A program made the position numbers and the translations under genes. The notes under the pieces are model-generated. The model made no database searches, was not told the origin of the DNA, and saw nothing but the letters and a program-made list of their open reading frames with translations. 42,010 nucleotides of DNA. Source: an uncultured Ruminococcus sp. (GTDB lineage: Bacteria > Bacillota > Clostridia > Oscillospirales > Ruminococcaceae). Shown piece after piece: positions 1 through 42,010 of the stretch. Location of the stretch: NCBI GenBank assembly GCA_902781565.1, contig CACZJT010000003.1, forward strand, positions 9,114 to 51,123, written 5' to 3'. Position 1 is the stretch's first letter. The number at the start of each line of letters is the position of its first letter.

Positions 1-20
1 GTACAAGCTGTGCTTGTACC

Positions 21-98
21 CACGGCTGCGGTCGTTTTCCTTGCACTGTGAAATTTTCTCTCGAAATCTTTATGCTGCTATTTTCTTGGATTGCTATA
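21..98. repeat. Partial copy of MITE-like inverted-repeat element (left edge)
   Basis: These 78 bases are the exact reverse complement of 34950-35027, the left half of the complete 161-bp element. The element's 20-bp end TATTTTCTTGGATTGCTATA lies at 79-98, about 40 bp downstream of the hypD stop. Inward of position 21 the sequence differs from the other copy: bases 1-19 form a small palindrome, GTACAAGC-TGT-GCTTGTAC. The rest of this copy lies outside the window. Perfect identity between two distant copies suggests recent spread or gene conversion. Confidence 0.85.
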
Positions 99-138
99 AG
101 TGGTAAACCGTTTATCAAATATTCCGAATCCCGAATTG

Positions 139-1191
139 CTAATTATTGTCGCTGTATTGGTAGTATGCCGCGCAGGCGCCCTCGTCGGAGACCATGCAGG
201 CGCCGATGGGGTGCAGGGGCGTGCAGACCTTGCCGAAAACCTTGCAGTCCGAGGGCTTGCACTTGCCCTGCAATACGTCGCCGCAGCGGCAGGCGGGGTT
301 GGGTCTGCCCTTGATCTCGGGCATGGCGAACTTGATACGCGCGTCATAGTCGGCGTACTCGGGGCGCAGCTTCATTCCCGACATTGGTATGAGCCCCAGC
401 CCGCGCCACTCGCTGTCGCAGGGTTCCATGACACGCTCCATGAGCTCCATTGCCTGCCTGTTGCCCTCGTCGGTGACGACGCGGGTGTAGCAGTTGCGGA
501 AGAACGGCTCGCCCTTTTCGAGCAGCTTTATCGTGACAGCCATAGCCGTTATCAGCTCGCTCGCCGTGAAGCCCGCGACAACGCCCGAAACGCCCTTTTC
601 CTCGCAGAGCTTTATACACGCCGAATTGCCCGTAATGGCGTTGACGTGTCCCGGATAGAGGAAAGCGTCGGCGCTGCCGATCAGAGCGTTGTAGGCATTT
701 GGCATAGTCTTGTTTGCGGTCAGAAGCGAGAAGTTTTTAAGCCCTGCCGCCTTAGCCTGCTCCGCCGCAAGACACGCCGAAGGCGTGGTGGTCTCAAAGC
801 CTACCGCAAGGAACACTACCTGTCTGTCGGGGTTCTCTTTGGCTATCTCCACCGCGTCGAGGGGCGAGTAAACGGGGCGTATCTCCGCACCCTTCGCCCG
901 CGCTCCCGCAAGGCTCATCTCCGTCCCGGGAACACGGATAAGGTCGCCGAAGGTACAGACTATACATCCCTTTTCGAGCGCTAACCATATCGCTTCGTCG
1001 ATAAATCCCACCGCCGTCACGCAGACGGGACAGCCGGGACCCGAGATAAGGTCAATGCTCTCGGGGAGAAGCTTTCGCAGTCCTATACGGAATATCTCGT
1101 GGGTGTGCGTGCCGCAGACCTCCATTATGCGGAGGGGTCTGCCGCTGTAACCCGTGATGATGTCCCGCGCTTTCTTTACGCTTTCCTTCAT
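139..1191 (-). CDS. hypD: HypD, iron-sulfur scaffold for Fe(CN)2CO assembly
   Basis: This is a 350-aa protein of usual HypD length. HypD forms the core of the HypCD complex, on which the Fe(CN)2CO group of [NiFe] hydrogenases is assembled in the cytoplasm. Three family signatures are intact: CGTHTHE at residues 26-32, GPGCPVC at 51-57 with the redox thiol pair, and a C-terminal Cys-rich region with the pattern CRCG, C, C, then CTPLHPIGAC that ligates the [4Fe-4S] cluster. The start ATG overlaps the hypC stop in an ATGA arrangement, so the two are translationally coupled. It is the last gene of the minus-strand cluster, and no terminator is visible before the repeat at 21-98. The identification is secure. 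The hydrogenase it would normally serve is not in the window. Confidence 0.97.
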   Translation of the reverse strand: MKESVKKARDIITGYSGRPLRIMEVCGTHTHEIFRIGLRKLLPESIDLISGPGCPVCVTAVGFIDEAIWLALEKGCIVCTFGDLIRVPGTEMSLAGARAKGAEIRPVYSPLDAVEIAKENPDRQVVFLAVGFETTTPSACLAAEQAKAAGLKNFSLLTANKTMPNAYNALIGSADAFLYPGHVNAITGNSACIKLCEEKGVSGVVAGFTASELITAMAVTIKLLEKGEPFFRNCYTRVVTDEGNRQAMELMERVMEPCDSEWRGLGLIPMSGMKLRPEYADYDARIKFAMPEIKGRPNPACRCGDVLQGKCKPSDCKVFGKVCTPLHPIGACMVSDEGACAAYYQYSDNN

Positions 1192-1397
1192 GATAAGCTC
1201 TCCATAAGGATATCGGCTTCGTCATCCTCGTCCTGAGTTATCTTCGCTATCGCAACGCCTGCGTGTACCATGACGAAATCGCCCGGCTCCAGGTCTTCGA
1301 GTATCCCCGCGCTGACCTCGCGCTTTGCGCCGCTTGCGTCTATAAGCGCGGTGCCGTCCTTAACGTTTACAACTCTTGCAGATAATCCTACACACAT
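1188..1397 (-). CDS. hypC: HypC/HybG-family maturation chaperone
   Basis: This 69-aa protein has the essential N-terminal Cys2 (after Met removal the N-terminal cysteine binds the iron) and the conserved VHAGVA motif with His45. HypC carries the Fe(CN)2CO unit on HypD and normally delivers it to the hydrogenase large subunit. The usual N-terminus is close to MCLAIPG. Here it is MCVGLSA, so the surface that meets the client protein differs from textbook HypC. The ribosome binding site GGAGG lies 7-9 nt before the ATG. It overlaps hypD by 4 nt and is separated from hypF by an AT-rich insert carrying a NUDIX gene. Confidence 0.93.
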   Translation of the reverse strand: MCVGLSARVVNVKDGTALIDASGAKREVSAGILEDLEPGDFVMVHAGVAIAKITQDEDDEADILMESLS

Positions 1398-1477
1398 GAT
1401 GATACCTCCGCTATTTCAATTCGTGATCCGTAATTATTATATCCCATTTTCACAAATGTTCCAAAATAAATCAGTAT

Positions 1478-1903
1478 TTATCTAATATTCCAGGTTTGCT
1501 CTATGGCCCAACTTTGCATTTCCAAATACATTTTCCCTTTTATATCTTCAAATCTCACATATTTAAATTCATGATCAGGCTCCACAGGCTCCTTGACCTT
1601 ATTCAGAAGTCTTCCAAGATAGTATTTTTGTATTGGATGGAAATAGCCTATGGTAGGATGAAGCATATATGCTTCCGCAGATCCGACTTCTTTAACTATT
1701 TCTACTTCATATCCTGCCTCTTCAATGCATTCTCTCTTAATGCACTGAAAATCGGACTCACCAGAATCCAAGCCGCCTCCCAACAAGAAAAATCCCTTAG
1801 GAGTTTCTACAACCCCTACCTCATCTCCTCTAATTGGAATAATATATGCACCTTGCCTGTCATAATATTTCTCGTGTTCCTTCTTGCCAAAAATCTTATA
1901 CAT
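1478..1903 (-). CDS. NUDIX hydrolase
   Basis: This is a 141-aa NUDIX-fold protein. The Nudix box is visible as GGLDSGE followed seven residues later by REC-IEEAGY, matching GX5EX7REUXEEXGU, so metal binding and pyrophosphohydrolase chemistry should be intact. The substrate cannot be told from sequence; small stand-alone members act on nucleotides or (d)NTP-like compounds. The gene sits between hypF and hypC on the same strand but its base composition is clearly more AT-rich than both neighbours, and it has AT-rich spacers of about 70-80 bp on each side. That suggests a later insertion into the hyp cluster rather than a core maturation gene. Start ATG is preceded by AGAGGT. Confidence 0.88.
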   Translation of the reverse strand: MYKIFGKKEHEKYYDRQGAYIIPIRGDEVGVVETPKGFFLLGGGLDSGESDFQCIKRECIEEAGYEVEIVKEVGSAEAYMLHPTIGYFHPIQKYYLGRLLNKVKEPVEPDHEFKYVRFEDIKGKMYLEMQSWAIEQTWNIR

Positions 1904-1971
1904 ATTTACCTCTATAAATTCCGATTTATCTTATCGACAACACGAAAACAAAGAATGACTTATATTTTTGC

Positions 1972-4317
1972 TCACGCATCAAGCATTACCCCATACGCCG
2001 CCTGTCCCACGCAGATACCTCCGTCATTGGGTGGGATAAGGCTGTGCAAGAGCACACGGAAACCGTTTGCTTCAAGCTGTTCTTTTGTCAAGCGCACAAG
2101 CAGTCTGTTCTGGAAAACTCCGCCGCTCAGGGCGATTTCATTGAACCCCGTTTTATCGCGCATTGCCGTACAGGCAAGCTGTATATCTTCGGCAAGCGCA
2201 TAATGAAACTCATATGCGAGCCTGCCCTTGTCCTCGCCGTCAAGAAAACGCTTTGCAATTTCCGAAACGAGGGTGTTCGTGTCGATAATGATACCGTCGC
2301 TTTGGGTGACACGTCGGGACAGTCCGCAGGCGGTTTTGCCGTTCGCGCGTTCAAAGCGCTCCGCAGCGGTCATGAGCGCGGTGGAAGCTTCGCCCTCGAA
2401 AGTGGAAGCCTTGCGTATACCCAGCACCGCCGATACCGCGTCGAAAACACGCCCCATGCTCGTGGAGCGGACGGCGTTCAAGCCCTTGTCAGCCATTACC
2501 GATTGCAGACGGAATGTCTTTTCATCGCAGAGCCCCAGCCGTATGCACATCTCGGCGGGGTCGGACTCCTGCCCCTTTTTACCGCTTTCCGCGCGGAGAA
2601 TCTGCACCGCTATACGCCAGCCCTCCTTCGAGGACAGGTCGCCGCCCACCTGCATGAATGGCGTTATATGACCCTCGCGGACAAATCCGTGATAGCTGCA
2701 CACCATAAGCTCACCGCCCCAGATAGTGCCGTCATCGCCGTAGCCCGTGCCGTCAAAGCTCACGCCTATGACCACCGAATCGGGGTCACAGCCGTTTCCA
2801 GCCATGCAGGAGAGGATATGCGCGAAATGGTGCTGAATCTTCACAAGCGGCAAGTCCGTTTCCTTGGACAGTTCTTCGGCAACGGTGACGGTGTTGTACA
2901 TCGGGTGAGTGTCGCAGACTATTACCTGCGGTTCGGCTTCAAGAAGCCTCAGCATTCGCCGCACCGACTCTTTGAGCGCGTTGACGGTGCGTATATCAGC
3001 CATATCTCCCACATAGGGCGAGGGGTACAACAGTCCGTTTTTTGCGACACAAAAGGTATTTTTCAGCTCTCCTCCTATCGCCAGCGCTTGCCTGTTATCG
3101 CAGCCCTTTATCATGACGGGCAGCGGCGCGAAGCCCCTCGAACGGCGTATCATGTAGGGCTTTCCGAACAGCTTGTCGCAGACCGAATCATCTGCGCGGA
3201 TAAGTATGCGCCTGTTGTGGGAGAGGATAAGGTCGCAGAAGCCGCCGATCTCCTTCACGGCGTCCTCGTCGCTTCGGCAGATCGGAGCGCCGCGGGCGTT
3301 TCCGCTGGTCATCACAAGACAGTCGGGCATTGGCTCTCCGTCGGGGTAGTCGAACAGGAGCATCTGAACGGGCGCATATGGGAGCATAACGCCCACCGTA
3401 TCGTTATCGGGGGCGATGATGTCGGTAAGCCGACCGCCCGAGCGTCGCTCCAGCAGGAGTATCGGCTTCTGCCAGCCCGTCAGCACTGCTTCGTCCTCAT
3501 CGGTGACTACGCACTCGCGGCGCACCGTATCCATGTCCCTCATCATGACCGCAAAGGGCTTCATGGGACGGTGTTTCAGTTCGCGGAGCCTTGCGACTGC
3601 GGCTTCATTCCCCGCGTCACAGCAGAGGTGAAAGCCGCCAATGCCCTTGACTGCCGCGATCTTTCCATCTATGATACTGCGGCGGACGAGCTTTATAGCT
3701 TCCGCGCCGCGAATGTCCGTGCCGACAATGTAGACCTCGGGTCCGCAGTCGTTGCAGCAGACGGGCTGAGCATCGTAGCGGCGGGTCTCGGGGCTGTGAT
3801 ACTCGGCGGCGCAGTCGGGACACATCGGAAAGTCAGCCATGCTCGTGCGTATGCGGTCATAAGGCATGGTGTCAAGTATCGTCAGCCGCGGACCGCATTG
3901 AGTGCAGTTGATAAACGGGTGCAGATAGCGCCTGTTATCGGGGTCGAAAAGCTCAGCGCGGCATTTGTCGCAGGTGGCGATGTCGGGGGAAACGAATATG
4001 TCCCCGTACTCCTTTTCGCTCTCGATTATTCGGAAATCCTCAAATACGGGACATTCATACTCATTACATTCGAGCGTGTCTATCCCCAGTATCACAGAGC
4101 GTTCGGGAGGGTGTTTCTTTATCTCGTCAAGATAGCGGTCTATCTGTTCGCGGCTTCCCTGTGCGTAGGCTTCCACATATGAGCCCTTGTTCGCCACCGT
4201 CCCGCGGACGCCGCATTTCTCGGCAGTCACCGCCATGAACGGACGGAAGCCCACGCCCTGAACTATCCCGAATATTTTCATCTTTACGGTCAAAATGGTC
4301 ATGGCGTTAATTCTCAT
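1972..4317 (-). CDS. hypF: HypF carbamoyltransferase (cyanide-ligand synthesis)
   Basis: This is a 781-aa full-length HypF. HypF uses carbamoyl phosphate and ATP to carbamoylate the C-terminal Cys of HypE, the first step to the CN ligands. Domains in order: acylphosphatase-like (about 10-95, with VQGVGFRPF), a double zinc finger (about 110-190, with CDKC, CTQCG, CPDC and CNDCG pairs), a YrdC-like domain (about 205-390), and a Kae1-like ATPase domain (about 400-775, with HHFAH and ALSGGVFQN). The first ATG overlaps the stop of the preceding nitrogenase-like gene by 11 nt. ATGs at 4302 and 4281 are alternative starts, and none has a strong ribosome binding site. The overlap implies translational coupling to that nitrogenase-like gene, an unusual partner for hypF. 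Confidence 0.97.
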   Translation of the reverse strand: MRINAMTILTVKMKIFGIVQGVGFRPFMAVTAEKCGVRGTVANKGSYVEAYAQGSREQIDRYLDEIKKHPPERSVILGIDTLECNEYECPVFEDFRIIESEKEYGDIFVSPDIATCDKCRAELFDPDNRRYLHPFINCTQCGPRLTILDTMPYDRIRTSMADFPMCPDCAAEYHSPETRRYDAQPVCCNDCGPEVYIVGTDIRGAEAIKLVRRSIIDGKIAAVKGIGGFHLCCDAGNEAAVARLRELKHRPMKPFAVMMRDMDTVRRECVVTDEDEAVLTGWQKPILLLERRSGGRLTDIIAPDNDTVGVMLPYAPVQMLLFDYPDGEPMPDCLVMTSGNARGAPICRSDEDAVKEIGGFCDLILSHNRRILIRADDSVCDKLFGKPYMIRRSRGFAPLPVMIKGCDNRQALAIGGELKNTFCVAKNGLLYPSPYVGDMADIRTVNALKESVRRMLRLLEAEPQVIVCDTHPMYNTVTVAEELSKETDLPLVKIQHHFAHILSCMAGNGCDPDSVVIGVSFDGTGYGDDGTIWGGELMVCSYHGFVREGHITPFMQVGGDLSSKEGWRIAVQILRAESGKKGQESDPAEMCIRLGLCDEKTFRLQSVMADKGLNAVRSTSMGRVFDAVSAVLGIRKASTFEGEASTALMTAAERFERANGKTACGLSRRVTQSDGIIIDTNTLVSEIAKRFLDGEDKGRLAYEFHYALAEDIQLACTAMRDKTGFNEIALSGGVFQNRLLVRLTKEQLEANGFRVLLHSLIPPNDGGICVGQAAYGVMLDA

Positions 4318-5335
4318 TATTAAGTCTCGCGCTTACGGCGTAGTGGGGAAAGTCGATGAACTCGCCCTCAAAGCCCTTTATCGCGCGTTTTAAGTCGCGG
4401 TCGGCGACTATCACATCGTAGTCGTTCTCGGCGATCTTCTCGTTCAGAACGTCCTCATCGGTTATGCGGAAATCGGTGTACATGGAATTGTTATCATCGA
4501 ACATGAACCATGTCGCGCAGTCCACGTCACAGCCCTTGATCTGTCCGCGCAGAGCGTTTGCGGCGATCTGCTGATTGATTATGAGCACACGCTTCTTTTT
4601 GAGCCCACGCACCTGCACGACCACGTTTTCGGGCAGGCAGGGATAGCCGAACTCGTAGGGCGTTCCGAAGCGTTTGTGGAGATACTCAGCCGCCTTCAAG
4701 CCCGAGGGCGAGATCACGAGCAGACGTTCGCACTCCCCTGCCCTGCGTATAGCGTCAAGTCCGCTGTCCATGCCGAAGCAGACATATTCGCCCTCCAAGC
4801 CGCCGACGATCTGCTCTGCGCGGGTGCAGCCCGTTTCGAGCGGGGTGGCTCCGAGAACTCCCGTAAGACCCTTTCTGACCTCGTGACCGTCCTCGGCAAA
4901 GCGCTCGAAGAGCTTCATATATGCCGCCTGCTCGCCCACATCGCAGAGCTTGGTGCCGTCGGTGGGGATCGCTATGCAGGGCAGTTTGGTCTTGCGTTCG
5001 GACATTCTTTCGAGGGCGTGGAAATCCGTTGCGATAACGGCGGGGACGGGCGTACCGACTATCGCGGTGAACTCCGCCCCGACCTGCGATGTTACCTTGA
5101 CAAGCTTTTCCACCAGCTTGTCATCGCGCCCGAGTATCGCGTCCATGTCCCGCAGTCCCGCACTGAAAAGCGCGGAGCGCTTCTCGTGCCAGCGGGGTTC
5201 ATCGAAGCCGCAGACATTGCCCGCGCAGCCGCCCGCGTCGCAGATAACGACTATCCCGCCCAGTTCGTAAAGCACCGAACAGGCGCCCGAATCATCGGGG
5301 GCTAAGGGTGATAAATGCTTTAGAAGACCCTTCAT
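4307..5335 (-). CDS. Nitrogenase component-1-like protein A
   Basis: This 342-aa protein belongs to the nitrogenase component-1 superfamily (NifD/K/E/N, BchN/B, CfbD and relatives) but is short. The N-terminus has SGACSVLYELGG, then a Cys-rich GGC-x4-CGFDEPRW (Cys19, 32, 37, 42). The equivalent region of protein B is clearly homologous (SGVCSALYELGG ... HDEPRW). Where B has Cys93 in AVCGSPMP, A has IVGTPVP with no Cys, so a third cluster ligand appears lost. The start is set at 5335 because AGGAGGT lies 8 nt upstream; the ATG at 5341 is too close to it. It lies 15 nt after hypE and overlaps hypF, so it is embedded in the hyp genes. Role unknown; a scaffold or catalytic subunit reduced by one of the NifH-like ATPases is plausible. 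Confidence 0.82.
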   Translation of the reverse strand: MKGLLKHLSPLAPDDSGACSVLYELGGIVVICDAGGCAGNVCGFDEPRWHEKRSALFSAGLRDMDAILGRDDKLVEKLVKVTSQVGAEFTAIVGTPVPAVIATDFHALERMSERKTKLPCIAIPTDGTKLCDVGEQAAYMKLFERFAEDGHEVRKGLTGVLGATPLETGCTRAEQIVGGLEGEYVCFGMDSGLDAIRRAGECERLLVISPSGLKAAEYLHKRFGTPYEFGYPCLPENVVVQVRGLKKKRVLIINQQIAANALRGQIKGCDVDCATWFMFDDNNSMYTDFRITDEDVLNEKIAENDYDVIVADRDLKRAIKGFEGEFIDFPHYAVSARLNNEN

Positions 5336-5350
5336 GTGCATGACCTCCTG

Positions 5351-6358
5351 TCAGCATATCCTCGGAAGAAGCTCTCCCTTGGGCTGTGGGAGGAGCGTCT
5401 GTGTGCCTATCTCCGTTTCCATGACTACCCTGCCCTTGTTGTCGGCTGTGACCTCGCCGATCACCGCCGCATTCGCGGAATACTTGCCCTCGCGGAGCTT
5501 TGCCACAAGCGCTTCGGCGTGCTCCTTCGGGGCGAAGATAACGAGCCTGCCCTCGCAGGCAAGGTACAGCGGCTCGAGCCCCAGCATTCCGCAGACGCCC
5601 TTAACGCGCTCGTCAACGGGAATGCTCTCGCGGTCAAGGCGTATGCCTACTCCGCTCTGTCCCGCGATCTCATAAAGCACCGTTCCTACGCCGCCGCGGG
5701 TGGCGTCGCGGATAACGTGGATATCGTCGGTCACTTCGTAAAGGCTCTCGACCGTATGCCAGAGCGGTGCGCAGTCGCTGTCAACGTCCGATTCGATGCC
5801 GTATTCGTCACGGGCAAGGAGTATCGTACAGCCGTGTCTTCCCACGTCACCCGTCACGATTATGGCGTCCCCGGGCTTCGCAAGGCTTCCCGATGTGTGG
5901 GCGTTCTCCATGATCTGTCCGACGCCCGTGGTGGTGATGAACACGCCGTCGCACTGACCCTTTCCCGCTACTTTGGTATCTCCCGCCACCAACTTTACGC
6001 CGACTTCGTTTGCGGTCTTTTCCATAGCGGCGGCGATCTTTTCGAGATCGTCAAGTGAAAAACCTTCCTCAATCACGAAAGCGCAGGTCAGGTAAAGGGG
6101 CTTGGCGCCCATGCAGGCGAGGTCGTTGACCGTACCGCAGATGGACAGCTTGCCGATATTTCCGCCGTTAAATTCCCAAGGGGAAACGATGAAGCCGTCA
6201 GTGGACATCGCTATCCTGCCTGCGGGCTGCGGAAGCACCGCCGCGTCATCGGCGGTAAATTCGGGGCTGTCGAAATGCGCCTTGAAAACCTTTTCTATAA
6301 GCTCGCTCGTCTGCGTGCCGCCCGCGCCGTGGGCGAGGGTCACTGTATTGTCAGCCAT
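5351..6358 (-). CDS. hypE: HypE, cyanide-ligand donor
   Basis: This is a 335-aa protein of the PurM/SelD-like ATPase family. HypE dehydrates the carbamoyl group placed on its C-terminal Cys by HypF to a thiocyanate, then gives CN to iron on HypCD. The last residues are PRIC, the diagnostic acceptor tail, so the protein should be active. The ATP/Mg motifs ADDAAV near the N-terminus and GDTKV are present, as is the Gly-rich DATRGGVGT segment. The start is chosen at 6358 because GGAGG lies 8 nt upstream; the ATG at 6373 lacks one. It is flanked by a NifH-like gene (24-nt gap) and a component-1-like gene (15-nt gap) rather than by hydrogenase genes. Confidence 0.97.
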   Translation of the reverse strand: MADNTVTLAHGAGGTQTSELIEKVFKAHFDSPEFTADDAAVLPQPAGRIAMSTDGFIVSPWEFNGGNIGKLSICGTVNDLACMGAKPLYLTCAFVIEEGFSLDDLEKIAAAMEKTANEVGVKLVAGDTKVAGKGQCDGVFITTTGVGQIMENAHTSGSLAKPGDAIIVTGDVGRHGCTILLARDEYGIESDVDSDCAPLWHTVESLYEVTDDIHVIRDATRGGVGTVLYEIAGQSGVGIRLDRESIPVDERVKGVCGMLGLEPLYLACEGRLVIFAPKEHAEALVAKLREGKYSANAAVIGEVTADNKGRVVMETEIGTQTLLPQPKGELLPRIC

Positions 6359-6382
6359 TGGTAATTCCTCCAAGCAATAGTA

Positions 6383-7138
6383 TTATTTATCTTCTTCAAT
6401 GAGCTTCCTTGCCAGCGCAAAAAAGCGCTTCGAGGTCTCGCATTCGGGGTCGCCCTCTATGACCGTTTTCCCCATGTCCTCGAACCTGATGATATCGTCG
6501 GAACGCGGTATATCGGCGGTTATCTCAAGCCCCGTTTTTTCCGCAAATGCGCGGACTTTCTCCTCCTCGTTCTCCACGTTGCGGCGGTTCATTATCACTC
6601 CGCGCACCTTGGCGTAGCTCCTGTCCTCGAAATTCTTCACGGCGCTGTTGATGTTGTTCGCCGCGTAGAGAGCCATCTTCTCACCCGAGGTGACGATAAG
6701 CACCTGCTCAGCGTAGCCCTCCCGAATCGGCGCGGCAAATCCGCCGCACACAACGTCGCCCAGCACATCGTAGAGCACCACATCGGGCTTGTACCTCTCG
6801 AAAAGCTCCAGCTGTTCGAGAAGATTGAAGGTCGTGATTATCCCCCGACCCGCACAGCCCAGCCCGGGTGTGGGACCTCCCGTTTCTATGCAGAGTATCC
6901 CTCCGAAGCCTATGCGCGAGATGTCCTCTATCCGTTCGGGGTCGTCCTCATGCTCGCGGAGGTAGTCCATTACGGGCTGCAAAGGTTTGCCGCCGAGAAG
7001 ATTTATGGTCGAGTCGGCTTTCGGGTCGCAGCCTATCTGTATGACTCGTTTCCCCAAACTCGCAAAGGCGGCGGCAAGGTTCGCGGTGCAGGTGGATTTT
7101 CCTATGCCGCCCTTGCCGTAAAGTGCTATTTTTATCAT
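6383..7138 (-). CDS. NifH-like ATPase/reductase 1
   Basis: This 251-aa protein is related to the nitrogenase Fe protein (NifH/BchL/CfbC superfamily), a homodimer that couples ATP hydrolysis to low-potential electron transfer through a bridging [4Fe-4S] cluster. The P-loop GKGGIGKST is at about 8-16. Both cluster ligands are conserved: Cys95 in GLGCAGRG and Cys131 in [11 protein letters not shown]. It is shorter than NifH of diazotrophs (about 275-295 aa), as in divergent groups of the family. The ribosome binding site AAGGAG precedes the ATG by about 8 nt. It is separated from component-1-like gene B by two palindromic repeats and followed closely by hypE. It is unlikely to serve nitrogen fixation because no nifB, nifE or nifN is present. 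Confidence 0.93.
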
Positions 7139-7162
7139 CTGAAATGCTCCTTATTTTGAATA

Positions 7163-7227
7163 GGGGACGGTCGCAAGTGAATTTGGCTCGTTTCACGAGC
7201 CAAAGGCGACCTTACCCCCAAGCCCCC
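7163..7227. repeat. Palindromic repeat, copy 1
   Basis: This 65-bp unit begins GGGGACGGTCGC and ends GGCGACCTTACCCCCA plus a C-run. It folds as a hairpin: outer GGTCGC/GCGACC, inner TTTGGCTCG/CGAGCCAAA with loop TTTCA. It is nearly identical to the copy at 7238-7302 and closely similar to 7988-8053, which lies inside a coding sequence. It sits between component-1-like gene B and NifH-like gene 1, where it could act as an mRNA stability or processing hairpin. Confidence 0.85.
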
Positions 7228-7237
7228 GGTTTTGAAT

Positions 7238-7302
7238 GGGGGACGGTCGCAAGTGCCTTTGGCTTGTTTCACGAGCCAAAGGCGACCTTACCCCAAGCCC
7301 CC
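7238..7302. repeat. Palindromic repeat, copy 2
   Basis: This is a 65-bp unit in direct orientation to copy 1, 10 bp after it, ending 4 bp from the stop codon of component-1-like gene B. The hairpin core is TTTGGCTTG/ACGAGCCAAA. It differs from copy 1 at few positions, and changes such as CTCG to CTTG keep pairing through G-T wobble, consistent with an RNA or single-strand DNA hairpin. Confidence 0.85.
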
Positions 7303-7306
7303 GATC

Positions 7307-8509
7307 TCAGAACGGAATATCACAATAGATCAGGTCTTTCATATCCCGCTCAAAGCACCGTCCGCTGAATGCGAAATGGGGCAGCTCGATGAGCCGCGTT
7401 CCCCGCGGGACTATGTACCTGTACAGCGGGTCGGCTATGACCGTTTTCGGGGCGAGGTCATGAAGCGCACGCTCTATGTCCTCCTCTGCCGAAAGCGTGA
7501 GATCGTAGTCGGCGAGTATCTCCCTGTCGGTGGGGAGAGGGCAGATGACCCTTGCATGAGTGCCATTCTCGTGCCATAAAGCCGAAGCCAGCGACACGGC
7601 TCCGATACTCTCGCCGATAATGACGATATCGCACGGCTCACCGCCGCGCTCGTTCACGGTGTCGCATTCCTTGTCCTCTGCCGCCCAATTGAGGTAACAC
7701 TTGACGCGCTCGGCGTATTTCTTCCCGAAAGGCACTCCGCATACGTAGGGTATGCCGAATCTCTCCTTCATATACTTCGCCGCCGCAAAGCCCGAAAAGC
7801 TCACCACAAGGTTCACCCTCGCCGACGCCGCGCGGCGTATCTCATCAAGACTGCTCCCCATCGCAAGGCAGGACACGTACTCAAAGCCGCTCTCGGCGAC
7901 AAAGCGCTTCATGCTGTCCATAGTACCGCGCCACGGGAAGTCCAAAGGGGTCATGCCGAGGATATTCACGCCAATGTTATCCGAAATGGGGGACGGTCGC
8001 TGTAGGGTTTGGCTCATTTCATGATTCAAAGGCGACCTTACCCCCAAGCCCCCTTTTGGACAGTCGGTCACGAACTCCCGCACGATGTCGAGAAAGGCTT
8101 CGCTCGCGCCCTCGATGTAAGAGCGCGTGCCGTTGGTGTGCATTCCGAAAGTGCGTATTCCCGAGCGGGCTTCTATCTCCGCGGCTACAGCGTCGAAATC
8201 AACGCCCGTCATCATCGGCATGGGCGAACCGCAGACCGCTATGAATGCGGGGGCTCTGTCCCTTGCCGCCGATACCACATCGAAGATCAGCTTTTCGTCG
8301 TCGCCCATTATGGCGTCCATTTCGGTAAGCGCCGAGATGTAAATGTCCGACTGCATATCGTACCAGCGGGGCTCGTCGTGGGTGGCGTAGGTGGAATTGC
8401 AGCCCGAAGCGTCGTGGGTCACGGTCATTCCGCCCAGTTCGTAAAGCGCCGAGCATACCCCCGAGGTGTCAGCCGAGTAGCAGGGGATTATCCTTGAAAC
8501 ATTTTTCAT
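7307..8509 (-). CDS. Nitrogenase component-1-like protein B, with repeat-derived insert
   Basis: This 400-aa component-1-like protein is a clear paralogue of protein A. Candidate cluster ligands are Cys10, Cys19 in SGVCSALYELGG, Cys37 in DASGC and Cys93 in AVCGSPMP, so the three-cysteine half-site typical of P-cluster-type subunits is more complete than in A. The start is set at 8509 from GGGGAGG 9 nt upstream; the longer ORF start at 8548 lies inside the preceding gene. Residues about 151-177 are encoded by a palindromic repeat (7988-8053) inserted in frame at a loop: protein A runs straight through this point (ERFAEDG..GVLGATPLE), while B has the extra segment before NIGVNILGMTPLD. It follows protein C by 16 nt and probably pairs with it as an alpha/beta-type complex. 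Confidence 0.85.
   Translation of the reverse strand: MKNVSRIIPCYSADTSGVCSALYELGGMTVTHDASGCNSTYATHDEPRWYDMQSDIYISALTEMDAIMGDDEKLIFDVVSAARDRAPAFIAVCGSPMPMMTGVDFDAVAAEIEARSGIRTFGMHTNGTRSYIEGASEAFLDIVREFVTDCPKGGLGVRSPLNHEMSQTLQRPSPISDNIGVNILGMTPLDFPWRGTMDSMKRFVAESGFEYVSCLAMGSSLDEIRRAASARVNLVVSFSGFAAAKYMKERFGIPYVCGVPFGKKYAERVKCYLNWAAEDKECDTVNERGGEPCDIVIIGESIGAVSLASALWHENGTHARVICPLPTDREILADYDLTLSAEEDIERALHDLAPKTVIADPLYRYIVPRGTRLIELPHFAFSGRCFERDMKDLIYCDIPF
7988..8053. repeat. Palindromic repeat, copy 3, inside a coding sequence
   Basis: This is the same element as at 7163-7302 (GGGGGACGGTCGC ... GGCGACCTTACCCCCAAG) but lying inside component-1-like gene B. Its inner stem is more degraded (GGCTCATTTCATGATTC). 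On the coding strand it adds about 22 in-frame codons reading GGLGVRSPLNHEMSQTLQRP, without a stop. This is analogous to the palindromic elements known to insert in frame in Rickettsia proteins. Confidence 0.85.
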
Positions 8510-8525
8510 ACCGCAGTCCTCCCCC

Positions 8526-9842
8526 TTAGCCCGTAAGACAGCTCGCACAGCCGAAGCCTTTGAGACTTATGACCGTTTTCCTGTCCTTCTTGTTTAGATA
8601 TGCGTCCTCTATGAGCGCCGCCAGCTTTGTAATGCCCGAGAAGCCGTAAAGCCCCGCGTTCAGAATTATGTTCACGAAGTTGTCGGTCGCAAAATAGTAA
8701 GCCGCCTTCTGACCTATCGCAAGAACAAGCTCGTGAGGTTCGTGACAGACGTTCAGCATATTGACATTCGCCGCCGCGAATATCCGAATATCGGGGCGTT
8801 CGGCTTTAAGGTACTCAAACGCCGCAGTTTCCTCCCCTGCGCTGTCGGCTATAATGTAGCGCACGTTGAAGCCGTGCCGACACAGAAGCGCCGCAAGCTC
8901 GAAGGGACGGGAAACTGCCGTAAAATCAATTGCTACCGAGATATCGCCCACCGTGTCATGTGCTTTTTCGAGTGCGTTTTCGCAAGCCTCGATATCTTCC
9001 TTAAAATCGGGGACGTCCGCTTCGAGGGCAGCACACAGGCGCGAATAATTGTCCTTTATCGTGTCATAGTCGAAGCTGTTCGGCAGGTAAAGATGTTCCC
9101 CGCCGAAGCGCTCCTTCATGACCTCCCCTGCGCCGTAAGTGTACGGAAAATAGGTCAGATCCAAAAAGCTCTCCGACATTTGCAGGTATTCTTCATAGCT
9201 GTTGCAGAGCGTGATATCCCGCAGAGCAAAGCCGTTCTCTCGAATGATCTTCACAAGCTCGCTGTCCTCGTCGGTGGGACGGTCGTTTCCGATGATGTTC
9301 ACCGATCGGCAGTTTATCGGAAGCGGTCCGAGCGCCGCATAGAGCTGCTGCGCCATTTTCGCCACGGGGGAAATGGTCGTGCGCATGGTCGGGGTCATGT
9401 AGCAGTCTACGAATGTTATATCGGGAAATTTTTCGGACAGTTCATCTATTATAGACCCGAAGTCCGCGCCCGAAAACAAGTGTATGCAGCTCAGATAAAG
9501 CAGTATCACGGGCGGGCGTTCCGGCAGCTTTCCGATGATCTCCGACACGCCGTCAACTATGTCGCTTTCGAGAGTGCCGTCGAACATATCCTCCTCCGAT
9601 ACGGATATCCAGCTCATGCGGTCGAGGGCGAACATCTCCGCCGCAGTCAGGATAACGCCCCGCAGACAGCCCTGCGCACAGGCGAATATCTGATGCGCCT
9701 TCGGAACGAGCATTCCCGTGTGGACGATGTTCCACATACCCCGCGCGGGGGTGTTGTATTCAAGCCCGCTCTCGAAAAACTCCCTAACATCGGTGTCGGC
9801 TATGAGCTTCGAGGGGGGCTTGACGAATGACCTCTTGTTCAT
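8526..9842 (-). CDS. Nitrogenase component-1-like protein C
   Basis: This 438-aa protein has the three-lobed component-1-like layout: an N-terminal cluster region, a central domain with Rossmann-type stretches, and a C-terminal domain. Candidate metal ligands are Cys55 and Cys59 in FACAQGCLRG and Cys119 in YLSCIHLF, spaced as in the cluster-binding half of NifD/K relatives. The C-terminus ends GCASCLTG, an extra CxxC pair. The true start is the ATG at 9842, 1 nt after the upstream stop (9844), with GGAGGTG 6-7 nt before it. The longer ORF reads back into nifH-like gene 2. It lies directly behind NifH-like 2 and in front of B, so NifH2-C-B resembles a reductase plus two-subunit catalytic component. 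The substrate is unknown. Confidence 0.83.
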   Translation of the reverse strand: MNKRSFVKPPSKLIADTDVREFFESGLEYNTPARGMWNIVHTGMLVPKAHQIFACAQGCLRGVILTAAEMFALDRMSWISVSEEDMFDGTLESDIVDGVSEIIGKLPERPPVILLYLSCIHLFSGADFGSIIDELSEKFPDITFVDCYMTPTMRTTISPVAKMAQQLYAALGPLPINCRSVNIIGNDRPTDEDSELVKIIRENGFALRDITLCNSYEEYLQMSESFLDLTYFPYTYGAGEVMKERFGGEHLYLPNSFDYDTIKDNYSRLCAALEADVPDFKEDIEACENALEKAHDTVGDISVAIDFTAVSRPFELAALLCRHGFNVRYIIADSAGEETAAFEYLKAERPDIRIFAAANVNMLNVCHEPHELVLAIGQKAAYYFATDNFVNIILNAGLYGFSGITKLAALIEDAYLNKKDRKTVISLKGFGCASCLTG

Positions 9843-9843
9843 C

Positions 9844-10602
9844 TCACACCTCCCCGAAGGTCGCAAGTACCGCATTTGCCGCCGCCGCGAGCTGTTCCGC
9901 TGCGGCGCTTTCGGGACAGACCTCGAACACGGGCTTGCCCGCTTTTTCGGCGAGAGGTATCTCGGTGCAGCGGTCGATGTCGGCAATCACGGTAGTGCCG
10001 AAATCCTTCGCCAGCTCTGCCGCCGCCTTGTCCTCGTCCTCAACTCCGCGGCGGTTAAGGATAATGCCTCCCAACCGCGCATAGCCGCGCCCCTTGAAAT
10101 TGTCCACCGCCATGCAGATATTCGCAGCCGCGTAAACGGACATCTTCTCGCCCGAGGTCACGACGATCACTTCGTCGGCATAGCCCTTGCGCATGGGCAT
10201 GGAGAAACCGCCGCATACAACGTCACCCAAGACGTCATAGATCACCACATCGGGCTTGTACACATCGTAAGCCCCAAGTGTTCCGAGAGTTTCGAGGGCG
10301 TTGATTATCCCTCGCCCCGCACAGCCGAGCCCGGGTACGGGTCCGCCCGCTTCCACGCACTTTACGCCGTAAGCGCCGTCAAAGACTATCTCGCCGAGGG
10401 TCAGGGACTTGCCTTTTTCGCGGGTGAGCTGCAAGACGGTCGGTATGCGCTCCCCGCCCCGCAGCAGCGAGGTAGAATCGGCTTTGGGGTCGCAGCCTAT
10501 CTGCATGACCGAAAGCCCGCTTTTTGCAAGCGCCGCCGAGATGTTGCATGAAATAGTAGATTTCCCTATGCCGCCCTTGCCGTATATAGCGATCTTTTTC
10601 AT
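9844..10602 (-). CDS. NifH-like ATPase/reductase 2
   Basis: This 252-aa second Fe-protein homologue has the P-loop GKGGIGKST at about 9-17, Cys94 in GLGCAGRG and Cys130 in [11 protein letters not shown], so nucleotide and [4Fe-4S] binding should be intact. The ATG at 10602 is preferred over the upstream TTG at 10608 because GGAGT lies 8 nt before it. It is similar to but clearly divergent from NifH-like 1 (different segments at 50-85), so the two are not recent duplicates and probably dock with different component-1 partners. It follows hydE by 57 nt and is tightly coupled to component-1-like C. Confidence 0.93.
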   Translation of the reverse strand: MKKIAIYGKGGIGKSTISCNISAALAKSGLSVMQIGCDPKADSTSLLRGGERIPTVLQLTREKGKSLTLGEIVFDGAYGVKCVEAGGPVPGLGCAGRGIINALETLGTLGAYDVYKPDVVIYDVLGDVVCGGFSMPMRKGYADEVIVVTSGEKMSVYAAANICMAVDNFKGRGYARLGGIILNRRGVEDEDKAAAELAKDFGTTVIADIDRCTEIPLAEKAGKPVFEVCPESAAAEQLAAAANAVLATFGEV

Positions 10603-10659
10603 ATCCAAACACTCCAGAAATAATAAATTCGCCGCAAAGCGACACCTTCAATTCCTACT

Positions 10660-11727
10660 TCATGATCCGGAATCCACAAATTCCCCAAAGTCTCCCCTTG
10701 TCACAGCGACCTCACAGCCTATGGACTTCATTCGGGCTTGCAGGCAGAACTTGCAGTCGGCGGTAGTATCCTCGGTGCAGATCTTGTTGTCGTAGAGCAT
10801 ATATTTCTTCCGCACCGCCGTCGGAGAGAGATTCGGCATTATGACGTTCGCGCCGTGGAGAACGCCCTGCTCGCGCCCGTCGGGGCGTATCGTTCCGAGA
10901 GCCGTGGTCGCGGGGAGCAGCACGTTCGGGAGCATTATCCTCGTGAGCGCCAGCAGGAACAGCGTCAGCTCATAGGAGCCCTTCGGCTTGTCGCGGAAGT
11001 CCGTGTCCTTGTGGGGCAGGAAGGGTCCCATGCCGACCATTTGGGGCTGAAACTCCGCAAGGAACAGCATATCCTCCGCGAGGTGTTCCGTCCTCTGGTA
11101 CGGAGCGCCGATCATCATTCCCGCGCCCGTCTGGAAGCCCAGCTCTTTGAGGTCGCGCAGGCACTTCATTCTGTGCTCGAAGGACAAAAACGACGGGTGT
11201 AATTTTTCGTACAGTTCCTTACTGGCAGTCTCATGGCGGAGCAGATACCTGTCCGCGCCCGCTTCCCGCAGGAGCGCGTATTCCTCACGCTCCTGCTCGC
11301 CTATCGAGAGGGTCACGGCGCAGTCGGGGTGAGCGGATTTTATACTGCGGACGATCTCAGCCATACGAGCGGGCGGGTAAGCTCCGTCCTCGCCGCTTTG
11401 AAGCACGAATGTGCGGTAACCCGTTTCGTAGCCCTCATCGCAGCATTCGAGTATCTCCTCCTCGGTGAGCCTATAGCGCTGTGCGTTTTTGTTCGAGCGC
11501 CTGATCCCGCAGTAATAGCAGTCGTTCTTGCAGTAGTTGGAGAACTCCACTATCCCGCGTATGAATATCTTGTTGCCGAAGCGCTTTTTCCGCAGGCTGT
11601 TGGCGATAGAAGCCGCATAAGCGCGTTCCTCATCGCCGTGACCGTCGATGAGCTCCACCCATTCGGAGCGGGAGAGGGTCTTTTCGGCGTTCAGTTTGTC
11701 TATAAGTTCTTTCAGATGTTCGTTCAT
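10660..11727 (-). CDS. hydE: HydE-type radical SAM enzyme
   Basis: This is a 355-aa radical SAM protein. The SAM-cluster motif is Cys66-x3-Cys70-x2-Cys73 in NYCKNDCYYCG, followed by the HydE-typical IRRSNKN. Other HydE signatures are VLQSGED, LRHETA, GMGPFLPH, LPATTALGTI and GANVIMPN, plus C-terminal Cys residues (CKFC) near the optional second cluster. In [FeFe] hydrogenase maturation HydE acts on the iron-cysteine synthon made by HydG. The start at 11727 has GAGGG 9 nt upstream; the longer ORF start at 11823 would read through the terminator hairpin. hydF, hydG and hydA are absent from the window. HydE here heads the nif-like/hyp run, which raises the possibility of a dedicated role in that system. 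Confidence 0.95.
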   Translation of the reverse strand: MNEHLKELIDKLNAEKTLSRSEWVELIDGHGDEERAYAASIANSLRKKRFGNKIFIRGIVEFSNYCKNDCYYCGIRRSNKNAQRYRLTEEEILECCDEGYETGYRTFVLQSGEDGAYPPARMAEIVRSIKSAHPDCAVTLSIGEQEREEYALLREAGADRYLLRHETASKELYEKLHPSFLSFEHRMKCLRDLKELGFQTGAGMMIGAPYQRTEHLAEDMLFLAEFQPQMVGMGPFLPHKDTDFRDKPKGSYELTLFLLALTRIMLPNVLLPATTALGTIRPDGREQGVLHGANVIMPNLSPTAVRKKYMLYDNKICTEDTTADCKFCLQARMKSIGCEVAVTRGDFGEFVDSGS

Positions 11728-11756
11728 AACGGTATCCCTCGGTTCGATAAAAGGGT

Positions 11757-11802
11757 AAAAAAACGGACAGCCACTCCGCCCAAAAGCGGATATGGCTGTC
11801 CC
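11757..11802 (-). terminator. Intrinsic terminator or attenuator ahead of hydE
   Basis: On the minus strand GGACAGCCA pairs with TGGCTGTCC around an inner TCCGC/GCGGA helix with a 6-nt loop, followed by seven T residues. It lies 100 nt after the regulator gene and only 30 nt before the hydE start, so it either ends the regulator transcript or works as a conditional attenuator controlling the 11-kb cluster. Confidence 0.88.
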
Positions 11803-11805
11803 GCA

Positions 11806-11821
11806 GACCCATAGGAGGGTC
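11806..11821 (-). promoter_or_regulatory. Leader hairpin upstream of hydE terminator
   Basis: A small hairpin GACCC/GGGTC (7-nt loop) lies 4 nt upstream of the terminator stem on the minus strand. Together with the roughly 100 nt between the regulator stop and the terminator it makes a structured leader. I do not recognise it as a known riboswitch class. Function inferred from position only. Confidence 0.4.
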
Positions 11822-11902
11822 ATATAGTCAAGCGATATCCGGCTTCTACCTCAGGCGCGGAAAGCGGCTTTGGTATCAGGCGAAATGTGTTTCGTTATGT
11901 TT

Positions 11903-12151
11903 TCAGTTTTCGGGAGCGTTCACCGTCTTGGCGGTGACTCCGTCTATCCTGCCTATAGCGCCCGCCAGCTTATTTATGGCGTCCTGCGGAGCATCTATGG
12001 CAATGCTTATTATGTTTATCCCCTTGGCACGGTAAGGCACGCCCATTCTGCCGATAATGTACTTGTCGTAATCGTGCAGGAGCGCATTGACGCTCGTTGC
12101 CGCGGAGGGGTCTTTGACGATTATCGCAATGACCGCGACTCTTGTATCCAT
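11903..12151 (-). CDS. TM1266-type iron-only hydrogenase system regulator
   Basis: This 82-aa, single-domain ferredoxin-fold (ACT/NikR-C-like) protein reads MDTRVAVIAIIVKD, then an HDYDKYIIGRMGVPY segment and INIISIAID. These features match the small TM1266 family found beside HydE/HydF/HydG genes and annotated as a putative iron-only hydrogenase system regulator. The family has no DNA-binding domain, so it may sense a small molecule or act as a protein-level regulator. The start at 12151 has AAAGGGAGTG about 9 nt upstream; an in-frame ATG at 12178 lacks this. It is the first gene after the strong promoter at 12193-12221, and adjacency to hydE supports the assignment. Confidence 0.85.
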   Translation of the reverse strand: MDTRVAVIAIIVKDPSAATSVNALLHDYDKYIIGRMGVPYRAKGINIISIAIDAPQDAINKLAGAIGRIDGVTAKTVNAPEN

Positions 12152-12192
12152 ATATAGTACACTCCCTTTCGGAAACAATACCTATCTTGTAT

Positions 12193-12221
12193 ATTATATC
12201 ATTCTTTAGTCAGAATGTCAA
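12193..12221 (-). promoter_or_regulatory. SigA promoter of the regulator/hydE/nif-like/hyp cluster, with dyad in spacer
   Basis: Minus strand TTGACA (12216-12221), a 17-bp spacer and TATAAT (12193-12198) form a perfect consensus promoter. The spacer contains the dyad ATTCT-GACTAA-AGAAT (12201-12216), well placed for a repressor that would block RNA polymerase. It is about 40 bp upstream of the regulator start and is the only strong promoter I see for the whole cluster. Confidence 0.85.
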
Positions 12222-12324
12222 GTCCGGGTGTATTTTTTTGTACATATCTACAATAACAAAAGGCTTATACTGTGATATGTGTCAATTAGCTTATGCTAAC
12301 TTATTGTCTTTCTGCCCGTAAAGA

Positions 12325-12358
12325 ATCCCCTCCGCGCCATTCGGGACGCAAAGGGGAT
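12325..12358 (-). terminator. Probable terminator of the ribose-phosphate pyrophosphokinase gene
   Basis: ATCCCCT pairs with AGGGGAT, with a further GCG/CGC pairing inside, 45 nt after the stop codon on the minus strand. The T tail is short (TTCTTTA), so termination strength is uncertain. Confidence 0.55.
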
Positions 12359-12402
12359 CACTTGTCCGATATATTACGATGCTTATACCGCGCAGAGAAC
12401 GA

Positions 12403-13560
12403 TCACTTGGAATGGTTATGCTTTGCGAGGAGAGCCGCGATCTTCTGGTGAGGGTCGATGACCTCAGAGATCGACATATCGTGGTTCAGGGTCGAGATGT
12501 AGTATGCGATGTACTTGGTGCAGTCTACCTCGTGGAACCAGGGAGAAGCCAGCAGCTCGGGCATACGGTAAGTAAGGTTCGTGCCGAATACCGCGCTTAT
12601 GGTGCCGTCCGCGAACTTCTCGTCGAAGGCTTTCAGACCGTTCGTGAACATACCGTAGGTCGCGTAGCAGATTATCGACTTGGCGTTGCGCTTTTTCAGC
12701 TCTATGGCGATATCGAGCATACTTTCGCCCGAGGAAATGAGGTCGTCCGCGATGAATACCACTTTACCCGCAACGTCATTGCCCATGAACTCGTGGGCGA
12801 CGATGGGGTTCCTGCCGTTTACGATAGTGGAGTAATCGCGGCGCTTGTAGAACATTCCGAGATCGACGCCGAGCACCGAAGCGTAATACATATTCCTGCC
12901 GATAGCGCCCTCGTCGGGAGATACTACCATGAAGTGATCTTTGTCGAACTGCATATCGGGGAAGGTCTTCATCATAGCCTTCAGCACCTGATAGGAGGGC
13001 ATGATGTTGTCAAAGCCCGTGAGCGGGATAGCGTTCTGAACGCGGGGATCGTGAGCGTCGAAGGTGATTATGTTCTGAACACCCATTGCCGCAAGCTCCT
13101 GCAAAGCCACTGCGCAGTCGAGGGATTCGCGGAAGGCGCGGCGGTGCTGTCTGCCGCCGTAGAGTATAGGCATTATGACGTTGATACGGTGAGCCTTGCC
13201 GCTCGCCGCCTGGATTATACGTTTAAGATCCTGAAAATGATCGTCGGGGGACATGGCGTTCTCTTTGCCGAACATCTTGTAAGTGCAGCTGTAATTCGCC
13301 ATATCGCAGATGATGAACAGATCCTTTCCGCGGACTGTCTGCTTGATAAAGCCCTTGCCGTCGCCGGACTGGAAGCGGGGGCAGTCGGCTTCGATAAGGA
13401 ATGTCCTCGTTTCGGGGTCTTCGCCCTCGAGGGGAGCTCTCCATTTCAGAAAATACTCATCGATACGCTTGCCGAGCTCTGTAGCACCTTTCAGGGCGAT
13501 TATGCCGAGGGGTGCAACTGCTGTTGTAGGATCAAATATTCTGTTTTCGGTATTGCTCAT
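12403..13560 (-). CDS. prs: Ribose-phosphate pyrophosphokinase (PRPP synthetase), long form
   Basis: This 385-aa protein is in the ribose-phosphate pyrophosphokinase family, making PRPP from ribose-5-phosphate and ATP for nucleotide, His and Trp synthesis. The PRPP-binding loop is VVFIADDLISSGESM, in the C-terminal phosphoribosyltransferase-fold half, and the Mg/ATP-binding stretch TFDAHDPRVQN is in the middle. It is about 70 residues longer than the usual bacterial enzyme (about 315 aa); extra sequence lies at the N-terminus and in ICDMANYSC...MSPDDHF. It is a monocistronic minus-strand gene with its own promoter (13661-13689) and terminator. A second, classical prs elsewhere in the genome cannot be excluded. 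Confidence 0.9.
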   Translation of the reverse strand: MSNTENRIFDPTTAVAPLGIIALKGATELGKRIDEYFLKWRAPLEGEDPETRTFLIEADCPRFQSGDGKGFIKQTVRGKDLFIICDMANYSCTYKMFGKENAMSPDDHFQDLKRIIQAASGKAHRINVIMPILYGGRQHRRAFRESLDCAVALQELAAMGVQNIITFDAHDPRVQNAIPLTGFDNIMPSYQVLKAMMKTFPDMQFDKDHFMVVSPDEGAIGRNMYYASVLGVDLGMFYKRRDYSTIVNGRNPIVAHEFMGNDVAGKVVFIADDLISSGESMLDIAIELKKRNAKSIICYATYGMFTNGLKAFDEKFADGTISAVFGTNLTYRMPELLASPWFHEVDCTKYIAYYISTLNHDMSISEVIDPHQKIAALLAKHNHSK

Positions 13561-13660
13561 CGGATTATTACCTCATTTCTCCGTCCAAATACCGCACAAT
13601 GCGGCACCCGCCGCTGACGGTCCCGCGGCAGGTCAATATTGTCGTAAGCATTCTTATCTT

Positions 13661-13689
13661 ATTATACACTATCCGACAATATTTTACAA
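13661..13689 (-). promoter_or_regulatory. Promoter of prs
   Basis: Minus strand TTGTAA (13684-13689), a 17-bp spacer and TATAAT (13661-13666) lie about 100 bp upstream of the prs start. No other structure was seen in the 13561-13791 gap between the divergent genes. Confidence 0.7.
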
Positions 13690-13791
13690 TACCTTTTTTC
13701 AACAAATTTTATTTAACGTGCAGTATATCACTTGTGAAGTTATCCGACGCTGACCAATTGACCGTACTCGTAAAAAAAGTGTCACGGACCA

Positions 13792-13820
13792 TTGACATAT
13801 CCTCGGAACTCTGCTATAAT
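13792..13820 (+). promoter_or_regulatory. Promoter of GH26 gene 1
   Basis: TTGACA (13792-13797), a 17-bp spacer and TATAAT (13815-13820) form a perfect consensus. It lies 36 bp upstream of the ATG, so the leader is very short. Confidence 0.85.
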
Positions 13821-13855
13821 AGTTGAAAACATTTTGCGAAAAAGGAGCATTTGCT

Positions 13856-14827
13856 ATGAGATATTACGAGCCTGCCGACAAAAACGCCATAGATGAAGTA
13901 CGAAACGTTATGAGATACTTAACAGGCATAAGCGGCAAAAGGATCATCACGGGACAGCATACGCAGACTATGGCTATGGAGGAGCTTCACCATATCCGAA
14001 GCGTGACGGGCAAGGAGCCTGCGCTGCTCGGCTTCGAGCTGCTTTCCTACTCGCCGAACATCAACTACCTCTCCACCGATGAGGAGTGCATGAAGGAAGT
14101 AGAGGAGAACCGCGGAACTCTGCAACGCGCCCTGGAATGGGCAGAGAAAGGCGGGCTCATCACGATGACGTGGCACTGGTTCTCGCCTCTCGGAGGACGG
14201 TCAAAAGCCTTCTTCACCTGCAACACCGATTTCGACGCGAGCCGTGTGCTGATCGAAGGCACTCCGGAGCGGGCGGCATTCTTTGCGGACATGGACGTTA
14301 TGGCGGGGCTTCTGCGCCCCTTCTGCGACAGACATATCCCTATACTCTGGCGCCCCTTCCACGAGTCGGAGGGCGACTGGTTCTGGTGGAGCGCTAAGGG
14401 ACCCGAGATCGCCCGTCAGCTCTATCGGCTCATGTTCCGTCACTTCACCGAGGAGCGCAGGCTGCACAATTTGATCTGGGTGTGGAACTCCCCTCTTGCG
14501 GAGGGCTATCCCGGTGACGACACGGTGGACATCATTTCCCGCGATATGTACCCGCCCGCCCATGAGCACACCTCCCGCAGAGCGGAGTATGAGGAGCTTA
14601 TCCGCATAACTCCATCGGAGAAGATCGCCGCTGTAGCCGAAACGGGAGTTATCCCAGACCCTGCCGCAGTCGTGAACGAGGGAGCGGCGTGGACTTATTA
14701 CATGACATGGTCGCACGGCTTCTGTCTCGGAGAGGAGTTCAATACCTCCGAAAAGCTGAAAGAGGTCTATGACAGCGAATACTCCGTTACTCTCGAGCGC
14801 CTGCCGAAACTGTACGGCATAGTATAA
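13856..14827 (+). CDS. GH26 family glycoside hydrolase (mannanase type), no signal peptide
   Basis: This 323-aa single-domain GH26 protein has the acid/base Glu170 in WRPFHESEGDWFWW, the nucleophile Glu262 in AVAETGV, and the substrate-site WHW at 106-108. GH26 enzymes are retaining beta-mannanases or related activities. There is no signal peptide, lipobox or carbohydrate-binding module, so it should be cytoplasmic and act on imported manno-oligosaccharides, or it has another beta-glycan substrate. ATG 13856 is chosen because AAAGGAG (13841-13847) lies 8 nt upstream; the TTG at 13823 would include the ribosome binding site in the coding region. It resembles the catalytic domain of the secreted GH26 at 23917-25656. 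Confidence 0.9.
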   Translation: MRYYEPADKNAIDEVRNVMRYLTGISGKRIITGQHTQTMAMEELHHIRSVTGKEPALLGFELLSYSPNINYLSTDEECMKEVEENRGTLQRALEWAEKGGLITMTWHWFSPLGGRSKAFFTCNTDFDASRVLIEGTPERAAFFADMDVMAGLLRPFCDRHIPILWRPFHESEGDWFWWSAKGPEIARQLYRLMFRHFTEERRLHNLIWVWNSPLAEGYPGDDTVDIISRDMYPPAHEHTSRRAEYEELIRITPSEKIAAVAETGVIPDPAAVVNEGAAWTYYMTWSHGFCLGEEFNTSEKLKEVYDSEYSVTLERLPKLYGIV

Positions 14828-14834
14828 CAGATCA

Positions 14835-14865
14835 CCGCCCCGCGGGAAAGGCTCCCGCAGGGCGG
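14835..14865. terminator. GC-rich hairpin after GH26 gene 1
   Basis: CCGCCC-GCGGGA pairs with TCCCGC-GGGCGG around a 5-nt loop, with one mismatch, 8 nt after the stop. Downstream T residues are sparse (TTCTCGTTT), so it is a weak intrinsic terminator or an mRNA 3' end stabiliser. It also lies between convergent genes. Confidence 0.6.
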
Positions 14866-14901
14866 CGTTCTCGTTTACGGACCTTTCAGCCCGTCATTGG
14901 T

Positions 14902-15024
14902 TCAGTTGCAGCCGCAGCCGTTACCGAAGCCGTTGTTGCAGCCGCATCCGCAGCCGTTGTTGCCGCAGCCGCAGCAAACGATGAGTACGAGAATGATGAT
15001 CCACCAGTTGCAGTTGTTGTTCAT
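14902..15024 (-). CDS. Cys/Gly-rich single-span small membrane peptide
   Basis: This is a 40-residue protein. It starts MNNNCNWW, has a hydrophobic stretch IIILVLIV, then a tail of CCGCGNNGCGCGCNNG type ending in GCGCN. An ideal ribosome binding site, AAAAGGAG, sits 8 nt before the ATG, and the stop is followed by the GC-rich hairpin region. Similar very short Cys-rich proteins in Clostridia are often annotated as chorion class high-cysteine (HCB 13) proteins; their role is not established. Nine cysteines in the C-terminal half suggest metal binding, cross-linking in a spore coat, or a surface role. Repeated GCNGCAAC-type codons give the DNA a tandem-repeat look on both strands. Confidence 0.75.
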   Translation of the reverse strand: MNNNCNWWIIILVLIVCCGCGNNGCGCGCNNGFGNGCGCN

Positions 15025-15157
15025 AACGAATTCTCCTTTTGAGTTTTATTTGAGCGTTCCTTTCGGTCGGCTCATATTACAGATTATGCGGAAGATAAAA
15101 ATGTGTTACGGTAATGGGGGCAAATTTGGAATAATCTTAAAATTTACACATCGGCAC

Positions 15158-15186
15158 TTGAAATCGGGGCGGGGATAGTGTATAAT
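15158..15186 (+). promoter_or_regulatory. Promoter of the toxin-antitoxin operon
   Basis: TTGAAA (15158-15163), a 17-bp spacer and TATAAT (15181-15186) lie about 63 bp upstream of the antitoxin start. A second AT-rich TATAAT at about 15207 lacks a good -35. Confidence 0.7.
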
Positions 15187-15248
15187 ATAATCAGAAATAT
15201 TTTATAATATGAGTTTTAAGAAATACTTCAGACAAGGAGATGATCTTC

Positions 15249-15479
15249 ATGAACGCTTCAATGGAACGAGCTTATAAGATATTAAACAGCTTTAATGAAG
15301 AAGAGCTTCAAGGCTTTATCCTTATGTTCGGAAATCGTGAAACTGCACACAAAGGGCGTTCGGACAATGCAAAGAGTGAGGAGTTCGCCAAATTATCCCA
15401 AGCGTTCAGTACGCTTGGAGAGGATTGCTTCTCAAACGGAAGAGATCCCCAGTATCAGAACGAAAGAGAAAAACTATGA
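15249..15479 (+). CDS. Putative antitoxin of a PIN-domain TA pair
   Basis: This 76-aa acidic protein begins MNASMERAYKILNSFNEEEL and ends NEREKL. No classical AbrB, MetJ or Phd motif is obvious, but its position directly before, and 4-nt overlap (ATGA) with, a PIN-domain toxin gene is the normal arrangement of VapBC-type modules, where the antitoxin binds and represses its own promoter. The start at 15249 is 9 nt after AAGGAG (15234-15239); the in-frame ATG at 15240 abuts the ribosome binding site. The C-terminal half, lacking hydrophobic residues, is the likely toxin-wrapping tail. Confidence 0.75.
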   Translation: MNASMERAYKILNSFNEEELQGFILMFGNRETAHKGRSDNAKSEEFAKLSQAFSTLGEDCFSNGRDPQYQNEREKL

Positions 15480-15877
15480 AATTGCTTGATACAAATATCA
15501 TCATCTATATGATGCGATATCACCCCGACTATCTTATTGAAAGATTTATGAACGAAAGAAAGAACGGTTTAAGCATTTCTGCTGTGACCTACGCCGAATT
15601 GCGTGAGGGGATAGAAAAAAGTAAAAGACGAACAAATAATGAGAAAATGCTCGATGAAATACTAAAGAATATCGTGATCCTTCCGTTTGATGACAAAGCT
15701 GCTCTCGCATACGGAAAGGTCAGCCTTGCGTTATACAGATCGGGATTTACTGTCGGAAAACTCGATATACAAATAGCTTCTTGTGCAATAGCAAACGATA
15801 TCACATTAGTCACAAACAATACAAAAGATTTTCGCAATATACCCGACCTGGATATTGAAGATTGGCTGATAAGATGA
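15476..15877 (+). CDS. vapC: PIN-domain ribonuclease toxin (VapC family)
   Basis: This 133-aa PIN-domain protein starts MKLLDTNIIIYMMR with the first catalytic Asp at residue 5. It has the second acidic position in SAVTYAELREGIE, and the last ones in KLDIQIASCAIANDITLVTNN, with TKDF following. VapC toxins are Mg-dependent endonucleases that cut tRNA or rRNA. The ATG at 15476 overlaps the antitoxin stop, and the longer ORF start at 15425 is antitoxin sequence out of frame. The region is more AT-rich than neighbouring genes, as is common for mobile TA modules. Confidence 0.9.
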   Translation: MKLLDTNIIIYMMRYHPDYLIERFMNERKNGLSISAVTYAELREGIEKSKRRTNNEKMLDEILKNIVILPFDDKAALAYGKVSLALYRSGFTVGKLDIQIASCAIANDITLVTNNTKDFRNIPDLDIEDWLIR

Positions 15878-15906
15878 TCTTACTCAACCTTTGAACGTTC
15901 CGAACG

Positions 15907-15927
15907 AAAGGAGTGCCCAAAATGTAA
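15907..15927 (+). other. Start-stop element (ATG-TAA) with ribosome binding site upstream of prfC
   Basis: AAAGGAG (15907-15913) is followed 8 nt later by ATG (15922) and immediately by TAA. It lies 52 nt upstream of the release factor 3 start. A minimal ORF of this kind would load and release ribosomes without making a peptide. It may be chance. Confidence 0.35.
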
Positions 15928-15978
15928 AGATCGCCCTGCAATACGACTTATAAACTAACATAAATGGAGGAATACATT

Positions 15979-17574
15979 TTGGCAGGCTTAACAGAAGAAA
16001 TAAAAAGACGGCGTACTTTCGCCATAATCTCTCACCCCGACGCAGGTAAGACTACCCTCACCGAGAAATTCCTGCTCTACGGCGGGGCTATCGCGCAGGC
16101 GGGGGCTGTTAAGGGCAAGAAGAATGCCCGTCACGCAGTATCGGACTGGATGGAGATCGAAAAGCAGAGAGGTATCTCCGTAACGTCCTCGGTCATGCAG
16201 TTCAGATATAACGACCATGTTATCAATATACTCGACACCCCCGGACACCAGGACTTCTCGGAGGACACCTACCGCACGCTCATGGCTGCGGATTCGGCGG
16301 TCATGGTCATCGACGCCTCAAAGGGCGTGGAGAATCAGACCCGAAAGCTCTTCAAGGTCTGTGCTATGCGGCATATACCGATTTTCACATTCATCAACAA
16401 GCTCGACCGCGAAGCCCGCAACCCCTTTGACCTCATCGACGAGATAGAGAACGAGCTGGGAATGCCCACCTGCCCGATCAACTGGCCTATAGGCTCGGGC
16501 AAGGAGTTCAAGGGCGTTTTCGACCGCGGGAGCCGTCACGTCATCTACTTTGACCCCACGGGCGGAAGCCACAAGGTCTCGGCGAACGAAGCCGACTTGA
16601 ACGACCCCACGCTCGCGGACATACTGGGCGACACCAACTACGAGACACTAAAGGACGACATCGAGCTGCTGGACGGCGCTTCGGACGAGCTCGATCTCGA
16701 AGCTGTACACAGCGGAAGGCTCTCGCCCGTGTTCTTCGGCTCGGCGCTCACGAATTTCGGAGTTGAACCATTCCTCGAAAAGTTCCTTGAGATGACTCCC
16801 CCTCCGATGCCCCGCGATTCGAGCGAGGGTGTCATCGACCCCTTCTCGCCCGATTTCTCGGCGTTCGTGTTCAAGATACAGGCTAACATGAACAAGGCTC
16901 ACCGCGACCGTATCACTTTCCTGCGGGTATGCTCGGGCAAGTTCGACAAAGAGATGGACGTGCTTCACGTTCAGGGCGGTAAGAAAATGCGGCTTTCCCA
17001 GCCCCAGCAGATCATGGCGCAGGAGCGCGAGATCATCGACGAAGCCTACGCGGGCGACATCATAGGCGTTTTCGACCCGGGTATCTTCTCGATCGGCGAC
17101 ACCGTATGCGCTCCAAACAGGAAGTTCATGTTCGAGGGCATACCCACATTCGCGCCCGAGCATTTCATGCGCTATCGCTCGAAGGATACCATGAAACGCA
17201 AGCAGTTCGTCAAGGGCATAACACAGATCGCACAAGAGGGTGCTATACAGATCTTCCGCGAGCCGCTGCTCGGAATGGAGGAGATCATCGTAGGCGTTGT
17301 GGGCGTGCTGCAATTCGATGTGTTCGAGTACCGCATGAAGAACGAATACGGCGTTGAAATGATAAAGGAAGGACTGAGCTATTCGCACATTCGCTGGATA
17401 GATAAGTCCCCCGTCGAGCCGAAGGACTTGAAGATAAGCTCCGATACCAAGGTCGTCACCGATATGCGCGACCGCTCGCTTCTGCTCTTTACGAGCGAGT
17501 GGAATATCCGCTGGGCGCTTGAAAGAAACGAGGGTCTTGAACTCTCGGAATTCAGCCGCGGAGAGTTACAATAA
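15979..17574 (+). CDS. prfC: Peptide chain release factor 3 (RF3)
   Basis: This 531-aa translational GTPase, with the usual RF3 length, recycles RF1/RF2 from the ribosome after termination. It has G1 HPDAGKTTL, the switch region RGISVTSSVMQF, G3 DTPGHQDF and G4 NKLDREA, followed by domains II and III including the RF3-typical GVVGVLQFDVFEYR. The TTG at 15979 is the likely start because GGAGGA (15966-15971) lies 7-8 nt before it; the ATG at 15964 overlaps that site. A terminator follows directly. This gene is chromosomal backbone and marks the end of the TA insertion. Confidence 0.96.
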   Translation: MAGLTEEIKRRRTFAIISHPDAGKTTLTEKFLLYGGAIAQAGAVKGKKNARHAVSDWMEIEKQRGISVTSSVMQFRYNDHVINILDTPGHQDFSEDTYRTLMAADSAVMVIDASKGVENQTRKLFKVCAMRHIPIFTFINKLDREARNPFDLIDEIENELGMPTCPINWPIGSGKEFKGVFDRGSRHVIYFDPTGGSHKVSANEADLNDPTLADILGDTNYETLKDDIELLDGASDELDLEAVHSGRLSPVFFGSALTNFGVEPFLEKFLEMTPPPMPRDSSEGVIDPFSPDFSAFVFKIQANMNKAHRDRITFLRVCSGKFDKEMDVLHVQGGKKMRLSQPQQIMAQEREIIDEAYAGDIIGVFDPGIFSIGDTVCAPNRKFMFEGIPTFAPEHFMRYRSKDTMKRKQFVKGITQIAQEGAIQIFREPLLGMEEIIVGVVGVLQFDVFEYRMKNEYGVEMIKEGLSYSHIRWIDKSPVEPKDLKISSDTKVVTDMRDRSLLLFTSEWNIRWALERNEGLELSEFSRGELQ

Positions 17575-17585
17575 TAAGATAATCG

Positions 17586-17621
17586 TCCCCATGACTGTAA
17601 AGGTCATGGGGGCTTTTGTTT
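17586..17621 (+). terminator. Terminator of prfC
   Basis: CCCCATGAC (17587-17595) pairs with GTCATGGGG (17603-17611) and is followed by CTTTTGTTTGTT. It is a classic intrinsic terminator 12 nt after the stop codon. Confidence 0.88.
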
Positions 17622-17680
17622 GTTCTGCACAAATCTGCGTTTGACAATTTGGACAGTTCTACAATTATCTATGGGATATC

Positions 17681-17709
17681 TTGACAAAACTATATTTCTG
17701 TGATATCAT
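17681..17709 (+). promoter_or_regulatory. Promoter of SPFH gene
   Basis: TTGACA (17681-17686), a 17-bp spacer and TATCAT (17704-17709). Repeated GATATCA words around the -10 (ATGATATCA at about 17710) may form an operator. The gene start is 55 bp downstream. Confidence 0.75.
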
Positions 17710-17763
17710 TATGATATCAAATACATACGGATTTGATAATACATATAAACGGAGGTAACAACA

Positions 17764-18789
17764 ATGGAGGAAAAAATCATTTCTGGAAAAAAAAACGGAA
17801 TGTCAATGCTCATCTTAACGACCTTTATCTACATCGTGTCGATAGCCGCAGTCATCGTAGCACCCCTTATCGGCGGAGGAGCAGGCGTAGCGATCACAGT
17901 GGTTGCGGTGACATGGATGTGTCTCGGGTGGATACTCTACCTCGGGTTAAAGGTGTTAAGACCTCAGGAAGCGCTCGTGCTTACGCTTTTCGGAAAGTAT
18001 CAGGGTACACTGAAAGGCGACGGTTTCTACTGGGTCAACCCTTTCTGCGTCTCGGTAAATCCTGCCGCTTCCACGAAGCTGCGTCAGAGCGGAGATGTGG
18101 GAGCCGACGGCGGCTCTGCCCTTTCTGTTGCGATGAAGTCCGAGGACGTACAGCTTGCGGCTAAATCAATTGTTGACAAGCGCATCTCTTTAAAGATCAT
18201 GACTCTCAATAACAACAAGCAGAAGATCAACGACTGCCTCGGAAATCCTATCGAGATAGGTATCGCGGTCATCTGGAGAGTCGTTGACACGGCTAAGGCT
18301 GTGTTTGACGTTGACAACTACAAGGAGTATCTTTCCTTACAGTGCGACACTGCTCTCCGCAATATCGTAAGGCTCTATCCCTACGATGTAGCGCCCAATG
18401 TTGACACAACAGGCGACGGCGTTGCCGACGAAGGCAGCCTGCGCGGTTCGAGTGAGATCGTGGCGCAGCGTATACGTGACGAGATACAGGAGAAGGTCAG
18501 AAATGCGGGCATAGAGATCATAGAAGCCCGTATCACCTACCTCGCCTACGCGCCCGAGATAGCTGCCGCTATGCTGCAAAGACAGCAGGCTTCCGCAGTA
18601 GTTGACGCCCGCAAGCTGATAGTTGACGGTGCTGTGGGAATGGTGGAAATGGCTCTCGAACAGCTCAGCGAAAAGGACGTCGTGGAGCTTGATGAAGAGA
18701 GAAAAGCCGCGATGGTATCGAATCTCTTGGTAGTGCTCTGCGGGAACCACGACGCTCAGCCTGTCGTAAACTCGGGCAGTCTTTACTGA
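17764..18789 (+). CDS. SPFH/band-7 domain membrane protein
   Basis: This 341-aa stomatin/flotillin-like protein has two N-terminal hydrophobic segments (about 16-40 and 43-62), then an SPFH domain starting [24 protein letters not shown], followed by a helical C-terminal region with [20 protein letters not shown] and [10 protein letters not shown]. Such proteins form membrane-bound oligomeric rings and organise microdomains or chaperone membrane proteases; the client is unknown here. GGAGG lies 8 nt before the ATG. The following small DNA-binding-like gene starts 1 nt after the stop, an association seen repeatedly for this subfamily, so the two likely act together. Confidence 0.9.
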
Positions 18790-18790
18790 T

Positions 18791-18997
18791 ATGGCGGCAA
18801 AGAAGCAAGTGCCGCTGCGGTTATCGGAAAAGCTGTACAATGATATAGCTTCGTGGGCGGAGGACGATTTCCGTTCGGTCAACGGGCAGATAGAGTACCT
18901 CCTGACCGAATGTGTCAAACAGCGGCGAAAAAACGGAGGATATGTAGGCAAGGAAATAGACGCCCCGCCCGATATAGACGTAAAGGACTTTGAATAA
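18791..18997 (+). CDS. Small Arc/HicB-like ribbon-helix-helix protein
   Basis: This 68-aa protein reads MAAKKQVPLRLSEKLYNDIASWAEDDFRSVNGQIEYLLTE, which fits a ribbon-helix-helix fold: a beta strand (QVPLRLS) and two helices with the conserved N-G-Q/E-I turn. The C-terminal tail is acidic and Pro-rich (DAPPDIDVKDFE). Arc-type proteins dimerise and bind DNA, and HicB-like antitoxins have the same domain. It is translated from the SPFH mRNA with a 1-nt gap, so it probably regulates or tunes the SPFH protein or its promoter (the GATATCA repeats are a possible target). Confidence 0.8.
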   Translation: MAAKKQVPLRLSEKLYNDIASWAEDDFRSVNGQIEYLLTECVKQRRKNGGYVGKEIDAPPDIDVKDFE

Positions 18998-19002
18998 CGT
19001 AA

Positions 19003-19032
19003 AGACCGCAGCTCCCGTGGGAACTGCGGTCT
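19003..19032. terminator. Bidirectional terminator
   Basis: AGACCGCAG (19003-19011) pairs with CTGCGGTCT (19024-19032) around a loop containing a further CTCCC/GGGAAC partial pairing. It lies between convergent genes and has T residues on both sides (GCTTTGTT plus, TTTACGTTATT minus), so it can serve both. Confidence 0.8.
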
Positions 19033-19046
19033 GCTTTGTTATCGTG

Positions 19047-21332
19047 TTATTTCGCGGCTGCACTGCTCGCTCTTAACTTTGCGAGAGTCTTTGCGGAGGG
19101 CAGCTTGCGGAGGTATTTGTAGCAGCGCTTGTAGTCCTCGTAAGCTTCGGAGAACTCCTCCGCTGTGGGAACATATCCTCCGAAGGCAGTGCGCTCAAAC
19201 AGCGTCAGGAGCTTTTCCGGGCAGACTGTTCTCGTTTCGTAGAGATAGCTGCGGAGCATCTTGACCGTGTACGCGGAATAGTCGTCCTTGGTCGAGAGGT
19301 TCACGAGCTTTATCACGTTAGCATAGAGCATAAGGACGCCCTTTGCCGGGTCTGCGAAGCGCAGTCTTATCCTGAATATCAGCTCAACTATGCGGTCAAG
19401 CAGCACGACGAAAATGATGACGAATCCAACGATTATGACCAGTATGAATCTGCTGATTATCGTGAGGAAGGTCTGCCAGCCGAAGCCGCCGTCATCACCC
19501 GTGGGGGTGTCGCGGTAGTCGGATACGGTCGGGTCGAAGGTCATCCAGCCCGCACCGGGGATATAGACCTCAACGAACGCATGAGCGTGACCGTCGCGGA
19601 CTACTATCGAGCCGTCATCGGTATACTCGAACGCCGCGAAACCCTCAACGTATCTTGCGGGGAGCCCCACCGAACGTGCCATGAGGGTCATGGCAGTGGC
19701 GAAAGCCACACAGTAGCCTGTCTTGCTCTCGAACACGAAATAATCTATCGAATCGTCCTCGGGAACGTATTCGAGGGAGTATAGAAAGCCTTCATTGGTG
19801 AAGTAGCTCTCCAGTGCCAGCGCCTTTTCGTAGTCGCTCTTGCAGTCCTTTGTGACCTCATAGGCGAGCTGTACCAGCCTGTCGGAGACTTTGTTGATAT
19901 CGTAATACTCGATCAAGGCGCTATTATAGTCGAAAAGCAGCCGTCTTGCGGCAGCAGAGCCGTTATCGCTCAGTTCGGTGAGCTTTGAAATGTACTCATC
20001 GCCCGTCATGTTCAGGTCTTTGACATATTTTGTCAGCCCCGCTCCGTACTCTAAGAAATCGAAGCTGTCGTCAAGGGCAGGTATCTGCGTGCCCGAGTTA
20101 TCGGCTTTTAACGCACTTGCTCTTATAACGGTAGTCTGAGGGTATTTCCTGTATTCAAGTTCTTCGAGAGTGCCGTTATCCGTTATCACACCGAGGGGCG
20201 CGGGAAGATAGTAGGGAGCAAAGCTCTCATCAAATACCCTTCCGTGACGGGTCGTGATGGCGCTCTTGTATTTTTCGGGGGAGAGAAAGCTGCTGTCCTC
20301 CGCCGACACCTCTTTCATGTCGGCGAGGATATCATCTTCCGCGTATTCGGGTATGACAGATGAGTAGACTACCGAATAGCTGTCAAAATCTTCTTCGTTC
20401 TCCCAGACAGAGCCGTTGAATTTGTCATAGACCTGCCTGCGGAGATAATATTCGGGCTGTGTACCGTCCGTTTGAAGGTAGAAGATCGGGTTGTAGGTAT
20501 AGTTCAGCCCGCCCCGCCTGTCGGAGGATTCGTTTTGCAGACTGTCAAGATCGCCCGAACCTGTGGCATCGGTCTGGTAGTAATCGAAATAGCTTGAATC
20601 CTTTTCGAGTTTAGAGAAGTAGGTAGGCTTGTCGATCATCATGGTTATCGCACCCGTGACCGACACGAACACCGCAACGCTTATGATATACGCGGTGTTG
20701 ACCACCAGCACTCCCCGTCTTTCTTTCGGAACTGAGGGGTCAATGCGGCGGTTATGTACCATTACCGCAAGAAAAAGCGAGATCATCACCGTTACCAGCA
20801 CATCGGGCATGGCGTCCGCGCGCTTCGCGTAGATAACGAACGGGAACATTATACAGAGCATGACCCCGAGACTTCGGTAGCGTATCTGAGTGAAGTAATA
20901 GAGTATCGAGATAAGGAAGAATCCGCCGCCCAGCATGACCGCGGTGAGGAATCCCGTGTGAAGTGTGTAGGAGCCTTCTTCACCGTAGAACCAGTTCATC
21001 GGCGCTTCCCAGCCCTCGACCCTTGCTTCGGAGAACATTATCGACATGGCGCCGAAGGAGCAGGCGATGAGCATTACGGTGTAGATGATCCCGCCTAAGA
21101 ATCGTATCGTTTTGATCTTGTCGAAGAATATGAACAATACCAGCTCGGCAGCGAGGAATATCGCCGTACAGAAAGCCGCGAAGGGTCGGTACAGCGCGTA
21201 AATGACCGCGAAGCATACTGCACCGCCCAGAAGCATCGGACAGATGTAATTGCTCAACCTTTCGGCAAGCGGAACGGGAGGTGCTTTGGGCTTTGGTTCT
21301 TTTATCTTTGTTTTATCTTTGTCTTTTTTCAT
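19047..21332 (-). CDS. Membrane transglutaminase-like (TgpA-type) protein
   Basis: This 761-aa protein has an N-terminal cytoplasmic Lys/Pro-rich tail, about six membrane spans (about 25-240), a large extracytoplasmic region, the transglutaminase-like core, one further span (FLTIISRFILVIIVGFVIIFVVLL is in that area) and a C-terminal cytoplasmic helical part. The catalytic triad is seen as Cys in KTGYCVAFATAM, His in DGHAHAFVEVY and Asp in MTFDPTVSDY. Proteins of this type act as proteases or peptide cross-linkers at the cell surface. It is the last gene of the MoxR-DUF58-transglutaminase operon; AAGGAG precedes the start. Confidence 0.9.
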   Translation of the reverse strand: MKKDKDKTKIKEPKPKAPPVPLAERLSNYICPMLLGGAVCFAVIYALYRPFAAFCTAIFLAAELVLFIFFDKIKTIRFLGGIIYTVMLIACSFGAMSIMFSEARVEGWEAPMNWFYGEEGSYTLHTGFLTAVMLGGGFFLISILYYFTQIRYRSLGVMLCIMFPFVIYAKRADAMPDVLVTVMISLFLAVMVHNRRIDPSVPKERRGVLVVNTAYIISVAVFVSVTGAITMMIDKPTYFSKLEKDSSYFDYYQTDATGSGDLDSLQNESSDRRGGLNYTYNPIFYLQTDGTQPEYYLRRQVYDKFNGSVWENEEDFDSYSVVYSSVIPEYAEDDILADMKEVSAEDSSFLSPEKYKSAITTRHGRVFDESFAPYYLPAPLGVITDNGTLEELEYRKYPQTTVIRASALKADNSGTQIPALDDSFDFLEYGAGLTKYVKDLNMTGDEYISKLTELSDNGSAAARRLLFDYNSALIEYYDINKVSDRLVQLAYEVTKDCKSDYEKALALESYFTNEGFLYSLEYVPEDDSIDYFVFESKTGYCVAFATAMTLMARSVGLPARYVEGFAAFEYTDDGSIVVRDGHAHAFVEVYIPGAGWMTFDPTVSDYRDTPTGDDGGFGWQTFLTIISRFILVIIVGFVIIFVVLLDRIVELIFRIRLRFADPAKGVLMLYANVIKLVNLSTKDDYSAYTVKMLRSYLYETRTVCPEKLLTLFERTAFGGYVPTAEEFSEAYEDYKRCYKYLRKLPSAKTLAKLRASSAAAK

Positions 21333-21371
21333 CTATTTATCTCCTTACGGAAAAGAAAGAAATACTTCTCC

Positions 21372-22619
21372 TTAATGCTCCGCCTTGCGGAACTCGAACT
21401 CGTCGGAGATCGTCCACATATCGGAGCTCATGGACGGTATCAGTGCCGAGTATGCGGTTATCACCAGCGCCTCGGGACACTGTGAGATGATATCCGAAAG
21501 AGTTCCTTCCGCCCCTCTTACAGCAGCGCTGAACACTATGGGAGTCTTGCCCGCCGCGGTGATCTCTGAGGGAACAGGCGTCGGAGCTTCACAGGGCGAG
21601 TAGTCGGAGAGTATCTCCTGGAGAGCAAAAACATCGGGCTGGGAGTGTATCTCGTGGGCGAGCCACAAACCGTCCTTGCAGTAGAAGAAAGTAGCTTCCC
21701 TGCCCTCCCGTATCAGCATCATGAACATGGTCAGTGCGCCCTCGATCACGTTGTCCCGCACCTTTAGTATGTCGGGAGTCGGCTCTGTCACGGGGCTGTC
21801 GAGAAAGAACATTTGACCTGCGCTGCGTATCTCCTCATCGAGCCTTATCATGTAGATATCCCGCTTCGAGGACAGCTTCCAGTTTATGCGCTTTATCGGG
21901 TCACCGGGGTAATACTGCCTGTGATCGTATCCCGGCATACCTGTAGAAGTGAGGGACACCTCGTCGGATTCCTCCTCCTCATCGTCGTTGCTCGAAAACT
22001 TGTTGGTGGTTTTAAGAAAATCCGTCTGCACCGCCGCGTCGGGGATATCGGGATAGACAGCCAGCTTGAAGGCAAGCTGTTCTTCGGGGACATTCAGCCT
22101 GAAGGAGAATATCCCGAGGTAGTCCGTGAGCGTCACGCGGTCGATCGTCATTTTTGCGGCGCCGCTGTATCTTGCGGTCATGGGTATGCTCAGAACGTTC
22201 ACTGCCCGTCCCGCGAGCGCTCCCTTGTAAAGCAGAGAGGATTCCATAGCGAGCTGCGGAGAGCAGTCCGCCTGTATCTCGATGACGGGGGCGGTGATCG
22301 GGAGCGTATTGAAGAGCTTCACCCTGCAAAGCACCTTTTCGCCCTTGACGAGGATATTCTTGTCTGCGGTTATCTCGACCCTTACGGAGCGCATAACAAT
22401 AACTGTCATAACGATGGATATGACCAGAGCGCAAAGGAGCGCCGCAGTCAATATTATGCCCGCCGTACCGTCAAGATAGTATGTGACGGCAAGCGCTATA
22501 CCGATACAGCCGAGATAGCTCAGAAGAGCCCTGACGGTCTTGAAAGCGACGTTGCCGTAATAAACCCTGTCGGGAAGATCGCCTTTCAGTATGAAAGCCT
22601 TTTTTTCGGATCTTGTCAT
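21372..22619 (-). CDS. DUF58 domain membrane protein
   Basis: This 415-aa protein has two N-terminal transmembrane segments (about 32-75) and the DUF58 signature GDPIKRINWKLSSKRD at about 240-255, within a VWA-like fold. A beta-rich domain comes before it (ITADKNILVKGEKVLCRVKL). It is always found next to MoxR ATPases, which are thought to remodel or activate it. It lies 18 nt downstream of moxR and 39 nt upstream of the transglutaminase, same strand. The likely role is cell-envelope stress or assembly; the substrate is unknown. Confidence 0.9.
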   Translation of the reverse strand: MTRSEKKAFILKGDLPDRVYYGNVAFKTVRALLSYLGCIGIALAVTYYLDGTAGIILTAALLCALVISIVMTVIVMRSVRVEITADKNILVKGEKVLCRVKLFNTLPITAPVIEIQADCSPQLAMESSLLYKGALAGRAVNVLSIPMTARYSGAAKMTIDRVTLTDYLGIFSFRLNVPEEQLAFKLAVYPDIPDAAVQTDFLKTTNKFSSNDDEEEESDEVSLTSTGMPGYDHRQYYPGDPIKRINWKLSSKRDIYMIRLDEEIRSAGQMFFLDSPVTEPTPDILKVRDNVIEGALTMFMMLIREGREATFFYCKDGLWLAHEIHSQPDVFALQEILSDYSPCEAPTPVPSEITAAGKTPIVFSAAVRGAEGTLSDIISQCPEALVITAYSALIPSMSSDMWTISDEFEFRKAEH

Positions 22620-22637
22620 AGCCTCACCTTCACGCTG

Positions 22638-23567
22638 TTACTTTGTGGGAGCGGGCACGGAAAGCGCTACCTGCTCCATGACCGCCTCGGCGCTCGGATA
22701 TGCGGACTTGCCCTTGGGGGAGAGCATCAGACGGTGGGAGAGCACTGCCGACATAACTGCCTTTACGTCATCGGGAACAACATAATCCCTGCCCTCTATG
22801 TAAGCGTAAGCCTTGGCTGCTTTGAGAAGCGCAATGCCCGCGCGGGGTGACGCTCCGAGCTTCACGAGGTCTGAGCCGCGTGTGGCGTTCAGCAGCGAAA
22901 CGATGTACCACTTCACGCTGTCGGTGCAGCGGACCTGCTTCACGGCGGCGATGTGGGAATTGAGTTCAGATATGGTCATGACCGCAGGGAGCTTTTCGGT
23001 GAACGAGGGGTTTTCCGAGCGGGTGATGATGTCAAGTTCCTCCTCGGGGGTGGGGTAGCCCATTGATACCTTCATGATGAATCTGTCCATCTGAGCTTCG
23101 GGAAGGTGATAGGTACCGTAAGTCTCAACAGGGTTTTGGGTCGCCATTACCATGAAGGGCGAGGGCAGCTCCATTGTCCTGCCGTCGAGGGATATCTGAT
23201 GTTCCTCCATTATTTCGAGCAGAGCCGACTGTGACTTCGGGCTTGCGCGGTTGATCTCATCGGCGAGCAGGAAGTTGCACATTGCGGCTCCCTGCTTGTA
23301 TTCGAGCTCGCGTGTCTGCGGGTCGATCATGGAAAATCCCACGATGTCCGAGGGCATGATGTCGGGAGTAAGCTGAATACGGTTGAAGGCGCCCTCCACC
23401 GAGCTTGCAAGCGACGCCACAAGGCGGGTCTTGCCCACGCCCGGGACGTCCTCTATGAGGATATGCCCCTCCGCAAGCATAGCGCATACGACCTTGGTGA
23501 TAGGCAGGCGTTTGCCGACTATCACCTTTTCTATATTGTTTATCAGAGCTTCGATCTTAGTGTTCAT
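22638..23567 (-). CDS. MoxR family AAA+ ATPase
   Basis: This 309-aa chaperone-like AAA+ ATPase has Walker A GVGKT at 43-47 (in EDVPGVGKTRLV), Walker B in LLADEINRASPK, and sensor 1 in MATQNPVETYGTY with the MoxR-typical LPEAQMDRF after it. The C-terminal lid ends in LSVPAPTK. It is the first gene of the three-gene operon. The 5' untranslated region of about 125 nt runs from the promoter at 23700-23728. Confidence 0.95.
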   Translation of the reverse strand: MNTKIEALINNIEKVIVGKRLPITKVVCAMLAEGHILIEDVPGVGKTRLVASLASSVEGAFNRIQLTPDIMPSDIVGFSMIDPQTRELEYKQGAAMCNFLLADEINRASPKSQSALLEIMEEHQISLDGRTMELPSPFMVMATQNPVETYGTYHLPEAQMDRFIMKVSMGYPTPEEELDIITRSENPSFTEKLPAVMTISELNSHIAAVKQVRCTDSVKWYIVSLLNATRGSDLVKLGASPRAGIALLKAAKAYAYIEGRDYVVPDDVKAVMSAVLSHRLMLSPKGKSAYPSAEAVMEQVALSVPAPTK

Positions 23568-23699
23568 AATGTTATCCCTCCGTGTTCTTTATGAGTATAC
23601 ACTATATATAATACATCTGAATTTATTATACGTCAAGGAGATATGTGACTTTTTTACATTCGGTTCATATTTAACTTGCTTATACTCTTTGTTATGAAT

Positions 23700-23728
23700 A
23701 TTATACCACATTTCTCTCTATTTGTAAA
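23700..23728 (-). promoter_or_regulatory. Promoter of MoxR-DUF58-transglutaminase operon
   Basis: Minus strand TTTACA (23723-23728), a 17-bp spacer and TATAAT (23700-23705). The adjacent 23729-23823 contains no clear element; it separates this promoter from the divergent GH26 promoter. Confidence 0.7.
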
Positions 23729-23823
23729 ATGCCGATTTCTCATACTGCTATACCTTTGGGTTATAGCAAAAATGTCCGGAATGTGAGAAATGCCGAAAAA
23801 AATGCAAATCCTGCATAAAGCGA

Positions 23824-23852
23824 TTGACTTTTGCGCCGATATGTTGTACAAT
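23824..23852 (+). promoter_or_regulatory. Promoter of GH26 lipoprotein gene and downstream operon
   Basis: TTGACT (23824-23829), a 17-bp spacer and TACAAT (23847-23852). It lies 65 bp upstream of the start codon, whose ribosome binding site is AAAGGA at about 23903. With no terminator seen until 33162, it may drive a transcript of more than 9 kb. Confidence 0.75.
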
Positions 23853-23916
23853 AGATTATAATGGATAATTGTGTATCATAATAACGGTTAAAATAAACAC
23901 GAAAGGAACTAAAGCT

Positions 23917-25656
23917 ATGAACAATAAACTCAAAAGGACTTTATGCGGGCTTTCGGCTCTCGTTATGCTGGCGGGACTTTCCTCCTGCGCTTCGGGTACG
24001 GAAGGCGGGAGCTCCGCGCAGGAAACATCTCCCGCGGGTGAGGGTCAGACCGCAGACGGCGGCGCAGAGGACACCTCCGCAGACCCTTCCGACCCCGCTG
24101 TCAGCGTTGTCACCACAAGAGCCCGCGAGGACATCGCCACAGAGCCAGTGGTGGAAACTCTCGGTGATTTCGACCTCTCGGAATACAGCGACGGGGACGT
24201 TCCCGAGGATTATTCCTTTGAAGCGGAAGCCGAGAAGTGCGAGCTCTCGGGCGGGGCTTCGGTCATCGACAAGGCTTTCGTCGGCAAGTTCACGGGTGAC
24301 GGATTCATCGCGGTAATGGGTGAGGGTATCGGAGAGATGGAGATAGACTTCCCTGCTTCGGGAAGCTACGACCTCACCATACGCTCCGCTTCGGACAGCG
24401 AGGACACCAAGGCTCAGATAACCGTTGACGGTGCAGCGCTCACCACCTTTGACGTGCCTTCCGACAAATTCGATGACAACAAAGCCGAAAAGGTTCGCTT
24501 CCCCGAGGGCAAGCACAAGATAGGCTTCAAGTCCCAAAGCTCCGCGCCCGTCTACATCGACAGCTTCACCATCAAGCCTGCCGAGAAGATAGACCCTGCG
24601 CAGTTCGAGGTGTCCCGCGAGCTTGTGAATCCCAATGCCAATGAGGAGACCCGCAGACTCTACAGCTTCCTCTGCGATACCTACGGAAAATACATACTTT
24701 CGGGTCAGTATTCCAAGGACAACTGGGGTACGGAATCCCGCGAGTTCATCGAGATCGAAAAGCTCTGCGGGGACTATCCCGCGGTACAGGGCATAGACCT
24801 CATCGAGCTTTCGCCCAGCAGACTTCGCCACGGCTCGGGAGGCGGCGAGACCGCTATCCGCAACGCCAAGTCCTGGTGGAACGATTACGGCGGGATAGTG
24901 ACTATTTGCTGGCACTGGAACGCTCCCGACAAGTATCTCTACGAGAACGACAACGAGCACCCCTGGTGGCGCGGCTTCTATTCAGACAGCACCACAATAA
25001 ACCTCGGCAAGATAATGAACGGCGAGGATCAGGAGGGCTACGATATGCTGGTCCAGGATATCGACTCCATAGCCGAATATCTCAAGGAGCTGGAAGACTA
25101 TCATGTTCCCGTGCTCTGGAGACCTCTGCACGAGGGCGGCGGCGACCCGATCTGGAACAACACCTGGTTCTGGTGGGGCAGCTCGGGCGGCGAGGCTTAC
25201 AAGGAGCTCTGGAAGCTCATGTATGACCGCCTGACCAATTATCACCACCTTAACAACCTCATCTGGGTATGGAACGGTCAGAATCCGGCGTACTATCCCG
25301 GGGACGAATACTGCGACATCATCGGCTTCGACGTTTACGCAGACAAGGGCGACTACTCCTCGAAGAAATGGTACTACGACTTCACGAAGGACTGCGCCTC
25401 CTCCAACAAGATCGTTGCCATGACAGAGAACGGGACGCTCTTTGACCCCGACGCGGCTATGGCTGACGGTGCACGCTGGAGTTACTTCGCAACATGGAAC
25501 GGCGAGTTCACCGTCAAGGACGCACAGCTCTCGGGCGAATACACTTCCCTCGATATGTGGAAGAAGATATATAACCATGACAGGGTGCTTACTTTGAAAG
25601 AGCTCCCCGACCTGAAAAACTATCCGCTGGATTCCAAGGCTTTTCTTGACAAATAA
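23917..25656 (+). CDS. Secreted GH26 beta-mannanase lipoprotein with carbohydrate-binding domain
   Basis: This is a 579-aa protein. The signal peptide with lipobox LSSC anchors it at Cys24. A low-complexity Ser/Glu/Asp/Thr linker runs to about 80. A beta-sandwich CBM (CBM35/CBM6-like) follows at about 85-215, with SFEAEAEKCELSGGA at the start and VYIDSFTI at the end. The GH26 catalytic domain occupies about 225-565, with acid/base Glu406 in WRPLHEGGGDP and nucleophile Glu504 in AMTENGT; the aromatic WFWW and WVWNGQ stretches are typical of the family. It would cleave mannan at the cell surface. The start at 23917 is preferred over the upstream 23869 because it gives a normal signal peptide and has AAAGGA upstream. 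Confidence 0.95.
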   Translation: MNNKLKRTLCGLSALVMLAGLSSCASGTEGGSSAQETSPAGEGQTADGGAEDTSADPSDPAVSVVTTRAREDIATEPVVETLGDFDLSEYSDGDVPEDYSFEAEAEKCELSGGASVIDKAFVGKFTGDGFIAVMGEGIGEMEIDFPASGSYDLTIRSASDSEDTKAQITVDGAALTTFDVPSDKFDDNKAEKVRFPEGKHKIGFKSQSSAPVYIDSFTIKPAEKIDPAQFEVSRELVNPNANEETRRLYSFLCDTYGKYILSGQYSKDNWGTESREFIEIEKLCGDYPAVQGIDLIELSPSRLRHGSGGGETAIRNAKSWWNDYGGIVTICWHWNAPDKYLYENDNEHPWWRGFYSDSTTINLGKIMNGEDQEGYDMLVQDIDSIAEYLKELEDYHVPVLWRPLHEGGGDPIWNNTWFWWGSSGGEAYKELWKLMYDRLTNYHHLNNLIWVWNGQNPAYYPGDEYCDIIGFDVYADKGDYSSKKWYYDFTKDCASSNKIVAMTENGTLFDPDAAMADGARWSYFATWNGEFTVKDAQLSGEYTSLDMWKKIYNHDRVLTLKELPDLKNYPLDSKAFLDK

Positions 25657-25686
25657 GACGATACGAATGTAAGGAAGTGAGCGTTA

Positions 25687-27168
25687 TTGTCGGGGTTTTC
25701 CGATATGCTGAAAAAATACACCGATATGAGCGGCATGACGGTGGTATCTATGGCGAAGCAGTGCGGCATAGACCGCGCCACTCTGCATAAATTCATTGGC
25801 GGCGAGCGTATACCCCATTGCAGGGAGATAGTAGAAAAGCTCGGCAGGATACTAATGCTTTCCTCCGAGGACAGAGACAAGCTGCTCGAACAGTACAACA
25901 TCTCGCTCATGGGCGACGAGGTCTACAGGCGCCGAAAGACGGTCAAGCAGATACTCGGGACGCTGACGATGCACTGCGTCAATGAGGATTTCCGACAGCT
26001 GTTCTCCTTCAACACCGCGGTGGATACGGCAGGTATGACAGATGTTACTGTATGTGGAGAGAAAAACGAGCTCATGCGGGCGCTGGCAGCGATATTGCTC
26101 TCGGAGATAAGCGCAGGCTCTGCGCTGTACATCATAGCCCAGCCCGAACCGTTTATATGCTCCTTTATCAAAGACATACTCTCCGACCGCCGCGATACCC
26201 GCCTCGTACACGTTTTCTGTGCGGATAACAGTTCGGGGACTTCGGGAGATAACGGTCACAATCTCGGCTTCTTTCCATCGGTCTGCGAGCTTGCCTACTG
26301 CTGCAAGGGTTATGCTCCGTTCTATTACTACGACAATATTTCCGCTCACATCAACAGCGCCACGCTGCTTCCTACGCTGATAGTCACCGAGAATTACGCT
26401 GTCTGCGCCGACAACGGACTTGACACGGGGATAATCTACCGCGACCCGAAAACCGTTGACTTCTACAGACGGCAGTTCGATACGCTATACAAACGCTGCG
26501 ACCCGCTGGTAGCTATCAACTATTCCTTTATCGACGCTTACAAAAACGTCGGCAGCTACAAGGGGCACAGACTGACTCTCGACAGAGCGCCTTCTCTGTT
26601 CATTATGAGCGAAGGAGATCCGAGTATTAGGCTTTTGAGTTCCGAAGAAAGGACTCGGGAGCTCATGCTCGAATGTAAGGAAATGCTCGACAGATACTGC
26701 GTCGGTTCGGACTATACGGACGTTTTCACCGAAACCGGTCTTAGGGAATATGTTTTCACGGGGAGGATAGCCGAGATCCCCGAAGGAAGATATGCACCCT
26801 CGGGGATCCGTGAAAGGGTCGAAATACTGCGAAAAATGATACGCTGCACGGAATCGGGAAAGGTAAATTACCGTATCATTGCCGAGGAGAACTCGGTATC
26901 AGATTCGCTCAGAGTCAACATCGGAAATGACAGCAGCGTGAGCTTCATCATGCGTGACGGAAGCAAGCGTATGTTCCTTATGGTTCATGAACAAAGTATA
27001 ATTAGCGCAGTGAACGACTATGTGGATTATCTTTTCACGTGCGGTGTTATATACGGAAAGGAACGCACACTCGGGATAATGAGTAAAATACTTGGTGAAG
27101 CGGAAAACAGTCCCGCGTACAACGTGGGTAAGTCCGCTGCTTCGGAGGAAAGGGGAAATAAGGAATAA
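25687..27168 (+). CDS. HTH (XRE-type) protein with large uncharacterised domain
   Basis: This 493-aa protein starts with TTG at 25687, 9 nt after AAGGAAG. Residues about 8-65 look like an XRE helix-turn-helix (MAKQCGIDRATLHKFIGGERIPHCREIVEKL split over two helices). The rest, about 90-480, matches no family I recognise; it contains blocks such as LLSEISAGSALYIIAQPEP and FYRRQFDTLYKRCDPL and has no membrane span. It lies 30 nt after the GH26 gene with no terminator and its stop overlaps the next start (TAATG). It may be a ligand-sensing regulator of the mannan/surface operon, but this is inference. An alternative start is the ATG at 25705. Confidence 0.75.
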   Translation: MSGFSDMLKKYTDMSGMTVVSMAKQCGIDRATLHKFIGGERIPHCREIVEKLGRILMLSSEDRDKLLEQYNISLMGDEVYRRRKTVKQILGTLTMHCVNEDFRQLFSFNTAVDTAGMTDVTVCGEKNELMRALAAILLSEISAGSALYIIAQPEPFICSFIKDILSDRRDTRLVHVFCADNSSGTSGDNGHNLGFFPSVCELAYCCKGYAPFYYYDNISAHINSATLLPTLIVTENYAVCADNGLDTGIIYRDPKTVDFYRRQFDTLYKRCDPLVAINYSFIDAYKNVGSYKGHRLTLDRAPSLFIMSEGDPSIRLLSSEERTRELMLECKEMLDRYCVGSDYTDVFTETGLREYVFTGRIAEIPEGRYAPSGIRERVEILRKMIRCTESGKVNYRIIAEENSVSDSLRVNIGNDSSVSFIMRDGSKRMFLMVHEQSIISAVNDYVDYLFTCGVIYGKERTLGIMSKILGEAENSPAYNVGKSAASEERGNKE

Positions 27169-29945
27169 TGGAAGAGAATGAAACTTCGGCTGCCGCAGAA
27201 AGCGGCTCGGAGGAGAGCGGGAGCAGCCTTAAAGAAAACGGGCTGATAAAGGCTTTCAGACAGGCAGGCGAGGAACCGCGGTTCCGCAAGTGCTTGCCTG
27301 TCGCGCTCCCGCCGCTTATCGTGATCGTGATAATGCTCGTGATGGCGAAAATGCACGGGCTTTATCCTTTCGGGAGCGGTGCGATGTCATGGTGTGATAT
27401 GTCCCAGCAGGTCGTACCGCTGCTAAGTCAGTTCAAAGAGATGCTCGAAAGCGGCAGCGCCCCTTCGGTATTCTACAGCTTCCGTGCGGGCGGCGGTATG
27501 AGTATGTACGGGGTGTACTTCTTCAATCTGGCAAGTCCCTTCACCTATCTGGTGAAGTTCGTCCCGAAGGAAGATATGCTCATGTTCGCGAACGTGCTCA
27601 TCGTTCTGAAAATGGCTTGCTGCGCTCTGACCGCTTCGATATGCTTCTCGGTATGCCGAAAGAAGCTGGGAGCGGGCGAAACGGTACTGCTGAGCGTTAT
27701 GTATCCTTTCTGCGGGTATACTATGCTGTATTACCAGAATATCCCCTGGCTCGATATGATGTATCTTTTCCCGCTGCTGATAATAGCCCTCAAAAAGCTG
27801 TTTTCCGAGCATAAGCCTCTCATGTACATCATCGTGCTGTCATACAGTATGTTCGCGGACTTCTACATCTGCGCCATGCTGATAATATTCGTGCTCTTGT
27901 ACGCGGGAGTTTTTATGCTCATGAACAGCAAGGGCATCACCGCCGACAAAAAGCGCCGCGAAAGGCTGTTCCGAACGGGCAGAGAGCTTTTCATAGGCTC
28001 GTTCATCTCGGCACTAATAACGTCATTTGTGTGGCTTCCCTGCTTCATGCAGTACCGAAGCTCTGTCCGCACCTCAAAAAAACTCATGGAGGTGCTGGCG
28101 GAAAGCGACACGGTACCGCCATTTACCACCATGCTCCCCGTACTGCTGTTTACAGGATTTGCGGCGGCGGTGATACTCATTGACCTGTTCTGCGGACGCA
28201 AGCGCTCGCGGGGGAACGACCAAATGCTGCTGCTCCTCGGACTGATGCTCATACCCTTTGCCATAGAGCCGATAAACAAAGTATGGCACTTAGGCTCGTA
28301 TATCTGCTTCCCCGGGCGGTTCGGGTATATGACGATCTTCCTTGCGCTCTACTGCTGTTCCTACGCACTGGAAAAGGTGCCCGAAAGGGTGAGCGGACTG
28401 CCAAAACTCTTTGTCTGCGGTCTGCTGACCGTGACAATGGTGTACTTCTACCGCAGTCTGATAGACTTTACCCTCGAAGAAAAGCTCAAGCAGGTCGGCA
28501 AGTACGTAAACTCCCTATGGGGCGACGAGACATCTCTCAAACTTACCCTCGGACTGTTCTTCATGGCTGTTATCTGCTACGGGATCATCTATGCGGCGTA
28601 TCATAATGGCATTTTCATACGGAAAGTATTCCTCGGGCTTTCGGGACTGGTTTTCCTTATCGAATCCACCGCGGCGGTCAATATCTACATGGTCTACCCC
28701 GCCGATACGAATGCCGAGCAGAACATCAAGCGCGGCAATATCTACAGTCTTTCGGGGAAGATAGACGATGACGGATTCTACAGAGTAAAGTCATACAGCA
28801 AGCTCTTTGACAATAACATCATCGGCGCTATGGGCTACGATACCATAAGCCATTACACCTCTCTCACAGGCATGGATTACGCCACCGCGATGAAACACAT
28901 GGGCTACAGCACCACAGGGCTTGAAGTTTCTTCGGTAGGCGGCACGCGGCTCACAGATGCACTGCTCTCGATACGTTACGAGATAAACGGCGGTATCAGC
29001 CACAGCGATGAGATATATAAGGACGAGAACGGCTTTATCCACCGCCTGCCGGATTACCTGCCTATGGGGATAATGCTCCCCAAAGGCGTGCTTGACGACG
29101 CGGCGGAGCTTCCCACTTATTTCGACCGCACCGATGTACAGCGTTTCATAAGCGAACGTGTGCTGGGGGAGAACGTGGTCGAGAAATACCTCCCCGCAGA
29201 GGAGGTGCAGGTCAATGACGGCATTATGACCATTCCCGAGGGAACTGTGCTGCACTACACAATAGACGCTTCCCGCGAAAAGACCATTTATCTCGACTGT
29301 TACAACGGTATGTCCACCCGCTACAAGGAGTCCTTCTATGACGCCATTGAGGTGAAAGTAAACGGTTCAAAGCGCGGATCTAAGTACCCATATGCCACAA
29401 ACAGCGGCGTTATCCGTCTCGGCGATGTGAGCGGCGGAGATATCGAGGTAGAACTTACCTTCGTCAAGAGCGTGAGCGTTTACTCCCTCGGAGTTTTCGG
29501 TATAGACGTTGAGCGCATTGAGGAGCTTCTGGAGAAAGTAAAGGGCGTGGGTCTGACGGAGGATGGGGAAGGTATCCTTTCGGGGAGCTGTCACGCCGAC
29601 GCGCCCTGCACCTGCTTCCTGAGCCTTCCCTACTACGACGGCTACACCATCACCGTCAACGGCGTAAAGACCGAATACCGCAAGGCTTTCACGGGCTTCA
29701 CAGCCATTGATCTGGAAGCGGGCGATAATTCGATCACCGTCAGCTTCACACCCCCCGGCTTCAAGGCGGGTGCAGCGATCACAGCAGCGGGTGTGCTGCT
29801 TTTAGCGCTGTATCTGTTCTTCCGTAGGAAGTTGAAAGGCACAAATAAACTCGACGCCGCGGCGTGGGTCATCATGAGCTGTACTTCGGCGGCGGTGTTC
29901 ATGCTGGTCTATATCATGCCGCTCTATGTGAATATTTTCAGATGA
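27168..29945 (+). CDS. YfhO-family polytopic membrane protein (GT-C type)
   Basis: This 925-aa protein has an acidic Ser/Glu-rich cytoplasmic N-terminus (1-45), about a dozen membrane spans up to about 530, a long extracytoplasmic region (about 540-870) and two last spans (AAITAAGVLLLALYLFF and the C-terminal VIMSCTSAAVFMLVYIMPLY). The first loop has the YfhO-type GAMSWCDMSQQVVPLLSQF, with an Asp where GT-C enzymes have a catalytic acid. YfhO proteins transfer sugars to lipoteichoic acid or other surface polymers. The start overlaps the upstream gene by 1 nt, showing co-translation with the HTH protein. Confidence 0.88.
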   Translation: MEENETSAAAESGSEESGSSLKENGLIKAFRQAGEEPRFRKCLPVALPPLIVIVIMLVMAKMHGLYPFGSGAMSWCDMSQQVVPLLSQFKEMLESGSAPSVFYSFRAGGGMSMYGVYFFNLASPFTYLVKFVPKEDMLMFANVLIVLKMACCALTASICFSVCRKKLGAGETVLLSVMYPFCGYTMLYYQNIPWLDMMYLFPLLIIALKKLFSEHKPLMYIIVLSYSMFADFYICAMLIIFVLLYAGVFMLMNSKGITADKKRRERLFRTGRELFIGSFISALITSFVWLPCFMQYRSSVRTSKKLMEVLAESDTVPPFTTMLPVLLFTGFAAAVILIDLFCGRKRSRGNDQMLLLLGLMLIPFAIEPINKVWHLGSYICFPGRFGYMTIFLALYCCSYALEKVPERVSGLPKLFVCGLLTVTMVYFYRSLIDFTLEEKLKQVGKYVNSLWGDETSLKLTLGLFFMAVICYGIIYAAYHNGIFIRKVFLGLSGLVFLIESTAAVNIYMVYPADTNAEQNIKRGNIYSLSGKIDDDGFYRVKSYSKLFDNNIIGAMGYDTISHYTSLTGMDYATAMKHMGYSTTGLEVSSVGGTRLTDALLSIRYEINGGISHSDEIYKDENGFIHRLPDYLPMGIMLPKGVLDDAAELPTYFDRTDVQRFISERVLGENVVEKYLPAEEVQVNDGIMTIPEGTVLHYTIDASREKTIYLDCYNGMSTRYKESFYDAIEVKVNGSKRGSKYPYATNSGVIRLGDVSGGDIEVELTFVKSVSVYSLGVFGIDVERIEELLEKVKGVGLTEDGEGILSGSCHADAPCTCFLSLPYYDGYTITVNGVKTEYRKAFTGFTAIDLEAGDNSITVSFTPPGFKAGAAITAAGVLLLALYLFFRRKLKGTNKLDAAAWVIMSCTSAAVFMLVYIMPLYVNIFR

Positions 29946-29964
29946 AACTAAGGAGAACCACTTG

Positions 29965-30663
29965 ATGAGAAAAACGATCATAATAGCCTGCATCGCCGCG
30001 TTCACGATATTCTCCGGCTGCGGACGGATAGAAGATGACAAGGCTGAAAGCTCTCTTGCCGAGAGCACAGAAACAGACATCAGTGTAACAGTCCCTCCCG
30101 ATAATGCTCCCGATGACGGTTCAGACACGGAAAGCGTCAGCGAAGCCGAAAGCACCGCCGACGAAAGCTCTGTTCTGAGCATAGATATCAACACATATCA
30201 TGCGGAGGACGTTCCCGAGCTTACAGAGGTCATCAACGACACTCTCGAAGGCGCTGCGGGAGAGCTCGAAGACTTCGACAAGGTTTTTGATGAGGATCTG
30301 ATAATCGAGGTGCTGGTGCGCTCCTCCATAAAAGATGAGGATGAGATCAAAAAGACCCTCGACGGCTTCACCGAAGATATCCGTGCAAAAACAGTGGAGC
30401 AGGACTATAATATCCTCCATGAGACGCTCGTAAATGACCCATGCGAGGGGGAGATAGAAGACCTCACGATACAGTGCTATAATCAGACTCTTGATGATGC
30501 AATGACCTTCAATCTTAATTTCAGCATAAAGTGCAGGGACGGCAAGGTAAAATTCATAGGGAACGCCTACAAGCTGAACGGCAAATGGGGCGCCATGTTC
30601 GAGCCAACCGAAAACGGGAACAGTGAGGAGCAGCTCGATTCGCTGTTGACAGAAGGAGAATAA
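29965..30663 (+). CDS. Small lipoprotein, unknown function
   Basis: This is a 232-aa protein with a signal peptide and lipobox FSGC (Cys19), then a Ser/Glu/Thr/Asp-rich linker up to about 75 and an alpha/beta globular part (about 85-220) with LEDFDKVFDEDLIIEVLVRS and a C-terminal beta region (VKFIGNAYKLNGKWGAMFEP). No enzyme motif is seen. The ATG at 29965 is chosen (AAGGAG 9 nt upstream); the TTG at 29962 is less well spaced. The fold may resemble NTF2/DUF-type extracytoplasmic binding domains. It lies 19 nt after the YfhO-like gene. Confidence 0.8.
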   Translation: MRKTIIIACIAAFTIFSGCGRIEDDKAESSLAESTETDISVTVPPDNAPDDGSDTESVSEAESTADESSVLSIDINTYHAEDVPELTEVINDTLEGAAGELEDFDKVFDEDLIIEVLVRSSIKDEDEIKKTLDGFTEDIRAKTVEQDYNILHETLVNDPCEGEIEDLTIQCYNQTLDDAMTFNLNFSIKCRDGKVKFIGNAYKLNGKWGAMFEPTENGNSEEQLDSLLTEGE

Positions 30664-30666
30664 GCC

Positions 30667-31146
30667 ATGGGGATAAAAACATTTGCGGCTGTGGCAGTAT
30701 CTGCGGTCATGCTGCTTACAGGCTGCGGGAGCGGAGCGGGCAAAAACGGCTCAACTTCAAGGACAGTGGCTGAGATACTTGACACCGTAAGTTCCGAGGG
30801 GCTATGCCCTGCTCTCGACACACGGGCAGAACTGGGGAGCGAGGGATTTGACAACGCCTGCCCCAAGCTGTTCGGCATTGAAAGCACGGAACTGACGGAC
30901 GGTGGGATCATGTACACCGCCTCGGGGCAGACAGCCGACGAGATCGCGGCTCTCAAAGGCGACGGAGATATGACGCAGATACTCACCGAACACGCCAAGA
31001 CCCGCGCTGCGAGCTTCAAGGGCTACGCTCCCGACGAACAGCAGAAGGCTGAGAACGCGCTGGTATTCGACTGCGGAGGACTGACGGTGATGGTCATCGC
31101 CGACAATGCGGAACAGATACGCGACAGGCTCTGCAAGACAGAATGA
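30667..31146 (+). CDS. DUF4358-like lipoprotein
   Basis: This is a 159-aa protein with a lipobox LTGC at about 17-20 followed by a Gly/Ser-rich linker. The C-terminal domain has MYTASGQTADEIAALKGDGD and ALVFDCGGLTVMVIADNAEQIRD, the pattern of DUF4358 proteins common in gut Clostridia. The function of this family is unknown. It lies 3 nt after the preceding lipoprotein and overlaps the region of the queC ribosome binding site, so it is co-transcribed. Confidence 0.8.
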   Translation: MGIKTFAAVAVSAVMLLTGCGSGAGKNGSTSRTVAEILDTVSSEGLCPALDTRAELGSEGFDNACPKLFGIESTELTDGGIMYTASGQTADEIAALKGDGDMTQILTEHAKTRAASFKGYAPDEQQKAENALVFDCGGLTVMVIADNAEQIRDRLCKTE

Positions 31147-31163
31147 CAGAACAGGAGATAATC

Positions 31164-31841
31164 ATGAAAGCATTGGTATTATTGAGCGGCGGCTTGGACA
31201 GCACTACCTGCCTTGCCGAAGCGGTGGACAAATATGGCGCGGAGGAGGTGCTGGCACTTTCCGCGGGGTACGGACAAAAGCACTCCAAAGAACTGGATGC
31301 CGCCCGCGCGGTGGCGAAGCATTACGGCGTCACACATAGAGTACTCGATCTGGCGGAGCTGTTCATAGGCTCGGACTGCTCGCTTCTCGGCGGGTCGGAA
31401 GAGGAGATACCTCACGAGAGCTACGCCGAACAGCTCTCAAAGACCGACGGCAAGCCCGTATCAACATATGTGCCCTTCCGCAACGGTCTTTTTCTTGCGG
31501 CGGCGGCAAGCGTGGGGCTTTCAAACGGCTGTACCGAGATATGGTACGGCGCACACTCCGACGACGCGGCGGGTAACGCTTATCCCGACTGCTCGGCGGA
31601 GTTCAACGAGGCCATAAACAGGGCTATATACTTGGGGAGCGGGAACGCCCTGACTGTCAGAGCTCCGTTTATCGGAATGAACAAGGCGGGCGTGGTCGCA
31701 AAGGGGCTTGCGCTGGGTGCGCCCTATGAGCTTACATGGAGCTGCTACGAGGGCGGAGATAAGCCCTGCGGGAAGTGCGGCACCTGTATCGACAGGGCAA
31801 GGGCTTTTGCCGAAAACGGTATCGCAGACCCCGCGCTTTAA
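31164..31841 (+). CDS. queC: 7-cyano-7-deazaguanine (preQ0) synthase
   Basis: This 225-aa protein is an ATP-dependent enzyme turning 7-carboxy-7-deazaguanine into preQ0, on the path to queuosine in tRNA. The PP-loop SGGLDSTTC is at about 8-16, and the C-terminal zinc site is [15 protein letters not shown]. The ATG at 31164 has AGGAG 8 nt upstream; the ORF start at 31143 overlaps the previous gene. No queD or queE lies nearby; they may be elsewhere, or the cell may salvage 7-carboxy-7-deazaguanine or preQ0. Confidence 0.96.
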
Positions 31842-31858
31842 CAGAAAGGAGCATACTA

Positions 31859-32362
31859 ATGGACAACAGCGGAAGAAAAGAAAACGAACGCGGCAGTATA
31901 TCTCTGCTCGGAGCAGCGGGCGTAAAGTACAAGAGCGACTATGCCCCCGAGGTGCTGGAAACATTTCCGAACAAGCACCCTGACAACGACTACTTTGTTA
32001 AATTCAACTGCCCTGAATTTACATCGCTCTGCCCTATCACGGGTCAGCCCGATTTTGCGACCATTTACATTTCGTACATTCCCGCAGAGCGTATGGTGGA
32101 GAGCAAATCCCTGAAGCTGTATCTGTTCAGCTTCAGAAACCACGGGGATTTCCACGAGGACTGCGTGAACATCATCATGAAAGACCTCATAAAGCTCATG
32201 GAGCCGAAATATATAGAAGTCTGGGGCAAGTTCCTTCCACGCGGAGGTCTGTCCATAGACCCCTACTGCAATTACGGAAAGCCCGGCACGAAATGGGAAC
32301 AGCTCGCATGGGACAGACTGGCTCACCATGATATGTACCCCGAAACTGTCAACAACCGATGA
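31859..32362 (+). CDS. queF: preQ0 reductase QueF (unimodular)
   Basis: This 167-aa unimodular NADPH-dependent 7-cyano-7-deazaguanine reductase makes preQ1 from preQ0. The catalytic Cys is in [13 protein letters not shown], the QueF motif [15 protein letters not shown] carries the substrate-binding Glu, and FHEDCVN follows. The C-terminus has [19 protein letters not shown] lies 8 nt before the start. It is 17 nt after queC, so preQ0 is made and reduced by one operon. The next gene starts inside its stop (ATGA). Confidence 0.96.
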
Positions 32363-33180
32363 AACAGATATGCAAGATGATCGTCATTTCGATGACGATA
32401 GGGATAGTGCTGGTGCAGCTGATGCTGGCGGTCGGGGAATATGCGGGTTTCAAGACGCTCATGAGCTTTCCCGTTCCCGAAATGGTCTATCTCGGAACGG
32501 TGTCGGTGGGGCTTGTCATACAGCTCATCATACTTCGTCCGCCGCACTTTCCCATCTACAGGACGATGCGCCTGCTCGGGTCGGAGGGGTACAGTCCCGC
32601 ATTTTATTCAGAGGTTCTTGACTGGCACAGGAAATGCGGCAGGCGCGGCGAGCCTTACAAGACACACGCGCAACTCACTCTTGCCGAGCTGATGATAGAC
32701 GGAGGGCATTTCACCGAGGGAATGAAACGGCTCGACAGTCTCGATGTATCGGCGCTCGGCAGAAAACAGCGGCTGGTATACTACAACACTTACCTCTACG
32801 GAGCGCTGCAAAGAGGAGATACAGATACTGCCCGCAGGATCTATGCCGATGCAGCCGATCTGCTAAAAGCCGTCAGCGACAAGGCACTTTCCGCTTCGGT
32901 GCGACATACACTGGGGTGCTATGAATACAGCGAAGGCAGGATCGGTACTGCGGAAAAGCTGTTCGTTCAGGCGCTGGAAAACGCTTCTGCCGACGATGTG
33001 AGGTGCGAGATATGGCTCTCCCTTACCGCCTGCTATCTCGACACGGGAAGGCTCACCAACGCACGTTCGGCACTTTGTAATGCCGCCGACTGCGCTGTGA
33101 CGCTCCCTATGAAGCAGAAAGTCGCCCGCGCGAAAGAGTTGTGCGATAATGCAAATAAAGAACCGAGGAATGCAGTCTGA
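32359..33180 (+). CDS. Membrane-anchored TPR-like protein
   Basis: This 273-aa protein has two N-terminal transmembrane segments (about 7-30 and 44-60), followed by helical repeats of TPR type from about 90 onwards ([20 protein letters not shown] and [21 protein letters not shown]). It is probably a membrane-tethered protein-binding module. It overlaps queF by 4 nt and is the last gene of the operon; the terminator stem begins inside its last codons. It has no known link to queuosine. Confidence 0.8.
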
Positions 33181-33197
33181 GCTTCCTCGGTTTTTTC
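33162..33197 (+). terminator. Terminator of the GH26/YfhO/queCF operon
   Basis: ACCGAGGAA (33162-33170) pairs with TTCCTCGGT (33183-33191) and is followed by a run of T (TTTTTT, counting the last stem base). The stem overlaps the stop codon of the TPR-like gene. Confidence 0.9.
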
Positions 33198-33254
33198 GTG
33201 GTACGGATAACTCTTGACACAGAAAAATTACCTTAAATAACAGTTGTCATGTAC

Positions 33255-33283
33255 TTGCATTTTCTTACGGCAGGCGTTATAAT
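33255..33283 (+). promoter_or_regulatory. Promoter of acidic membrane protein gene
   Basis: TTGCAT (33255-33260), a 17-bp spacer and TATAAT (33278-33283). It lies 40 bp before the ATG at 33323. An additional TTGACA at about 33214 has no matching -10. Confidence 0.7.
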
Positions 33284-33322
33284 AGTAAAAGGAAAAACTT
33301 CCCGATGAAAGGAGCGCAGAAC

Positions 33323-34081
33323 ATGAGATACGATGATGACGATGAGGATTTTGTTGACGAGTATCTGCTTCCCGACGATGATGAGGACAGCGGAAAGATG
33401 ACCGAAAGGGACAAGAGGGTGCTTGCCATCGTTGGGCTGATCTGCGCGGGGATACCAACGGTATCAGCCGTTGCAAAAGTAAGCTCACTGCTCGGGAATC
33501 TGCTGCTTGGGGGAATTGTCTTTGCCTGCGGCTTTATTTCCTACAAAGACAAGAGCAAGAAATACCCCGACAAGCGTTACGGGTCTTTGACAGTGATGAT
33601 CTCGGGGGCGGTGCTCATCGTAAGGGCGGTATGGGCGGCTATTGCCCAAAACGCCGGCTTTATCCCCGTAAAAACGCTTGAAAATATTGATATGGCAGGC
33701 ATTGCAGTGTTTTTGCTGGCGCTCGGCGCGGCGATCATGGTGATACCGTTTGCCGCCGACAAGAAACAGCGGGAGCGCTGCCGATATCCCGTCACGGCGG
33801 TCTGTACCGACGTCAGGGAAAGGCATATCAAAAACGGCTCTATATTCATTCCCGTATGGGAATACACCGTCGGAGGCCGCAGCTTCGTTACAGAGCATGG
33901 GTCAAGAAGAAGACCCGATGACGCGGAGCTCGGCGATACAATTGACTTGATAGTCTCCCACGATGACCCGACGGAGGTATATAGGGACGCTTCGATGTCA
34001 AAACTCCTCGGGGTATTCTTCGGGCTTGTTGTCGCTTTCGGAGGGTTCGCTATACTGTATCACTTGATAAAGGTCATGTAA
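33323..34081 (+). CDS. Acidic-tailed membrane protein with DUF3592-like C-terminus
   Basis: This 252-aa protein has a strongly acidic N-terminus (MRYDDDDEDFVDEYLLPDDD), then four hydrophobic segments (about 36-70, 88-105, 120-140) and a beta-rich soluble part with PVWEYTVGGRSFVTEHGSR, which resembles DUF3592 (a domain that precedes a final span, here GVFFGLVVAFGGFAILYHL). The function is not known. ATG 33323 has AAAGGAG 9 nt upstream; the earlier ATG at 33305 abuts the ribosome binding site. It is a monocistronic gene after the operon terminator. Confidence 0.75.
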   Translation: MRYDDDDEDFVDEYLLPDDDEDSGKMTERDKRVLAIVGLICAGIPTVSAVAKVSSLLGNLLLGGIVFACGFISYKDKSKKYPDKRYGSLTVMISGAVLIVRAVWAAIAQNAGFIPVKTLENIDMAGIAVFLLALGAAIMVIPFAADKKQRERCRYPVTAVCTDVRERHIKNGSIFIPVWEYTVGGRSFVTEHGSRRRPDDAELGDTIDLIVSHDDPTEVYRDASMSKLLGVFFGLVVAFGGFAILYHLIKVM

Positions 34082-34186
34082 GTCCCGCCCATATTCAGCA
34101 AAATCACCATAAATCATAACATTTCAGAAATAAAATTGTTGTATAATAATATATGATGTTATATTACAAAAAAAGGAAGTGTTTTT

Positions 34187-34942
34187 ATGAGCGAAAAGAT
34201 AATTCAGTCCGCGGGGAGAGATCAGCTCGGCGATTTCGCGCCGATGTTCGCACACCTGAATGACGATGTGCTTTTCGGCGAGGTCTGGAACGAGCAGGCT
34301 ATCGACGTCAAGACAAGGTGTATGATCACGGTGGTGTCGCTGATGGCTTCGGGAATAACCGACAGCTCGCTTATGTACCATTTGCAGAACGCGAAAACTC
34401 ACGGCGTCAGCAAGGAAGAGATCGCCGCCATAATCACTCATGCTACCATGTACGTTGGCTGGCCTAAGGGCTGGGCGGTGTTCAGGCTGGCGAAGGAGGT
34501 CTGGACCGAGCAGGCTCCCGAGCTTACGGAAAAGGACAGGTATCAGAACAGCTTGTTCTTCCCTATCGGCGAGCCAAATCCCTATGGCAAGTTCTTCGTC
34601 GGGCAGAGCTACCTGGCACCCGTATCCACCGAGCAGGTACCCATATTCAACGTTACTTTCGAGCCTGCCTGCCGCAATAACTGGCATATCCACCACGCGA
34701 AGAGCGGCGGCGGTCAGATGCTCATCTGCGTGGGCGGCAGAGGTTACTATCAGGAATGGGGCAAAGAAGCGGTGGAGCTCACCCCGGGCAAGGTCGTAAA
34801 CATTCCTGCCGAGGTAAAGCACTGGCACGGTGCGGCTCCCGACAGCTGGTTCTCACACCTTGCGATCGAGATACCCGCCGAGGAGGGCGGCACCGAATGG
34901 TGCGAATCCGTTTCGGACGAGGACTACGGAAAGCTGAAATAA
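34187..34942 (+). CDS. Carboxymuconolactone decarboxylase-cupin fusion protein
   Basis: This 251-aa protein has an N-terminal CMD/AhpD-like domain (about 5-100; LNDDVLFGEVW, then DVKTRCMITVVSLMASG and the EEIAAIITHATMYVGWPKGW segment) and a C-terminal cupin (about 140-235). The cupin metal motif is visible: NNWHIHHAKSGGGQMLICVG, then VNIPAEVKHWHGA with the final His. The CMD domain lacks the CxxC pair of AhpD, having a single Cys in RCMI, so peroxidase activity is doubtful. Fusions of this type are often annotated as gamma-carboxymuconolactone decarboxylase/cupin and may be isomerases or detoxifying enzymes. Ribosome binding site AAGGAAG. Monocistronic. Confidence 0.85.
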   Translation: MSEKIIQSAGRDQLGDFAPMFAHLNDDVLFGEVWNEQAIDVKTRCMITVVSLMASGITDSSLMYHLQNAKTHGVSKEEIAAIITHATMYVGWPKGWAVFRLAKEVWTEQAPELTEKDRYQNSLFFPIGEPNPYGKFFVGQSYLAPVSTEQVPIFNVTFEPACRNNWHIHHAKSGGGQMLICVGGRGYYQEWGKEAVELTPGKVVNIPAEVKHWHGAAPDSWFSHLAIEIPAEEGGTEWCESVSDEDYGKLK

Positions 34943-34949
34943 GAGTTTC

Positions 34950-35110
34950 TATAGCAATCCAAGAAAATAGCAGCATAAAGATTTCGAGAGAAAATTTCAC
35001 AGTGCAAGGAAAACGACCGCAGCCGTGCTGTTGCACTGCAAGGGAGTTTGACGCAGCAATGTGGAATTTTATCCGAAAGATTTGTGCTGATATTTTCTTG
35101 GATTGCTATA
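34950..35110. mobile_element. MITE-like element, 161 bp, 20-bp terminal inverted repeats
   Basis: The ends TATAGCAATCCAAGAAAATA (34950-34969) and its exact reverse complement at 35091-35110 are perfect 20-bp terminal inverted repeats. Pairing continues imperfectly inward (CAGCATAAAGATTTCGA against TCCGAAAGATTTGTGCTGA), so the whole element can fold into one long hairpin. There is no coding capacity. The TATA ends suggest TA target duplication, as with IS630/Tc1-type MITEs, but the parent transposase is not in the window. The first 78 bp recur exactly, inverted, at 21-98. Confidence 0.85.
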
Positions 35111-35127
35111 ATATCACAGCACAGCAA

Positions 35128-35156
35128 AAAGGCGATACCTCTGCGGTACCGCCTTT
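35128..35156. terminator. Bidirectional terminator between CMD-cupin gene and HD-GYP gene
   Basis: AAAGGCG-ATACC (35128-35139) pairs with GGTACCGCCTTT (35145-35156) with one mismatch around a short loop, with T-rich flanks both ways (GTTATTTT plus, TTGCTGTG minus). It lies 17 nt after the HD-GYP stop on the minus strand. Confidence 0.8.
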
Positions 35157-35172
35157 GTTATTTTCAGCTTTT

Positions 35173-37353
35173 TCAGCTGTCCTTGTTCGGTGAGGGGGGA
35201 TTGTACTTCTCTCCGAAGTCGGTGGCTATCTTGCGTACCTCTTCCTCCGCCCCGAGGAAGGCTTCGGCTACGAGGGGGTCAAAATGAGTTCCCGCGTCCT
35301 CCTTGATTATGCTGAGCGCCTTTTCTATGGTGAAGGGCTTCTTGTAGCTCCTCTGGGAAACGAGCGCATCAAATACGTCGGCAACTGCCATTATTCTTGC
35401 CGCAAGGGGTATATCCTCCCCCGCAAGCCCCGTGGGATAGCCCTTGCCGTTCCACTTCTCGTGGTGGTACATGGAAACATTTTTAGCTTCAACGAGATAA
35501 TCGGATTCGGGCACTATCGCAATGGCGCGGTCTATGATCTCACTTCCGTAGACGGTGTGGAGCTTCATGATCTCGAACTCCTCGTCCGTCAGCTTGCCGG
35601 GCTTGTTAAGGATAACGTCGGATACCTTGATCTTTCCGATGTCGTGCATAGGCGCGGCGTTGTTGATGTTCTCGATGAATTCATCGGTCATCTGATCCTT
35701 ATAGAAACCGCGCTTCTGCATCTCCTTGCCTATGAGCGCCACATAAGCTGCCGTCTTGCGGACGTGATCGCCCGTGCATTTGTCACGGCTCTCGACCATA
35801 TCCGCGAGAACCATGATAAGTCCGTTCTGCATTTTTGAGATCGTTTCGGTCTTATGCTGTATATCCGAAACATACTCCATGCTGTCGCCCATAGTCTTTA
35901 CAAGAGCGTTATAGAGGTTCTCTATTTCATCGCCCGTGTCGATCTCCAGTTCCTTCAGGCGTTCTACGCTTTCTGCGCGGGCTTCCTTACTGTTGTAGGC
36001 GAAGCCGCTGGTGCAGTATGCGAGGGTATTAACGGGAAGCACCACGTTATGCTCGACCAGCCATACGGCTATCGCGAGAATGACCGTCAGTATCGCCAGC
36101 AGTAGCGAAGCGAGCTTTGTCATGAAGCTGACGCCGTAAGAGGCAAGCAAGTCCATAGAGATATCCACCGCCGCGTAGCAGGTGCAGTTCCCGAGGCTGT
36201 CATATACGGGCTTATAGACGGTAAGGAGCCAGCCATAGGTGTCGTCGGTGATGATGGGGTCGATGTATTTTCCCGCCAGCAGGTCGGGTACACGCTCCAT
36301 GAAGCCCTCATCGAAGGGAATGACTTCGCCGACAGGCGAGCCCTGCAAGCCGCCCGAATCAAGGTCGAACACCACATGACAGCCGTCCTCCATGATCTTG
36401 TATACGTAGATGTACTGAACATCGGGAGTGCTGTCTAAAATGCTCTGGAGCTTTTCCTTGGTCTCGGCATAGCTCTCGGAGCTGCCGCCGTTTTCGAGAT
36501 AGAGGTCAACGGATTCGGCTGTGATAGCGTCTACCTCCAGATCGGTGATGCGCTCGGCGAGCTGCTTGTGCTGGCTTATGATGTAGTCCCTGAACAGCAC
36601 ATAGCTTATCGTCATACCCGCCCCCGCGATTATGAGCGCCGCAGGGACAAAGATTATGAGCACCTTGCGTTTCAGCGAGAGCACGCGGCATTTGGTGCTC
36701 ATGATAGCCTTCTTTGTCTCCCTGTCCGCTTTGCTGTGGTGTATCGCAAGGGAGCTGAATCTCTGCTTTATGCTGTCGGGGAGTACCAGCAGTATGATGA
36801 AGCACAGCAGTAACATTATAGACTTATCCGCAAGCTCCATCAAAAAGTCGCTGAGAAACTGTATAAAGAAGGTCTGTTTGCCCGTACTTTCGGAGAGCCG
36901 ATCGGCGAGCTGCTGCGACATACCGCCCGTTGAAAAGACGTTGAGATACCATGTCAGCACAGAACCGAGGACAGCCGTTATCGCGGAAAGCAGCACTGCG
37001 GCGGGTATCAGTCTGAGCGGCTTCTTGAAGCAGCCAAACTTCCAGACAAAATACGCGAGCGCCGCCGTGGCGATATTGACTATCGCGTAATAGGGCATGG
37101 AGTTGTCGTATATGCCCAGAATGATGTTCGTGAGGAAGCCCACTATCATTCCCGGCATATACCCGCCCAGCACTGCGGTGAGCATGGTGCCGAGGGTGTC
37201 GAGGGGGAGCGGTATCCCCGCGTTATGGGAGATGAATGAGCCCCCGAGATTGAGAGCAACGCCCAGCCCGCTCAGTATAAGAAGGCTTAAGAAAGCCGAA
37301 CGGCTCTTTTTCGCCGCAACAACTGTATTGGTCGTATTTAAATTATCTGTCAT
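35173..37353 (-). CDS. Membrane HD-GYP protein with ECF-S-like N-terminus and Cache-like sensor
   Basis: This 726-aa protein has an N-terminal six-span region (about 18-200) resembling an ECF-type S component (PLPLDTLGTMLTAVLGGYMPG and GFLTNIILGI). It continues with a span at about 232-255, an extracytoplasmic Cache-like domain (about 260-415, with YIYVYKIMEDGCHVVFD and GWLLTVYKPVYDSLG), a span, a HAMP-like linker and an HD-GYP domain (about 520-700). HD motif HDIGKIKVSD and GYP motif HHEKWNGKGYP are intact, so cyclic di-GMP phosphodiesterase activity is expected. It follows ppk by 21 nt and is likely co-transcribed with it. Ligands of the sensor parts are unknown. Confidence 0.9.
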   Translation of the reverse strand: MTDNLNTTNTVVAAKKSRSAFLSLLILSGLGVALNLGGSFISHNAGIPLPLDTLGTMLTAVLGGYMPGMIVGFLTNIILGIYDNSMPYYAIVNIATAALAYFVWKFGCFKKPLRLIPAAVLLSAITAVLGSVLTWYLNVFSTGGMSQQLADRLSESTGKQTFFIQFLSDFLMELADKSIMLLLCFIILLVLPDSIKQRFSSLAIHHSKADRETKKAIMSTKCRVLSLKRKVLIIFVPAALIIAGAGMTISYVLFRDYIISQHKQLAERITDLEVDAITAESVDLYLENGGSSESYAETKEKLQSILDSTPDVQYIYVYKIMEDGCHVVFDLDSGGLQGSPVGEVIPFDEGFMERVPDLLAGKYIDPIITDDTYGWLLTVYKPVYDSLGNCTCYAAVDISMDLLASYGVSFMTKLASLLLAILTVILAIAVWLVEHNVVLPVNTLAYCTSGFAYNSKEARAESVERLKELEIDTGDEIENLYNALVKTMGDSMEYVSDIQHKTETISKMQNGLIMVLADMVESRDKCTGDHVRKTAAYVALIGKEMQKRGFYKDQMTDEFIENINNAAPMHDIGKIKVSDVILNKPGKLTDEEFEIMKLHTVYGSEIIDRAIAIVPESDYLVEAKNVSMYHHEKWNGKGYPTGLAGEDIPLAARIMAVADVFDALVSQRSYKKPFTIEKALSIIKEDAGTHFDPLVAEAFLGAEEEVRKIATDFGEKYNPPSPNKDS

Positions 37354-37374
37354 AGTTTACTCCCTTCCGTGGGG

Positions 37375-39474
37375 TCATTTAGGAGCGTTCTCGTAAGCTA
37401 CGTCGTAGAAATACTCTTGAGAACAAAAATCGTTCGAGCCGTTTCGCAGGCGCTTGTATCTGCCGTCGGGGAGCATGAGCCTTGCCTGTGCGGTATCGCG
37501 GAGTATTGTTTCAAATATGCCGCGTATGCGTTCCTTGATCTCGGGGTCGCGGATAGGCACAGCCACCTCTACGCGCTTTAAGGTGTTTCGTGTCATGAGG
37601 TCGGCGGAGGAAATGTACATCTCGCAGTCCTCGTCCCTGCCGAATATGTATATGCGGGAATGTTCGAGAAGTCTGCCCACAACGCTGATTATCCTGATAT
37701 TATCGGTATACCCCTCAATACCGGGGCGCAGACAGCATATGCCGCGCACTATCATGTCTATCTTGACCCCAGCCTGCGAAGCCGCTATGAACCGCTCCAT
37801 GAGCTTCACGTCCGTCATGGAGTTGATCTTGACACCGATGTAAGCGGACTTGCCGCTCTTAGCCTTTTCGATCTCTCTGTCTATGGCGTCGATGAGCTTG
37901 TTTTGCAGGCAGTGAGGCGCCACCAGCAGGCACTCGGTCTCCCCTACCGTTTCACCCATCATTATCTTGCGGATAACGTTGCTTGTTTCTATGCCGATAT
38001 CGCGGTCGGCTGTGATGAGCGAAAGATCGGTGTAGAGCCGCGCGGTGGATTCGTTGTAATTTCCCGTGCCGATCTGAGTGATGTACTGCACCGTCCGCCC
38101 GCTCCTGCGGGTGATAAGGCAGACCTTGGAATGTACTTTCAACCCGTCTATACCGTACACGACGCGGCAGCCCGCCTGCTCAAGCTGCTTCGACCAGTTG
38201 ATGTTGTTCTCCTCATCGAAGCGGGCTTTGAGCTCTACCAGCACATCGACTTCCTTGCCGTTCTCCGCAGCATCCATGAGCGCCTGTATGACCTTGCTGT
38301 GTGGCGCAAGACGGTAGAGGGTCATCTGTATCGAGATGACGTTCTTATCGGCGGCAGCCTGCTGCAATAGGTTCAGGAAGGGCGTTATCGACTCATAGGG
38401 ATAGTGCAGCAGGACGTCCTTTTTGAGCACCTGCGGGATAATGGGGCCATCTGTGAGCGAAGCGGACTTCTGCGGCGTGCGGGGCTTATAGACAAGCTCG
38501 GGACGTCCCGAAAGCGCTTCTTTGATCGGCTTCATGTAATCGTCCGAAAGCGGCGTTTTAACGCGGAACACCCATTCGGTGTCGAGCTTCAGCAGCTCGC
38601 AGAGATCGTCTATGACAGCCTGACTGAGCTCGCGGGAAATTTCGAGCTTGACGGGGGCGAGCTTCTTGCGCATTTTAATGACCTCCGCCATATGCGAGCG
38701 GTAGTCCAGCTCCTCGTCAACGACTCTTTCCTCGTCCAGATCGCCGTTGCGGATTATGCGTATAAGGGATTTCTCCACGACCTTGTACCCGTGGAATATT
38801 TCCTCGAAATAATGCAAGATCACCTCATCGGCGGAAAGTATAGTCACGCCCGAGTTTTCCGAAATGCCCGTAAGCACGATAGACCGCGGGAACATGGGCG
38901 AAAGCGATGGCACTATCGCGTAGCGGCGCTTCCCGCTTTTTGTTTCGAGAACGGCAAAGCCGTATATCTCCTTGTTTTTCAGGAACGGGAACGGCTGTTT
39001 CTTGCCGATTATGGTGGGGAACAGCAGGGGCTTGATATCGGTCTCGAACTTCATGCCGACATATTCCTTCTCCTTGTCGGTAAGCGCGGACATGGCGGGC
39101 ATTCTGACCCCAAGCTCGCCTATGCTCTCCATGATCTCGCGGAAAGCGCTGTCGCGCCGCACCGAGAGCCTTATGACCTCGGGGCGTATCAGTTCAAGCT
39201 GTTCGCGGGGACCCAGCCCCGAGCGGCTGTCAATACTGTCCCCCGGCACGCACAGGGCGTCGTGAAGTCCGCCTATGCGCACCATGAAAAATTCGTCAAG
39301 ATTGCTTCTGAATATTGAAATGAAGGCAAGTCTTTCGAGCAGAGGAGTCAACTCGTCCTCGGCTTCCTCCAGTACACGCTCATTGAATTTGAGCCATGAA
39401 AGCTCTCTGTTCAGAAAACAGCGGTACTTATCCTCAGGCTCGCTGACCTGTCCTTTTGATCTTGCAGCACTCAT
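37375..39474 (-). CDS. ppk1: Polyphosphate kinase
   Basis: This 699-aa PPK1 polymerises the gamma-phosphate of ATP into polyphosphate at the membrane or cytoplasm. The order N, H, C1 and C2 domains is seen: RELSWLKFNERVLEEA at the start, then YHF-type middle blocks, the active-site His in LKVHSKVCLITRRS, and a second His in EHSRIYIFGRDED. Tyr/Asp stretches IGTGNYNESTARLYTDLSL complete the phospholipase D-like fold. GGGAGGT lies 7 nt before the start. It forms an operon with the HD-GYP gene. The 39475-39686 upstream stretch is AT-rich; TATACT and TATAAT boxes appear at about 39540-39555 but no confident -35 is seen. Confidence 0.96.
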   Translation of the reverse strand: MSAARSKGQVSEPEDKYRCFLNRELSWLKFNERVLEEAEDELTPLLERLAFISIFRSNLDEFFMVRIGGLHDALCVPGDSIDSRSGLGPREQLELIRPEVIRLSVRRDSAFREIMESIGELGVRMPAMSALTDKEKEYVGMKFETDIKPLLFPTIIGKKQPFPFLKNKEIYGFAVLETKSGKRRYAIVPSLSPMFPRSIVLTGISENSGVTILSADEVILHYFEEIFHGYKVVEKSLIRIIRNGDLDEERVVDEELDYRSHMAEVIKMRKKLAPVKLEISRELSQAVIDDLCELLKLDTEWVFRVKTPLSDDYMKPIKEALSGRPELVYKPRTPQKSASLTDGPIIPQVLKKDVLLHYPYESITPFLNLLQQAAADKNVISIQMTLYRLAPHSKVIQALMDAAENGKEVDVLVELKARFDEENNINWSKQLEQAGCRVVYGIDGLKVHSKVCLITRRSGRTVQYITQIGTGNYNESTARLYTDLSLITADRDIGIETSNVIRKIMMGETVGETECLLVAPHCLQNKLIDAIDREIEKAKSGKSAYIGVKINSMTDVKLMERFIAASQAGVKIDMIVRGICCLRPGIEGYTDNIRIISVVGRLLEHSRIYIFGRDEDCEMYISSADLMTRNTLKRVEVAVPIRDPEIKERIRGIFETILRDTAQARLMLPDGRYKRLRNGSNDFCSQEYFYDVAYENAPK

Positions 39475-39686
39475 TGTCAGACCTCCCGTGAATGCTTTTT
39501 ATAAAAAAGTATAAAATTCGGCAGGATACGCCGATAATTATATTAAGTATAGCAAAAACATATTTCTAAAGCATTACATAAATATGTATTTTATGTTATA
39601 TATAATATTCCGTCAGATACATAACGGTCACGCCTTTCATAAATGATTTATTTACATTCAATTTACAAAATTTCTGATTTCGGCTA

Positions 39687-39715
39687 TTGACACTTATATT
39701 ATTTTATGCTATAAT
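39687..39715 (+). promoter_or_regulatory. Promoter of tRNA-Pro
   Basis: TTGACA (39687-39692), a 17-bp spacer and TATAAT (39710-39715) form a perfect consensus 13 bp before the mature tRNA 5' end. Confidence 0.88.
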
Positions 39716-39728
39716 ATATTATGTTGTT

Positions 39729-39804
39729 CGGGGTGTGGCGCAGGTGGTAGCGCGCTACCTTGGGGTGGTAGAGGCCGTGGGTTCAAGTCCCGTCACTCCG
39801 ACCA
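39729..39804 (+). tRNA. tRNA-Pro (anticodon TGG)
   Basis: This is a 76-nt tRNA with CCA encoded. The acceptor CGGGGTG pairs with CACTCCG (one G-T), the D stem-loop is GCGCAGGTGGTAGCGC, and the anticodon stem CTACC/GGTAG holds loop TTGGGGT with anticodon TGG. The T stem-loop GTGGGTTCAAGTCCCGTC is standard. The gene is followed by an intrinsic terminator and mobile-element sequence; tRNA 3' ends are common integration sites. Confidence 0.96.
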
Positions 39805-40037
39805 GCATAAACCGCGTAAATACGCTGTTTCAGAGTTTTCTGAGACAGCGTATTTCTTTTGTAAAACCGGTCTTGGGCACCATTTGGATTTTTTTGAAAA
39901 ATGCGCATTTTCGGGGCTTCGTAAGAATCCCGAAAAATCAGCCTTTCAGTGCAGAACTGCGTGCGGATGTCTTTTGCTATTTCCTTCGCTTGGGTGATCG
40001 TTTCGAGGTTCATATTCATACATCCTGCTCGGGACAT
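39783..40037 (-). CDS. Hypothetical 84-aa protein running antisense into the tRNA 3' end
   Basis: A strong ribosome binding site AAGGAGG precedes the ATG at 40037 by about 9 nt. The protein has an amphipathic helix MNLETITQAKEIAKDIRTQF and a basic middle (KMRIFQKN, DRFYKRN) but matches no family I know. Its last 10 or so residues are encoded by the complement of the tRNA-Pro 3' end (overlap 39783-39804) and by the tRNA terminator. That is expected if the gene was joined to the tRNA by integration of an element, so it may be a broken gene. Whether it is still expressed is unclear. Confidence 0.5.
   Translation of the reverse strand: MSRAGCMNMNLETITQAKEIAKDIRTQFCTERLIFRDSYEAPKMRIFQKNPNGAQDRFYKRNTLSQKTLKQRIYAVYAGRSDGT
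39818..39855 (+). terminator. Terminator of tRNA-Pro
   Basis: AAATACGCTGTTTCAGA (39818-39834) pairs with TCTGAGACAGCGTATTT (39839-39855), 17 bp with one G-T pair, followed by CTTTTG. It is strong and bidirectional in form. Confidence 0.85.
39872..39884. repeat. Direct repeat CTTGGGCACCATT, copy 1
   Basis: Thirteen bases, CTTGGGCACCATT, followed by a T-rich GGATTTTTTTGA. The same word followed by GCATTTTTGAG is at 40293-40305, 421 bp away. Possibly att-site scars of successive insertions behind the tRNA. Confidence 0.55.
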
Positions 40038-40090
40038 CGCACCAGACCTCCTTCCAATTTTCGCACAAAAAAGCGCGTATTTAAGCGATT

Positions 40091-40122
40091 AAACAGCTTT
40101 CGTGGTTTCACGAAGGCTGTTT
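40091..40122. terminator. Hairpin, intrinsic terminator-like
   Basis: AAACAGCTTTCGTG (40091-40104) pairs with CACGAAGGCTGTTT (40109-40122) with one G-T pair, followed by TGCTTAT. It lies upstream of the ORF at 39783-40037 and probably ends plus-strand transcripts or insulates the element. Confidence 0.6.
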
Positions 40123-40292
40123 TGCTTATGTACTTATTTGTGATATAACTTGATATGTTTCGCACATGAGGTGTCAACCCAAAAAAGGTAGAGGCTGCAG
40201 CAGCGAACACACGTTCTGATACAGCGAATATATAGCGTATATGCGCTGTTTACGAATATGTGCTATAACTATTATTTTGCTCAAAAATGATG

Positions 40293-40305
40293 CTTGGGCA
40301 CCATT
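40293..40305. repeat. Direct repeat CTTGGGCACCATT, copy 2
   Basis: Second copy of the 13-base word at 39872-39884. Both copies follow T-rich or GCTGTTT-containing sequence. The 40160-40290 stretch before it has only short AT-rich repeats (ATATAGCGTATATGCGCTG, a dyad) and no gene. Confidence 0.55.
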
Positions 40306-40330
40306 GCATTTTTGAGCTATGTAAACCGTA

Positions 40331-40362
40331 AAAAGAGCAGGGTTCATTTGCCCTGCTCTTTT
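40331..40362. terminator. Bidirectional terminator
   Basis: AAAAGAGCAGGG (40331-40342) pairs with CCCTGCTCTTTT (40351-40362) around an 8-nt loop, with a run of T and TGCTT after it and A-rich sequence before it. It can end the minus-strand ORFs at 40418-40710 as well as plus-strand transcripts. Confidence 0.8.
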
Positions 40363-40417
40363 TGCTTACCGCCTCACTGCGCCATTCCAATGTCGATGTG
40401 GTGGCTTTCATCTTCCT

Positions 40418-40636
40418 CTAAGATAAACGGCGGTCCACATATAGCAAACCGCCGAAACACAAACCGCTGCTGCAAAAACAGCACATATGAAACCCGTCCT
40501 CGCATGCGGCTCGCACGAGCTTCATATGTGGTTTTGCTATTGCGTTTTGTGTTATTCGTTTTGCCTTTTCGTGATATTTGACCTCGCACCCGTCACGGCG
40601 GAGCAGTACAGGCGACCGGCAGCGTACCGTTCTCAT
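40418..40636 (-). CDS. Hypothetical Cys/Arg-rich small protein (coupled ORF)
   Basis: This 72-aa ORF starts MRTVRCRSPVLLRRDGCEVK; its ATG overlaps the stop of a 25-codon ORF in an ATGA arrangement. The C-terminal part is Cys-rich (FHMCCFCSSGLCFGG). No family is recognised. The DNA includes an imperfect palindrome (CATATGAA at 40486-40493 against TTCATATG at about 40523-40530), so the coding status is uncertain; the region may be a non-coding structured RNA instead. Confidence 0.35.
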   Translation of the reverse strand: MRTVRCRSPVLLRRDGCEVKYHEKAKRITQNAIAKPHMKLVRAACEDGFHMCCFCSSGLCFGGLLYVDRRLS

Positions 40637-40710
40637 GGGCATCTCACCCCAATGCGGTTCTCGCATTGCCGCCCCCATTGATTGAGTCTGTGGCTGGACG
40701 GAAGTACCAT
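40633..40710 (-). CDS. Short leader-like ORF with strong ribosome binding site
   Basis: This 25-aa ORF (MVLPSSHRLNQW...) has TAGGAGGATA directly before its ATG, one of the best ribosome binding sites in the window. It ends on ATGA shared with the next ORF. It holds a hairpin, CAATGCG/CGCATTG. The arrangement looks like a leader peptide that couples translation to the following ORF. No homologue recognised. Confidence 0.45.
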   Translation of the reverse strand: MVLPSSHRLNQWGRQCENRIGVRCP

Positions 40711-40939
40711 TATCCTCCTATGTTTCATCGCCTGCAGGAAGCTGTCCCGTTGCCGAAGCTGATATTTTCCGCTCACTCTTCCGAGGTCCTGGCGTACCGC
40801 TTCTTTGGCTGCCGAGATGTTGACCGGCCATAGGATTGAAGTACCTGTATTGCTGATATTCGGTTTTCAAGATTCTGTGAGGCTTTTTCTTTCCTCACTT
40901 GTATCGGTAAATAACAGGGGGTTTAACATCACTTTTTTA
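40711..40939. other. Gene-free stretch downstream of the sigma-like gene
   Basis: No convincing ORF is seen in these 229 bases. They lie between the sigma-like gene stop and the short ORFs on the same strand, without a clear terminator, so the mRNA may continue through. Small dyads occur (for example GTGAGG/CCTCAC around 40885-40905). Confidence 0.5.
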
Positions 40940-41374
40940 TCACTTTTCTAAAAGTTTGTGCAACTTGCTCAAAACACGAACTTTAATTCTATGCACATTT
41001 TGCTGATAGATACCCATTTTGTTAGCTGCTTGACTTTCAGTAAGTGATTTAAAGAATCTCAACTCAATTACTTTTTGTTCAACTTCAGACAAAGCAGATA
41101 AGCATTTTTTCATTCTTTTCAGATATGATCTTCTTATTGCCGTATTATCTGAGCCGCCGTACTCATCATCAACAATGAACTCGTGAAAGTTCTCAAAGCT
41201 GTCATTCTCGCCGCCTTTGAGCTGTGATGTAACGGTCTGGTGCTTTCTGAAAGCCCTGTCACTGTTTTCCTCTCGCCAAATCATTCTCTTATACTCTTTT
41301 GCAAATTCCTCGCCCACCTCGACTTCAACGATTCTCTTGCAGATAGTGTCATAGACTTCAATTGTTACGTTCAT
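40940..41374 (-). CDS. Sigma-70 region 4-like protein of conjugative elements (Tn916 ORF7-like)
   Basis: This 144-aa protein has a region-4-type helix-turn-helix at the C-terminus: LSEVEQKVIELRFFKSLTES then QAANKMGIYQQNVHRIKVRVLSKL. An upstream linker carries the Tn916-ORF7-like stretch RKHQTVTSQLKGG. Such genes are carried by integrative conjugative elements and control element transcription. GGAGGT lies 8 nt before the ATG at 41374. An in-frame ATG at 41434 overlaps the stop of a 15-codon ORF, so a 164-aa form is possible. The gene is AT-rich relative to the chromosome, in line with transfer. Confidence 0.82.
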   Translation of the reverse strand: MNVTIEVYDTICKRIVEVEVGEEFAKEYKRMIWREENSDRAFRKHQTVTSQLKGGENDSFENFHEFIVDDEYGGSDNTAIRRSYLKRMKKCLSALSEVEQKVIELRFFKSLTESQAANKMGIYQQNVHRIKVRVLSKLHKLLEK

Positions 41375-41430
41375 TTTTTGACCTCCATTTTGTTTTTCAA
41401 GTTGTGTAAATGAAAAAGACAAAACGAAGA

Positions 41431-41478
41431 TCATGGATATTCAGCTGTCAGGCACAGCCATTTCGCTTGTAAAAACAT
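41431..41478 (-). CDS. 15-aa leader ORF before the sigma-like gene
   Basis: MFLQAKWLCLTAEYP, with AGGGAGGATAACC in front of the ATG, ends on ATGA shared with the upstream in-frame ATG of the sigma-like gene. The arrangement repeats that at 40633-40710. It may be a regulatory leader peptide. Confidence 0.4.
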   Translation of the reverse strand: MFLQAKWLCLTAEYP

Positions 41479-41496
41479 GGTTATCCTCCCTGCGAA

Positions 41497-41620
41497 GGAT
41501 ACAAAAAAGGAGCCTGCGTGACTTGCACACAGACTCTGCTTGCCGAAAACAGGCGCACTAAAGAAAGGGTACAAGCTATGCAGTTATTCGGAAAAACCGA
41601 ATAACTCCATTTTTGTATCC
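41497..41620. repeat. Nested inverted repeats
   Basis: GGATACAAAAAAGGAG (41497-41512) and CTCCATTTTTGTATCC (41605-41620) are complementary in 15 of 16 positions. Inside, AGTTATTCGG (41582-41591) and CCGAATAACT (41597-41606) form a perfect 10-bp hairpin with an AAAAA loop. The two pairings share 41605-41606 and are therefore mutually exclusive alternatives, as in an attenuator; ending in CCATTTTTGT, the inner one would be a plus-strand terminator. Confidence 0.7.
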
Positions 41621-41661
41621 TCGGCCTTAATGCATATCGGCTTTGAATATTATTTTGAAAT

Positions 41662-41722
41662 AAAAAAGGACACCGACAAGGTATAATCCTACCATAATTA
41701 GGATTATATCCTGCCGATGTCC
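41662..41722 (-). terminator. Long-stem intrinsic terminator of the zinc-ribbon gene
   Basis: On the minus strand a 24-nt arm (41699-41722) pairs with 41668-41691 around a 7-nt loop, followed by six T. The four mismatches in the stem are all C/T or A/G changes that keep G-U pairing in RNA of one strand. It lies 131 nt after the partial gene's stop. Confidence 0.8.
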
Positions 41723-41852
41723 TCCTGCAGCATCTTCAGATGCCGGGCCCGGTACTATCGGGTTCAGCTCTGTTTCAGTACAAGGACTTATTATCAAGGC
41801 TCTGTTTCAGCCGGGCCCTGCATTCCGCAAACTGCTTTGATCTTATTATTAA
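41723..41852. other. Gene-free stretch with GC-rich palindrome
   Basis: CCGGGCCCGG (41743-41752) and CCGGGCCC (41811-41818) bracket two direct copies of GCTCTGTTTCAG. No ORF is supported. It is the 3' untranslated region of the partial gene on the right. Confidence 0.6.
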
Positions 41853-42010
41853 TCAGCCACCTGTCATCACTATATCTATAACATGATGATGACGACTGTG
41901 CCTAATCTTTATTATTACTGCACCGCAATTCTGACATTGGGCTTGAGCTGTCTTTTTACTGTTCTCATCTGCCACTATAAGCTCGGCACAGTTCGGACAA
42001 TACCATTTCT
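41853..42010 (-). CDS. Zinc-ribbon protein, 3' part (runs off the window)
   Basis: This is an open reading frame entering from the right edge and ending at TGA 41853-41855. The last 51 residues contain KWYCPNC and CQNCG, four Cys in two CxxC pairs spaced about 24 apart (zinc ribbon), and a His-rich tail IRHSRHHHVIDIVMTGG. Small zinc ribbons of this type accompany conjugative elements of gut Clostridia. The start is outside the window. Confidence 0.6.
   Translation of the reverse strand, partial: KWYCPNCAELIVADENSKKTAQAQCQNCGAVIIKIRHSRHHHVIDIVMTGG

Follow-up and report, generated by a model that had tools for sequence, protein, structure and literature searches.

The locus considered here raises the question of why Hyp proteins, nitrogenase-like proteins and the H-cluster maturase HydE should be encoded side by side. 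It lies in a window of 42,010 nt (the whole stretch of DNA analyzed) from an uncultured Ruminococcus sp. (GCA_902781565.1, contig CACZJT010000003.1, positions 9,114-51,123; window position 1 is G000:C3:9114, G000 being the genome of the window). HydG is regarded as the source of the CO and CN of the H-cluster (PMC9431212). Our comparative genomics shows a conserved cluster that is mutually exclusive with HydG, in genomes that retain HydE and HydF, and in which an importer can be exchanged for the second nitrogenase-like set and the Hyp proteins. Based on its gene content, we consider it probable that the cluster encodes a HydG-independent pathway in which HypCDEF and two nitrogenase-like sets together provide the Fe-CO-CN unit from which the H-cluster is built.

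Gene content of the cluster

HypC, HypD, HypE and HypF, two NifH-like ATPases, three component-1-like proteins (A, B and C) and HydE are all encoded on the minus strand, and the profile scores and coordinates confirm the original prediction to this effect (cut-offs for Hyp, HydE and TM1266 are those of NCBIfam). Intergenic gaps within the cluster run from -11 to 80 nt, with two exceptions of 175 and 168 nt. Two further genes come in addition to those originally predicted: the first gene of the cluster, at 11903-12151, which encodes a TM1266-family [FeFe]-hydrogenase system regulator (minus strand, ATG at 12151; TIGR03959, 108 bits, cut-off 60.8; PF21699), and a fourth component-1-like gene, D, just outside the window. 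A sigma-70-type promoter-like site is predicted on the minus strand at 12193-12221 (TTGACA at 12221-12216, a 17-nt spacer and TATAAT at 12198-12193), 41 nt ahead of the TM1266 start codon. An Rfam search of window positions 1-14000 gave no match.

Downstream of TM1266, the minus strand encodes the radical SAM H-cluster maturase HydE (10660-11727; TIGR03956, 546 bits, cut-off 254.6), followed by the genes that we refer to as set 1, namely NifH1 (9844-10602; PF00142), A (8526-9842; PF00148) and B (7307-8509; PF00148), the last of which is by fold nearest to the DPOR B subunit. Set 2 consists of NifH2 (6383-7138; PF00142), C (4307-5341; PF00148) and D, which lies to the left of the window (G000:C3:7627-8940, locus L005), 311 nt past hypD. 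C is a paralogue of B (hhalign E 3e-70) and D a paralogue of A (E 9e-39). Interspersed with set 2 or following it on the same strand are HypE with its C-terminal cyanide-carrying PRIC motif (5351-6358; TIGR02124, 422 bits, cut-off 252), the carbamoyltransferase HypF (1972-4317; TIGR00143, 737 bits, cut-off 466), a NUDIX hydrolase-like gene that is perhaps a passenger (1478-1903; PF00293), HypC (1188-1397; TIGR00074, 54.6 against 48) and HypD (139-1191; TIGR00075, 416 bits, cut-off 193).

The nitrogenase-like proteins belong to the broad families and fall short of every curated subfamily that was searched. NifH2 and NifH1 score 299 and 284 bits with PF00142, and A, B and C score 70, 103 and 58 bits with PF00148 (cut-off 28.6). 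The two NifH-like proteins score below the nifH equivalog (318 and 294 against 394), CfbC (304 and 300 against 402) and BchL (211 and 186 against 345) cut-offs; A, B, C and D lie under every cut-off of the nif equivalog profiles, and the BchB score is 53 bits against 490. In a fold test, A and B were nevertheless assigned the nitrogenase component-1 fold, and the C profile matches NifE in the PDB (E 2e-8), as do those of A and B. Functional residues are well preserved. NifH1 C96 and C132 (numbered on the 254-aa ORF), which we take to be the 4Fe-4S cysteines, are kept in 71/71 aligned sequences and NifH2 C95 and C131 in 65/65, while the HydE CX3CX2C motif (52/52), HypE PRIC (32/32), HypC C2 (53/53) and HypD C26, C54 and C57 (50/50) are equally invariant.

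Recurrence of the cluster and mutual exclusion with HydG

Component-A loci were collected with two exact peptide patterns, and the best 80 of 178 confirmed stretches, many of them cut by contig ends, form the basis of all neighborhood counts. A profile was drawn from 17 of 18 fetched sequences (7999 candidates scored, 1973 passed, 120 of them listed), and matches with an internal stop were scored as present. The commonest gene order in the 80 loci is TM1266-HydF-HydE-NifH1-A-B-NifH2-D-C-HypF-C-D-E. NifH1 is found in 79 of them, B in 75, NifH2 in 67, TM1266 in 65, HypF and HydE in 59 each, HydF in 41 and HydG in none; for the 41 loci with 9 kb on either side, the counts are 39 for TM1266, 32 for HydE and 24 for HydF. 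Since these partners recur in 80 loci even though many contigs end early, the arrangement is not a matter of chance. When 20 short HydG-linked stretches were searched with nif-like, Hyp and importer queries, the TM1266 domain alone was found in common.

Component A follows HydF and avoids HydG. In a family sample of 237 genomes (HydF scored present at E <= 1e-60), the 123 HydF-bearing genomes divide into 96 with HydG over the cut-off, 20 with component A, none with both and seven with neither, and component A is absent from all 114 genomes lacking HydF. Two of the seven carry HydG fragments (G109, G232) and a third is 55% complete (G028), which leaves G103, G148, G176 and G234. A second set of 61 genomes, which overlaps the other genome sets (G001 and G066, both Ruminococcus sp. 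YE71, are apparently one genome, and likewise G217 and G062, R. albus KH2T6), holds 28 genomes with HydG, 10 with component A and none with both. Eight of the 10 genomes in this set that have HydF but no HydG over the cut-off bear component A, the other two being G010 and G028; conversely, component-A genomes G004 (88% complete) and G005 (56%) lack HydF over the cut-off. HydG over the cut-off was found in 0/26 component-A genomes, among them three strains of R. albus, R. bicirculans 80/3, C. ljungdahlii and C. ragsdalei. Both states, HydG and component A, are present inside each of four genera (g1, g95, g97 and g117). The replacement of HydG by the cluster is thus, as a reading of gene content, well supported in the genomes sampled.

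ThiH was considered as a hidden HydG and rejected: the 180-bit HydG-profile match in the genome of the window is ThiH (510 bits, cut-off 380), and many bearers of the cluster have no match of such strength.

The likely customer for the cluster is encoded elsewhere in the genome. The original prediction described a cluster without a hydrogenase, which is correct locally, but the same genome has a group A6 HydA [FeFe]-hydrogenase (854 bits, cut-off 765) on another contig and HydF on G000:C8 (548 bits, cut-off 325.6). The completeness of this genome is 87.7%, and we base the argument on related genomes (G001, 99%; G012, 98%). The [FeFe]-hydrogenase domain PF02906 is matched in 10/10 component-A genomes of the 61-genome set, with more than 250 bits in eight and more weakly only in G005 (56% complete) and G006 (89%). 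R. albus and C. autoethanogenum are both sources from which a bifurcating [FeFe]-hydrogenase has been isolated (PMC6288185).

HydE itself does not seem to have been specialized for the cluster. Between 61 cluster-linked sequences and 23 HydG-linked ones, among which a single gene appears twice (as L007 and as L148), one conservative class-specific position was found (I91 vs L, at the 85% level), and the idea of a specialized HydE was rejected. In a HydE tree built by a quick method, with SH-aLRT support only and long branches, cluster-linked HydE sequences do not form one group; those of L127, the BL-3/L096/L102 group and C. ljungdahlii (L140) lie among HydG-linked rows. HydE of the HydG-bearing genus mates G003, G007 and G011 is separate from that of the window, YE71 and others, which fits cassette exchange.

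These observations bear on a puzzle that the literature has left without a clear answer. PMC9431212 reports that, out of eight Clostridium acetogens, five possess HydE and HydF while HydG could not be detected; that HypCDEF come without HypA/B in C. ljungdahlii, C. ragsdalei, C. coskatii, AWRP and C. autoethanogenum; and that HydE and HydF alone give about 1% activation in vitro. Both C. ljungdahlii and C. ragsdalei carry the cluster and, if our reading is true, it would explain the missing HydG and the incomplete Hyp complement together.

A possible route to the H-cluster and its alternatives

The chemistry that we infer for the route would begin with HypF and HypE, which would convert carbamoyl phosphate to cyanide and transfer this ligand to iron bound by HypCD. 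Set 2 (NifH2 with C and D) would act as an ATP-driven low-potential donor, supplying electrons for ligand formation on HypCD; the ligand would most likely be CO, formed from CO2 or formate, after which an Fe-CO-CN unit would be released. Set 1 (NifH1 with A and B), with its DPOR- or NifEN-like build, may bind this unit, reduce or remodel it and pass it to HydE, with HydE and HydF completing and inserting the [2Fe] subcluster as usual. Fe(CN)2CO is richer in CN and poorer in CO than the HydG product, so the ligands would have to be rearranged. A finding in R. eutropha, where exogenous CO2 was excluded as the CO source (PMC12134894), counts against the proposed route.

The original prediction of a factory for a CN/CO-containing cofactor survives in so far as Fe(CN)/CO chemistry appears joined to nitrogenase-like redox proteins in genomes (G000, G001, G012, three R. 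albus strains and R. bicirculans 80/3) that lack a [NiFe] large subunit, although the customer is likely to be the [FeFe]-hydrogenase. That prediction had also named nif-like genes occurring regularly without hyp genes as an observation that would speak against it. Set 1 (NifH1-A-B) does occur regularly in this way, but an importer then replaces set 2 and Hyp. The importer is an ABC transporter of the FecCD type, in the iron-siderophore/corrinoid class, with a PF01032 permease, a PF01497 binding protein and a PF00005 ATPase. Its binding protein is found in 13/13 set-1-only loci and the permease and ATPase in 12/13, the contig ending in the remaining one (the G034 locus, L139, on a 3.3 kb contig that ends inside B, is excluded from the 13). 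In 2/2 loci scanned, the ATPase carries a fused TM1266 domain. HypD was found in 0/13 of the set-1-only genomes, and it follows that Hyp is not always needed. Neither permease nor binding protein occurs in the other 76 loci counted among the 80 (ATPase-only matches in three), 67 of which have NifH2; two set-1 loci without the importer, L096 and L099, have set 2 and Hyp elsewhere in the genome (L133, L134). Bacteria with set 1 but without Hyp may, on our proposal, take up the Fe-CO-CN unit through this transporter.

The best surviving alternative, which we nonetheless consider unlikely, is that set 1 by itself does the work of HydG, forming both ligands, while set 2, Hyp and the importer contribute something different, for instance iron. 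Set 1 is indeed the constant part, the importer class includes siderophore uptake, and nitrogenase iron proteins are able to reduce CO2 to CO. Against this, Hyp proteins with intact cyanide-making residues alternate with the importer, as the lack of HypD in the importer genomes attests, and this alternation fits the supply of an Fe-CO-CN unit better than iron uptake.

Two further explanations appear more doubtful still. The ligands could be supplied by a different radical SAM enzyme, whether ThiH or a divergent form of HydG, or be available as free CO and cyanide, leaving the cluster an accessory role in H-cluster maturation such as electron supply or repair. The genome of the window does encode ThiH, and an atypical radical SAM protein acting as HydG, or free diatomic ligands, are the alternatives offered for acetogens in PMC9431212. 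However, the HydG profile has one weak match each in R. bicirculans, C. ljungdahlii, C. ragsdalei and several others; in L089 and L140, the two loci that were read, this match is HydE, and ThiH is accordingly not a general solution. Component A and the absence of HydG are, moreover, strictly linked. About equally improbable is that the nitrogenase-like sets reduce some substrate of their own (for example a sulfur compound or a tetrapyrrole, as MAR, DPOR and CfbCD do) and that Hyp and HydE build a CN/CO metal site on them. This was the original reading, in which the cofactor was loaded on the nitrogenase-like proteins to give a new reductase, and it accounts neither for the distribution of component A (20/123 HydF-bearing genomes, 0/114 others, never with HydG) nor for HydF and TM1266 in the locus.

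The weakest alternative, that Hyp matures a [NiFe]-hydrogenase beside nitrogenase-like neighbors with another job, is very improbable given the recurrent order with HydE, HydF and TM1266, the lack of HypA or HypB among the proteins of the window's cluster and the absence of PF00374 from 20 of the 25 Hyp- or set-2-bearing genomes among 29 searched. Those without a [NiFe] large subunit include G000, G001, G012, three R. albus strains and R. bicirculans 80/3. PF00374 was matched in the other five, two of these matches being weak and partial; a large subunit is present in C. ljungdahlii, C. ragsdalei and C. muellerianum, where Hyp may serve it too, and weak partial matches were seen in G034, G077 and G078. 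A [NiFe] operon to the left of the window, which the original prediction had flagged as a possible user of the Hyp proteins, was not found in the 9.1 kb to the contig end (ORFs read, D profile-scanned). A [NiFe] role for Hyp is thus disfavored in most genomes searched.

Returning to the HydG-independent pathway, its fullest form is a tentative proposal, which we hold somewhat less probable than its opposite: a second natural H-cluster route in which HypCDEF, driven by an ATP-dependent nitrogenase-like reductase, would make a small Fe-CO-CN compound, to be converted into the HydE substrate by another enzyme of the nitrogenase-like type, while some gut bacteria would have abandoned its synthesis and would import the compound through a TM1266-coupled ABC transporter. 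Our search of open PMC papers brought up none that connects nitrogenase-like genes with the maturation of [FeFe]-hydrogenases, and the text of PMC12578642 contains no HydG, HydF or maturation words; the cluster of these gut and rumen bacteria is likely a further, hitherto undescribed way of building the H-cluster. Its bearers include rumen bacteria that degrade cellulose and acetogens that ferment gas, for which it is a candidate natural pathway without HydG. If the proposal is true, the nitrogenase family would gain a new job, and the dedicated nitrogenase-like reductase would also be the missing anaerobic CO source for Hyp chemistry; if the importer is read correctly, an organometallic building block would be cross-fed between cells.

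Comparison with known systems

The cluster shares features with several known systems and differs from each. HydE, HydF and TM1266 of classical HydE/HydF/HydG maturation are retained in cluster genomes, but HydG gives way to two nitrogenase-like sets with HypCDEF, or to an ABC importer. As in HypABCDEF maturation of [NiFe]-hydrogenases, HypC, D, E and F score over their cut-offs with the PRIC motif and scaffold cysteines intact, whereas here HypA/B are not part of the cluster, and the Hyp genes are tied to nitrogenase-like genes and in 20/25 genomes have no large subunit to mature. The NifE matches of A, B and C, the NifH-like partners and the two paralogous pairs recall the NifEN scaffold, although the cluster lacks NifB, its proteins score far under the nifE cut-off and its partner genes are Hyp and Hyd. 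DPOR (BchL/BchN/BchB) and other nitrogenase-like reductases likewise combine a NifH-like protein with two kinds of component 1, and B is nearest to DPOR by fold, yet the cluster proteins lie under the curated cut-offs and in a context of hydrogenase maturation rather than pigments. Finally, the set-1-only clusters share PF01032, PF01497 and PF00005 with importers of the BtuCDF/FecCD type, from which they differ in having an ATPase fused to TM1266 and encoded amid H-cluster maturation genes.

Organization and distribution of the gene cluster

The cluster in the studied Ruminococcus genome (2.87 Mb, completeness 87.7%) lies on the minus strand and reads, from right to left, TM1266, HydE, NifH1, A, B, NifH2, HypE, C, HypF, a NUDIX gene (window positions 1478-1903, between HypF and HypC), HypC and HypD. 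A, B and C are component-1-like; a fourth such gene, D, follows hypD just outside the window, which spans positions 9114-51123 of contig C3. We refer to NifH1, A and B as set 1 and to NifH2, C and D as set 2. TM1266 is preceded by a promoter-like site whose TTGACA and TATAAT elements are perfect and separated by 17 nt. HypC, HypD, HypE, HypF, HydE and TM1266 all score above curated cut-offs, and the nitrogenase-like proteins match Pfam families and reach none of the listed cut-offs for nitrogenase, DPOR or CfbC. Elsewhere, the genome carries a separate second nif-like set (contig C11, about 20389-24987; L116:3390-7988), consisting of genes for a NifB-like protein (272 bits, below cut-off), NifH (459, above cut-off) and NifD/E-like and NifK-like proteins. 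A large putative glutamate synthase ORF comes next.

A component A profile, applied via two exact peptide patterns to 84,980 species genomes, gave 178 places, the best 80 of which were retained as loci. Their hosts include Ruminococcus (R. albus three times, R. bicirculans), further Oscillospirales, Lentisphaerota, and Clostridium ljungdahlii, C. ragsdalei and C. muellerianum. The commonest order, TM1266-HydF-HydE-NifH1-A-B-NifH2-D-C-HypF-HypC-HypD-HypE, has every gene on the same strand and is complete in 22 of these loci; HydG occurs in none of the 80. In the three Clostridium loci, set 2 and Hyp come ahead of set 1, and HydE and HydF lie outside the locus. Lentisphaerota/Victivallales MAGs hold the cluster, or their contig's share of it, at L097, L105, L108, L111 and L112, which suggests transfer between phyla or a binning error.

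Mutual exclusion with HydG

The studied genome codes for a group A6 [FeFe]-hydrogenase, HydF (on a different contig from the cluster) and ThiH; at 87.7% completeness, it yielded neither HydG over cut-off nor a [NiFe] large subunit. The genus mates G001 (99% complete) and G012 (98% complete) contain hydrogenase, HydF, component A and HypD, and searches of both for HydG and the [NiFe] large subunit (PF00374) found neither. A second HydA-like protein of the studied genome (565 aa; contig C8, 29474-30085; L117:3695-5392) scores below the curated hydrogenase cut-offs and is perhaps of sensory type.

Across a family sample of 237 genomes, 20 contain component A and 99 contain HydG over cut-off, with no genome containing both. 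The 123 HydF-bearing genomes (E <= 1e-60) divide into 96 with HydG only, 20 with component A only and seven with neither (two with HydG fragments, one 55% complete, four others); component A is absent from all 114 HydF-less genomes. Fisher P for the exclusion is 1.8e-17, uncorrected for relatedness. Both states were found inside each of four genera, so the switch between HydG and the cluster occurred more than once. Another set of 61 genomes, which overlaps with the family sample and with the 26 bearers below, gave component A in 10, HydG in 28 and both in none. Ten of the 61 have HydF without HydG, and eight of these carry component A (exceptions G010 and G028). All ten component A genomes match the [FeFe]-hydrogenase family PF02906, eight strongly, and two (G004 and G005, incomplete) lack HydF over cut-off. 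HydG over cut-off was found in 0/26 genomes bearing component A, 25 of them reached via named loci.

Three genomes, G103 (L123), G148 (L122) and G176 (L121), have HydF and neither component A nor HydG over cut-off. An HydE-like gene (155 bits, below cut-off) adjoins HydF in G103, and the HydF of G148 and G176 is divergent (47-49% identity to the query); these are possibly a third state.

In a quick tree, HydE of HydG-bearing genus mates lies apart from that of the studied genome's kin, and the cluster-linked HydE do not form a single group. Comparison of 61 cluster-linked with 23 HydG-linked sequences gave a class-specific difference at one position, a conservative one. Based on this, cassettes seem to have been exchanged with HydE's job unchanged.

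A predicted importer in place of set 2 and Hyp

Thirteen loci carry set 1 only (G053, G075, G076, G091, G093, G100, G123, G153, G201, G215, G270, G282 and G288), and their genomes yielded neither HypD nor HydG over cut-off. A PF01497-type binding protein gene adjoins set 1 in all thirteen, and 12 also encode a permease of FecCD type together with an ABC ATPase; in the thirteenth the contig ends. Both loci scanned for it encode an ABC ATPase-TM1266 domain fusion (L098:7021-8154, L131:9266-10321). Nine loci, the query counted, align to this fusion over its full length, and the ATPase is separate in three. This unusual pairing ties the FecCD-type importer to [FeFe]-hydrogenase maturation.

Neither permease nor binding protein was found in the remaining 76 of the best 80 loci (67 with NifH2). 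G073 and G074 have set 1 alone at one locus, with no importer there, and set 2 plus Hyp at a second place; G034 has set 1 without HypD on a contig too short to show an importer or not. Given this distribution, the supplier that accompanies set 1 is either the importer or set 2 plus HypCDEF, and a simple reading is that both would hand it the same thing.

A proposed HydG-independent route to the H-cluster

The cluster bears on a published puzzle. In its account of maturation genes, PMC9431212 lists HydE and HydF with HydG undetectable in C. carboxidivorans, C. ljungdahlii, C. coskatii, AWRP and C. ragsdalei, and HypCDEF without HypA/B in the last four and C. autoethanogenum, which it credits with HydG on a motif basis. 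Its authors state there that the missing hydG has no straightforward explanation, and weigh either the involvement of an atypical radical SAM protein or the use of free ligands. The two of these species examined here, C. ljungdahlii (L107) and C. ragsdalei (L104), both carry the cluster. Bifurcating [FeFe]-hydrogenases of R. albus and C. autoethanogenum are described as isolated and characterised in PMC6288185, so such organisms form working H-clusters; that R. albus strain lies outside the genomes searched.

As PMC9431212 and PMC11736057 describe, HydG produces CO and CN, free or as an Fe(CO)2CN unit, and HydE and HydF complete the [2Fe] subcluster. With HydG absent, CO and CN must have another source. 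Hyp proteins build CO and CN ligands on iron, and most Hyp- or set-2-bearing genomes searched have no [NiFe]-hydrogenase for them to supply. PF00374 matched in 5/25 (in three genomes the match is fragmented and covers the greater part of the subunit, and in two it is weak and partial), and Hyp may therefore be shared in those five.

The review PMC12134894, where it treats ligand synthesis, calls the HypD electron donor and the CO source of anaerobes unknown, puts the requirement for CO2 reduction at about -530 mV plus ATP, and reports that exogenous CO2 was excluded as the CO source in R. eutropha. A NifH-like ATPase with a component-1-like partner, as encoded with Hyp, is what would be needed for such a step. 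Set 2 would drive ligand formation on HypCD. The Hyp product is Fe(CN)2CO and the HydG product Fe(CO)2CN, so this ligand count requires a rearrangement somewhere in the route. Set 1 would reduce or remodel the Fe-CO-CN unit for HydE, and its B subunit resembles the B subunit of DPOR.
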